The translations under genes and the position numbers were made by a program. Shown piece by piece: positions 1 through 45,582 of a DNA stretch of 45,582 bases. This DNA is from Alphaproteobacteria bacterium. Lineage in GTDB: Bacteria > Pseudomonadota > Alphaproteobacteria > UBA9655. A model generated the notes under the pieces. That model was given only the letters and a program-made list of their open reading frames with translations, was not told where the DNA came from and did no database searches. Location: NCBI GenBank assembly GCA_017992885.1, contig JAGONT010000019.1, positions 1 to 45,582 on the forward strand. Reading direction: 5' to 3'. Each line of letters opens with the position of its first letter. The first letter of the stretch is position 1.

Positions 1-80
1 AACTCACTTCAAAAGTATACCTGGCGTATACCCGAAGATTTCTGATAAAATTTGAGAAGACGAAAAAGTGAAGAAACACA

Positions 81-130
81 TGGTGCCGAAGAGGTGAATC
101 GAACACCCGACCTACTGATTACGAATCTGT
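81..130 (-). tRNA. 3' half of tRNA-Thr(CGU), truncated; probable attachment-site scar
   Basis: Read on the minus strand, the segment ends in CCA at 81. It shows a 7-nt acceptor 3' strand plus discriminator A, a T arm with loop TTCGATT between GGGTG and CACCT, a 5-nt variable loop, and an anticodon loop TTCGTAA with anticodon CGT (plus-strand 121-123). The 3' anticodon stem TCAGT is present, but its partner ACAGA pairs imperfectly. Beyond about 130 the sequence turns AT-rich, with no D arm or acceptor 5' strand. It is therefore half a tRNA, not a gene. Duplicated tRNA 3' ends mark integration by tyrosine recombinases. The orientation puts the element to the right and the host chromosome to the left of 81. 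Confidence 0.8.
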
Positions 131-171
131 ATTTTAATTTCATTTTTTATCTATATTATTCAACAACTTAA

Positions 172-387
172 TTAAGAATTTTTAGGCCTAAATTTTTCAA
201 TTGTCGCCATTCTGTCACCTGGCGAATATTCCCATATGGTTTTGGACATCTTATCCAACTTTTTTTGAAATCTAAAATAAATTTTTCCACCTTTATGGTT
301 GTCTCCTATCGTATCCCAGGTCCACCATTTTGATATTTCCTCGACAGGGCCTAAGGTTTCAAACACTTTTACTGGGCGTTCAGGAAG
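172..387 (-). pseudogene. Short degenerate fragment, perhaps C-terminal remnant of an ImuB-like Y-family polymerase
   Basis: An open frame of about 71 codons follows a stop. It begins LPERPVKV and continues into FETLGPVEEI, then a region with FRFQKKLDKM. The only in-frame start is a GTG at 366, without a clear ribosome binding site. The LPERPvk...PVEEI pattern and the following basic strand resemble the tail of ImuB-type proteins, but the terminal WW-containing motif of that family is not intact. I treat it as a remnant next to the integration scar. A small hypothetical gene is the alternative. Confidence 0.25.
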
Positions 388-481
388 CTATACTAAATTG
401 TCTAAACGCTGCTACTTTATTTCCTAAAAGCATCCTATTAATGTTTAAATAATTTATCAGAGTTTAAGGCAAGGATTACAT

Positions 482-1933
482 TCATGACAAATCTTCTAGA
501 AACTCACTAAAGTCAATGACCTTCGTAAAATATCCACGATCAATTACATTCTCATCAACGCCATTAACATGAATGAGAACAGGCCAACAGGAAAATCTTC
601 GCGGTAAGATAAATCGATCTAATTTATCTTGCATTTCTTTTATAATCTCTGACTTTAACTCCTTCTGAGAAAACTTAATCTCGCAGGCAAATAAGGTATT
701 AAAGCGCGTCTGTATTAAATAATCGATTTGGCATCCTGGTGTTCTTGTAGTCTTTCTTTGAAAAAATGGATTATTCACAATAATATCTTCAGACTCTATT
801 TTAAGTCTCTCCCAGATCTTTTTCCTATTTTTTAAAACTAAGTTCTCAAATTGAAGTCCCAATATTGTCTTCCAACCAGGTAAGTTATCAATCTTTATAT
901 CTTTAAAGCTATCTTCTAAAATTTTATATGCATTCGGCTTTATGAATTTAAGATAAAACCTTAAGTAATTATCGCTTAAACGAAAGTGACTAAGTCGCAA
1001 TGGCTTTCCGGATTTAATGCTCCACGTATAATCACGAGTTATAAAACCAGATTGCATGAGATCATCAAGGTAAGTACTTAATGCCCCACTTTTTTGATAT
1101 TTCAAAGCTTTGGAAATTTCATTGAATTCTTTGGAACCCTCTGCAAGAGATTCAACAATAGGTTGATAAATTTCACTTCGTCTTTCAAATAAATCATGGA
1201 AAATAAGATCGAACTCTTTAAACAAAATTCCATCTTTTAGAAAGCACAAGTTTTTGATGTTATCATCCGCATTAAGAGTCGATTGAATCTGCTCAATATA
1301 CCAAGGAATACCTCCTGAGACTGAAAGAAGCTTGAATTTTTCATAAATTGAACCCCGAAAACCCTGGAGATCTAAAAGCTTACTACAATCATTTAAAGGG
1401 AGCTCCTCTAAAGTTAAATAAAGAGAGATCCTCCCAAAAAAAGCGGTGCTACTGATAATATTTTTTTCAATCCAGGTTGATACGGATCCACAAAAAATAA
1501 GAACAAGGTGAGGATTCTTTTTAAATTCTAAGTCCCATGCATTTTTAAGTTTTCCAAGAAATAGAGGATCTTTCGACCCCATCCATGAAATCTCATCAAA
1601 CAATATGACAACTTGCCTCTCAAAGGTAAATCGGGTTAATAAGCTAAAGAGATCTGACCAATCTTGAGCTTGAATGCTAGGGAGTCCCACTTGAGCACCA
1701 AGTTGCCTAGCAAACACATCCCTTTGAGATTGTGCTGTTGTCCCTTCTATAGGTGGAATTCCTGAAAAAACTAAAAAACGTTTTCCCTTAGCAAATTCTT
1801 CCACTAAACGACTCTTGCCGATGCGTCGTCTTCCTTTCACAACAACCAAGCTTGCAGATTTTTTTCCAAGAAGGGAGTTTAGTCGCTCAAGCTCATCTTT
1901 TCTTCCCACGAATACAGGGCTAGTATCGGTCAT
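482..1933 (-). CDS. AAA+ ATPase of the archaeal-type/DUF234 family with C-terminal nuclease-like domain
   Basis: 483-residue protein. The ATPase domain has Walker A GRRRIGKS (34-41) and Walker B VILFDE (about 109-114). A winged-helix segment lies around 255-300. The C-terminal region has D404 followed by E418-x-K420, a PD-(D/E)xK-like arrangement known for the DUF234 domain that follows these ATPases. The start is taken at ATG 1933, which has an AAGGAA site 7 nt upstream; a GTG at 1951 would add six residues and overlap the ribosome binding site. Biological roles in this family are mostly unknown, and mobile-element or defence contexts are frequent. It stands alone as a transcription unit behind two palindromes (1946-1979 and 2000-2033). 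Confidence 0.75.
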   Translation of the reverse strand: MTDTSPVFVGRKDELERLNSLLGKKSASLVVVKGRRRIGKSRLVEEFAKGKRFLVFSGIPPIEGTTAQSQRDVFARQLGAQVGLPSIQAQDWSDLFSLLTRFTFERQVVILFDEISWMGSKDPLFLGKLKNAWDLEFKKNPHLVLIFCGSVSTWIEKNIISSTAFFGRISLYLTLEELPLNDCSKLLDLQGFRGSIYEKFKLLSVSGGIPWYIEQIQSTLNADDNIKNLCFLKDGILFKEFDLIFHDLFERRSEIYQPIVESLAEGSKEFNEISKALKYQKSGALSTYLDDLMQSGFITRDYTWSIKSGKPLRLSHFRLSDNYLRFYLKFIKPNAYKILEDSFKDIKIDNLPGWKTILGLQFENLVLKNRKKIWERLKIESEDIIVNNPFFQRKTTRTPGCQIDYLIQTRFNTLFACEIKFSQKELKSEIIKEMQDKLDRFILPRRFSCWPVLIHVNGVDENVIDRGYFTKVIDFSEFLEDLS

Positions 1934-1945
1934 ATGGTATTTCCT

Positions 1946-1979
1946 TATCACATTAGAGACAATTGTACATAATGTGATA
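1946..1979. promoter_or_regulatory. 34-bp palindrome, candidate operator next to ATPase start
   Basis: Arms TATCACATTA (1946-1955) and TAATGTGATA (1970-1979) are perfect inverted repeats around a 14-bp spacer. The spacer itself contains the concentric palindrome ACAATTGT (1959-1966). The site begins 12 bp upstream of the ATG at 1933, so bound protein would cover the leader or promoter. It shares design with the palindrome at 2000-2033. Confidence 0.6.
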
Positions 1980-1999
1980 TAATTTTAATACACAAAACT

Positions 2000-2033
2000 T
2001 ATCACAAAACGTGCATTTACATATTTTGTGATA
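2000..2033. promoter_or_regulatory. Second 34-bp palindrome, candidate operator
   Basis: Arms TATCACAAAA (2000-2009) and TTTTGTGATA (2024-2033) are perfect inverted repeats with the same 14-bp spacing as the site at 1946-1979. The centres are 54 bp apart, close to five helical turns, so the two sites would face the same side of the DNA. The site lies between the ATPase gene and the end of the SWIM gene. Confidence 0.6.
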
Positions 2034-2050
2034 TTTCCGTTGTGTCACTT

Positions 2051-2872
2051 CTATTTTTTGATATGGGTTTTAGCTCTCTTTGAGGAGATCTTTTTAGGTT
2101 GAATGAGGTTCTTTTTTCTTAAGGGTTCTTTTTTTACTTTGCTGTCGAGATAAATAATGGAGGGAGGTTCCCCTTCAATATCAATTCCAAAGAGAGAAGA
2201 CAGATCCCCTGTCAATCTTGTGTCTTGGTCAGAAGTTTCTTTTGATAAGCTTGATGAGCTTGCCTTCGCAATAAGGTCGGTATGGTTTACATCTCGCAAA
2301 GTAAACAGATCTTCAGGATGCTCATCAAGGTGTGCGCCTACACCATAAAGAGCGGCGGCGACGTGTTTACACATATCTGCGTAGTCATAGCACGAGCAAT
2401 CGAGTTTTATGTCTTTAAAATCTGGAAAAAGGCCTCTCTCTTGATGGGTAATAATTTCCATCACGCCTTTAGAAAACTTTCCCTGCAAGAGCTCAATTAA
2501 AGAATCAATTTTACCCGCGCACTCGTTCACAAGGGCCTCCCACTTTTGTGTAGGAACAGGGTCGATCTCAATAATAACCGTATAAATTGATGAGCCGCTG
2601 ACTAAGGCTCTGATCTCCCCAGCATTGAGTTTGAGATCAATGACAGAACCATTTCGAACGTATGTGCGACCTCGTGGCAATCGATTCTCATAATCACTGT
2701 AAGATTCAAGGTGTTTACACCAGGCCTTGCCCCAGAAGGTTTTTGCAATAGTACGCCCTTCTATAACAACGGGTTTAACGTAGTGTCCTTTTTTGGTGAG
2801 GGAAGACACTTTTTTTGCAGCTTTTTTCTTTCTCTCCGCAACAGGTACGTATGGAGGGTATCCCCAGCTCAT
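2051..2872 (-). CDS. SWIM zinc-finger protein (YwqB-like partner of SNF2 helicase)
   Basis: 273 residues. The SWIM motif CxC-x(n)-CxH is visible as C159-S-C161 ... C168-K-H170. The N-terminus MSWGYPPYVPVAER is typical of SWIM proteins encoded beside SNF2 ATPases. The start at 2872 is set by AAGGAGGT about 10 nt upstream; the longer reading from 2905 would swallow that site. It follows the SNF2 gene by 32 bp in the same direction. SWIM domains bind DNA or proteins, and the neighbouring pair suggests the two act together on DNA, as inferred for ywqA/ywqB of Bacillus. The C-terminal 30 residues are lysine-rich. Confidence 0.8.
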   Translation of the reverse strand: MSWGYPPYVPVAERKKKAAKKVSSLTKKGHYVKPVVIEGRTIAKTFWGKAWCKHLESYSDYENRLPRGRTYVRNGSVIDLKLNAGEIRALVSGSSIYTVIIEIDPVPTQKWEALVNECAGKIDSLIELLQGKFSKGVMEIITHQERGLFPDFKDIKLDCSCYDYADMCKHVAAALYGVGAHLDEHPEDLFTLRDVNHTDLIAKASSSSLSKETSDQDTRLTGDLSSLFGIDIEGEPPSIIYLDSKVKKEPLRKKNLIQPKKISSKRAKTHIKK

Positions 2873-2904
2873 GATGATTATTACCTCCTTTAAAGAGACC
2901 ATCA

Positions 2905-5718
2905 TTAGCTTTCTCCAAGAACACGATGAATGTCAAGCGTTACAATATTGAGGAGATCCTCATTACTTAATTCTGTTAAGTTTGTCTCTTTTTCTGGTGT
3001 TAACAACTCATCTGAAAGATCTTTCTTTGAGCTGAGCAGATCATCAATCTTTTCTTCAATCGTTCCTTGGCAGATAAACTTATGAACAAGTACATTCTTT
3101 TTTTGGCCAATACGATAGGCACGATCTGTCGCTTGATTTTCTACAGCGGGATTCCACCATCGATCAAAGTGAATTACATGGGCTGCATTGGTTAGATTAA
3201 GTCCCGTTCCCCCTGCTTTCAAAGATAAAATGAAAAAAGGGAACCCTTGCTCTTGCTGGAAAGCTTCCACCAATTTGGATCGTTCTTTGATCGCTGTTTG
3301 TCCGTGAAGAGTGAGCCCTTCCTGCCCAAACAAACCTGAAAGAAATTCACTCAACGCAGGAATAATTTCACGAAACTGGGTAAAAACAAGAACTTTTTCC
3401 TGTTTTTCTTTGATGGGCTCACAAATTTCCTTAAGGCGGATAAATTTACCGCTCTCTTTTTCTTCATACTGACCATGCCCTAACCATTGGCTCGGATGAT
3501 TACAAATTTGTTTAAAGCGTGTGAGATAGGACAACACAAGACCCCGACGTTGAATTCCATCCATATCTTGTTTAAGTTGGTTTGAGAGTTCATTAAGGGC
3601 ATGCTGATAAAGGGCTATCTGCTGCTTTGTGAGAGCACAATAAGCCTTTACCTCTGTCTTATCGGGTAGATCAGCAATGATCTGTTTGTCACTCTTAAGG
3701 CGTCTTAAAACATAAGGACTGACAAGGTGACGAACAGCTGCATAGAAGCGTCCTGCCCCATCCTCTCCTTTTTCTTCTGAACGCTTAAGCGTTTGTTTTC
3801 CATAGTCAGAAAACACACGACTCGATCCTAAAAGCCCAGGAGCCACAAAATCAAATAACGACCATAGATCCAAGAGACGATTTTCAACGGGTGTCCCTGT
3901 CAAAGCAAAGCGAACTTGGCTTGTCAGTTTCTTAATGGCTTGTGTTTGTTTTGCAGTCGGGTTTTTAATGCTTTGGGCTTCATCAAGGACAACAATATTC
4001 CAAGAGATCTGACTGAGCCAAGAAAGACGATGGGCATGAGCGTACGTTGTGATGACAAGATCTATGTTCGATAAGTCAGGAGTATCTGTTACTTTTATAA
4101 ACTCAGCATTTAAAGCAGAGCTGTGTGCAATCCATATGTTAAGGTCAGGCGTAAATTTGCTGATTTCAGCCTGCCAGTTTCCTAAAAGAGAGGCAGGAAG
4201 GATCAAGAGGCTTGGTTGTCTTTTGTCCCCAGTAGAAAGATGTTTCACAAGTAAGAGTAAGGCTAAAATCTGAACGGTTTTTCCAAGCCCCATATCATCT
4301 GCAAGGCATCCCCCTAAACGAAGACTATAAAGCCACCATAGCCACTGTACGCCGGCTTGTTGATAGGGGCGTAGATCTGCGAGGAGGTGTTCTCGTAAAA
4401 TGACGTGTAAATTTTGAACCTCTGATTGCTCTGGATGACGGAGTTTAGAGAGGGTCTCATTCAACCATGGACCTTCAATCACTTTTGACCATTCAGCCAC
4501 ATCTTCAAGAGAGGCTTCTGTTATTTGTGGCTCAAAAGCTCCCGCTAAAAGACGAAGACCTTCTGTAAAAGAAAGGCCTTCTCTTTTGACTTGTTTTTCC
4601 ACCTGTTTCCAATGGGAAAGGACTTGCTTGAGCTTATCATTATCAACTTCCACCCATTGGCCTTTAATTTGTACCAGTTTGCCTTGGGTTTGGATGAGAG
4701 TTTCTAACTCCTTTAAGGTGAGTTCCTCACCATCAGGAAGGGCAAACCCCATGTTAAAGTCTAGCAAAGCATCGAGTCCTACAGTGCTCCCACTCACATT
4801 ACCTATGGCAACGGTGACTTGAGGTCGAGGGGGCCGTTTAGGATTCCACCAATTAGGAATCTTCACCACTACCCCTGCTTCTTCAATCAAAGGGATATCT
4901 TTAAGAAAGTGGTGAGCTTCACGTGCGGTCCAAGCCAAAGGTTTAAATATCGATCCACTGTCTACTAGTTTCTTAACAAACGAGCTTTTCTCAGCAGATC
5001 TTTGTACAGGGAGAAGTAATGAAAGAAGATGGGAGCGTTTTTGCTCTCCTGAATATTCTTTTAAGGCGCGTTCCAAGGGTAAATGTTTTACATCGTGATG
5101 CTTAAGTTGAGCATTCTCTGTATTCGAGAAACGGGTTGTATAGGTGGCTAAAAAAGCAAAGGGATGAGTTAAGTTTGCTTTATTTTCTGCAAGATGAAAA
5201 CAGACACGTCCTACTTTATTCCAAGCAAGGTTATAGGTCATAAGATAATTTTGTACGCTATCCCCTTCAAAGGAAGAGACTTCTTCTAAAAAGGCTTGAG
5301 AAAGATCACGCCAAAGCCCAATCATGATTTCAGAACTTAAATACTCTCCTCCACGCATAAAAGGAGCGCGTTCTAAGTAGGATTCAAATTCATTTAAAGG
5401 GGGAAAAAACTGCAAAACGTCTTCAGAGGAGAATTTTTCTAATCCCGAAAGCTTACTGACCTCAGTCACAAATAGTTTAGAAAATATCTGCCAATAGGCA
5501 AGACTCGGTGGAAGAGTCACCCCAAAATCTGTAACTCCTAAGCGTAAAAGTCCAATGGCACTCCCGCTTGCAAAAGAATCTTTTATTTTATTGGCAACGC
5601 TCAAAAGAACGGTTTCTTCATTCTCAGAATCACAGTAAAGATAAAGATGACCTGCTGGAGAAAGAGAAAGGCTTAAGGGAGCGAATAAATTCTTATTTTC
5701 TATAGCAACCTCAGTCAC
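2905..5718 (-). CDS. SNF2-family DNA-dependent ATPase/helicase
   Basis: 937 residues with a complete Swi2/Snf2 motor: motif I DDMGLGKT near residue 475, motif II DEAQ near 579, motif III LTGTPVENRLLDLW shortly after, and motif VI QATDRAYRIGQ near 866. The first 430 or so residues are a long family-specific N-terminal region with no motif I can name. The family translocates on double-stranded DNA. Bacterial members (RapA, YwqA types) act in transcription or repair, and others lie in defence islands. The start overlaps the stop of the upstream 66-residue gene by 8 bp, and the SWIM gene follows, so the three form one operon. Confidence 0.9.
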   Translation of the reverse strand: MTEVAIENKNLFAPLSLSLSPAGHLYLYCDSENEETVLLSVANKIKDSFASGSAIGLLRLGVTDFGVTLPPSLAYWQIFSKLFVTEVSKLSGLEKFSSEDVLQFFPPLNEFESYLERAPFMRGGEYLSSEIMIGLWRDLSQAFLEEVSSFEGDSVQNYLMTYNLAWNKVGRVCFHLAENKANLTHPFAFLATYTTRFSNTENAQLKHHDVKHLPLERALKEYSGEQKRSHLLSLLLPVQRSAEKSSFVKKLVDSGSIFKPLAWTAREAHHFLKDIPLIEEAGVVVKIPNWWNPKRPPRPQVTVAIGNVSGSTVGLDALLDFNMGFALPDGEELTLKELETLIQTQGKLVQIKGQWVEVDNDKLKQVLSHWKQVEKQVKREGLSFTEGLRLLAGAFEPQITEASLEDVAEWSKVIEGPWLNETLSKLRHPEQSEVQNLHVILREHLLADLRPYQQAGVQWLWWLYSLRLGGCLADDMGLGKTVQILALLLLVKHLSTGDKRQPSLLILPASLLGNWQAEISKFTPDLNIWIAHSSALNAEFIKVTDTPDLSNIDLVITTYAHAHRLSWLSQISWNIVVLDEAQSIKNPTAKQTQAIKKLTSQVRFALTGTPVENRLLDLWSLFDFVAPGLLGSSRVFSDYGKQTLKRSEEKGEDGAGRFYAAVRHLVSPYVLRRLKSDKQIIADLPDKTEVKAYCALTKQQIALYQHALNELSNQLKQDMDGIQRRGLVLSYLTRFKQICNHPSQWLGHGQYEEKESGKFIRLKEICEPIKEKQEKVLVFTQFREIIPALSEFLSGLFGQEGLTLHGQTAIKERSKLVEAFQQEQGFPFFILSLKAGGTGLNLTNAAHVIHFDRWWNPAVENQATDRAYRIGQKKNVLVHKFICQGTIEEKIDDLLSSKKDLSDELLTPEKETNLTELSNEDLLNIVTLDIHRVLGES

Positions 5719-5908
5719 TTAAATCTTTTCTCGTATAAAGTGCGGATAAAGTTTGGGAGAGGCTCTTTCCAGGGTTCTTGCCTATGACTACTTTTCCTAA
5801 CTGACTTGGATTTAAACCCAATTTCTTAGCCATTTGAACGGTTACCTCTGAAAGGTGGTACTTCTTTTTTGCATCTTCCCATGCTTTTTGTTTTTTTACT
5901 TTCTGCAT
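5711..5908 (-). CDS. Small basic protein leading the SNF2/SWIM operon
   Basis: 66 residues, strongly basic at the N-terminus (MQKVKKQKAWEDAKKKYHL). The centre (VTVQMAKKLGLNPSQLGKV) reads as a helix-turn-helix-like segment. The start is chosen at 5908 because AAAGGGTG lies about 8 nt upstream; a longer reading to 5965 has no site. It overlaps the SNF2 start by 8 bp, so translation is probably coupled. Function unknown. A DNA-binding accessory or regulator of the operon is an inference from size, charge and position. Confidence 0.65.
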   Translation of the reverse strand: MQKVKKQKAWEDAKKKYHLSEVTVQMAKKLGLNPSQLGKVVIGKNPGKSLSQTLSALYTRKDLSD

Positions 5909-6069
5909 CAGATAACACCCTTTAAGCTCATTGAAAAGAATGGGTGGCTTTGTAAAATAAAACAAGAGCTCTTACTCTATCAAGGCCAAAAATCAGTAAC
6001 CGGAATAAGACAAAAGCGGTCTTAAAAAATTAGCTCTTTCCGTGTTCTAAGGCCCACTGCTTGTAAACT

Positions 6070-6282
6070 CTAACTCTGAAGAAGAATATGGTCAGGCTTT
6101 TTGCTGTATTTTTGATGCCACTCAATGTATTCGTCAACGGCATTCTGAAAAGCTTGTCGTGTGGCAAATATAGATTTACCTTGAAAAGTAATTAAATCAT
6201 GAGTGTTGACAACATTACCCTGAAAAATGTTTGTCTTTTCATCAAATAAATAATGGCCAATATAGCCTTTGTATTCTATCAT
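6070..6282 (-). CDS. HicB-like antitoxin, short form without DNA-binding tail; probable remnant
   Basis: 70 residues. The sequence IEYKGYIGHYLFDEKTNIF, then GNVVNTHDLITFQGKS and AVDEYIEWHQ, matches the RNase H-like half of HicB antitoxins. Full-length members continue for about 40 residues with a ribbon-helix-helix domain; here the frame stops after KPDHILLQS. In a different frame just downstream, VYKQWALEHGKS could be decayed tail sequence. No hicA toxin is readable upstream. An orphan antitoxin or pseudogene is the best reading. Confidence 0.6.
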   Translation of the reverse strand: MIEYKGYIGHYLFDEKTNIFQGNVVNTHDLITFQGKSIFATRQAFQNAVDEYIEWHQKYSKKPDHILLQS

Positions 6283-6792
6283 AGCTTTTATTTGTTAAGG
6301 TATGAATTGCACACATTTTACGTTTGAGATGCTTATGACCATTTGCCTATCCTTCCCCATAACAATTAAGCTTAGAAAACGTCTCCTTGTAAAATAACCA
6401 TACCAAAATTATCTACCCTGAACAATGCGGTTTTTATTTCTATTTTTTATTCATCTGTATTTTTAAAAAAATCCTATAAAAGCTTTTAGTTAAAAGTGTA
6501 CATTTTCACAGATATTTTTGTTTGTTTCAAAGTTATTGATTTTAGATAGTTTTTGGAGGAGAATGACAGGGCTTAAGAGAGGTAAAGGCTGCATTACTGA
6601 GATAAAACTTAAAAAAGTAGGTGCCTTCTGAAGCTTTCATGAATGATACTCATTGTTATTGTTCCTCTTTTCTCAAAAAATTACCAAGAATTAATACTTT
6701 TATTTTTTAGAGAAATTATTCGTTTGATTTTTTTCTGAATGAACCTGTAATATTAGTATAAAACAACAGACGGGAAGGGTCAGTCGTGCTTT
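6283..6792. other. AT-rich intergenic region with candidate promoter for the kinase/STAND operon
   Basis: About 510 bp with no convincing gene. A candidate sigma-70 promoter pointing right is TTGATT (6724-6729), an 18-bp spacer and TAATAT (6748-6753), about 40 bp upstream of the ATG at 6793. The purine-rich GGGAAGGG near 6772 is too far from the ATG to be a good ribosome binding site. The left part may hold debris of a lost hicA, but nothing recognisable remains. Confidence 0.4.
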
Positions 6793-8391
6793 ATGAGCAT
6801 TATCAAAGATTTTAAAGCATTGTTAAAACCTATATTAGATGGAACAATTTTGTTCGTTTTAGTCTCGCTTGTTTTTATTGCTTCTTGCGGTTTTTTTGAA
6901 TACCAACAATACCTCTCGGCTTATCAAAGGGACCAGCGAAAAGAAGTCAGCATTATTCGAGAGAAAACAAAAGCTTTTCTTGAAAAAATTCAAGAGTTAG
7001 CCGGGCTTACTAGTGACCGCATTATAGCCATGGATGGAGAGCCTCAACAAATTCGAGAGATTTTGATATCTACCTCCCGTTTATATGATCCTGGAGAAAT
7101 ACCAAAAATCCAGAAAATTTCTTATTATAAGCTCTCTGATCCTCCAAAGCTCATCACACGATATGAAGCAGCGCCTTTGGAGCCTCAAGCTTTCCCTGAG
7201 ATCCAGGATCTTAGCAATAAAACATCGGCTATATTTTACCAAGATTTTTTCTTAAGCAAATCCCTTGTTTTTAATAGTAAAGGTAAACTTGAGGGCGTTT
7301 TGGAAATTCACATTGCGTTATCAGAATTTAAAGCCTCTTTAGGGGTTTTGAAATATCTAACCTTTGATCCCTTAATTTCGCTTGCCGCAGAAAAAACTCA
7401 CTTCTTTCAAAAAGAGCCTTTTGCTCTTTATGGAAAAAATCCGCAAGTCTTGTGGAAGTTTGTTTCCTTAAATAAAGCTCGTTATGGCATTTTTATTGTT
7501 TATTTTTTCCTTTGTGTGTTTTGTTTTCTGCTGGGTATGACCTATTTTCGAAGAGATCTTCAAAAGATTTATAGAGCAAAGATTGAAACTCAAAACACTA
7601 ACATTAAAGTTTTAAACGCAGATCTTGTGAAATTACAAACAACTGTAGAAGAGACAAGAAAGAATTTTCAGAGATCTGAAGAAAAACGGAGAAGCCATGA
7701 TATAACCTGCAATTCATATAAAAAGATTCATTCTGATTTGAGCTTCTGGCAACAAGAACAGACTTTTCATATTTGCAAATGTTTAAATATTCTCACACAA
7801 AGTTATAAAGGCTCGAGTGCTGAGCTTTCGCCAGAACATCAATTAAAACTTCTTCGTTCTTGTCTACAGTCTGCCAATCTATTGGCCAATGGCCTCATAT
7901 CAAAAATGAAGAATGAACCTATAGTGATTAAAACATTACTTGAAAAAACAAAGTCTCTGTTTGCTGAGAAAATTTACACGTCTAAATTGAATATAGAGAT
8001 AGTTTGCGAGAACAATTTACACTTTGTTGGAGATCGATTTTTTACCCAATTCATTTTAGTGAACTTGTTAGGAAGAGCTGTTCATAGGGTTCCTAAAAAC
8101 GGAACCATTACTCTTACCTCAACAAGCCAAGATGACGGGATTCTTTTCGAGGTACAAGATAAAGGGTTTGTATTAGTTAATTCTTCAGAAAAACTTATTA
8201 AAAAATCCTTTGCTTTCCTTGCTGGAAAGGATGATTTCCAAAAAATATGCATCCAAAATGGCTTGAAATATCAATACTTGAGAGATGAAGAAAATTTCAA
8301 TCGCACGGCAATTTTTATACCTGTTACTTCTGAAAGAGAGCTTAAGAGCAATATCGTTGATTTATTTAGCAAAGAAGTTGATTTGACGTGA
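6793..8391 (+). CDS. Membrane histidine-kinase-like protein with degenerate catalytic domain
   Basis: 532 residues. Membrane helix 1 at about 16-37, an extracytoplasmic sensor region to about 229, helix 2 at about 231-252, then a coiled coil (about 257-310), a helical DHp-like region, and a HATPase-like domain from about 410. The N box is recognisable (FILVNLLGRAVHRVPKNG), but the key Asn of the usual N-A pair is Arg, and the G1 box DxGxG is reduced to DKGF. I see no canonical H-E phosphoacceptor motif. The protein is probably a non-catalytic sensor. The stop overlaps the GTG start of the STAND gene (GTGA), so the two products are made together. Confidence 0.65.
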   Translation: MSIIKDFKALLKPILDGTILFVLVSLVFIASCGFFEYQQYLSAYQRDQRKEVSIIREKTKAFLEKIQELAGLTSDRIIAMDGEPQQIREILISTSRLYDPGEIPKIQKISYYKLSDPPKLITRYEAAPLEPQAFPEIQDLSNKTSAIFYQDFFLSKSLVFNSKGKLEGVLEIHIALSEFKASLGVLKYLTFDPLISLAAEKTHFFQKEPFALYGKNPQVLWKFVSLNKARYGIFIVYFFLCVFCFLLGMTYFRRDLQKIYRAKIETQNTNIKVLNADLVKLQTTVEETRKNFQRSEEKRRSHDITCNSYKKIHSDLSFWQQEQTFHICKCLNILTQSYKGSSAELSPEHQLKLLRSCLQSANLLANGLISKMKNEPIVIKTLLEKTKSLFAEKIYTSKLNIEIVCENNLHFVGDRFFTQFILVNLLGRAVHRVPKNGTITLTSTSQDDGILFEVQDKGFVLVNSSEKLIKKSFAFLAGKDDFQKICIQNGLKYQYLRDEENFNRTAIFIPVTSERELKSNIVDLFSKEVDLT

Positions 8392-10769
8392 AGAAATTTA
8401 ATAAGAAATTTTGTTTTTTAAAACGTTTATCGAAGCCTTTGTTCGTAAGTTTTCTTGTTTTTTTCTTTTTAATTTTAACTTCAAGTTTTTGTTTTTCCGC
8501 TCCTTCTCCAAAGGTATGGAATCTTCCTGACTCAAATCCTATTTTTGTGGGCAGAGAAAAGCAACTTCAAATGATTCATTCTTTTTTTGCAAAAAGAGAA
8601 GGGCATCTCCTCGCTCTTACAGGAGGGCCGGGTTTTGGAAAAACTCAAATTGCCAAAAAATACGCGCAAGAATTTTCAAATCATTACGATCTCATTTGGT
8701 GGTTTGATGCTCAGCAAGATCTCCCAAGCCAATATGAAAGGCTAGCTATCGCTTTAAATCAGATCCTCTCTAAAAAAGAAAAAATTATTCCTTCTCAATT
8801 CTCTAAGGAGGTTCTCATTGACTCTGTCAAAAATATACTGAGAATCAAAAACATAAAGTATCTCCTCATATTTGATAATCCACAAACATACACTCAAGTT
8901 CGAAACTTTATTCCTTGCACCCATGACCAGCCTGGGAGACATATTCTCTTAACGTCACGAAATGCAAATATATGGATCAATAAGGTGGAAATTGGCAAGT
9001 TTGAGCGTCAAGAATCTCTTCAATTTCTCCAGAAAACTTTGCCGAACGAAATAAAAGAAGATAAAGTAAAACTAGCAGGAGCTCTTAGTGACTATCCTTT
9101 AGGACTGACGATTGCTGCTGGTTTTATAAAGTCCCATCTCACGACTACCATCGATAAATATCTTTTAATGCATTTAAAAAGAACGCTAAAAAAGGGGGAG
9201 TCCTCTCCAAGTACACTTTTAGACCAATATCCAAGAAGTGCTCTTGCAGCCTTAGAGATCAGTCAAAAGTTTATCGAAGAAGAATCCAAGGATTCGCTAC
9301 AAACCTTACTTTTCATGAGCCTACTGAATAGCAAAGATATTCCTGAGTCCTACATAGAGTTGTGGCTAAAAAATACGAGCAGTTCTTTAACCGCTGATGA
9401 AGCTATAAAACATGTCTATGATCAATCTCTAATTGAGGTCAATAAGACTGCTGCATCTAATTCTCATCAAAAATTAAAGAAAAAAGAAAGAATTCACTAC
9501 CTCTCAATTCATGATTCAATTCATCAGCTTATTAATGAAGGAATACCGATGAAAGAAAAAAAGGAGCTTATAGCAAAAGCAACTGAAGTAATGCTTGAAG
9601 TCTTTTCTGGGTCTGCCGAAGATATGACTAAAAAGATAACGAAGGAACCAATCCACCTCCAACATGCTCAAAAATTATGCGCGAATGCAAGGGAAGTCAA
9701 CTACACGAGCGATGGGCTCCTTCAACTAAAAATATGTATCTTACAATCCATAATGACAGTGTTCAGAGATTTTGATGCGGTTGAGCCTTTGCTTATAGAA
9801 ATTGATGAAGATATTGAAGCAGGCTTGTCTCTTGCCCCTTATTACGAAGCCCTTCTGAAAGTGAACAAAGGCTTTCTTGCCCACAACCAAGCACAACATG
9901 AGCTTGCAATACAATTTATGAATGAAGCGATGCTTATTTTAGCTCCTTATGAACAGTACAAAGAAGAAAAATTGAGAGCTATAACCAACCTTATTCAGTA
10001 CCATGCTATGAGAGGAGAATGGGAAAAAACAGAAGAGCTTATTGAAAGTGGAAATAAATTATGTAAGGATTTGCCCTGTGAGTCTTGCATTTGTTTTTTT
10101 ATTTATGCTTGGGCCTTCACTTTAAATGATCAGGGAAAATTTCAACAAGCTTTAGATGTTCTTAATAAAGCAGATGCTTACCCCATGCTGAGCGTAGAGT
10201 ACCCTCCTATTTACCAGGGAGTTTCTTTACAAAAAATTGAAGCTTTCATAAAGCTTGAAAAACTTGATGAAGCGCGACCCTCTCTGAGAGAGCTTGAAAA
10301 AAAACTCAACGAATTCTATGCAAAGAAAACACCGGTCCTAGCGTATATGCTGATTTTAAAAGGCATGATACTGCTTCGTGATTCAGATAAAAGGCCTAAA
10401 GCTTTTGAGACTATTAAAGAGGCTCTGGAGATATGTAATAAATCTTTTAAAGGTCCCATCAGGCATAGAGCTCAAGGAAAGGCCTATTTAGCTTTGGGAA
10501 AAGCCTTCGCTGCTCAAGGCGATTTTCAAAACGCCCTTGAAGCCTATCGAATGAGCGATAGAATTTATACTGCGGTCCTAAAAAACAAAAAAATAGACGA
10601 CGTGAGCGATCTTTATAAAGATCTAGTTATATTAGGTGCTAAGATGAAGGACGAGGCAATTGTTCACGAATACTTGAAAGCTCATATTCAAACTTTTGGT
10701 CATATACATTCACGAACAAAAGAAATTCTCTTGTTTCTCAACCAAAATGGATTAACCGTCCCCCTTTAA
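8388..10769 (+). CDS. STAND NTPase (NB-ARC type) with N-terminal signal/anchor and C-terminal TPR repeats
   Basis: 793 residues, GTG start in a 4-bp overlap with the kinase-like gene. Residues 17-38 form a hydrophobic stretch after a basic N-terminus, ending in a plausible cleavage site FSA-P. The NTPase follows: VGREKQL (54-60), Walker A GGPGFGKT (79-86), Walker B LLIFDN (159-164), and a GLPL-like YPLGLTIAAG near 236. The C-terminal half is helical repeats of TPR character, for example around GDFQNALEAYRMSDRIY. STAND ATPases are signal-triggered switches used in regulation and antiviral defence. An exported or membrane-tethered one is unusual. It is convergent with, and overlaps by 4 bp, the XRE gene. 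Confidence 0.75.
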   Translation: MKKFNKKFCFLKRLSKPLFVSFLVFFFLILTSSFCFSAPSPKVWNLPDSNPIFVGREKQLQMIHSFFAKREGHLLALTGGPGFGKTQIAKKYAQEFSNHYDLIWWFDAQQDLPSQYERLAIALNQILSKKEKIIPSQFSKEVLIDSVKNILRIKNIKYLLIFDNPQTYTQVRNFIPCTHDQPGRHILLTSRNANIWINKVEIGKFERQESLQFLQKTLPNEIKEDKVKLAGALSDYPLGLTIAAGFIKSHLTTTIDKYLLMHLKRTLKKGESSPSTLLDQYPRSALAALEISQKFIEEESKDSLQTLLFMSLLNSKDIPESYIELWLKNTSSSLTADEAIKHVYDQSLIEVNKTAASNSHQKLKKKERIHYLSIHDSIHQLINEGIPMKEKKELIAKATEVMLEVFSGSAEDMTKKITKEPIHLQHAQKLCANAREVNYTSDGLLQLKICILQSIMTVFRDFDAVEPLLIEIDEDIEAGLSLAPYYEALLKVNKGFLAHNQAQHELAIQFMNEAMLILAPYEQYKEEKLRAITNLIQYHAMRGEWEKTEELIESGNKLCKDLPCESCICFFIYAWAFTLNDQGKFQQALDVLNKADAYPMLSVEYPPIYQGVSLQKIEAFIKLEKLDEARPSLRELEKKLNEFYAKKTPVLAYMLILKGMILLRDSDKRPKAFETIKEALEICNKSFKGPIRHRAQGKAYLALGKAFAAQGDFQNALEAYRMSDRIYTAVLKNKKIDDVSDLYKDLVILGAKMKDEAIVHEYLKAHIQTFGHIHSRTKEILLFLNQNGLTVPL

Positions 10770-11218
10770 TCTGTCGCAAGATCAACCCACCATTCTGCGA
10801 ATTCTTCATCGACTTGACTTGGATCTTTCTGTAAAGAGTGAAGGTAAATCTCTTGGATACAGCTCATAAATTGCTCGATTGTTAATTTGTTTTCTTTATT
10901 TTTTAAGGCGTTATTAACAAAGTTTACAATGTCTAAAAAAAGATTAGGATGATCATATTCACGGCTTAAAAGCTCTTTATTTGATTGCGATAAATCCTCT
11001 TCATAAGAAGCCTCTTGAGGAGTGAGAAGGTCTTTGACACTACATCCTAAGACATCGGCTACGGCCTGCAAGATATCAGCACTGGGTCGTTTTGAGCGTC
11101 CCCTCATAATATTTTGCACTGTATGACGCTTTAACCCTGCCTCTTTTTCAAGTTCTGAAAGAGAAAGGTTCTTAGCTCTCATGCGTGTTGAAATATGTTT
11201 GGCTACGGATGTACTCAT
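10766..11218 (-). CDS. XRE/Cro-family transcriptional regulator
   Basis: 150 residues. The helix-turn-helix spans roughly residues 10-65, with core LSLSELEKEAGLKRHTVQNI and the typical ending LGCSVKDLL. The C-terminal 85 residues are acidic and helical, probably for oligomerisation or ligand sensing. It is divergent from the excisionase-like gene at 11385, sharing a 166-bp control region with TAACGT repeats. The layout is that of a repressor controlling the switch of an integrated element, by analogy with phage and ICE immunity regions. The last codons overlap the STAND gene from the other strand. Confidence 0.8.
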   Translation of the reverse strand: MSTSVAKHISTRMRAKNLSLSELEKEAGLKRHTVQNIMRGRSKRPSADILQAVADVLGCSVKDLLTPQEASYEEDLSQSNKELLSREYDHPNLFLDIVNFVNNALKNKENKLTIEQFMSCIQEIYLHSLQKDPSQVDEEFAEWWVDLATD

Positions 11219-11316
11219 ACTTTACCTCTCTTTCAAACCATTATGGCATACCTTTCACCATTTTGAAACCACGTTTAGCGTAGTAGTATGTAGAAATTAT
11301 TTTTTAACAACATGTG

Positions 11317-11359
11317 TTGACATAATACGTTTTATAACGTACATTAACGTAAGTAACGT
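11317..11359 (+). promoter_or_regulatory. Promoter for excisionase-like gene with TAACGT operator repeats
   Basis: TTGACA at 11317-11322, a 17-bp spacer and TACATT at 11340-11345 form a good sigma-70 promoter pointing right. AACGT occurs at 11336-11340, 11346-11350 and 11355-11359, spaced 10 and 9 bp, over and just after the -10. Repressor bound there would block the promoter. The divergent XRE protein is the obvious candidate binder. Confidence 0.6.
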
Positions 11360-11384
11360 ATAAACAAGAAGAGGAGCAGGTCTT

Positions 11385-11642
11385 ATGCAAGAACCTTTAA
11401 TGTCACCAGAAGAACTAGCTGCTCGTTGGGGGATTATGCCTATTACTCTTGATCGTTGGAGGTGGTCCGGGAAGGGACCGCGCTTCTTTAAGGCTGGACG
11501 TGTTGTTAAATATCGCGTTCAAGACGTAGAAATGTATGAAGAACAAAAGTCCAAACAAAGCACAGCATGCACACAAGATGAGGTGCTCTTAAAAGACCTT
11601 CAGCAAGCGAAACTGAAAAAACGCAAGAGGAGATTCAGGTGA
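11385..11642 (+). CDS. Excisionase/AlpA-like helix-turn-helix protein
   Basis: 85 residues. The pattern MSPEELAARWGIMPITLDRWRWSG, then KGPRFFKAGRVVKYRVQDVE, is the small winged helix of the MerR/excisionase (HTH_17) group. A basic tail KLKKRKRRFR ends the protein. GAGGAG precedes the ATG at good distance. Members act as recombination directionality factors or as transcription activators of mobile elements. It is the first gene rightward of the switch region, ahead of the replication block. Confidence 0.75.
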   Translation: MQEPLMSPEELAARWGIMPITLDRWRWSGKGPRFFKAGRVVKYRVQDVEMYEEQKSKQSTACTQDEVLLKDLQQAKLKKRKRRFR

Positions 11643-11672
11643 TTTAAAAGAATATTTTTAAAAAGAGAAAAA

Positions 11673-11708
11673 GCACCTGTGCTTATTTTTGCATACAACC
11701 ACAGGTGC
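11673..11708 (-). terminator. Hairpin with T-rich tail on the minus strand
   Basis: GCACCTGTG (11673-11681) and CACAGGTGC (11700-11708) form a 9-bp stem with an 18-nt loop. Read leftward, the hairpin is followed by TTTTTCTCTTTTT, so it fits a Rho-independent terminator for minus-strand transcripts. On the plus strand it is followed by GC-rich sequence. No minus-strand gene is seen to the right, so an antisense or small RNA may end here. Confidence 0.4.
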
Positions 11709-11852
11709 CCGGCATGTACAGAACCCAATAAGGTCTATACACAGAGAGTTTAGCAAATAAGGATCTAAACGTCCACCTTTCTGAACAGACTTGCTTGAAA
11801 AGGCTCTTGATTGGGTTTTGAATGAAAATGTTCAAATCTATAAGGAGCACTT

Positions 11853-12449
11853 ATGCTTAATGTTATTGAACCAAAGGATCATCATTTATATCGGCCTCAA
11901 ATTGACGCGTTATTAAGTTTTTTAAAAATATATCAAGATTTTTCACCCTCATCTGAAATAACAGAAAATGCCATGTTTATTGTTGCTGAAGATGAAAAAC
12001 TTGGTGTCTATGGAGGAGCTATTGTTTATCCACAGAACGTAAGGGCTCTTTATCAGAAACTTGCAAATGCACTTTTAGAGTTCCTTCCAGAGAAAGAACA
12101 AGTTTGGTCTACTTGCATTTGTTTTTGTGCGGATCAAGACGACGGATTTTTAACTCTAGAGACCTTGGAGGTATGTGAGAATTTCTACAGAGATCTTCAT
12201 AAGGCTTTGAGCGAAGTAGGAAAAAAGAAAGGGACGAATTATCTTGCTCTTACTTTACATTCCAAAGATCATCGCAACACCATAACTTATGGGCGCTGGT
12301 CGTATCTTTTAGAAGTAAATCCTTCCGATTCATCTGATTATCGTTTCCATGGTCTTTTAGCTCTTAAGAACAAGACAAACGAAGTTTTTGAGGTCCAAGA
12401 AGAGGATTTTGATTTCGATGATCAAGACGATGCTGATAGGTATGTCTAA
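11853..12449 (+). CDS. Unknown protein, first copy of a duplicated family
   Basis: 198 residues, good site AAGGAG 7 nt before the ATG. It begins MLNVIEPKDHHLYRPQIDAL and has a YGGAI strand in its first third, followed by alternating helix and strand. The layout could suggest an acyltransferase (GNAT)-like fold, but no acetyl-CoA motif is clear. The tail is very acidic (EEDFDFDDQDDADRYV). It is a paralogue of the product of 12996-13739. Its stop overlaps the next start (TAATG). Function unknown; its place just before replication-type genes suggests a maintenance or copy-control role. Confidence 0.7.
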   Translation: MLNVIEPKDHHLYRPQIDALLSFLKIYQDFSPSSEITENAMFIVAEDEKLGVYGGAIVYPQNVRALYQKLANALLEFLPEKEQVWSTCICFCADQDDGFLTLETLEVCENFYRDLHKALSEVGKKKGTNYLALTLHSKDHRNTITYGRWSYLLEVNPSDSSDYRFHGLLALKNKTNEVFEVQEEDFDFDDQDDADRYV

Positions 12450-12985
12450 TGACGCGTGTTCCTCGTCATATGGACAATGCTCTGTCTGTCCCTGAACGCA
12501 TCCCAGAGGACAAGAGCATGCCTGTGGAGAGAGATGAAAATCTCTCTCCATCGTCTGTTTCATGTGAAATTCCTCAAAAGCCACGTCTGTTGCTCCTTCA
12601 AGGAGAGTTGATGGATTTGACGGGTGACTTCTCGAGTTCTTCTATTTTGGGGCAGCTCGTGCACTGGAGCCAAAAGGTAAGGAACTTTGAGCTTTTTGTC
12701 GCAGAAGAGAAAAGAAATGTTCTTCTACCCTATCCTTCTTTTTCCCATGGGTGGTTTGAAAAGTCGCATCAAGAACTCATAGAAGAAACCATGCTCTCTA
12801 TTACTATTTCTAGCCTTCATGAGACTCTCAACTTTCTTATCGAATGTGGATGGGTCCGAACACGTGTTTATCTTCAGGATACAGAAGAGAGAGCGACTCA
12901 ATATCGGGTGAATCTGAGGAGGTTATGTGCTGATCTGCACGCTCAAGGCTATGACCTTCCTGGCTTTTCAACTTATGGGATTTAA
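12449..12985 (+). CDS. Winged-helix replication-type protein, copy 1
   Basis: 178 residues. After about 45 variable residues comes LLLLQGELMDLTGDFSSSSI, then LVHWSQKV, HGWFEKSHQELIEETMLSI and a C-terminal QYRVNLRRLCADL. This is the winged-helix module of phage and plasmid replication initiators. The copies at 13736-14359 and 14356-16248 share these blocks in the same order. This copy has no C-terminal replication domain. It may bind DNA as a regulator or accessory factor. Confidence 0.65.
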   Translation: MTRVPRHMDNALSVPERIPEDKSMPVERDENLSPSSVSCEIPQKPRLLLLQGELMDLTGDFSSSSILGQLVHWSQKVRNFELFVAEEKRNVLLPYPSFSHGWFEKSHQELIEETMLSITISSLHETLNFLIECGWVRTRVYLQDTEERATQYRVNLRRLCADLHAQGYDLPGFSTYGI

Positions 12986-12995
12986 AGGAGATTTT

Positions 12996-13739
12996 ATGCT
13001 TAAGATTATTGAACCGTCTTCTCATGAAAAGTACCAGTCAGAAATTGACGCGTTGATCTCTATTTTTAAACATACTCTTCCTAAAGATTTTAAGTTTTCT
13101 TTAGAAGAGCAGGCAAAAAGTACCTATATCCTTGCCAAAGATGCACATTATGGTACTTACGGAGGCGCTATTCTTTGCAAAAAGCCTTTTTGTGCCTTTG
13201 ATGATCAAATAGGAAGGGTTCTCACTCTTCTTCATTCTCACAGACGAAAAACCTGGTCTGTTCAATTTTGTACGTATTTACCGGACTGTGACAGGCTTTC
13301 ACGTCAAGACAGAGTAAATCTTTTTCGTGAGTTTTATGTGAAACTTTATAAAAAACTCATGGTTTTTGGAAAGCACCATAAAACGAGTTTTTTAGTTGTT
13401 TCCTTAAGTCACGTAGACTATGTCACAACAAATCTTATTCGAGACTGGCCTTATATTTTAGAAGTCTTGCCTGATGGTGATTATTTTCCTTTTTTTCACG
13501 GAATATTAGATATAAGGCCCGGGAATCATGAAGAGATCCTGTCTATAAAATATAGGCCTAATCAAAAGGTTAAGCAGCGTCTCAATGCTGAGATTCAAAT
13601 CAAAGAAGACGATAATTTTCCTCGTTTGGAAACCCATGGAGTTTTAGCCTCTTTTCCACAAAAAAGCTTTTTTGTCGAAGCTCAAGAAAATAATTTTGAT
13701 TCCATTGACGCCAACCAAACTGATAGGTCTGTCCAATGA
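12996..13739 (+). CDS. Unknown protein, second copy of the duplicated family
   Basis: 247 residues, ATG at 12996 after AAAGGAG (12984-12990). An earlier in-frame ATG at 12927 lies inside the previous gene and lacks a site. It opens MLKIIEPSSHEKYQSEIDAL and has YGTYGGAI, matching the product of 11853-12449 in both. It carries about 50 extra residues before a similar acidic tail (NFDSIDANQTDRSVQ). The stop and next start overlap as ATGA. No enzymatic motif recognised. Confidence 0.7.
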   Translation: MLKIIEPSSHEKYQSEIDALISIFKHTLPKDFKFSLEEQAKSTYILAKDAHYGTYGGAILCKKPFCAFDDQIGRVLTLLHSHRRKTWSVQFCTYLPDCDRLSRQDRVNLFREFYVKLYKKLMVFGKHHKTSFLVVSLSHVDYVTTNLIRDWPYILEVLPDGDYFPFFHGILDIRPGNHEEILSIKYRPNQKVKQRLNAEIQIKEDDNFPRLETHGVLASFPQKSFFVEAQENNFDSIDANQTDRSVQ

Positions 13740-14359
13740 CGCATTTCTCTTGTCATATGGACGATGCACTCTGTATTCCCCAGCACCTCTCTGGGGACGA
13801 GGGTAAGACTGGAGATATAAATGAGTTTATCTCTCCCTTTGAAAACATCCCTTGTGCAAAACCTAACCCTAAGTTTGCCATTATTCGTGAAGAATTTGTT
13901 GAATTAACAGGTGATGCGTTGGTTGCGGCTATTCTCAATCAACTCATCTATTGGAGCCAAAGAGTCACGGACTTTAACCTTTATGTGGCAGAAGAGAAAA
14001 ATGCCTCTTCAAAGGGCCAGTCTTCTCTCCAACATGGATGGTTTTGCAAAACAAATCGGGAGCTTATGGAAGAAACCATGCTCCATGTCACTGTTGTCAC
14101 CTTTCGTCGTTACATGAACTGTCTCGTAAAAGAGGGGTGGATCCAGACGCGAATTAATCCTCGGTATAAGTGGAATCGAAACCCTCAATATCGAGTAAAT
14201 CTGAGGAAGTTATGTGCTGATCTTCAAAAGAAGGGCTACAGCTTTCCTGACTATGCCTCCTATGGAAATTCAGAACAAAGCGGTTGTTCAGAATCAAATC
14301 TTAGCGGGTCTAGTGCATCTCTAGAAACAGAAAGCAATTCAAAAGAGAGGTTCCTATGA
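13736..14359 (+). CDS. Winged-helix replication-type protein, copy 2
   Basis: 207 residues. It opens MTHFSCHMDDALCIPQ against MTRVPRHMDNALSVPE in copy 1, then has REEFVELTGDALVAAILNQL, IYWSQRV, HGWFCKTNRELMEETMLHV and QYRVNLRKLCADLQKKGY. The tail is serine-rich. It overlaps both neighbours by 4 bp (ATGA). It is closer to the third copy than to the first in the LIYWSQR and KW.R.PQYRVNL blocks. As with copy 1, there is no replication C-terminal domain. Confidence 0.65.
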   Translation: MTHFSCHMDDALCIPQHLSGDEGKTGDINEFISPFENIPCAKPNPKFAIIREEFVELTGDALVAAILNQLIYWSQRVTDFNLYVAEEKNASSKGQSSLQHGWFCKTNRELMEETMLHVTVVTFRRYMNCLVKEGWIQTRINPRYKWNRNPQYRVNLRKLCADLQKKGYSFPDYASYGNSEQSGCSESNLSGSSASLETESNSKERFL

Positions 14360-16248
14360 AAACATCAGCTTTAAAGCGTATGGACGCTTATGAAGAAGAA
14401 AATGCCCTCTCAAGTCTTTATGGTTGCAATAGCAAAGAGAACCAATCTGGTTGGAAAGATAAGGACGCTTCTCTCTCTCCTCTTTCTTTCAGAGAAAATT
14501 CCTGTAGAAAAACCAAATGTCCAAAGATTGCTGTGGCTCGTGAAGAGTTTGTCGATCTTACCCAAGATCTTCTGATGGCAATGATCTTAAATCAGCTTTT
14601 GTATTGGAGTCAGCGCATTAAAGATTTTGATCTTTTTCTGGAAGAGGAGAAAGCCTTTAACACAGAATATGAAAGACCTGCGCGATATGGTTGGTTTTAT
14701 AAATCAGCCATTGAGCTCTCTGAAGAAACGATGCTCCGTCTGACAAAGGTCACCATACGAAAATACCTCCACTGTCTTATTGAAAATGGCTGGATTTCTG
14801 AGAGGGCTAATCCTCTCAACAAATGGGATAGGACGACACAGTATCGTGTAAACCTGAAGAACTTGCACATTGACCTTCAGAAGCTTGGATGGGATCTCCC
14901 TGGTTTTCCCAGAGATACATTCCCTATACAAAAACTTTCCTTCGAAGGAAATAATCCAAATCTTCCAGAAAACCCGCAGAATTCCCGAGGTTTAGAAAAT
15001 GATACTTCGAGGGAAAGAAAATCGACTCTCGAGGGTAAAACCGATGATACCTCGAGGTTAAGTTTATCGACCTTCGAAGGTCGAGTGGATGACATCTCGA
15101 GGGAAAGAAAATCGACTCTCGAGGGTAAAGCTGATGATACTTCGAGGTTAAGTTTATCGACCTTCGAGGGTCGAATGGATGACACTTCGAGGGAAAGAAA
15201 ATCGACTCTCGAGGGTAAAGCCGATGATACTTCGAGGTTAAGTTTATCGACCTTCGAGGGTCGAATGGATGACACTTCGAGGGAAAGAAAATCGACTCTC
15301 GAGGGTAAAGCCGATGATACCTCGAGGTTAAGTTTATCGACCTTCGAGGGTCGAATGGATGACACTTCGAGGGAAAGAAAATCGACTCTCGAGAGTAAAG
15401 TCGATGACACCTCGAGGTTAAGTTTATCGACTCTCGAGGGTCGAATGGATAACACTTCGAAGGTCGAAAAACTTAACTTCATATACCTAACTGAGACTAC
15501 TACAGAGATTACTAACAGAGAGCACACGCAGAGAACGCGCTCGCGCGAGGATTTCGATAAAAACTTTTTTGAAGAAGTTCTCCGGATTTGGAATACCTGT
15601 ACAAGTCAAGAGGTTCATCTCACAGAAGAGCGGCAACACAGGCTTCATTCCCTCCTTGCACCGTATTTTGAGAACGATCTGGCTCAATGGCAGAGCTTCT
15701 GTGAGCGAGTGGCCTGTTCGTCTTTTCTGATGGGGCAAGGAGCCCGGAAATGGCGCGTCAGTCTGGATTGGATTCTCGTCGAGGAGAACCTTCTGAAAGT
15801 GCTGGAAGGCAATTTCGATGAGGGAGATCTTGCTGATCAAAAAACTGAAAAGGCTTCTGAGGAGGCCAGAAAAAAGGAAATGAACGCCATTCTCGCTTCC
15901 ATCGAGGATCCTGTTTGGAGAGAGTGGTGTGCTCAATTGGATTTTGCTCCTGGATCTCGTGAACCCGTGAGTTTATGGGAGTTGAAAGAAATCTCCCAGG
16001 CCAGGTTTTTAGAAATTGAGGATGATCGACTCGCCTGGATTGGAAGCAAAGATAGCAAAATTCTTTCCCGCATTGAAGGTCTGCGTTTGAAGATTTTGCC
16101 TATTGTCCAAAGAACTTTTTCCAGCGTTCGAAACCTCAGAACTCGCCTAGAGGAGAACGATCCCTCGCTTCAGCCAGCCATACCCCCTCCGCAGAGAATT
16201 ACCACGACTTCACTTCAACACAAAGGAGACACTCATTATGCTCAATAA
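14356..16248 (+). CDS. Large replication-initiator-like protein with internal 30-residue repeats
   Basis: 630 residues. The N-terminal winged-helix module (about 55-190) has REEFVDLTQDLLMAMILNQL, YGWFYKSAIELSEETMLRL and QYRVNLKNLHIDL. Residues about 216-365 are five 30-residue repeats (DDTSRERKSTLEGKA / DDTSRLSLSTFEGRM). The C-terminal domain contains WRVSLDWILVEENLLKVLEG, the pattern seen at the end of phage replication proteins of the O type. This is the best candidate for the element's replication initiator. The start is in an ATGA overlap, and the end overlaps ssb by 11 bp. The repeats are exact in length at DNA level and may be binding sites (see the repeat entry). Confidence 0.7.
   Translation: MKTSALKRMDAYEEENALSSLYGCNSKENQSGWKDKDASLSPLSFRENSCRKTKCPKIAVAREEFVDLTQDLLMAMILNQLLYWSQRIKDFDLFLEEEKAFNTEYERPARYGWFYKSAIELSEETMLRLTKVTIRKYLHCLIENGWISERANPLNKWDRTTQYRVNLKNLHIDLQKLGWDLPGFPRDTFPIQKLSFEGNNPNLPENPQNSRGLENDTSRERKSTLEGKTDDTSRLSLSTFEGRVDDISRERKSTLEGKADDTSRLSLSTFEGRMDDTSRERKSTLEGKADDTSRLSLSTFEGRMDDTSRERKSTLEGKADDTSRLSLSTFEGRMDDTSRERKSTLESKVDDTSRLSLSTLEGRMDNTSKVEKLNFIYLTETTTEITNREHTQRTRSREDFDKNFFEEVLRIWNTCTSQEVHLTEERQHRLHSLLAPYFENDLAQWQSFCERVACSSFLMGQGARKWRVSLDWILVEENLLKVLEGNFDEGDLADQKTEKASEEARKKEMNAILASIEDPVWREWCAQLDFAPGSREPVSLWELKEISQARFLEIEDDRLAWIGSKDSKILSRIEGLRLKILPIVQRTFSSVRNLRTRLEENDPSLQPAIPPPQRITTTSLQHKGDTHYAQ
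15001..15450 (+). repeat. Five tandem 90-bp repeats (ten 45-bp half units) inside the replication-type gene
   Basis: The marker ending ..TCGAGGGAAAGAAAATCGAC recurs with its CGA ending at 15010, 15100, 15190, 15280 and 15370, exactly 90 bp apart. A partial sixth copy starts near 15451. Each unit has two 45-bp halves. Half A carries TCGAGGGAAAGAAAATCGAC and half B carries TCGAGGTTAAGTTTATCGAC, and each ends in (C/T)TCGAGGGT. Half B holds a near-palindrome TCGACCTTCGAGGGTCGA. Because 45 is a multiple of 3, all units stay in frame and the opposite strand is also open. Iteron-like. Confidence 0.9.
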
Positions 16249-16753
16249 GGTCATTCTCAAAGGAAACGTTGGTCGTGCCCCTAAAGTCTTCTTGACCCAA
16301 GAAGGTAAGAAAATTGTGAGCTTCTCTTTAGCCACAAAAATATCCTGGAAAGATAAATCTGGGGAATGGCAGTCAACAACGGATTGGCACCGGGTTACGG
16401 TCTTTCGCAAATCCACAATGAGATGGATTAAAGATCTTTTAAAACAAGGAGATCCGGTTCGTGTGGAAGGTAAGCTTACCTACCAACAATGGACTGATAA
16501 ATACGGCCAGCCTCGTTTCACGCCCCATGTGGTTGTTTCTGGATATGGAGGAAAAGTCGAATCTCTCAAGCTTTTAGGATCAAATCCTCAAGATAACAAA
16601 TTGATCGCTGAAACAGAGCAAGAGGTGACCCCTTCTAACCTCCCTTCTTCTCTTACAGAGGATGAACGACCCTGTCCACCTGTTGAGGTTCCCGATGGGG
16701 ACTTTTCCTCAGTTCAACCCTTTCAAGATACAGGACAATCAACCTATGAATAA
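16238..16753 (+). CDS. ssb: Single-stranded DNA-binding protein
   Basis: 171 residues. The OB-fold signature runs from MLNKVILKGNVGRAPKV through VSFSLAT, TDWHRVTVF and DPVRVEGKLTYQQW. The family's glycine-rich linker is replaced by a shorter polar tail, and the typical DDDIPF end is absent (ends QSTYE). AAAGGAG precedes the ATG. It overlaps the initiator-like gene by 11 bp, so an element-encoded Ssb used in replication or conjugative transfer is likely. The group II intron is inserted 34 bp after its stop. Confidence 0.93.
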   Translation: MLNKVILKGNVGRAPKVFLTQEGKKIVSFSLATKISWKDKSGEWQSTTDWHRVTVFRKSTMRWIKDLLKQGDPVRVEGKLTYQQWTDKYGQPRFTPHVVVSGYGGKVESLKLLGSNPQDNKLIAETEQEVTPSNLPSSLTEDERPCPPVEVPDGDFSSVQPFQDTGQSTYE

Positions 16754-16787
16754 TCAAATCCATTCCCAACAACATTCATCAACAAAA

Positions 16788-16860
16788 GTCGGAGTAGGAA
16801 CAATGATTACTCACTGCCCCCTCCACGGATCCGGACGAGCGCTACTAACGCATCCGGCTC
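16788..16860 (-). ncRNA. Group II intron domains V and VI
   Basis: On the minus strand, domain V reads from GAGCCGGATGCG (ending at 16860) through a short loop to CGTCCGGATC near 16827. The outer stem pairs well except for one G-A. The loop TTAGTAG is not the usual GNRA tetraloop, which may weaken splicing. Domain VI follows, with the CCTACTC element that normally carries the branch-point adenosine near the 3' end. Confidence 0.7.
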
Positions 16861-16865
16861 TTGCC

Positions 16866-18137
16866 TCAGGTGATGACGCCCATGCGACGTAAAGGATAGG
16901 GATGATGAATTTCGGGCTTAGGCAACCAACGATCAATAAGACGAACCATGCGTTCCCAGGTGAGTGTGCTTTTCTTTTGACCTCTACGCTTAAGCGCGTG
17001 ATGCCAATATCTCCCAATCTGAAATCGAAACAAATACAGCGAGTTCTGATTCGTAGGCACTCCAAAATACCGGTTGTACCCTCCAACAACAGACCTCAAC
17101 CACTTCCCAACTTTGGGAATAGGATCGTGCATTCGTTTGCGCAGTTCGACTTTGACTTCTTGCAGCTTCGCTCGCAATCTCTTCTTGTTGGATCTGCGGA
17201 TAACCGCAAACATCCCATTGCTTGCTTTCTTCCCCACAATGTGGGTGAATCCAAGAAAGTTGAAACTTTCCGGCCTTCCCAATCCACGTTTGCTTCTGTT
17301 GTTGATCGCAAATGGACCAAATTCGATCAAACGCGTCTTTTCAGGATGAAGCATCAGAGAGAACTTCTTGAATCTCGCCTGCAACTCAGTCAGAAACTGC
17401 TTGGCAACTCCAAGATTTTGGAATCCAACAACAAAGTCATCAGCCCAGCGTGTGACAATGATGTCTCCGCCTTTGCGCTTCGTTCTCCATTGCTGGATCC
17501 ACAGATCGAAGGCGTAGTGCAGAAAGATGTTCGACAACAGCGGAGAAATCACCCCGCCTTGGATTGTCCCCTCCTCTCTACTGTGCCATGTTCCGTTCTC
17601 CAGAATCCCCGCGTTGAGCCACTTTTTGATCAGCCTCACAACGCGTTTGTCCACTATCCTGTGTTCGATAAACACCCCCAACGGTCTTTGCTTACCGTCA
17701 GCTTTGGGTATGTACGATCTCTTGACTGGCTTTGCTCGGTACGCTCCGCGTTTGACTTTTTGACGGAGGTCTTCCAGGTTTTCTGTCAGCTTCTCCGCAT
17801 ATTGTTCCCACGTGACCCCATCTATCCCTGTCGCCACGTTTCGTTTGAGGCTGTAGAAGGCCTCTTCGAGTATGTCGACCGAATAAATGTGATGCATCAG
17901 AGCCGTGAACTTCTGTTCTTTGTTTTTAACAGCCGCAGCACGTATGCGCTTGAGCGCACTTTGCACCCTCTCCCGGCATTGTATCCGGTGGGTGTTTTGC
18001 TCTTGCAGATTTCCTTTGGCCAGTTGCCTTTTCTCCATCGCCTCCGCTGGCCTCAAGGCCTGTGTAGCCTCTTGACCTTTGTTCAGCAACTTCGTCGATA
18101 CTACGCAACTGTCCGACTTCCCATGTTCGTTCATCAT
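16866..18137 (-). CDS. ltrA: Group II intron reverse transcriptase/maturase with internal deletion
   Basis: 423 residues. The family start MNEHGKSDSCVVSTK and block VATGIDGVTWEQY are present, as are GTIQGGVISPLLSNIFLHY, RWADDFVVGF, NFLGFTHIVGKK, and the maturase part ending NRYFGVPTNQNSLYLFRFQIG. After KQRPLGV the sequence jumps to FIEHRIVDKRVVRLI near plus-strand position 17672. Intact relatives have about 70 more residues here, including YGFRPGRS and the first catalytic Asp. The catalytic box is WADD, not YADD. The polymerase should be inactive, while maturase function may persist. It could depend on another intron's enzyme in trans. Confidence 0.88.
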   Translation of the reverse strand: MMNEHGKSDSCVVSTKLLNKGQEATQALRPAEAMEKRQLAKGNLQEQNTHRIQCRERVQSALKRIRAAAVKNKEQKFTALMHHIYSVDILEEAFYSLKRNVATGIDGVTWEQYAEKLTENLEDLRQKVKRGAYRAKPVKRSYIPKADGKQRPLGVFIEHRIVDKRVVRLIKKWLNAGILENGTWHSREEGTIQGGVISPLLSNIFLHYAFDLWIQQWRTKRKGGDIIVTRWADDFVVGFQNLGVAKQFLTELQARFKKFSLMLHPEKTRLIEFGPFAINNRSKRGLGRPESFNFLGFTHIVGKKASNGMFAVIRRSNKKRLRAKLQEVKVELRKRMHDPIPKVGKWLRSVVGGYNRYFGVPTNQNSLYLFRFQIGRYWHHALKRRGQKKSTLTWERMVRLIDRWLPKPEIHHPYPLRRMGVIT

Positions 18138-18509
18138 TGTATTACGTCCTTAGACTTCCCAATACGTTCCAGCAGCACCATTGCTCTGGAAGAACATAGG
18201 ATCTCCCAGTTCTCGCACGAGTTGTTAGTGCACATGCATGGGGTCTCTGACCCCGTGAGGTCTCTAGAATACTCGCCCTGTCGTATCCTCGAGTGTTGCC
18301 TTCCGCACTTCTCCAGAGCGTCGGCACCTCAGTCCTTCGTAACGAGGCTCAATACCCAGCCTATGCACACCATTATCAACGCTTCACAGACGAACTTGCG
18401 GACGCCTGTGCATGACTCATGTCCAGTGTGGGTGGCTAACCCTTCACTGAGCGGAACTTTCATCCGCAAACTAACTCGCCGGTTTATCCCGGCGCACGGA
18501 GAAATAACG

Positions 18510-18863
18510 ATGAATACGATGAATACCATCAATAAACTAAAAAAACCTTTTAACGATAACTCTGTCTACACAGAGAAAATCAAGGCATTCTGTCTTGTTG
18601 TCATTGCCTTTTTATTGCTTACGCCTGAAGCTTTTGGTGTTGCTGATGCAGGGGATGCTGGATTTAACGCAAGCAGCAACACTGTTGTGGCTATCATCAA
18701 TAATAAGCTTGTTCCCATTACACTGATTGCCGGTTGTCTTGCCAGTGCCGCTCTTGCCTTTATGAAATCATCGCCAGCCCCTTTTGTCATTGCGATCTTG
18801 ACCACCATTAGCTTTGGCTTTGCAAAGGTTTGGATCAATACTACCTATGCCATTTGTGTGTGA
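18510..18863 (+). CDS. traA: Putative F-type pilin precursor TraA
   Basis: 117 residues. A long leader ends in a hydrophobic stretch AFCLVVIAFLLLTPEAFG with a cleavage site near AFG-VADA, followed by a short mature region with two hydrophobic helices (LVPITLIAGCLASAALAFM and FVIAILTTISFGFAKVWI). This is the layout of F-type conjugative pilins. It is first in the tra operon, directly ahead of traL. The SD GGAG is 8 nt before the ATG and abuts the group II intron boundary, so the intron has removed the natural upstream leader and probably the operon promoter context. Identification is by size, topology and position. Confidence 0.65.
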   Translation: MNTMNTINKLKKPFNDNSVYTEKIKAFCLVVIAFLLLTPEAFGVADAGDAGFNASSNTVVAIINNKLVPITLIAGCLASAALAFMKSSPAPFVIAILTTISFGFAKVWINTTYAICV

Positions 18864-18875
18864 AGGAGATTGATC

Positions 18876-19166
18876 ATGGATCGAAATGAGAACTTTCTTT
18901 TGAATCGTTTAGATAAACCTTTACGGTTTTTAGGCATTAACAAGGATGAGGCCCTGGTTGTTGTTATTCCTCTCTTTGGGGGATTGTTCATGGGCTGGAT
19001 TGTTTCAGGCTTTCTTGTGGGGATGGGAGCTCTTTCTCTTGTTCGCACCCTTAAGAAGCAAAATGAAGGCTCTATGCTCATTCATGCGCTCTATTGGCAT
19101 CTTCCCACACCCAAAAAGTCCATGAAGTTGTCTGTGCCTTCTCATATTCGAGAGATGATTGGCTAA
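18876..19166 (+). CDS. traL: Conjugative transfer protein TraL
   Basis: 96 residues, close to F TraL (about 91). It has a basic start NRLDKPLRFLGINKDEA, then two close hydrophobic segments around VVVIPLFGGLFMGWIVSGFL, and a C-terminal ALYWHLP. TraL is a small inner-membrane part of the F-type T4SS core, a VirB3 counterpart. The ATG at 18876 has AAGGAG 7 nt upstream. The stop overlaps the traE start (TAATG). Confidence 0.85.
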   Translation: MDRNENFLLNRLDKPLRFLGINKDEALVVVIPLFGGLFMGWIVSGFLVGMGALSLVRTLKKQNEGSMLIHALYWHLPTPKKSMKLSVPSHIREMIG

Positions 19167-19726
19167 TGAAAGCTGATTTTCTCCATCACAATATCCTTAA
19201 AATCATCTCCCAGCGAAATGCCTGGATAGGAATATCCACCCTCATGGCTATGAGTACTGTTCTTTTAAGCATGGCGATTTTTCTTAAAAATGAGCGCACG
19301 ATTTTGGTTCCTCCTCACATTACGAAAACCCTGTGGGTGGAAGGAGGGACAGTTTCAAAGGAGTACTTAGAAGAAATGGGGATTTATATGTCCAAGCTTC
19401 TGTTGGATCTTTCTCCCACGAGTTTTGTCTATAATCATGGGACGATTTTAAAGTACGCCACCCCTGAGACCTATGGTGTTTTAAAAAAACAACTGATGGG
19501 GGATGGAGAACACTACACAAAGCTTCAGCTCTCAACCCACTTTAAACCCATAGAAGTTAAAGCCGATCCGAGCAAACTCCACGTCAAAGTAAAGGGAACT
19601 CTCACCAGCTATGTGGCAGGCAGAGAGATTCGCTCTTCTTTAGAGATCCTTTCTTTGCAGTTTAGCTTACGGGGGGCAGGGCTTCTTTTAGAAAAAGTAA
19701 CCGGAGGACTCTCTCATGGTGAGTAA
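19166..19726 (+). CDS. traE: Conjugative transfer protein TraE
   Basis: 186 residues, the same size as F TraE. A single N-terminal membrane helix (about 22-38) is followed by a periplasmic domain with ERTILVPPHITKTLWVEGG and VSKEYLEEMGIYMSKLLLDL, both typical of TraE (VirB8-like inner-membrane scaffold). The start is placed at the ATG overlapping the traL stop. An upstream ATG at 19094 lies inside traL. It overlaps traK by 11 bp. Confidence 0.92.
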   Translation: MKADFLHHNILKIISQRNAWIGISTLMAMSTVLLSMAIFLKNERTILVPPHITKTLWVEGGTVSKEYLEEMGIYMSKLLLDLSPTSFVYNHGTILKYATPETYGVLKKQLMGDGEHYTKLQLSTHFKPIEVKADPSKLHVKVKGTLTSYVAGREIRSSLEILSLQFSLRGAGLLLEKVTGGLSHGE

Positions 19727-20456
19727 ATTTTTGATTTTGTTATTAGCAGGAACCACAGCTCATGCAGCCATTGTCCGACCCCTTGATGAGATGAAAGTTA
19801 TTGAGGTGCCCATTTCTCAACAGGGACTTACGCGTCTTAAGGTACAAGATGACCGTATTCTTCATGTTTTTGGTAATGCTGGGGAATATGTTCTGGAGGC
19901 AGATGAAAATCAAGGACAGATCTTTGTTCGTCCCACACCCTTAGAAGGAGCGCCTTCAAAACCCATTAGCCTCACGCTGACAACCGAAGGAGGATATACG
20001 CAAGATCTACGTCTGGTTCCTAAAGATCAAGCCCCTGAAGCGCTTATTCTCAAAACGGATACCACTATTCAACAAGAGATTGAACAGGAAAAGCGCGCCT
20101 CTGCTCCCCTCTTTCGTGAGGAAGTCGAGGGACTGATTTTTGCCTTACAGGGAGAACGTATTCCCTTAGGCTACAAAGAAATGCCCATAAGCTTGACGAC
20201 ACTGAATGAGCCTTACCAAAGGATCAGAGAACTCCAAGGACAAACTTTGCGAGGATTTACCTATCACGTTCAAAACGAAACCCAAGACCATTTAGTGTTA
20301 TCCGAACCGGAGCTTGCAAAAGATTTATTGATCCCTAGAAACATTAGCGGAGGGGGACCCTTCAAACCCCATAGGATCATTGCCCTTTTGATTTCTAAAA
20401 AAACCTTAACCCCCGGAGAAGGAACAGAGATTTATGTCGTGGCACGCGCAAATTAG
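19716..20456 (+). CDS. traK: Conjugative transfer protein TraK
   Basis: 246 residues with a signal peptide MVSKFLILLLAGTTAHA. The mature part contains EVPISQQGLTRLKVQDDRI and the strand-rich secretin-like region typical of TraK, the VirB9 counterpart in the outer-membrane core with TraV and TraB. A GGAGGA site lies inside the traE end, 11 bp overlap. It overlaps traB by 23 bp. Confidence 0.88.
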   Translation: MVSKFLILLLAGTTAHAAIVRPLDEMKVIEVPISQQGLTRLKVQDDRILHVFGNAGEYVLEADENQGQIFVRPTPLEGAPSKPISLTLTTEGGYTQDLRLVPKDQAPEALILKTDTTIQQEIEQEKRASAPLFREEVEGLIFALQGERIPLGYKEMPISLTTLNEPYQRIRELQGQTLRGFTYHVQNETQDHLVLSEPELAKDLLIPRNISGGGPFKPHRIIALLISKKTLTPGEGTEIYVVARAN

Positions 20457-21732
20457 AGAGAAGATGAGAGCCTTCCTTCACCCTGAATCTTCTCGAGGCA
20501 CTCGAAAGCTTCAGGTCTTTTGGCTGGGATGTGGCGGTTTTGTTATCCTTATTGTTGCCTATGGAATGGGAACCTTTTTGTTTGAAAGCGCCTCTCTCCC
20601 TCAACAAGAGGAAGAAGTCAAAGTTACAGCGACTTCTATCGAGACAGCTCCAAAAAAAATAGATCTGGAGACAGCTTTTCGTAATGGCATTGAGAATGAA
20701 CTGAAAGCCCTTTCTGATAAAATAACCGCTATTGAAACACTTTTTCAAGAAGGCGTTAAACGCGGAGAGCTTCCCTCGCAAGCCTCAAACAATGAAGATG
20801 AAAACCAAGACTCCTCTTTAAACTCTTCCTTTTCTAAATCACCCTTTGTGCAGGAACTAGAAACAAAAATCTTGCAGTTAGAACATCAGTTGGATACGCA
20901 AAGAGGGAATCCCCTGCCTCCACAGCCTTTTCCTTCTCAAGGTGGACAAGAACAGGGTGAAGAAAGAAACCTTATTCAGAAAGTTTCCTTGGGCCTTACG
21001 GAAAACGCACACCATAAAGTGCCTAAAACTGTTGAGACAACCATTCCTGCAGGAGCTTTTGCAAAAACCGTTCTTCTTTCAGGTCTTGACGCCTCATCTT
21101 CCATGAGCGCCTCTTCTGACCCTAGACCTATGCTCCTCAGGCTCATTGAGTTTGGAACACTCCCAAGGCGGTTTCAAAGCGATTTGAAGGACTGTCATTG
21201 TACCGCAAGTGCTTATGGAGATCTCTCGTCCGAACGCATTTATGCGCGCTTGGAAAAGCTCACATGTATTGAAAGAAAGACAGGGGAAATCATCGAAACA
21301 CAAGTTGCTGGTTATATTGCAGGACCTGATGGAAAGGCCGGCATTCGAGGAGTCGTGGCTTCCAAGGATGGTCAATTCTTAGCTCGAAGTCTTGTGGGAG
21401 GGGTATTTGCAGGTCTGAGCAATGTCGCTAACCCTCAAAACCATCAAGCTCAAATGAATCCTTTTATGCCGGGAGGCACGCAGCTCTCTCCTCCTAACGT
21501 TGGTGATCTGTTCACGTCTGGCATGGCGTCCGGAGCTTCAACAGCCCTTGACCGTTTGTCTCAATACTACATTGACCAGGCAGAACAACTCCAACCCGTC
21601 ATTCAAGTGGCCGCTGGTCAAGTCGTGGACATTGTCTTTACGGAAGGAACGTTTATTGGCAGCCAAGATGTGAAGGAGAAAATTGAGGAGCAGAGAGACG
21701 TCAGTAACCCATCATCAAGTCATCAGAATTAA
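20434..21732 (+). CDS. traB: Conjugative transfer protein TraB
   Basis: 432 residues. A cytoplasmic N-terminus is followed by a membrane helix (about 29-50), then a coiled-coil and proline-rich linker. The VirB10-like domain follows, with ETTIPAGAFAKTVLLSGLDA, GDLSSERIYARLEKLTC, and KDGQFLARSLVGGVFAGLSN. TraB spans both membranes and links the core to the inner-membrane complex. It ends with VDIVFTEGTFIG, as in other family members. The 23-bp overlap with traK suggests coupled translation. Confidence 0.92.
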   Translation: MSWHAQIREKMRAFLHPESSRGTRKLQVFWLGCGGFVILIVAYGMGTFLFESASLPQQEEEVKVTATSIETAPKKIDLETAFRNGIENELKALSDKITAIETLFQEGVKRGELPSQASNNEDENQDSSLNSSFSKSPFVQELETKILQLEHQLDTQRGNPLPPQPFPSQGGQEQGEERNLIQKVSLGLTENAHHKVPKTVETTIPAGAFAKTVLLSGLDASSSMSASSDPRPMLLRLIEFGTLPRRFQSDLKDCHCTASAYGDLSSERIYARLEKLTCIERKTGEIIETQVAGYIAGPDGKAGIRGVVASKDGQFLARSLVGGVFAGLSNVANPQNHQAQMNPFMPGGTQLSPPNVGDLFTSGMASGASTALDRLSQYYIDQAEQLQPVIQVAAGQVVDIVFTEGTFIGSQDVKEKIEEQRDVSNPSSSHQN

Positions 21733-21746
21733 GAAAGGAAATAAAA

Positions 21747-22076
21747 ATGTTTCAAAATCTAAGAAAAGCACTTAAACGCTCAGTTGCTTCGGGTATTCAT
21801 CTGATCACTGATTACCGATTGTTGATAACCGCAGGGCTCTGCCTAACTGGCTGTATGGGGGTTTATGAAGGAGGATTTGAATGTCCTCCAGGGATTGGGG
21901 TGGGGTGTAAATCGATCTCTGAGGTTAATCAAATGGTGGAGCAAGATGAACTTCCCAAAAAACAAAATGAGCCTCAAACACCCTGCCAACAGTGCAACTC
22001 AAATCCTGACTTTCCACAGAGTCGTTATGAAGACCCCATCATTTGGTATTCTCCTTGGGTTTTGGAGGGCGCCTAG
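21747..22076 (+). CDS. traV: Outer-membrane lipoprotein TraV
   Basis: 109 residues. The lipobox LTGC sits after a hydrophobic stretch (LLITAGLCLTGC, Cys near residue 36). The mature start has FECPPGIGVGCKSISEVN, the TraV hallmark. A CxxC pair (PCQQC) follows. It is clearly shorter than F TraV (about 171), lacking most of the C-terminal region. An AAGGAAAT site precedes the ATG. The stop TAG overlaps the GTG start of traC. Confidence 0.88.
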   Translation: MFQNLRKALKRSVASGIHLITDYRLLITAGLCLTGCMGVYEGGFECPPGIGVGCKSISEVNQMVEQDELPKKQNEPQTPCQQCNSNPDFPQSRYEDPIIWYSPWVLEGA

Positions 22077-24640
22077 TGAAAAATTTTCTTTCTCAAAAGA
22101 TCAATGAAGGAAAACGACCCTTTGGCTCAACGTCTTCAACACTCAAACTGGCGAACGAGTTTCTATTTCCTTATGGCTTGAGTGAGATGCTTCCTTACCG
22201 TAGCTTTGATCCAGAAACCCAGCTTTTTCTCAATCGATCTAGTGTGGGCTTTGTGCTTGAAACTCTGCCTTTAGTGGGATGTGGAGAAGAAATTCCAAGG
22301 CAACTGACAGGGATTTTCCAGCATGCTTTGCCTTTGGGATCAAACTTGCAATGTTTGCTGATTGCCAGTCCTCATATTGGTTCTTGGCTCAAGACATGGG
22401 AAAATGCACGACAAAATCTTTCCTCCTATAACAAGATTTCATTAAAGGAAGGCTCTTTATATGAGATCTCATTAAATGAGTCCTTTAAGGACGAGTCCTT
22501 CAAGGACCGTTCGGATGTTTTGCAAGAACTGGCTAAGGAGCGCTGTGTTGCTTTTAAAAATCATTCAGCTATTAGGACATTCCGCCTTTTGATTTCTTAT
22601 AGTGAACCAAAGACAACCTTTAAATCCTTTGAAGACATGCTAGCTTTGCGAGAGCAATTGGTCACAACCCTAAACGGGTGGGGACTTCCTGTTAAAGTAT
22701 GGCAGGCAGAAGATCTGATATCTGGACTTGATGAGCTTCTCAATCCAACAGAACGGTTGGTTGGAAATCATGAGTCTCTCTGGAATCCTTATGAAAGCCT
22801 GTCGCGGCAAAGTATGTGTCCTGCAACCCGAATCAAGAGTGAGCCCTCTCGCTTAGTCTTTGGAGAAGAAGAACGTGTCCTTCGTCTTTATACAACACGT
22901 CTTTTACCCCGTCTTTGGCAACAAGGTGCCATGGGAATTCTCATTGGAGATCCTTTTGAGGAATTCTTGAGGCTTAATGGGGGATTCTTCCTGTCCTATG
23001 GGGTTCATATCTGTAATGAAAAGACCCTTAAAACCAAGATGCTTGCCAAATGTGGCAACGTAGAAAAACAAGCAGCTAGTCCTATTGCAAAGTATGTACC
23101 CTCCCTCAAGCCAGAAGCAGAAGAGTGGACGTATGTACGAGAAAAGTTTGAAGAGGGGCAACGACTGGTGCGTACCCGTTTTCAGGTAGGATTGTTGACT
23201 TCTCCTGATCAGATGGCACGAGAAGAACAAACCCTTTTTAATCTCTATCGCTCTCAAAGATGGGAGCTTGTTTTGGATAAATATCTGCAACTCCCCTCAT
23301 TCCTCAGCTGCCTTCCCATGACGTGGGGAGAAGGAGCTGTTGAGGATAGTCGGCTCTTTCAGAAGACAAAAACGACTCTCAGTCATGAACCCTCTAACCT
23401 CATGCCCATTCAAGGGGAATGGCAAGGCACCCGATCCCCCGGAATGATGCTGGTGGGCAGGAGGGGACAGATTTTTTACTGGTCGCCCTTTGATAATAAT
23501 GAGGGGAACTACAATACGTGCGTTGTTGGCCGATCAGGTTCTGGCAAATCTGTTTTTATGCAAGAACTCATGACCAGCATGCTAGGAATGGGGGGACGGG
23601 TCTTTGTGCTTGATGTAGGAAGGTCTTTTGAAAAAACGGTCAAGCTTCTCAAAGGAACCTTTGTGGAGTTTTCTACCCACTCTCCTATTTGTATTAATCC
23701 TTTCTCTTCGATTCCACCCAATGATAGTGAAGCAGCCTCAGATGGTTTAGCTATGTTGAAACCCATTCTCTCCCTCATGGCAGCTCCTAAGGAAGGAACG
23801 ACGGATCTAGAAGATGCCTATCTTGAACAAGCTCTTCAAAATGCTTGGGATAAAAAACAAAATACGGCCACCATTACGGATGTCGCCACCTTTCTTTTAA
23901 AACGTTCCGATCCTGTTGCCAAAACCTTAGGAAAAAGGCTTCGTCCCTACACAGATCGGGGAACCTATGGCCGATTCTTTCATGACTCGCAAACCCTCGG
24001 ATTTCCCCAACCCGATCGGGGATCTAGGACAAGCATTGATCTTTCTGGCACATTGGTTGTTGTCGAAATGGAGGAGCTGAAAGAACGAAAAGATCTTCAA
24101 TCCGTCATTGTCCAAATGGTCATCCTTCAAATCACGAACTCCATTTATATGGGAGATCGTAAAACACCCTCCTGCCTCATTTTAGATGAAGCCTGGGACA
24201 TGCTCCGTGGAAAGCAATCAGGCGTCTTTATTGAAACAGCTGCAAGGCGATTAAGAAAGTATTACGGAGGCCTCATTGTCGGAACTCAATCCATCAATGA
24301 CTTTTATGCAACCCCTGGGGCTCAAGCTGCTTTTGATAACTCAGATTGGATGTGTCTCCTTTCTCAAAAGGATGAATCCATTGAAATGCTTAAAAGCTCT
24401 AAACACCTCTCTATGGATCCAAGCATGGAGCGTACACTTCGATCTCTTCATACAGAACAAGGCAAATACGCAGAAATCATGATCAAAGGACCCAAAGGCT
24501 TTGCTGTGGGAAGACTCTTTCTCGATGACTTCTCAAAAGTCCTCTACTCAACAAAAGCAGAAGAATTCACAGCGGTTCAACACCTTGTCAATCAAGGTCT
24601 CAGCTTAAAAGAGGCCATCCAGAAAGTCAGTGGTCAATAA
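22076..24640 (+). CDS. traC: Type-F T4SS ATPase TraC
   Basis: 854 residues with a GTG start. GGAGGG lies 6 nt upstream and the start overlaps the traV stop; the longer reading from 22043 is unlikely. It has Walker A GRSGSGKS near residue 484, Walker B CLILDEAWDML near 699, and RRLRKYYGGLIVGTQSINDF afterwards, all of the VirB4/TraC class that powers pilus assembly. Residues about 121-146 are an odd run of five-residue repeats (SLKEG, SLYEI, SLNES, FKDES, FKDRS) encoded by 15-bp units, not expected in TraC. Confidence 0.94.
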   Translation: MKNFLSQKINEGKRPFGSTSSTLKLANEFLFPYGLSEMLPYRSFDPETQLFLNRSSVGFVLETLPLVGCGEEIPRQLTGIFQHALPLGSNLQCLLIASPHIGSWLKTWENARQNLSSYNKISLKEGSLYEISLNESFKDESFKDRSDVLQELAKERCVAFKNHSAIRTFRLLISYSEPKTTFKSFEDMLALREQLVTTLNGWGLPVKVWQAEDLISGLDELLNPTERLVGNHESLWNPYESLSRQSMCPATRIKSEPSRLVFGEEERVLRLYTTRLLPRLWQQGAMGILIGDPFEEFLRLNGGFFLSYGVHICNEKTLKTKMLAKCGNVEKQAASPIAKYVPSLKPEAEEWTYVREKFEEGQRLVRTRFQVGLLTSPDQMAREEQTLFNLYRSQRWELVLDKYLQLPSFLSCLPMTWGEGAVEDSRLFQKTKTTLSHEPSNLMPIQGEWQGTRSPGMMLVGRRGQIFYWSPFDNNEGNYNTCVVGRSGSGKSVFMQELMTSMLGMGGRVFVLDVGRSFEKTVKLLKGTFVEFSTHSPICINPFSSIPPNDSEAASDGLAMLKPILSLMAAPKEGTTDLEDAYLEQALQNAWDKKQNTATITDVATFLLKRSDPVAKTLGKRLRPYTDRGTYGRFFHDSQTLGFPQPDRGSRTSIDLSGTLVVVEMEELKERKDLQSVIVQMVILQITNSIYMGDRKTPSCLILDEAWDMLRGKQSGVFIETAARRLRKYYGGLIVGTQSINDFYATPGAQAAFDNSDWMCLLSQKDESIEMLKSSKHLSMDPSMERTLRSLHTEQGKYAEIMIKGPKGFAVGRLFLDDFSKVLYSTKAEEFTAVQHLVNQGLSLKEAIQKVSGQ
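22438..22512 (+). repeat. Five tandem 15-bp units inside traC
   Basis: Successive 15-mers are TTCATTAAAGGAAGG, CTCTTTATATGAGAT, CTCATTAAATGAGTC, CTTTAAGGACGAGTC and CTTCAAGGACCGTTC. Several are self-complementary around TTAA or TCAA (CTCATTAAATGAG). They keep the reading frame and encode S-L/F-x-E/D-x pentads. The same motif ends traW (25903-25947). Confidence 0.7.
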
Positions 24641-24659
24641 TCAAAAAAAAGGAAGAGGC

Positions 24660-25196
24660 ATGAGCATTATAGATTTAAAAGAAAAAATCATAAAAATATA
24701 CTCAAAGGCAAAGTTTAAAAAACGCATGAGCTACGGCTTAGGCTTTGGGGTTTTCATGGCTATGGGTTGGTGGTTGACAACCTATACACAGTTTTTAGAA
24801 GTTGTTTCTGAGAGTTTAGAGGATATTCACTACATTCTTGTCCATAAAAGTTCCTCCCTTAAACGGGGTGATATTGTTTTGATTCAAGGTCACACCCCTC
24901 AGTATGTAGGAGAAAAATCATTTACCAAACGCGTTATAGGGCTTCCTGGCGATACCATCATAAGAGAGAAAAACGGGTTGGAGATAAAGGCTAAAAATTC
25001 CTCTGTCTCTTTCATCTTTCCTCTTCTCGACAAAACAAAAGAAGGACAAATCCTTACTCCTCTTCCCTGTCAAATTGTTCCTGAGGGGTATCTTTTCGTC
25101 ATAGGTGACCATGCTCGCAGCTTTGACTCCCGTTATGAAGAGTTTGGGCTTGTTCCAATGGTGAAAGTGTGGGGAAAGGCCATCGTCAAATGGTAG
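24660..25196 (+). CDS. Conjugation-linked S26 signal peptidase (TraF/TrhF type)
   Basis: 178 residues, ATG at 24660 after GGAAGAGG. One N-terminal membrane helix is followed by VVSESLEDI (candidate catalytic Ser), RGDIVLIQG, the Lys box FTKRVIGLPGD, and box E IGDHARSFDSRYEEFGLVP. These are the conserved S26 peptidase blocks. In several F-type and H-type systems such an enzyme between traC and traW processes or cyclises the pilin, so TraA may be its substrate. The stop overlaps the traW start. Confidence 0.87.
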   Translation: MSIIDLKEKIIKIYSKAKFKKRMSYGLGFGVFMAMGWWLTTYTQFLEVVSESLEDIHYILVHKSSSLKRGDIVLIQGHTPQYVGEKSFTKRVIGLPGDTIIREKNGLEIKAKNSSVSFIFPLLDKTKEGQILTPLPCQIVPEGYLFVIGDHARSFDSRYEEFGLVPMVKVWGKAIVKW

Positions 25197-25954
25197 TTCA
25201 GTATTGCAGTAGTAGCATGTTGCGGTATTGCAGAATAATAGCTGCGCAGCGAAGACTTTGTGCTTCAATTCAAAGGACTTTTCTCTGCACGACTGTTCTC
25301 TGTAACACTGTAGCACTGGCCACAGACCTCGGGACGCGTGGTACCATTTACCCCATCGAAGAGCAAGACCCCATTGTTCTGATTCAAAGCAAGTTGAAGC
25401 GCATGGAAGAAAGGGGGGAATTAGAACGTCATCACCAAGAACTCCAGAAGAAAACAAAAGCGGCAATTGAACGTCCGAAACCTGTGGAAGGGATTACTAA
25501 AGCTCGTGAAAGTCGCGTGGTTTATTATGATCCAACCTATATTGTCGCAGAAGACATCAAAGATCATACGGGGCATGTTTTTTATAAAAAAGGCACAAAA
25601 ATTAATCCTCTTGAAACGGTAACTCTCTCTCAAGAACTACTGTTCTTTGATGGAGATGATGAAAAACAGATGGCTTTTGCAAGAGAGAAGTTAAAGGAAA
25701 GACCTGTCAAACTGATCCTTGTTAAAGGAGCTCCTTTAACTCTTTCAGAACACCTAAAGGTTCCTGTTTATTTTGATCAGGCAGGTCTTCTTACCAAAAA
25801 GCTTGGTATTGACCATGTCCCCGCTTTGGTTGTTCAGAAAGACCTTCTCTTATGCATTGAAGAAATTGACATAAAAACACCGCCCTCAGAATTAAAAAAG
25901 GGCCCATTTAATGGGAATTCATTTAATGAGGTCTCACTACATGAGGATTCATAA
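25190..25954 (+). CDS. traW: Conjugative transfer protein TraW
   Basis: About 254 residues from ATG 25190, which overlaps the preceding stop; ATG 25217 is an alternative. A late hydrophobic stretch with site VALA-TDLG is followed by TDLGTRGTIYPIEEQDPI, the TraW N-terminal signature, then a helical part and the C-terminal domain ending PVYFDQAGLLTKKLGIDHVP. TraW is periplasmic and works with TraU and TrbC in pilus assembly. The last 15 residues (PFNGN SFNEV SLHED) are coded by 15-bp repeats like those in traC. Confidence 0.85.
   Translation: MVVQYCSSSMLRYCRIIAAQRRLCASIQRTFLCTTVLCNTVALATDLGTRGTIYPIEEQDPIVLIQSKLKRMEERGELERHHQELQKKTKAAIERPKPVEGITKARESRVVYYDPTYIVAEDIKDHTGHVFYKKGTKINPLETVTLSQELLFFDGDDEKQMAFAREKLKERPVKLILVKGAPLTLSEHLKVPVYFDQAGLLTKKLGIDHVPALVVQKDLLLCIEEIDIKTPPSELKKGPFNGNSFNEVSLHEDS
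25903..25947 (+). repeat. Three tandem 15-bp units at the end of traW
   Basis: Units are CCCATTTAATGGGAA, TTCATTTAATGAGGT and CTCACTACATGAGGA, with a partial fourth TTCAT. The first two are near-palindromic. They match the traC units in length, phase and consensus (TCATTTAATGAG). Confidence 0.7.
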
Positions 25955-25955
25955 G

Positions 25956-26372
25956 ATGAAAGAAAACTGTTGCAGAAAAACAAAATATTTAAACCATTAT
26001 TCTCTCAGGCTTCTGATAGGCAGTCTGTGTCTAACTTTACCCACACTTTCAGCAATTGTCCTGCTTATTTTATGGGAAAATTTTGAGTTTCTTTGGGTAC
26101 CTATTCTCTTTGGAATTCTTGGGTGGTTTCTTATTCTTCCTTCAACTTACGCTCTTGTTCGCCCCTCAAAAGAGCGCGTTGCTGTTGATGCTCTTTCGAT
26201 GGGCTTTGTGGCGATGCTTTGTCTTTGTTCAGCGGCGATTTCTTTTAAGGGCACAAGCTTAATAGAAAATTTAGAAGTCCAAGACCTGCAAAGAGTAAAC
26301 CCGAGAACAGAACAATTTGATCCCACAGAAAGAAATCCCAAGGGGGAACATTCGGAGCATTGGGAAAGATGA
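25956..26372 (+). CDS. Small membrane protein between traW and traU
   Basis: 138 residues, ATG 25956 with GAGGA upstream. Three hydrophobic segments (about 19-42, 45-63 and 76-95) are followed by an acidic, polar tail. Its TGA overlaps the ATG at 26369 upstream of traU as ATGA, the pattern used through this operon. Not a family I recognise. F plasmid has no gene at this spot. The tail is antisense to the frame at 26245-26514, so one of the two may be spurious in the overlap. Confidence 0.55.
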   Translation: MKENCCRKTKYLNHYSLRLLIGSLCLTLPTLSAIVLLILWENFEFLWVPILFGILGWFLILPSTYALVRPSKERVAVDALSMGFVAMLCLCSAAISFKGTSLIENLEVQDLQRVNPRTEQFDPTERNPKGEHSEHWER

Positions 26373-26514
26373 CTCTTCCTCCTATCCCAATCATTAAACC
26401 TAAACTTGCGACAGTGAATCCTTTATTGAAGAAACTATTAAAATCGCTTGTATTTTCAGCAAAGCAGGGAGTTGAGAGGATTGAGAATAAAAGAGTAAGG
26501 GAGATTGTTCTCAT
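26245..26514 (-). CDS. Possible antisense gene: small secreted/membrane protein
   Basis: 89 residues on the opposite strand of the tra operon. It opens with a textbook signal peptide MRTISLTLLFSILSTPCFA-EN, followed by two hydrophobic stretches (about 34-50 and 66-86). It covers the tail of the gene at 25956 and the odd N-terminal extension of TraU. The ribosome site is weak (purine-rich AGAGAAAG). Against it stands the ATGA coupling of the plus-strand frames. It may be real, a former insertion, or chance. Confidence 0.35.
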   Translation of the reverse strand: MRTISLTLLFSILSTPCFAENTSDFNSFFNKGFTVASLGLMIGIGGRVIFPNAPNVPPWDFFLWDQIVLFSGLLFAGLGLLNFLLSLCP

Positions 26515-27490
26515 TTACTTTCTCTTTTTATTAAGTTTCTCCTTTTCAAATAGTAAAGCCTGTTCTGGACGATTTGTCAATCCGATGACAGATATTTGCT
26601 GGTCCTGCCTTTTTCCTATTTCTATTGGCCCTGTAAAAGTAAGCGGTGGTGGGCGAGAAGATACAGAAAATCCCCACCAGATCCCTTGTATCTGTCCAAG
26701 ACCACCTATCCCTTCAGTGCCGGGAATACCAGTGGGATTTTGGGAGCCGGTAAGGCTTGTCGATGTAACACGAGTTCCTTTCTGTATGGTGAGTATGGGG
26801 GGTGTTAAAATGGGGAATAGTTTTATTAACTATGGAATTCATGGGGCGAATGGTGAACGCAGAACCCAAAATAGCTTTTATCAAGTCCATTGGTATGTGT
26901 ATCCCGTTATTTATTGGCTTGAGCTTCTGGTCGACTTTCTATGCCTTGAACAGCAAAGTTTTGATGTCGCCTATCTTACAGAGTTTGACCCTCTATGGAA
27001 TGCGGATGAGCTTTCTTTCATTTTAAATCCAGAGGCAGTTCTCTTTGGCAACCCCATTGCCCAAGCTGCTTGTGCTGCAGATTGTGCAGCAGCAACCGCT
27101 GGGTTCCCTCTCAATCCTCTTTTTTGGTGTGGAGGATGCCAGGGCAGCCTTTATCCCTTTACAGGTAATAATGCAGCTCACAATGGAGGTGTTCAGGCCA
27201 GCCTTTTGATGGTTCAACGTATGATGGCAAAGCTTCATCGAGAATTGTTACTTTGGGGAACAAGCGGAATAACAAATGCAGAAATCTGTCAGAAATATCC
27301 CTTACCCATCATCAAGAAGAGCCAATACAAAACCCAGATGACCTATCCCCGCCCTACCACACGGGGTCCCATGGCTTGTAATCCTTTAGGGCGCACAGAA
27401 GTCATTTGGGGAACAGGACGCGAATTTCCTTATAAAGGTGAAGATTTTGGATATCTGATTTGGAGAAAGAGGAACTGTTGCGCAATTTGA
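26369..27490 (+). CDS. traU: Conjugative transfer protein TraU
   Basis: 373 residues from ATG 26369. The expected signal peptide does not begin until residue about 47 (IVLIYFLFLLSFSFSNSKA), after which the family pattern CSGRFVNPMTDICWSCLFPI starts. Later come many Cys and CAADCAAATAGFPLNPLFWC. TraU is a periplasmic factor needed for DNA transfer. The 45-residue extension ahead of the signal peptide is unusual, and no ATG, GTG or TTG lies nearer in frame except a TTG about 26 codons upstream. The extension coincides with an antisense frame. Confidence 0.88.
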   Translation: MTLPPIPIIKPKLATVNPLLKKLLKSLVFSAKQGVERIENKRVREIVLIYFLFLLSFSFSNSKACSGRFVNPMTDICWSCLFPISIGPVKVSGGGREDTENPHQIPCICPRPPIPSVPGIPVGFWEPVRLVDVTRVPFCMVSMGGVKMGNSFINYGIHGANGERRTQNSFYQVHWYVYPVIYWLELLVDFLCLEQQSFDVAYLTEFDPLWNADELSFILNPEAVLFGNPIAQAACAADCAAATAGFPLNPLFWCGGCQGSLYPFTGNNAAHNGGVQASLLMVQRMMAKLHRELLLWGTSGITNAEICQKYPLPIIKKSQYKTQMTYPRPTTRGPMACNPLGRTEVIWGTGREFPYKGEDFGYLIWRKRNCCAI

Positions 27491-28212
27491 TTTTTCCTAT
27501 TTTATTATTTACTTTCAACGGATTGTGCATGTCCTGTCCTCAGGAAAACATATGCCCCGCTCAATTGCAAGAGAGTTTTATACGAGACTCTCTTAAAACC
27601 ATTGAGAAAATGAAGCAAAATAAGGAATTCCAATCATTCCTGACAAGTTCTTCTCAGCAAAGTACGGCTGTTTTAGAAGACAAGGAGTTTCAGAATTTTA
27701 TGGCAGGGCTTGAAACTCAAGTGCTTTTACAAACAATACCTCAATATAAACGAGGAGAACTATCGTCTGACCTTTCAAAGATTCCTTCGACCCAAATGAG
27801 GGGAAGGCTTTATATCTTTGTCTCCTTCTCGCTAGATGAAAAAGCTCTTCTTAACCTTGCCCATGAAGTTAAGCAATTTGGTGCAACTCTTGTGTTGAGA
27901 GGTTTCAAAGGCGGGAGCTATCTTAAGACAGCTCAAGCTCTGCAACAAATTATTCAAGAAACAGGCCAAGGATTTATGATTGATCCTGAGCTCTTTTCTC
28001 TCTTTGCGGTTACGGCAGTTCCTACCTATGTCTTGAGTAGGGCTTTCCCCTTCAATTCCCCAGAGAGCACACAAACGCCCCTTCATGACCGTCTCCAAGG
28101 GCATGTGAGTGTTTTCTACGCGTTGAGTGTTTTTGCAAAGGAGGGAAGCCTGAAAGAAGAAGCCAGCTCTCTCTTAGAAAACGCTTCATTAGAAAAGGGC
28201 CGGTCAAAATGA
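27460..28212 (+). CDS. trbC: Pilus assembly protein TrbC
   Basis: About 250 residues. No ATG is available before the signal peptide. TTG 27460 gives the longest frame, while TTG 27478 follows AGAGGA and would place the hydrophobic LIFPILLFTFNGLCMS at the N-terminus. The C-terminal domain RLYIFVSFSLDEKALLNLA, then GATLVLRGFKGGS, and AVPTYVLS, is the thioredoxin-like TrbC of type-F systems. It overlaps traU, and its stop overlaps traN as ATGA. Confidence 0.87.
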   Translation: MEKEELLRNLIFPILLFTFNGLCMSCPQENICPAQLQESFIRDSLKTIEKMKQNKEFQSFLTSSSQQSTAVLEDKEFQNFMAGLETQVLLQTIPQYKRGELSSDLSKIPSTQMRGRLYIFVSFSLDEKALLNLAHEVKQFGATLVLRGFKGGSYLKTAQALQQIIQETGQGFMIDPELFSLFAVTAVPTYVLSRAFPFNSPESTQTPLHDRLQGHVSVFYALSVFAKEGSLKEEASSLLENASLEKGRSK

Positions 28213-30062
28213 AGAAGTGGACGCTTTTCTGTCTTTGTTGGACCTTTGTTTTCCCTGAGGTGATCCTTTCCAGCCCTACAGCTAATCTTAAGCAAGGAGA
28301 CAAAACTGCTCAGGAATTTCTAAGTCAAATAGACATCAAAAAGAAGGAAGCAGGAAAGCACCCCTTTTATTCAGGACACTCAGAGGCAGCTAAACTAAAA
28401 AGCAGAGACCTTACGGGACGAGCTCAAAGTCTCAGTCAAACTGATTCTGTAAGTCAAATGCTTTATCAGAGCGCTGACTCACGTCCTCAAGTTAAAATTG
28501 ATCCTTCAAAAGATCCTCTTATCACAGGATCTCAAAGAATCATGACCACGCCTTTAGAAGCGATTGGCGGAAAAGGAACGTGTGTCGTTGAAACACATCA
28601 GGGAAATAGAGATGAAGTCCTCACTTGCGAAGAGCCAGGAGACGATTCCCTTGAAAACTGCATACGTCACCTCGTCGTAAAAGTAATAAAGACAAAGGTT
28701 TTGAGAGAAAAATATGAAACCTTCCGTCTTACAGGATGTAAAAAGTCCCATAAGGACTATCATACTCGCTCTTGTCCCGCTCTTCTCGCTCACGTTCGCC
28801 AATGGAGAACTCGTAGAGTCTGGAAAAAGAATGCTGGACCTATTGATGTCACTGCAGCCTTTAGGGCTTGTTTACAAGAGGTGAACAGTAAAAAGCTTAC
28901 GCGTTGCTATCGATGCAGCAATCCGCGAACCATTGTCCCCGTTGATCTTAAAGAGGATCAAATCAAAAAGGTTATTATTGAAAGGAATTCCTTGGGACAA
29001 CCTTTAATTCAAGGAAAAACACACCTGAGTCGTCATGGACGATTAAAGGTCTATAATTTGAATGCAACGATCAAAATCACTTATGAAGAAGACTCCTATA
29101 CCATTCTCCCTGATGAGTGGACATCCAATTGTGAAAAATTAGACGCACGCGTTGATCAAGGACTTTGTCACTATGATACCAAAGAATGTACTCAAGGTCC
29201 TCAAACACGTAACATTGAGGGAGTTCCTATTACAAGAGAGTGTTGGCAAGAAAAGCTGACTTACGCCTGTGATTTCCCTACAAAAGACAATTGCGGTCCT
29301 TTAAGAGCCCGAGGCTGTGTACAGATTAATTCCACCTGCAAACAAACCGTTGGCAAGACGTGTGTTGCTTATACCCAGACCTATCAATGTAAAGGAAACT
29401 CTCGAACCTCCCATCAAATTACGGGAGGCAACACCCCCTTCTGTCTTGATGGAAGCTGCAGAGATCAAAGTTTTGAAGCCAACAACGAGATGATGTCCTC
29501 TCTCGCTCAATTAAGCCTTCTTAAAGGTATGCAAGGAAAAATAAATTCCATATTCGAAGGAGATGAACATCAATGCTCGAAGCATATCCTGAGTTTTAAG
29601 GATTGCTGCGGATCAGGAAAAGGCTGGGGAAAGAGCCTCGGTCTTGGAGGATGTAAGGCAAAAGAGAAGCTTCTTCAGAAAAAGCGTAAAGGGCGTCTTT
29701 GTCATTATGTGGGAACCTATTGCGCTAAAAAGGTCTTAGGCCAATGCGTTAAGAAAAAGTCCTCCTTTTGTTGCTTTGGGTCAAAGCTACTCAAAGCCTT
29801 TCAAGAACAGGGAAGAAAACAAATCAATCTTGGCTGGGGAAAAGCAAAAAAACCCCTCTGTCGCGGTTTTACCATTGAAGAAATACAGCGCATTGACTTT
29901 TCCAAGCTTGATTTAAGAGAAGCTTTTGAAGATCTCATGAAAAACTATAAGCCTGCAAAGCTTCAAGGGACAAGCCAGAAAATAGGTGACCGTCTGAACA
30001 CCATTAAGCAAGGAGTCGTCCCCAATGCAAAAAAACAACAAAAACAAAGGCCAGAAGCATGA
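28209..30062 (+). CDS. traN: Mating-pair stabilisation protein TraN
   Basis: 617 residues, about the size of F TraN (602). A signal peptide (LFCLCWTFVFPEVILSS) is followed by a polar region and then a long cysteine-rich body: SNCEKLDARVDQGLCHYDTK, CGPLRARGCVQINSTC, KDCCGSGKGWGKSLGLGGC. TraN sits in the outer membrane and contacts the recipient, so its variable central part sets host choice. Start and stop both lie in ATGA overlaps. Confidence 0.92.
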   Translation: MKKWTLFCLCWTFVFPEVILSSPTANLKQGDKTAQEFLSQIDIKKKEAGKHPFYSGHSEAAKLKSRDLTGRAQSLSQTDSVSQMLYQSADSRPQVKIDPSKDPLITGSQRIMTTPLEAIGGKGTCVVETHQGNRDEVLTCEEPGDDSLENCIRHLVVKVIKTKVLREKYETFRLTGCKKSHKDYHTRSCPALLAHVRQWRTRRVWKKNAGPIDVTAAFRACLQEVNSKKLTRCYRCSNPRTIVPVDLKEDQIKKVIIERNSLGQPLIQGKTHLSRHGRLKVYNLNATIKITYEEDSYTILPDEWTSNCEKLDARVDQGLCHYDTKECTQGPQTRNIEGVPITRECWQEKLTYACDFPTKDNCGPLRARGCVQINSTCKQTVGKTCVAYTQTYQCKGNSRTSHQITGGNTPFCLDGSCRDQSFEANNEMMSSLAQLSLLKGMQGKINSIFEGDEHQCSKHILSFKDCCGSGKGWGKSLGLGGCKAKEKLLQKKRKGRLCHYVGTYCAKKVLGQCVKKKSSFCCFGSKLLKAFQEQGRKQINLGWGKAKKPLCRGFTIEEIQRIDFSKLDLREAFEDLMKNYKPAKLQGTSQKIGDRLNTIKQGVVPNAKKQQKQRPEA

Positions 30063-31039
30063 AGAACAGTATTGCAGTGTTTCAGCCTTACCGTTTTGCA
30101 GAAAAGATTTTTGGGTTGAAGATTGTTCTCTCCTCTTGCTTTATTCTCTTTGTAATCTTGTGTATTTGTTTTTCTTCCCTCAAGGCTGAGCCTGTTTCAT
30201 CTCATAAGAGACCCCATGAATCTGCAAAAGCTAACTCAAAAAGCTCCCCTAAAATTGGGTCAAGCTTCAAGCTTGTTGAATCAAGAAGCTCTCTTAATGA
30301 TGGGTGGAGGCCTCAGGCTTCCTTTTTTCATAAGCATGCGGAAGGGTGGCACTGGTATGAGTCGCTGAGGAACGACAAAATAGAAGAGGAAAAGGAGAGT
30401 TCCTCCAGCAGAAGCTCTCCTTCCCACTCTCAAACCCCAACGGAGAAAATTGAGGCTCAACGAAAAGAACTCGAGACTAAACTGCATACGGCTATTCTCG
30501 AGCCTTCTCGGGAGAATATCATAACTTACATTCTCGTGCAAAAAGCGCTTATGGATCAAAGTCAGCGATTTTCTGAATCCTGGCAAAGGGTTGTCATGAC
30601 AACCCCTGCCTTGGATGAAACGCTGGAGCATCCTGTGGATCAGAATGCTCGCCATGTTTATTATGGAGAGAAAAATAAAGAGCTTACATCGCGCATTAAG
30701 GCCTTAGCTCAAGACTATGGATTATTTTTCTTCTTTCGAAAGAACTGCCCTTACTGTCATCACTTTGCTCCTGTTGTAAAGCATTTCGCAGAGAAACACA
30801 GTTGGTCTGTCCTGGCTATCTCTTTAGACGGAGGAGTACTCCCTGAATTCCCTCATGCACGACGTAATAATGGCATTGCAGAGCGTCTTCGAGTTTCCCA
30901 TGTTCCCGCCCTCATTGCCCTCCATCCTCAGTCAGGTCAAATGATTCCTCTGGCTTACGGACTTGTTTCTGAAAGCGAGATTGAGGAAAGAGTTGATCTT
31001 TTAACGCGGATGCTCAAGCCCGAAGGAGATAAAAAATGA
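30059..31039 (+). CDS. traF: Conjugative pilus assembly protein TraF (thioredoxin-like)
   Basis: 326 residues. A membrane or signal helix lies at about 25-45, followed by a serine/lysine-rich linker. The C-terminal thioredoxin fold has FFFFRKNCPYCHHFAPVV (CPYC near 230-233) and the cis-proline region VSHVPALIALHP. F TraF is shorter (about 247) and lacks the CxxC in many plasmids; here a full redox pair is kept, fitting the disulfide-rich TraN and TraU. ATGA overlaps on both sides. Confidence 0.9.
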   Translation: MKNSIAVFQPYRFAEKIFGLKIVLSSCFILFVILCICFSSLKAEPVSSHKRPHESAKANSKSSPKIGSSFKLVESRSSLNDGWRPQASFFHKHAEGWHWYESLRNDKIEEEKESSSSRSSPSHSQTPTEKIEAQRKELETKLHTAILEPSRENIITYILVQKALMDQSQRFSESWQRVVMTTPALDETLEHPVDQNARHVYYGEKNKELTSRIKALAQDYGLFFFFRKNCPYCHHFAPVVKHFAEKHSWSVLAISLDGGVLPEFPHARRNNGIAERLRVSHVPALIALHPQSGQMIPLAYGLVSESEIEERVDLLTRMLKPEGDKK

Positions 31040-32418
31040 AGAAGATGTTTTTATGGGTGTTTCTGTTAGGTTCTCCTTCATTTGCCAGTATGCAGGATAA
31101 TTTAGACAAAGCCTTTCAAGTGCTTGGCATGGCTCATAACGTGACAGAAGGAGGGGGTTATCAGGATCAAACTGGAGGATTTTACACGGGGGGCCGTGTC
31201 TTTGCGCGGTCTCGTGTGAATAATGCAGATCTCTTTTCTTTACAGCTTCCCCATTACCGTGCTGGGTGTGGAGGAATTGACCTCTTTCTTGGTGGGTTTA
31301 GTTATATCAACGCCCAGCAGTTTATCCAGCTTTTACGCAATATTGGCAGCAATGCCAGTGGCTATGCTTTTAATCTGGCTCTTGCCACAGTGACTCCTCA
31401 AATTAAGAGTGTACTGGATGACCTTGTGGCTAAGGTTCAGAAAATGACCAATCAAAATATCAATTCTTGTGAAGCTGCCGCAACCCTTGTCGGAGGCATG
31501 TGGCCTCAATCCGATGCAAGTTCTCAACTTCTCTGTAATGCCATGAGTAAGGATCTTGGTATTGCGAGTGATTGGGCACAAGGCCGTCAAAAATGTGGAG
31601 CTGAAGAACAGAGAGCAGCTGTCTTAAACCGAAAGGGAGAAAAACCAGGGTTTAAAGACATTTTGGGAGATGAGTTTAATATTGCTTGGAAAGCTATCCA
31701 AAAGAATGGCTTCTTAAAAGGAGATTCAGGACTAGCGGAGTTCTTTATGACTCTTTCAGGCACCATCATTTCCCGACGCGTCGGCAATGAGCTTGAAGTT
31801 AAGGTGTTACCCTCTAAAAGCACCGATCCCCAGCTTTTCTCTGCTCTTATTATGGGGAACGTGCCTGTGCAAATTTATAAATGCGATAACCCTTCAGAAG
31901 ATAAGTGTCTCGCTCCTACCCTTCAAAATATGGTGCTCCCAAAGGCGAAAGCTCTTTACTCAATCGTTGATAAACTCTTGCTCTCTCTTTCTAAAAAAAT
32001 TCAAAAACATGAAGAAATCTCTGAGCAAGAGGAAGGGTTTGTGAATGCGACGATGATCCCTGTTTTGAAGATTATAGCTGTGGAAACAGCTTTTAAGGAA
32101 GCAGGCAGTCCTATTAGCGCTACTGAATTCAGTGAAGCGATTGCTCATGATATTCTTCTTCAATACCTGGACGAGGTCATGTCTCTTGTATGGGATAGTG
32201 TGATCCAACTTAAAAAAGTCCAAATCAATGATGGAATGATTGAGGAGCTGAGATCAGGCATCGCGAGTTCTCGGAAACTTCTTTATGCCAAACGCACAGC
32301 GCTCTTTGAGCAGATGACTATCACTCTTGATTTGATTGAGAGAACTCAACAAATCGAAGCAAAACTACAAAACATGTTTATTTCCTCTCAACAAGGCACG
32401 AAGGCAGGAGGGAGATAA
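31036..32418 (+). CDS. traH: Conjugative pilus assembly protein TraH
   Basis: 460 residues, equal to F TraH. A signal peptide MKKMFLWVFLLGSPSFAS is followed by the TraH pattern GGRVFARSRVNNADLFSLQL, PHYRAGCGGIDLFLGGFSYI and AQQFIQLLRNIGSNASGYAF. The C-terminal part is helical. TraH is periplasmic, outer-membrane associated and essential for pilus assembly. The traG ATG follows its stop at once, with GGAGGGAG inside the traH end. Confidence 0.95.
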   Translation: MKKMFLWVFLLGSPSFASMQDNLDKAFQVLGMAHNVTEGGGYQDQTGGFYTGGRVFARSRVNNADLFSLQLPHYRAGCGGIDLFLGGFSYINAQQFIQLLRNIGSNASGYAFNLALATVTPQIKSVLDDLVAKVQKMTNQNINSCEAAATLVGGMWPQSDASSQLLCNAMSKDLGIASDWAQGRQKCGAEEQRAAVLNRKGEKPGFKDILGDEFNIAWKAIQKNGFLKGDSGLAEFFMTLSGTIISRRVGNELEVKVLPSKSTDPQLFSALIMGNVPVQIYKCDNPSEDKCLAPTLQNMVLPKAKALYSIVDKLLLSLSKKIQKHEEISEQEEGFVNATMIPVLKIIAVETAFKEAGSPISATEFSEAIAHDILLQYLDEVMSLVWDSVIQLKKVQINDGMIEELRSGIASSRKLLYAKRTALFEQMTITLDLIERTQQIEAKLQNMFISSQQGTKAGGR

Positions 32419-32419
32419 G

Positions 32420-35260
32420 ATGGCGCACGTCATAACCACCTATGGGGGAGGAGAGCTCTTTATTCTTGTCTTTGATGCCATAGCTGCTTTGTTTAAAGCA
32501 GATCGCACAGGAATGGTTATGTCCCTCATCCGAATTGGGTTGATGGTGGGGTCCGTGTATGTGGTTATGCTCATGTTTTTTAAAAGCAGTTTACAAGAAG
32601 GAGCTAAATGGTTTCTCTGGGTTGTTGTTGCAACCAATCTGCTCTTTCTCCCTAAAACGACAGTTTATATTGATGATCCTTTGACAAAAATAAGAGGAAA
32701 AGTTGATAACGTGCCCTTTGCTTTGGGAGCTTTTGCAGGTTTTGTAAGCCAGATGGGAAGGGCTATCACAGAAAAGGTCGAGTCTGTTTTTATCTTGCCT
32801 GGTTATATGCCCTATCATCGAACAGGGACAGTGTTTGCCTCTTCTCTTATGAGCCAGGTGGGACAATTTCGCATTGTTGACCCCGCCTTTAAAGGAAACA
32901 TGGAACGGTTTATCAACCAATGTGTTGTTTATGATGCCATGATTGGTCATAAGTACACACTGACAGACCTTCAAAACACGCCTGACATCTGGACTCTTGT
33001 AATGACAAAGGCTTCTCCTGTCCTTGGATTTCTTTATAAAGAGGGAAACATTCCAGGAACCATTATGACCTGCAAGGCAGGAGCTCAAAAGCTCAATGCT
33101 CTTTGGAACGCTGAGATTGCCAAAGCAACCTTAATCTATGGCAGTCGTGTTCAAAATCAGACCTTGACCAAAGGCCTCTTTTTTACGCATTTGCACAATG
33201 GCTACCAGTTTCTCTCAGACATATCAAAATCAGCAGAAGACATCCTTAAACAAGAGATTATGATTAACGCCATTGAGGAATCAAGCAACAACAAATTGTC
33301 AGAACTGGGAGCAGCCTCTAACTATGCAGCGACCAAAGCTCTGCTTCAGCAAAGAACTGCCTATGCGGTTGCAGGGGAGATTGCCGCCAAAACCTTGCCT
33401 TTGTTTAAGAACGTGATCGAAGCTCTGAGTTATGCATTGTTTATCTTCATTGTTGTTTTAGCTCTTCTTCCTAATGGATATAAGATTCTTCTCACCTATT
33501 GTGGCATTTTAGTATGGACTCAGCTATGGGCCCCTCTCTATGCTGTTCTTAATCTCGTTATGACCCTTTATGGAAAATCTGAAACAAAGAGTTTGATTGG
33601 AGAAGAAGGCCTTACCCTTCTTAATTCCTCAGCCATCATCAATGCGAACGCCGACATGGTCACATTAGCCGCATGGTTCTCTGTGAGTATTCCTTTTATT
33701 TCTTACGGTATTCTCAAACAAGGGGCTGCCGCTTTTGTAGGCCTGGCTCAGCATTTAGGCTCGGCCATGCAATCTGCTGCCAGTGGGGCCGCAGCCGAAA
33801 CTGTCTCCGGAAATATCAGCTTAGGCAATGTGAGTATGGGGACTCAAGCGTATCAAAACACAAGTGCTTTTCAGCACAACACGAGTCCAAGTTATACGGC
33901 CTCCCAATTTAAAGCGATGGGAGCAACTGGTGTTGAACAAAATACTTTTGCAAGTGGCACTCAGGCCTTTAGCGACCAAGCCATGTCTCGCTTGAGCGTT
34001 CAAATCATGGGGATAGAAAATACAAGTTTTGCTGAACAGCATAACCTCAATAATGCATTGAGCATCTCTCAATCAAAAAGCCTTTCTGCAAGTGAAGCAA
34101 CGGAAGCCTCCCTTCAAACGTCGACCAACTTCTTATCCCGATTGGGGACAGATCAATTTAAAGGGGAGGAATACACCAAAAACATCAGCGCCTCTGACGC
34201 CAAGAGCCTTCAGAACTTCAATAACTTTGTTAAAGAAATTCAACAAAGAACGGGGTTAGATGAAACACAGGCCGCGGAGGCAGCTCTTGGTGTGGGTCTA
34301 GGAGCAGGCATAAAATTCCTGAGTGCAGAAGCAAAAGGAAGCTTCTCCAGTACAGCGGCTCGCCAACAAGCGATTCAAGATGCCTCCTCCATTGCAGATC
34401 AAATAGGGTATTCAGAAAACACCGAGAAAGTGGTTTCCGCCGCTCAATCCTTGTCAGAGGGCACACGTGATTCTAAAGGTTCTGATTTAGACACAGGCGC
34501 TCTTGCAAGCCTGAATCACGCAAAAGGATTGAGAGAAGAAGCCTCCGTTGCTAAAAATAAAGTAGACACCCTCTCTAAAGACATAAGCTCCAGTCAAAGC
34601 AAGGGCTTAACCATTAGCAAAGAACTCACCCAAGAAGTTTTAGAGTTTATTGCCCATCAACCTGCCAATCCTGGACCTAATGGTTCATCGGGAGGTCAAA
34701 TTGGTTATAAAGAAGCTCGTCGTATTCTTGAAAATGGTGGAGAAGAACGCGCCGCCTACCTCAATCGTTTCCAAGAAAAAAATCCACAATATTCCATTCA
34801 AAGCATCAATGTGGCAGGAGCACAGCAAGCTCTTGAGACACGTTACGAAACCCAGGCTCAGCATCAAAGAAACAATGCTGGTGTCCAAGCGCAAAACACT
34901 TCCAACGCACAAGAAGTGCAGCACCATGCAAACGCCGCAGGCCTTGACAAGACTCGCTTTGATAAGGCTCGTCTTGAACAAGAAAAAGCAGAGAGCCCTC
35001 AAAAAGAGTACTCGATTAAAACGGCCATTTTAGAACAGATTAAAAATACAGAGGATAAGGTGCAAAAAGGAAGTGAGGAAGTTGGTAAACAAAAACAAAT
35101 TCTTCAAAACGCAGAAAAAGCATCGCAAGAAAAAACCTTAGGAGGAACGGCCTTGAAAAACCTAGCCGTAAGTACCGGAGAGGGTCTTTTAAGTGCCGGC
35201 AAGGATGTTGCTGACGCTGTCGAAAAGCTTCCCCCTGATTACCCCATCATTATTCCTTAA
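32420..35260 (+). CDS. traG: Mating-pair stabilisation protein TraG
   Basis: 946 residues, like F TraG (938). The N-terminal half has several membrane segments (for example IRIGLMVGSVYVVMLMFF and LSYALFIFIVVLALLPNGY) and KFLYGLDDPLTKIR-type features such as YIDDPLTKIRGKVDNVP. The C-terminal half is a long polar, alanine/glutamine-rich region with coiled-coil stretches. TraG serves in pilus assembly and mating-pair stabilisation. The start is at 32420, two bases past traH; the earlier in-frame ATG at 32336 is inside traH. Confidence 0.92.
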   Translation: MAHVITTYGGGELFILVFDAIAALFKADRTGMVMSLIRIGLMVGSVYVVMLMFFKSSLQEGAKWFLWVVVATNLLFLPKTTVYIDDPLTKIRGKVDNVPFALGAFAGFVSQMGRAITEKVESVFILPGYMPYHRTGTVFASSLMSQVGQFRIVDPAFKGNMERFINQCVVYDAMIGHKYTLTDLQNTPDIWTLVMTKASPVLGFLYKEGNIPGTIMTCKAGAQKLNALWNAEIAKATLIYGSRVQNQTLTKGLFFTHLHNGYQFLSDISKSAEDILKQEIMINAIEESSNNKLSELGAASNYAATKALLQQRTAYAVAGEIAAKTLPLFKNVIEALSYALFIFIVVLALLPNGYKILLTYCGILVWTQLWAPLYAVLNLVMTLYGKSETKSLIGEEGLTLLNSSAIINANADMVTLAAWFSVSIPFISYGILKQGAAAFVGLAQHLGSAMQSAASGAAAETVSGNISLGNVSMGTQAYQNTSAFQHNTSPSYTASQFKAMGATGVEQNTFASGTQAFSDQAMSRLSVQIMGIENTSFAEQHNLNNALSISQSKSLSASEATEASLQTSTNFLSRLGTDQFKGEEYTKNISASDAKSLQNFNNFVKEIQQRTGLDETQAAEAALGVGLGAGIKFLSAEAKGSFSSTAARQQAIQDASSIADQIGYSENTEKVVSAAQSLSEGTRDSKGSDLDTGALASLNHAKGLREEASVAKNKVDTLSKDISSSQSKGLTISKELTQEVLEFIAHQPANPGPNGSSGGQIGYKEARRILENGGEERAAYLNRFQEKNPQYSIQSINVAGAQQALETRYETQAQHQRNNAGVQAQNTSNAQEVQHHANAAGLDKTRFDKARLEQEKAESPQKEYSIKTAILEQIKNTEDKVQKGSEEVGKQKQILQNAEKASQEKTLGGTALKNLAVSTGEGLLSAGKDVADAVEKLPPDYPIIIP

Positions 35261-35279
35261 TGGGAGCATGGAATAGAAT

Positions 35280-37196
35280 ATGCAAATTCTTACCCTGATT
35301 AGGCAAGCTATCCCGCTTCTTACATTCGTCATGGGAATGATGGCTTGGGTGTTTCTTCCCTCACACTTTGGAGCTCTGGAGTTTCAATCGAAGGCCCTCT
35401 TTACATTCTTTCTGAGCCTGACGATCCTTTCTTGCCTTCTCCTGCCCCTTGGAGCCAGGTTCATGGAAATCCTTAAAATCGGGGTCTATGTGCTCTTTTT
35501 TATCACCTTTATTCTAACTTTAGAGCCGTTTTACATAACCTTTTTAGAGGGGAAAATGATCTACTCAAGGTTAGTCCTCTCTTATCATCCAGATAAAGCT
35601 CTGGGAATGATGTTTTCCTGGCTGCAGAGAAGACTTTCAACCCACTATGAACTTTATGGAATATGGCTAGGGTTCTCAGGAATCCCTGTTTTGCTTCTTT
35701 GTTATTTTTTTCATCTCCTCTGTCTTGTTCCAGGAAGGCGCCTCTTTTTAGATCGCTCCTATCGAGTTAAGGACGGTCCATGGGTTGCGGGATTTTTAGA
35801 CAGAAATAAAGAAAAAGAACTTCTTAAAAATAAAAAGGGATTACCTTTAGGTGTCCCTTTTCAAGAAAAAGGAACCAAAGGAAAAATCCTGAGGTATCTT
35901 CCTGATTCCAGCAAAGGGTGGCTTGCAGGCCATCATGTGGTGATTTCAGGATCTCAAGGGGGAAAAGGGGTGTCTTGCGTTCTTCCCGCACTTCTTGATC
36001 ATGAAGGCCCTGTGGCAGTTCTTGATATAAAAGGCGAGCTCTTTGCGATGACGCAAAAAGAGAGAAAAAAAAGAGGTCGTAAGGTTGTCGTTCTTAATCC
36101 TTTTAACGTAGTTGAAGAAAATCAATGGCAGTGGAATCCTTTGGATTATATAAGGCCAGAAGAGTTTGAACGCGACTCACGCATTATTATTGAAGGGCTT
36201 TTAGAGCCAGAAACACCTTATAATCAGCATTTTTATAAAATTGCCGCCGATATTCTTCAAGTGACCCTTGAAGTTATTCAGAACACCATGCCAAAGGAGG
36301 ACTTTAACCTCAACACACTCTATGACTTTGTCTGTGGTCCTGAGTTTATCAACCAGCTCAAAATATGGGCAAAACATCCAGATTTCTTAGAAGGAAGACC
36401 GGCTAAGATGGCCAGTACCATCTTATCTGCAGGAGAAGAAGAAAGAGGCTCGTTCTTGACGACCATTAAACGCAATCTATCCTGGGTTGGTTATGAGAAA
36501 AACAAAGCGTTCTTGCAGCCTAACAATGATTCAAACGACTCAAACACTTTCTCATTTGATGAGCTTTTGGATAATAAGATTGATCTTTTTTGTGTGATTC
36601 CCTTAGATATGATTGAGACCATGTCAGGATTTTTACGCCTCTTTACTAACATCGTCTTAGGAACAGTCATAAGACAGTCAGGCTACAAGAATCCCCAAGA
36701 AAAAATCCTCCTTATGCTGGATGAGTTCCCTCGTCTTGGAGCCATGCGTCAGCTCATTAACATTGTCACCGTTGCTGCGGGAGCTGGCATAGAAGCCTTT
36801 ATGGTGGCTCAAGATAAATCCTCCATTGAATCCGTTTGGGGAAAAGAAACAGATGTGATTTTTGGGTCTTCGGCAACTGTGAGAATTTTTAATCTTGGGA
36901 GAACGGATAGCTCAACAGCTTCCTGGGCATCAAGCCTGATGGGAGATAGGACCATCATCACACGAACTAATGCCGCACGTGAATATGGAGACTTTCTAAA
37001 GGGAGCGGGCTCTGAGTCCGTAAGCCAAATGAAAGAAAAACTCCTCACAGCCTCACAGATTCAAGAGCTAGGCGACACCAAAATGTTATGTTTTCTCCGA
37101 GGACAACAACCTCTTTTTCTTGAGAGGATCATTTCTCATAAACACCCTCATTATAAGGATCGCCTCAGCCCCAATCCCACGCTTTTATTATCGTAA
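35280..37196 (+). CDS. traD: T4SS coupling protein, VirD4/TraG-like (TraD role)
   Basis: 638 residues. Two N-terminal membrane regions lie at about 10-75 and 120-145. The ATPase has GSQGGKGVSCVLPALL (Walker A, near residue 222), VAVLDIKGELFAMT, VVVLNPFN, and Walker B LMLDEFPRLG. These are features of the VirD4 (T4SS-DNA transfer) branch, not of F TraD with its GTTGSGKS box. It links the relaxosome to the channel. No relaxase gene follows; the operon ends here, about 25 bp before IS debris. Confidence 0.88.
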   Translation: MQILTLIRQAIPLLTFVMGMMAWVFLPSHFGALEFQSKALFTFFLSLTILSCLLLPLGARFMEILKIGVYVLFFITFILTLEPFYITFLEGKMIYSRLVLSYHPDKALGMMFSWLQRRLSTHYELYGIWLGFSGIPVLLLCYFFHLLCLVPGRRLFLDRSYRVKDGPWVAGFLDRNKEKELLKNKKGLPLGVPFQEKGTKGKILRYLPDSSKGWLAGHHVVISGSQGGKGVSCVLPALLDHEGPVAVLDIKGELFAMTQKERKKRGRKVVVLNPFNVVEENQWQWNPLDYIRPEEFERDSRIIIEGLLEPETPYNQHFYKIAADILQVTLEVIQNTMPKEDFNLNTLYDFVCGPEFINQLKIWAKHPDFLEGRPAKMASTILSAGEEERGSFLTTIKRNLSWVGYEKNKAFLQPNNDSNDSNTFSFDELLDNKIDLFCVIPLDMIETMSGFLRLFTNIVLGTVIRQSGYKNPQEKILLMLDEFPRLGAMRQLINIVTVAAGAGIEAFMVAQDKSSIESVWGKETDVIFGSSATVRIFNLGRTDSSTASWASSLMGDRTIITRTNAAREYGDFLKGAGSESVSQMKEKLLTASQIQELGDTKMLCFLRGQQPLFLERIISHKHPHYKDRLSPNPTLLLS

Positions 37197-37220
37197 AGTT
37201 TTTCCTTCTTCAAACCCGAA

Positions 37221-37475
37221 TTATGGATTAGGGAGACCGAAATCGTAAATTAGAGAAGGCTTAGTAGGTCTAAGCTGATAAACAATGAGAGTGGAAATAA
37301 CATGAATAAAGGCATTAAGGGGAGACCTATGTCTGGTATGCTCAATTTGAAATTTATTTTTTAAATAATCAAAAACAGTCTCAACAAGAGACCGCTTACG
37401 CAGAAAGAGTTTTTCATAGAGAAGCATAATTTGATTTTTCATATTTTTCTTGATTCCTGTGACAAGCTTAAGCCG
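37221..37475 (-). pseudogene. IS982-family transposase, C-terminal remnant
   Basis: On the minus strand, KLVTGIKKNMKNQIMLLYEK leads into LFLRKRSLVETVFDYLKNKF and QIEHTRHRSPLNAF, the end of IS982 transposases (about a quarter of the usual 290 residues). The frame ends near the stop of traD. The upstream boundary with the flavoprotein fragment is around 37475, judged from where each frame loses family resemblance. The deletion removed the IS front and the flavoprotein back. Confidence 0.8.
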
Positions 37476-37678
37476 TCATAACCGATTTGAGCTGCTGCAA
37501 TGAGGAACTTTGAAGGAACACAGCCAGAATTCAGGCAATCTCCTCCCATTTGAGCGCGCTCTACAAGGACGACAGACGCTCCCATTTGGGATGCTCCTGC
37601 TGCAAAGGAAAGCCCACCAGATTCTGCGCCAATGACGCAAAAATCAGGGGTGAGGATGGATTTATTTTTGTCCTTCAT
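37476..37678 (-). pseudogene. Pyridine nucleotide-disulfide oxidoreductase, N-terminal fragment
   Basis: About 68 residues of a protein normally near 470. DFCVIGAESGGLSFAAGASQ is the FAD-binding start and GGDCLNSGCVPSKFLIAAA is the redox-active disulfide motif. The dinucleotide motif reads GAESGG where GAGSGG is usual, so it had probably decayed. The frame is broken by IS982 sequence. The start codon lies 17 bp inside the end of msrA. Confidence 0.82.
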
Positions 37679-38294
37679 GTGAAGCTGTTGAACCTCCCCA
37701 AACTTCCTTTAACCTTTCGTCTCGACCGCAATTCCATCGGTAAAATTTATATCTAACGGGATTTTTTTCTTTGTAGTCTTGATGGTATTCTTCAGCATCA
37801 TAGAAAGTTGTTGCGGGGAGGAGCTCAGTGACAATTTTTTTGCCCAAAACCTTTTGAGTGTTTTGTAGAGAGGCAAGGGCGGCATTCTTTTGTGCCTCAT
37901 CATGATAGTAGATGACAGATGTATAAGGAGAACCCTTGTCACAAAACTGGCCCTTTCCATCAAAGGGATCCACGTTATGCCAAAATATATCCAAGAGTTT
38001 TTCATAGGAAATAATACTAGGGTTAAACTCAATCTTCACTGCTTCCTTATACCCCTGATGACTTTCATAGGTGGGATTAGACTTGGTTCCTCCTGCATAC
38101 CCTACCTGCAAGGAAAGTATTCCCGGCAAGGGCTTACCAGAATCAGGGTTGCGAAATTCCGATTCCCCACACCAAAAACATCCCATGGTAAAGATGGCGA
38201 CTTCTTTTTTTTCTGGAGTCATAATTTCCTCAGCTCTTAAGGTGAATGTGAAAAGTCCTGTTACGATTGCTAAAAAAGCGAATAGCGCTCTCAT
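37662..38294 (-). CDS. msrA: Peptide methionine sulfoxide reductase A, exported
   Basis: 210 residues. A signal peptide MRALFAFLAIVTGLFTFTLRA is followed by the MsrA core: GCFWC (C39, C42), QVGYAGG, NPTYESHQGYKEAVKIEF, and FDGKGQFCDKGSPYTSVIYY. It reduces methionine-S-sulfoxide in proteins, here most likely in the periplasm. The start overlaps the msrB stop as ATGA, so both reductases are produced together. Confidence 0.95.
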   Translation of the reverse strand: MRALFAFLAIVTGLFTFTLRAEEIMTPEKKEVAIFTMGCFWCGESEFRNPDSGKPLPGILSLQVGYAGGTKSNPTYESHQGYKEAVKIEFNPSIISYEKLLDIFWHNVDPFDGKGQFCDKGSPYTSVIYYHDEAQKNAALASLQNTQKVLGKKIVTELLPATTFYDAEEYHQDYKEKNPVRYKFYRWNCGRDERLKEVWGGSTASHEGQK

Positions 38295-38878
38295 TTGTTC
38301 ATTTCCCCTGATTGAGCAAGCGTCACACTATACGTCCGCTGCGCAGTCTGTCCTTCAGGGGTAAAAGTGAGGGCCATAGAATTCATACAATACCTTTTCC
38401 CCGTAGGGGGAGGGCCATCGTCAAAAACATGGCCCAGATGATACCCACACCGGGAACAGACGACTTCTTTTCTAGCCAATCCGACAAGCCCGCGGAGACT
38501 ATCATTTGCATCCGTACGGACCACAACTCCCCCTTTTATAGGTTCATAAAAACTTGGCCATCCGGTTCCAGAGTCAAATTTAGCCGTTGAACTATAAATG
38601 GCGTAATCACCCCCACAGCAGGCACAATAATAAGTTCCCTTTTCATAAAATTTATCGTACTTCCCTGAACCTGCTCTTTCTGTTCCATGGACTCGGCAAA
38701 CATTGTAAGCTTCTGGACTAAGGTGGCTTTCCCAAAATTCATTCGGCTGATCTTTATAGTCAAAAGCTGTTTCTATTTTGCTTTCATTTTCTTGTGCCAT
38801 GAGCATTCCCCCTGTTCCAAAAGCTAAATTGATAAGAAAAATCAATTTCCCAATAAAGAAAAATTCTTTTATATTCAT
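38291..38878 (-). CDS. msrB: Peptide methionine sulfoxide reductase B, exported
   Basis: 195 residues. A hydrophobic N-terminus (FFFIGKLIFLINLAFGTGG) suggests export. Zinc ligands C85, C88, C141 and C144 and the catalytic Cys in RYCMNSMAL (C164) are intact, as is FDSGTGWPSFYEPI. It reduces methionine-R-sulfoxide. GAGGAG precedes the ATG. Together with msrA it forms a periplasmic repair pair against host or respiratory oxidants. Confidence 0.95.
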   Translation of the reverse strand: MNIKEFFFIGKLIFLINLAFGTGGMLMAQENESKIETAFDYKDQPNEFWESHLSPEAYNVCRVHGTERAGSGKYDKFYEKGTYYCACCGGDYAIYSSTAKFDSGTGWPSFYEPIKGGVVVRTDANDSLRGLVGLARKEVVCSRCGYHLGHVFDDGPPPTGKRYCMNSMALTFTPEGQTAQRTYSVTLAQSGEMNK

Positions 38879-39077
38879 TTTTATTCTCCTCTTTTTAATT
38901 TACTTCTTAACATGGAATCATTGTAAGAGGGATATATAAAAAAGTTAAGAAGATTTTGCTTGAACACAGAAAAGTTCTCACATGATGAGACGCAGAGTCT
39001 TCTCTCCACACAAATAGGGATGGACAAAGTCCACGTGGAGAAGCAAATTTGACAAAAATATGATAAGGAACTTAACC

Positions 39078-39410
39078 ATGCCAACACTTTTCGATCCGCT
39101 AACTTTGGGAGATTATTGCCTTCCCAATCGGATGATTATGGCGCCCGTGAAACGAGTCCGAGCGGAAGATGGGGGGTCCAAGAAAACTGATGGCAGATTA
39201 TTATAGTGTACGGACCGAGGCTGGACTCATTATTACAGAAGCAACGGCGATCAATTTCCAAGGACATGGCTGGTTGAATGCCCCAGGCATCTGGACTGAT
39301 ACTCAAGAAAAAGGCTGGAAAGTAACTGATGCCATCCATGCCAAAGGCGGGCACATATTGCTCCAATTGTGGCATATGGGTCGTGCTTTCCACCCTGATT
39401 TCTTTTCTAA
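39078..39410 (+). pseudogene. Old yellow enzyme (NADH:flavin oxidoreductase), frameshifted and truncated
   Basis: ATG 39078 opens MPTLFDPLTLGDYCLPNRMI and MAPVKRVRAEDG; the rest continues one frame over from LMADYYSVRTEAGLIITEAT to LQLWHMGRAFHPDFF. The shift coincides with six G at 39171-39176; five would restore the frame. About 110 of some 360 residues remain; after HPDF the sequence belongs to the opposite-strand gene. AAGGAA lies upstream of the ATG. Confidence 0.85.
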
Positions 39411-40194
39411 CACTTTGTTCAAAAGAACATTTCACACATCCAAAAATTTCTTCTTTTATCTTTTCAGTAGGTGAACCACACTCTCTACATTCAAGGCCTT
39501 TTAAAACACGGACCTTTCCACATCCAGGCATTTTACATTTTGGACATTTCATTTTTAAACGCAGACATAATTTTTGAGCCAATTCTTTAATAACCATCAT
39601 TCGTGTTGGATTCATATGAGCTCTCATATCTGTTTCAAGTCTTACACTTTTGCTTGATGATGCTTTTTGACAAATTTTAAAAGCATTACGAAATCCTTCT
39701 AAGGTCTTTATCCCTTTGAAGATCAAAGATTTATCTTCCCATTCCAAGTGTCGAACAATGATTCCATGGGAAGGGAATTTTATTGTTTCAGCAAAATTAA
39801 AAAATTCATGCTCTTCTTTTATGTCCTTCGATTTATAATTTGTGTTTTCAGTGATAATTGTTTCATATACAATAAAATTTCTTTCTCTGTCCATGAATAG
39901 GAGTGCTTCATAATCACAGGCCAAAAAGGGGATGCTGGGATGAGATCCAAAGCTTCCTTCACTCGCAAGGCCTAATTTAAAACCACTCAGTTCAATTCCC
40001 ATTTCACACTTCTTTTTTAAAACCTCGAACATGGTACCGGGACGTTCCACTTCTCCTGAAAATGTTCCAAGTTGGTCTGTATCTCCCCTTTGCTCGATCA
40101 CTCTGATTCCTAACTCTTTTAAAAAAGGTTCAGCAAGAGCTTCTGATTTAAAATGGAGTGTATTGAGAGCGCAGTATTTACCTTGATAAATCAT
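39136..40194 (-). CDS. DUF6671-like protein with C-terminus replaced by antisense of the OYE fragment
   Basis: 352 residues. Residues 1 to about 265 are coherent: YQGKYCALNTLHFKSEALA, GDTDQLGTFSGEVERPGTM, LGLASEGSFGSHPSIPF and a zinc ribbon (CPKCKMPGCG, CRECG, FGCVKCSFEQ). From about 39400 leftward the frame reads the complement of the old-yellow-enzyme fragment, so the last 88 or so residues are not native. The natural end, which in relatives holds another Cys pair, is missing. Function of the family is unknown, and the protein may be inactive. Confidence 0.65.
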   Translation of the reverse strand: MIYQGKYCALNTLHFKSEALAEPFLKELGIRVIEQRGDTDQLGTFSGEVERPGTMFEVLKKKCEMGIELSGFKLGLASEGSFGSHPSIPFLACDYEALLFMDRERNFIVYETIITENTNYKSKDIKEEHEFFNFAETIKFPSHGIIVRHLEWEDKSLIFKGIKTLEGFRNAFKICQKASSSKSVRLETDMRAHMNPTRMMVIKELAQKLCLRLKMKCPKCKMPGCGKVRVLKGLECRECGSPTEKIKEEIFGCVKCSFEQSVRKEIRVESTTHMPQLEQYVPAFGMDGISYFPAFFLSISPDAWGIQPAMSLEIDRRCFCNNESSLGPYTIIICHQFSWTPHLPLGLVSRAP

Positions 40195-40206
40195 TTTAAT
40201 ATAGAC

Positions 40207-41181
40207 CTAATTTAGAATATATTTTGCAACTGCAAAGTAAAGAGGGATCCCGATCAAGATATTAAAAGGAAATGTAATGCCTAAAGAAAGAGGAATATAT
40301 ACCCCCGCTTTTGCGTTAGGGAGAGCTGTTCGCATTGCAGCAGGAACGGCAATATAGGATGCACTGGCACAAAGAACCATAAACAGCGTTCCAGTACCAA
40401 TATCTAATTCTAATACTTTGCTGAGCCCTGCCCCAAATGCCCCTCCAATCAAAGGCATGTAGATACCAAAAACAAACAGGCTAGGACTAAATTCTTTTAG
40501 GTGGTGAGCTTGTCTAGATACAAAAAGCCCCATATCTAGAAGAAAAAGGGCTAAAAAGCCTTGAAAAGGATCCACCAGAAATCCAGTCATTTTTTCTAAA
40601 CCTTCCTTTCCCGTTAAAATACCTATGAGGAATGATCCCATTAAGAGCAAAATAGCTCCATTTGTAAAAATTTCTCTCACATTGCCATTCCTTCGTTCTA
40701 ATCCCTTAGATAAGCCATGATTCGCAATCATCAATCCTGAAAGTATTGCCGGAGCTTCCATAAGGGCAAGGACTGCAACAATGTAACCTGCATAAAGAAT
40801 ATGACCCTCTTGTAAAAAACTTACAGCAGTAACAAAGGTTACAACACTGATGGATCCATAGTGGGCAGAAACTGCCGCAGCTGTTGTGCGATCTAATTTT
40901 GTTGTTATTTTTAATAATGAAAACCCAACAAAAGGTTGAAGAAACCCAATTCCTACGCCAACCAAAAGCATAGATATTACTTGGCCATTTATTTCTGGAG
41001 TGTCGGTAAGGGCAACGCCTCCCTTAAACCCAATAGCCATCATTAAATAAATGGAAAGATAGCGACTGATGCTTTCGGGGATGACAAAATCTGATTTTAT
41101 CAATCCTGAAAAACATCCTAATAAAAAAAAGAGAATGGATGGGGACAGTAGATTTTGAATGAATAGGGTTAAAATTGTCAT
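40207..41181 (-). CDS. SbtA-like sodium-dependent bicarbonate transporter family permease
   Basis: 324 residues, almost entirely membrane helices arranged as two halves (from LLSPSILFFLLGCFSGLIKS and from ILLLMGSFLIGILTGKEGL). Typical family blocks are YLMMAIGFKGGVAL, AAAVSAHYGSISVVTFVTA, MEAPAILSGLMIA and LCASASYIAVPAAMRTALP. SbtA takes up bicarbonate with sodium in cyanobacteria; many heterotrophs carry relatives of unproven substrate. GAGGA precedes the ATG. Divergent from the LysR gene. Confidence 0.87.
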   Translation of the reverse strand: MTILTLFIQNLLSPSILFFLLGCFSGLIKSDFVIPESISRYLSIYLMMAIGFKGGVALTDTPEINGQVISMLLVGVGIGFLQPFVGFSLLKITTKLDRTTAAAVSAHYGSISVVTFVTAVSFLQEGHILYAGYIVAVLALMEAPAILSGLMIANHGLSKGLERRNGNVREIFTNGAILLLMGSFLIGILTGKEGLEKMTGFLVDPFQGFLALFLLDMGLFVSRQAHHLKEFSPSLFVFGIYMPLIGGAFGAGLSKVLELDIGTGTLFMVLCASASYIAVPAAMRTALPNAKAGVYIPLSLGITFPFNILIGIPLYFAVAKYILN

Positions 41182-41224
41182 AAAAAGTCCTCAGAATGCA
41201 TTTGGGTAATGACATTCTATGCAT

Positions 41225-41239
41225 TTATGATTACGATAA
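41225..41239. promoter_or_regulatory. Candidate LysR-type operator
   Basis: TTATGATTACGATAA fits the T-N11-A dyad bound by LysR-type regulators, with TTAT and ATAA arms. It lies in the 98-bp region between the permease and LysR genes, 40 bp before the regulator's ATG. Confidence 0.4.
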
Positions 41240-41279
41240 GGAAAGTTAATAATTTTAATCTTATGAATTAGAGATTCTT

Positions 41280-42128
41280 ATGACATTTGATCACCTTACA
41301 CTTCAATGTTTTTTATCAGTGGCCGAAAGTGGCAGCTTCACAAAAGCTGCAGAAAAAGTTAGCCGCACCCAGTCAGCAGTTAGTCAGCAAATTTCTAAAC
41401 TAGAGCAAGCGCTGGAAGTCACTCTTTTAAAAAGGGAAAGAACCGTTTCTTTAACCACAGAAGGAGAAATTTTTTTCACTTATGCTCAACGGATTCTTTC
41501 TTTACACCACGAGGTTATTTCTCGTTTCAAAGAACATCACCTTAAAGGAGAAATCCGCTTTGGTGTTCCTGAAGATTTTGCCACCTTTTTTTTGGCGGAT
41601 GTGCTTGCAGATTTTTCACGAATTCATCCGGGAATTCTGTTAAACGTGGAATGCGACTTAACCCTTAATCTTTTAGAACGATTCAAGAAGGGTGAATTTG
41701 ATATTGTTTTAACGAAAATGGCTTGTCCCAAAGATTTTCCCCATGGTGTCAATCTTTTAACGGAGTCCTTAGAGTGGGTTTGTAACCAGAGTTTAATGGC
41801 TACTCTTGAGAAAGAACAAACTCTTCCTCTTGTCCTCTCTCCCCAGCCTTGCATTTATCGAACGCGCGCTCTTCAAGCTTTAGAAACCGCAGAGCTCAAG
41901 TGGCGTATTGTTTATACAAGCTCAAGTTATGCAGGAACCTTAGCTGCCGTTAAAGCCGGACTCGGATTAACTGTCCTGCCAAAAAATATGATCCCAAAGA
42001 ACCTCACTTATATTAATATTGATTTTCTTCCGAAACTTGATAAAGTTCATATTTCTTTTTTAAAAAAATCAGAAAAGAATCAATCCATAAATAGTTTTGA
42101 GAATTTTGTTCTGAATAAGATAAAATGA
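41280..42128 (+). CDS. LysR-family transcriptional regulator
   Basis: 282 residues. The N-terminal HTH has LTLQCFLSVAESGSFTKAAE and RTQSAVSQQISKLEQALEV. The effector domain follows (IRFGVPEDFATFFLADVLAD), ending GLTVLPKNMI. It is divergent from the SbtA-like permease, so it probably controls that gene and itself through the shared region. The effector is unknown. The ribosome site is weak (AGAGA). It is followed by the photolyase stub on the other strand. Confidence 0.92.
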   Translation: MTFDHLTLQCFLSVAESGSFTKAAEKVSRTQSAVSQQISKLEQALEVTLLKRERTVSLTTEGEIFFTYAQRILSLHHEVISRFKEHHLKGEIRFGVPEDFATFFLADVLADFSRIHPGILLNVECDLTLNLLERFKKGEFDIVLTKMACPKDFPHGVNLLTESLEWVCNQSLMATLEKEQTLPLVLSPQPCIYRTRALQALETAELKWRIVYTSSSYAGTLAAVKAGLGLTVLPKNMIPKNLTYINIDFLPKLDKVHISFLKKSEKNQSINSFENFVLNKIK

Positions 42129-42130
42129 CT

Positions 42131-42262
42131 TTACAGAGTTTTTAGAGCTTCCAACGCCCTTTTCCGAGCAAAATTGTGATCAACGATAGGAAAGGGACAG
42201 CTCGTTCCCAACTTAATTCCTGCCCTTTCTAAAACTTCAGAGCTCTGAAATCTACTCTTTAA
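42131..42262 (-). pseudogene. Deoxyribodipyrimidine photolyase, C-terminal stub
   Basis: About 43 codons on the minus strand end with SEVLERAGIKLGTSCPFPIV and DHNFARKRALEALKTL before a TAA. The core P-x-PIVDH..AR..AL is the conserved end of photolyases and cryptochromes. Upstream the resemblance ends, and no start is present. A deletion has removed the rest. Confidence 0.75.
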
Positions 42263-42379
42263 TCTACTTTGCAAGCTTTAATTCCACCCGGCTTTAGATG
42301 GTTGTAATTGATTTACCCATGGGATTTTTTTTCCAACTTCTTATTTATAGATCGCTAATAAATCCATCCGGAAATAGAT

Positions 42380-44197
42380 CTATTCTACTAATTTAAGCTT
42401 TTGTGTCTCATCTTGTTGATGCTTCCACATGTCAGCATAGTAGCCTTGTTGAGCAAGAAGGAACAGATGTGTGCCCCGTTCCACCACCTTACCTTTATGA
42501 AGGACTAATATTTCATCAGCGTGAATAATCGTTGATAAGCGATGTGCAATGATAAGAGTGGTATGATTTTGAGAAATTTTAAGAAGATTTTTTTGAATTT
42601 CTTTTTCAGTTTTTGTATCCAAAGAAGACGTGGCCTCATCAAATAAAAAAATAGCAGGGTTTTTTAAAAGTGTTCTTGCAATAGCGACTCTTTGTTTTTC
42701 TCCTCCTGAAAGTTTTAAGCCTCTCTCTCCAACAAGCGTGTTATATCCTTCAGGCAGACTTTTAATAAAATTATCAATTTGTGCATGCTGCGCGGCTTTT
42801 TCGATTGCAGCAGCTGTTGCTTCTGGGTCACCATAGGAAATATTATAATAAATCGTATCATTAAAAAGAACTGTGTCCTGAGGAACGACCCCGATCGTTT
42901 TCCTAAGACTTTCTTGGGTTACATTTCGAATATCTTGTCCATCGATAAGTATAGTGCCTTTTGTGATATCATAAAACCGAAATAATAAACGTGAGATTGT
43001 TGATTTCCCCGCACCACTTTCTCCTACAATTGCCATTGTTTTTCCGGCGGGAATTTGAAACGAAACATCTTTTAGGATTTTGCGATTGGGATTATATGAG
43101 AAAGAAACGTTTCGAAATTCAATAGATCCTCCTGAAATACGTATCGGCCGCGCCGTTGGACTATCCTCAATTTCAGCATTTTCATCTAAAATAGAAAACA
43201 TTCCCTCCATATCTACAAGGGATTGTTTAAGGATACGGTATGCATATCCTAAAGCTCCGAGCGGTATAAAAGCCTGTAATAGATAGCTATTTACCAGCAC
43301 AAAATCACCAACGGTTAAGGTTTGATCTACAACGCCCATTGCTGCCAAGATCATAATTAGAGTTGTACCTATTGCGATAATAATACCTTGGCCACCATTT
43401 AATACTGCAAGGGTAGACTGATATAATATTGCAGATTTCTCAAAATGGGATTGTATAAGATCAAAGCGACTAGCTTCATAATCCTCGTTTGTAAAATATT
43501 TAACAGTTTCATAGTTTAAAAGAGTATCAATAGATCTCGCATTCCCCTGATCCTGGATTGTATTCATTTTGCGGACATAGTGTGTTCGCCATTCTGTGGT
43601 TAAAATTGTAAAAACAGTATATATGGTAATGGTTACGAGGGTAATAAAGGCGAATTTCCAATTATAAAGTATCCACATAGCTGTAGTCATAAAGATAACT
43701 TCAACAATAGCAGGTGCTATATTATTTGTGGAAAACCATAAAAAGTTTTCAATACCTCCTGTTCCCCGTTCAATAACTCGACTTATACCACCGGTTCTTC
43801 GAGCCAGGTGAAAGCGTAAGCTGAGACGATGAAGATGCTTAAAAACCATAACTGCAATCTTACGTGTTGCATGTTGCCCTACTGGAGCAAAAATTGCGAT
43901 GCGAACTTCACTAAAAAAAGCGTTTAAAATTCGCATGGCACCATATGCTAATACTATGCCTAAAGGTAGCACGATGATAAAATTTTCTTTTTCAAAGGAA
44001 AGCGCATTAACTGCGTCTCTAAAATAAAGTGGGACTAAGAGATTAAATATCTTTGAGAGGAATAGGCATAAGAAAGAGATAATGACGCGTATCCTCAGTC
44101 CTACAGCGTTGGTTGGCCAAAGATAAGGCAATAGACGTAAAAGGGGACTTAAAGACGACTTAAGCTCTCCAGAAGGAGCAAAAAATGTAAAATTCAT
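42380..44197 (-). CDS. atm1: Atm1/HMT1-type ABC exporter
   Basis: 605 residues, half-transporter: six-helix membrane domain (about 25-320) then ATPase with Walker A GESGAGKST near 390, signature LSGGEKQ near 492, Walker B IFLFDEATSSLD near 514 and IIAHRLST near 548. The family blocks HLHRLSLRFHLARRTGGISR and VIERGTGGIENFLWF mark the Atm1 branch, which exports glutathione-linked sulfur or metal compounds for iron-sulfur and metal homeostasis. Transcribed away from the oxidase gene, with 206 bp between. Confidence 0.9.
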   Translation of the reverse strand: MNFTFFAPSGELKSSLSPLLRLLPYLWPTNAVGLRIRVIISFLCLFLSKIFNLLVPLYFRDAVNALSFEKENFIIVLPLGIVLAYGAMRILNAFFSEVRIAIFAPVGQHATRKIAVMVFKHLHRLSLRFHLARRTGGISRVIERGTGGIENFLWFSTNNIAPAIVEVIFMTTAMWILYNWKFAFITLVTITIYTVFTILTTEWRTHYVRKMNTIQDQGNARSIDTLLNYETVKYFTNEDYEASRFDLIQSHFEKSAILYQSTLAVLNGGQGIIIAIGTTLIMILAAMGVVDQTLTVGDFVLVNSYLLQAFIPLGALGYAYRILKQSLVDMEGMFSILDENAEIEDSPTARPIRISGGSIEFRNVSFSYNPNRKILKDVSFQIPAGKTMAIVGESGAGKSTISRLLFRFYDITKGTILIDGQDIRNVTQESLRKTIGVVPQDTVLFNDTIYYNISYGDPEATAAAIEKAAQHAQIDNFIKSLPEGYNTLVGERGLKLSGGEKQRVAIARTLLKNPAIFLFDEATSSLDTKTEKEIQKNLLKISQNHTTLIIAHRLSTIIHADEILVLHKGKVVERGTHLFLLAQQGYYADMWKHQQDETQKLKLVE

Positions 44198-44403
44198 AGC
44201 ACCTATTATGTCTTATGATAGCCACTAAAGAAAGCACTCTTCACACCTTGATTATTATTACTAAGAAAATTGAGGTTCGCCATATACAAAAAAGTCATAC
44301 TCGTTTAAGATTTCTAAGGTAGTCATAGCAGGTAAGTTGCTGCATGAAAAATAACTACTTTTTCAAATAATTTTATAATGAATATTTCAAGATTGATTTT
44401 TTA

Positions 44404-45015
44404 ATGATTAGCAAATGTGATATTAATAAGCATCGCACTCCTATTAATCGGCGAGATAAAGTTGCCTTTTATTATGTAAAATGTATGCGTTTTTTTGCAG
44501 ATGCATTTTTTAAAAAGAGATATGGTCATAGAGCTGTAGTTTTAGAGACGGTAGCTGCTATTCCTGGTATGGTAGGAGGGATGTTAATTCATTTGAGATG
44601 CTTGAGAAAAATTAAAGATGATGAAGGATGGATACGGCAATTACTTGAGGAGGCTGAAAATGAGCGAATGCATCTTATGACATTCATTCATATTGCACAA
44701 CCTAACATAATAGAACGCTTCATTATAATAATTGCTCAATTATTTTTTATTATATTTTATATTGTACTCTATATTTTTTCTCCTTATACAGCTCATAGAA
44801 CTGTTGGTTATTTGGAAGAAGAAGCTGTTACAAGCTATTCTCAATATCTCAAAGAGGTAGAAGAGGGAAGAATTCCTAATATTAATACACCTTTTATAGC
44901 TCAATCTTATTGGGGTCTGGCAAATAATTCTACGCTTCTGGATCTGATTCAAGTCATTCGTCAAGATGAATGCAGACATAGAGATAAAAATCATAGTTTT
45001 GCTGATGCATTGTAA
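44404..45015 (+). CDS. aox: Alternative oxidase (cyanide-insensitive ubiquinol oxidase)
   Basis: 203 residues. The di-iron ligands are visible: E48 in VVLETVAAIPGMVGG, E87 and H90 in NERMHLM, E139 in LEEEAVTSY, and E189 and H192 in DECRHRDKNH. Two hydrophobic stretches between them anchor the enzyme monotopically. It oxidises ubiquinol with oxygen without pumping protons. The N-terminus is short, with no targeting peptide, as in bacterial forms. No clear ribosome binding site before the ATG. A short SDR gene follows 39 bp later. Confidence 0.95.
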   Translation: MISKCDINKHRTPINRRDKVAFYYVKCMRFFADAFFKKRYGHRAVVLETVAAIPGMVGGMLIHLRCLRKIKDDEGWIRQLLEEAENERMHLMTFIHIAQPNIIERFIIIIAQLFFIIFYIVLYIFSPYTAHRTVGYLEEEAVTSYSQYLKEVEEGRIPNINTPFIAQSYWGLANNSTLLDLIQVIRQDECRHRDKNHSFADAL

Positions 45016-45054
45016 AATATCTGTAATTATTTACCAGTTAAAGAAATAATAGTT

Positions 45055-45582
45055 ATGGCTAAATTTTTAATCATTGCAGCGAGCAGCGGTATTGGGCAAG
45101 CGGTTGTTCGTCAGCTTAAAAGCGAAGGACATACCGTTTTCAAGACAGCGCGTGACAATTCAAAAATTACTCCCGATGCTTATTTAGATGCGACAGATTT
45201 TCATGCAGTAGAAGAGATATTTAAAAGAGCGGGAGATCTAACTGGAGTGGTTAATTGTAGCGGATCCCTTCTTTTAAAGCCATCCCACCTGACAACCAAA
45301 GAGCAATATAATAGTGTTATAGAAAGCTCTCTTACAACTTCTTTTGCTACTGTTCGAGCAGCTGGAAAATATATGACTAATGGGGGATCAGTTGTTCTTA
45401 TTTCATCAGCTGCTGCAAGGGAAGGATTTGCAAATCATGAGGCTATTGCCTCAGCAAAGGCTGGAATTATTGGGCTCACCCTTTCAGCAGCAGCTACCTA
45501 TGCGAGTGCCAATTTGCGGATAAACGCCTTAGCGCCTGGACTTGTTGAAACACCTTTGACTGTACAGATTACGAACGATGAA
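45055..45582 (+). CDS. Short-chain dehydrogenase/reductase, cut by window end
   Basis: 176 codons with no stop before the window ends. The Rossmann start is FLIIAASSGIGQAVVRQL, lacking the usual TG of TGxxxGIG. VVNCSG replaces the NNAG box. The serine region SVVLISSAAAREG is present, but the YxxxK site reads EAIASAKAG, so the catalytic Tyr is Ile. RINALAPGLVETPLT follows the normal pattern. This resembles an atypical SDR branch with the NHEAIA motif, whose activity is unclear. Substrate unknown. Confidence 0.88.
   Translation, partial: MAKFLIIAASSGIGQAVVRQLKSEGHTVFKTARDNSKITPDAYLDATDFHAVEEIFKRAGDLTGVVNCSGSLLLKPSHLTTKEQYNSVIESSLTTSFATVRAAGKYMTNGGSVVLISSAAAREGFANHEAIASAKAGIIGLTLSAAATYASANLRINALAPGLVETPLTVQITNDE

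Follow-up and report, generated by a model that had tools for sequence, protein, structure and literature searches.

Within a 45,582-nt contig of an alphaproteobacterial genome (the whole contig is referred to below as the window), a tandem repeat lies in the middle of a gene for a likely replication initiator, which raises the question of whether the repeat acts as DNA, as protein or no longer at all. The preliminary description had seen in it five 90-bp repeats of two 45-bp halves each and had read these as a candidate origin inside the initiator gene, as in phage lambda. The array itself was confirmed: TRF reported it at 14999-15460 with a period of 90 bp, 5.1 copies and 95% matches, in an intact gene of 630 codons, and gave an alternative period of 45 bp with 10.3 copies and 70% matches for the same positions. 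Elsewhere in the 45.6-kb window, TRF reported nothing but a trivial 2 x 15-bp repeat. From the place of the array, the repeats of paralogous genes, the covariation of iterons with the protein and a frozen AT-rich box, we propose that the 22/23-bp repeats are the iterons of a theta-type origin of a conjugative element, bound by the initiator in whose own gene they lie. We assign this reading a probability of about 0.88.

The 90-bp units and 45-bp halves hold as periods but not as the binding unit. The true unit is a palindromic iteron of ~22.5 bp with a TCGA centre, 21 of which stand in register from 15007 to 15457 with a spacing of alternately 22 and 23 bp; strict core sites are concentrated in the same region, with 21 of the 25 in the window falling within 14930-15480. 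Owing to this spacing, adjacent iterons fall in different reading frames, and the frame is regained only after a pair of iterons, 45 bp or 15 codons. The 90-bp repeat is a recent expansion unit, later than the 22.5-bp iteron. Its copies differ from one another at 1-9 positions that are spread over all codon positions, so that their near-identity shows only recent expansion; of the two causes first suggested for near-identity at silent sites, selection or recent expansion, the second was borne out and the first was not. Synonymous nulls were generated by keeping the protein sequence fixed and permuting synonymous codons, and periodic self-similarity was scored. At the out-of-frame shift of 22 bp, the window gave 44/84 matches versus 36.3 +/- 1.7 in the shuffles (p <= 0.003), and the out-of-frame likeness of the iterons thus goes beyond the level dictated by the protein. 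An antisense ORF of 216 aa (14877-15527, minus strand) owes its existence to the repeat, several frames of which are open.

The array lies wholly within the 14356-16248 ORF and encodes exactly the stretch between the N- and C-terminal domains of the protein (Table 1). Residues 59-184 matched the winged-helix family phrog_22444 (3.9e-16), and an AlphaFold model of the N-terminus was a winged helix (pLDDT 88.5) with the recognition helix TKVTIRKYLHCLIE. Structural neighbours of this model (VIA-align) included the N-terminal domain of DnaD (2v79, Z 7.8) and the RepA_N initiators 4pql (7.4) and 4pt7 (7.2), with generic winged helices scoring equally high. Residues 384-511 matched the replication initiation families phrog_19658 ('replication initiation protein', 1.4e-16) and phrog_345 ('O-like', 3.1e-14) as well as phrog_10469 ('DnaD-like helicase loader', 3.4e-15), and the relation to O-like initiators, as seen in the first two of these matches, is confined to this C-terminal part. 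A profile search did not detect DnaA_N (PF11638) in the C-terminus of the window protein; in the relative G028_C87, DnaA_N was found at the same C-terminal position (2.1e-17). The C-terminal model (pTM 0.44) matched no solved fold in a fold search, and a PDB sequence search with the N- and C-terminal profiles returned no real relative. PF06970 (RepA_N) gave no match to the window protein up to E = 1 and was absent among the matches listed for 24 N-termini and four Bacillota relatives, the positive control pBS32 RepN scoring 7.7e-14. Judged by these sequence comparisons, the winged-helix family is distinct from RepA_N and is marked by TCGA iterons and the box. We found no description of this initiator family in the open-licence literature, and its members appear to be annotated as nothing more specific than hypothetical, HTH or DnaD-like proteins.

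Table 1. Features of the initiator gene and its surroundings, with positions in the window
Feature	Position	Strand	Basis
HTH repressor-like gene, same place in sibling elements	10766-11218	-	PF13443 1.1e-12, synteny
Stand-alone winged-helix paralogue without linker or C-terminus	12449-12985	+	PHROGs, alignment
Second stand-alone winged-helix paralogue (WH2) without array or C-terminus	13736-14359	+	phrog_22444 5.3e-22, alignment
Replication initiator gene, 630 codons, intact: N-terminal winged helix, repeat-encoded linker, C-terminal O-like domain	14356-16248	+	ORF, PHROGs
Winged-helix DNA-binding domain (predicted)	14503-14940	+	Alignment, AlphaFold model, structural neighbours
Recognition helix TKVTIRKYLHCLIE, residues covarying with iterons	14743-14784	+	Model helix 82-94, Mantel tests
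Two weaker iteron-like sites, centres near 14942 and 14985	14938-14998	+	Core register
Main iteron array, 21 TCGA-centred palindromic iterons, five 90-bp expansion units	14999-15460	+	TRF, core register, synonymous shuffles
Least stable 50 bp of the initiator gene, candidate DNA unwinding element	15466-15515	+	Nearest-neighbour energies
Conserved AT-rich box ACTGAGACTACTACAGAGATTACTAACAGAGAGCACACGCAGAGA with ~12-bp CAGAGA repeats	15490-15534	+	Alignment, codon identity, frame comparison
C-terminal region, O-like domain and helical tail; the AT box extends into it	15517-16245	+	Alignment, PHROGs; DnaA_N in the relative G028_C87 at the corresponding place
GC-rich flank of the box, ACGCGCTCGCGCGAGG	15535-15550	+	Sequence; GC content 0.60 downstream of the box
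SSB gene, overlaps the end of the initiator gene	16238-16753	+	PF00436 2.3e-26
Group II intron with reverse-transcriptase ORF, between ssb and tra cluster	16866-18460	-	RF02005 at 18241-18460
F-type conjugation (tra) gene cluster, downstream of ssb	18540-37196	+	Synteny by tblastn with sibling elements and with the tra genes annotated on Ac37b plasmid 1

Around the initiator gene, the stand-alone winged-helix paralogues might serve at the iterons as repressors or decoys. A duplicated gene pair (11853-12449 and 12927-13739) alternates with the winged-helix genes and is kept in sibling elements; it had no convincing match in Pfam, PHROG or NCBIfam. An NB-ARC/TPR gene and a sensor-like gene upstream of it (6793-10769) adjoin the initiator module in several sibling elements, and the NB-ARC/TPR gene is also present on Ac37b plasmid 1. 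A reverse transcriptase related to that of the window intron lies within the tra cluster of G013_C5. The TraD/VirD4-like coupling protein encoded at 35280-37196 is the only full copy in the genome, and its best plasmid matches were of the rhodobacteral VirD4 type (~41% identity). The 2.4-Mb genome carries five F-type tra clusters, on contigs C44, C64, C3, C12 and the window (C73), each with an initiator and an ssb gene of its own at its head; of these clusters, that on C3 is the most divergent (27-61% identity).

Such an origin might also have outlived its use, as a relic in a fixed chromosomal island that is replicated passively and whose iterons no longer serve. The window is a MAG contig and as such may stem from either a chromosome or a plasmid; terminal overlaps indicating a circular contig were found for none of C73, C44, C64 and C3. 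The preliminary description had also envisaged an integrated element that could replicate autonomously after excision; the window, however, had no PF00589 integrase match and no flanking 18-bp direct repeats (shared 18-mers) as att candidates, the genome had no TrwC relaxase, and its one match to the PF03432 relaxase, on another contig, was marginal. The element was not classed as a self-transmissible integrative conjugative element, for which relaxase, integrase and att repeats are the criteria. The missing integrase, att repeats and TrwC relaxase, together with MsrA/MsrB-like and transporter-like genes on the flanks of the tra cluster, would suit a relic; on the other hand, the initiator, ssb and tra genes are all open, the array looks freshly homogenised, and both the box and the recognition helix fit the family, so we consider a relic unlikely.

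Five further full initiators were found in the window's own genome (G000), on contigs C44, C64 and C3 and two on C12, and the C-terminal part was present in 18/59 relative genomes, mostly of the same genus. TCGA-centred repeats with a period of 21 or 22/23 bp were present at this same position in the five paralogues and in at least 20 relatives, the flanks differing from element to element; among relatives, the result covers those with an intact linker. The preliminary description had named absence of the repeats from close relatives as the outcome that would speak against it; the relatives with intact genes do carry them, and at the same place. The spacing is 21 bp in most and alternates between 22 and 23 bp in the window, C64, G012_C44 and G001_C18. 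The peptides encoded by the arrays are unrelated between relatives (e.g. DDTSRERKSTLEGKA, NVRNLHS and ETSKFHF) while the TCGA palindrome and the spacing persist, and it is therefore the DNA pattern, not the protein, that is conserved. Each sibling array shows no more than about 3-7 clear sites, versus 21 in the window. Periodic self-similarity exceeded the synonymous null in 22/27 alphaproteobacterial genes (p <= 0.013) and in 6/8 Bacillota plasmid genes; the other five of the 27 were not above it, and the arrays are degenerate in C12a, G014_C12 and G001_C18. Among 289 genomes sampled from the class, the winged-helix family was restricted to the window's own genus, which is consistent with acquisition from elsewhere.

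We then compared the recognition helices with the iteron half-sites. The helix SHPT was paired with GAATGTAA, SKTT with GAAGA(C/T)AA, S[RK]ST with GA(A/C)GTTTC, DRTT with GAA.GGGC and SPPS(V) with GAAGCAAA, and [ST]KVT was paired mostly with GA(A/G)GG.AA at a spacing of 22/23 bp. In 24 genes, the half-site correlated with the recognition helix (Mantel r 0.68, p 0.0001), and the correlation persisted when the C-terminus and the remainder of the winged helix were controlled for (partial Mantel r 0.52, p 0.0003); as these permutations remove shared ancestry incompletely, iteron binding is what we infer from the correlation. The C-terminus was not significantly correlated with the half-site given the helix in the same 24 genes (Mantel 0.15, p 0.11). 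Modules have also been exchanged: the window shares 75% of the C-terminus and 55% of the winged helix with G013_C10, and 71% of the winged helix and 61% of the C-terminus with G012_C44, which has the same iteron type. Given the covariation and the exchanged modules, the iterons are probably bound by the initiator's own N-terminus. As to co-residence, the six initiators of G000 all differ in iteron class, yet G013, G003 and G008 each carry a pair of the same class, so class avoidance by co-resident elements stands as an observation rather than a result.

In the family genes, an AT-rich ACAGAGANTAC box is located mostly 25-31 nt downstream of the last iteron centre. In most of them it has the form ACAGAGANTACNNCAGAGANTACAAACAGAGAGCACACGCAGAGA, in which AT-rich CAGAGA repeats of ~12 bp are followed by GC-rich DNA. 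In the box, 87% of the pairs of codons for the same amino acid were identical, versus 49% in both domains; 14-codon windows outside the box had a codon identity of 0.495 +/- 0.069 with a maximum of 0.771. The box is read in three frames, as PEITTEIT in most genes, as YQRL in Alicyclobacillus and L172 and as NTRDY/NRDY in L162 and C12b, which is hard to explain except by a function of the DNA. Exact DnaA boxes (TTWTNCACA) were found at 12026, 13652 and 13853, and none within the iteron array or the AT box.

The box also bears on the possibility that the initiator binds the array for copy-number control, incompatibility or partition, by titration, handcuffing or in a parS-like manner, with the origin elsewhere in the element. 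The 21 iterons are far above the four of oriLambda (PMC7466680), and by the measure of the sibling arrays with their ~3-7 clear sites, most of the window copies may be surplus; however, titration or partition would not need a frozen AT box at a near-fixed distance from the last iteron, and this box coincides in part with the 50-bp stretch of lowest stability in the window gene (15466-15515), which makes a purely regulatory array quite improbable. Protein-level selection for a flexible or binding linker, expanded by slippage and with the DNA likeness as a by-product, would agree with repeats that are in frame as a whole and with 90-bp copies almost identical, as after recent slippage, but is very hard to credit where peptides differ wholly between relatives as palindrome and spacing persist, adjacent iterons lie in different frames, periodicity exceeds the synonymous nulls and the AT box is translated in three different frames.

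In the preferred reading of an in-gene, theta-type origin, the N-terminal winged helix would bind the palindromic iterons, as the covariation suggests. The filled array would then strain the adjoining AT-rich box of CAGAGA repeats and cause it to melt, in keeping with the position of the box, its low stability and its conservation at the DNA level. The C-terminal region, O-like or similar to DnaA domain I, may recruit the host DnaB helicase, to judge from its homology to O-like families and the fusion in G028_C87, and SSB from the gene next door would coat the single strand. The linker encoded by the array would serve as a tether only. More speculatively, the surplus among the 21 iterons may also titrate the initiator and lower the copy number.

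Genes on Bacillota plasmids and phage contigs, including those of Alicyclobacillus pAACI01 (WP_012812155.1), B. subtilis pNIB353_1 (WP_231834318.1) and the IMG/VR loci L158-L191, encode the same winged helix as the window gene (46% identity, hhalign 100%) and likewise contain the box, here ATACCAGAGANTAC, and 21-bp iterons, which in many are centred on TTCG. They differ in the C-terminus in most cases (L169 has the shared O-like one) and in their hosts, which belong to another phylum. The box ATACCAGAGATTACTACAGAGATTAC (ATACCAGAGANTAC) after the array was detected against synonymous shuffles in 21/32 of these genes at p <= 0.05 (Fisher p 1.6e-17). Complete circular plasmids that combine winged helix, 21-bp iterons and box were found in Alicyclobacillus, B. 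subtilis and Peribacillus; a Vagococcus plasmid carries the same winged helix with a related repeat. GenBank phage records gave no tblastn match, unlike the IMG/VR contigs.

The lambda origin lies in the middle of gene O, with four iterons beside an AT-rich region (PMC7466680, PMC6022878). The window gene is similar in its mid-gene iterons between domains, its adjoining AT-rich region and the match of its C-terminus to phrog_345 (3.1e-14), and differs in having 21 iterons rather than four, the phrog_22444 winged helix, the TCGA core and the CAGAGA box. Lambda O combines N-terminal DNA binding with C-terminal helicase recruitment, and the same arrangement is proposed here on sequence grounds. 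The earlier comparison with lambda is supported by the covariation, the frozen AT box and the recurrence of the layout on circular plasmids. The origin of repABC plasmids lies within repC and is AT-rich and without iterons (PMC3155836), in contrast to the window gene with its iterons. Among alphaproteobacterial elements, the circular, 47-kb plasmid 1 of Rickettsiales bacterium Ac37b (CP009218) has the gene order of the window, namely NB-ARC/TPR, a repressor-like gene, small winged-helix genes, the gene for the C-terminal initiator domain and TraL/E/K/B/C/W/U, but its initiator domains are split over two genes, with another winged helix. The Ac37b and pBealeia1 genes have only the C-terminal domain in common with the window gene, and no tandem iteron array was found in them. 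The DnaA_N proteins DALP, of Rickettsia plasmids, and those of the Orientia RAGE (PMC4316617, PMC10732058) recall G028_C87 in that a C-terminus of the DnaA_N type is encoded by a plasmid or an F-type conjugative element, in their case of alphaproteobacterial endosymbionts; they differ from the window, whose protein has no detectable DnaA_N, and we found no in-gene iterons described for DALP or RAGE.

In-gene origins were already known from lambda and RepA_N plasmids; the winged-helix family seen here is a separate one, carried by elements of two phyla. It offers a natural set of origins with matching recognition helices, in which origin specificity and plasmid compatibility are directly testable and partly predictable from sequence, and its conserved box is a sequence-defined candidate unwinding element; the F-type conjugative elements of uncultured alphaproteobacteria gain a likely replicon. 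A broader proposal, for which we see even odds, is that winged helix, iteron array and ACAGAGANTAC box form a portable origin cassette common to Bacillota plasmids and phages and to alphaproteobacterial conjugative elements, with the C-terminus swapped to suit the host. The helix/iteron code would then make co-resident origins orthogonal, so that several F-type elements fit into one small genome, and the box would be a sequence-specific strand-opening element, beyond mere AT-richness.

RepA_N plasmids combine a winged-helix N-terminus, central boxes and a swappable C-terminus (pSK41 Rep, PMC5703833; pLS32/pBS32 RepN, PMC4490491, PMC3155836), and the window gene is like them in layout, with no relation in sequence. 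The N-terminus of pSK41 Rep binds boxes located centrally in rep, its linker is dispensable and its C-terminus is genus-specific (PMC5703833); the origins of pLS32, pAD1, pSK1 and others likewise lie inside the rep gene (PMC3155836). The same layout was seen for pBS32 RepN in our analysis, but RepN was rejected as a homologue (hhalign probability 0.6%), the layout alone being in common, and membership of the pPR9 hybrid Rep in the winged-helix family was not supported either (3%). On the Vagococcus plasmid (L069, 2959-4092), the winged helix of the family is joined to a C-terminus that ends like that of pBS32 RepN (YNWLD motif, a weak match with E 0.001), which suggests that C-termini have been exchanged between initiator families.
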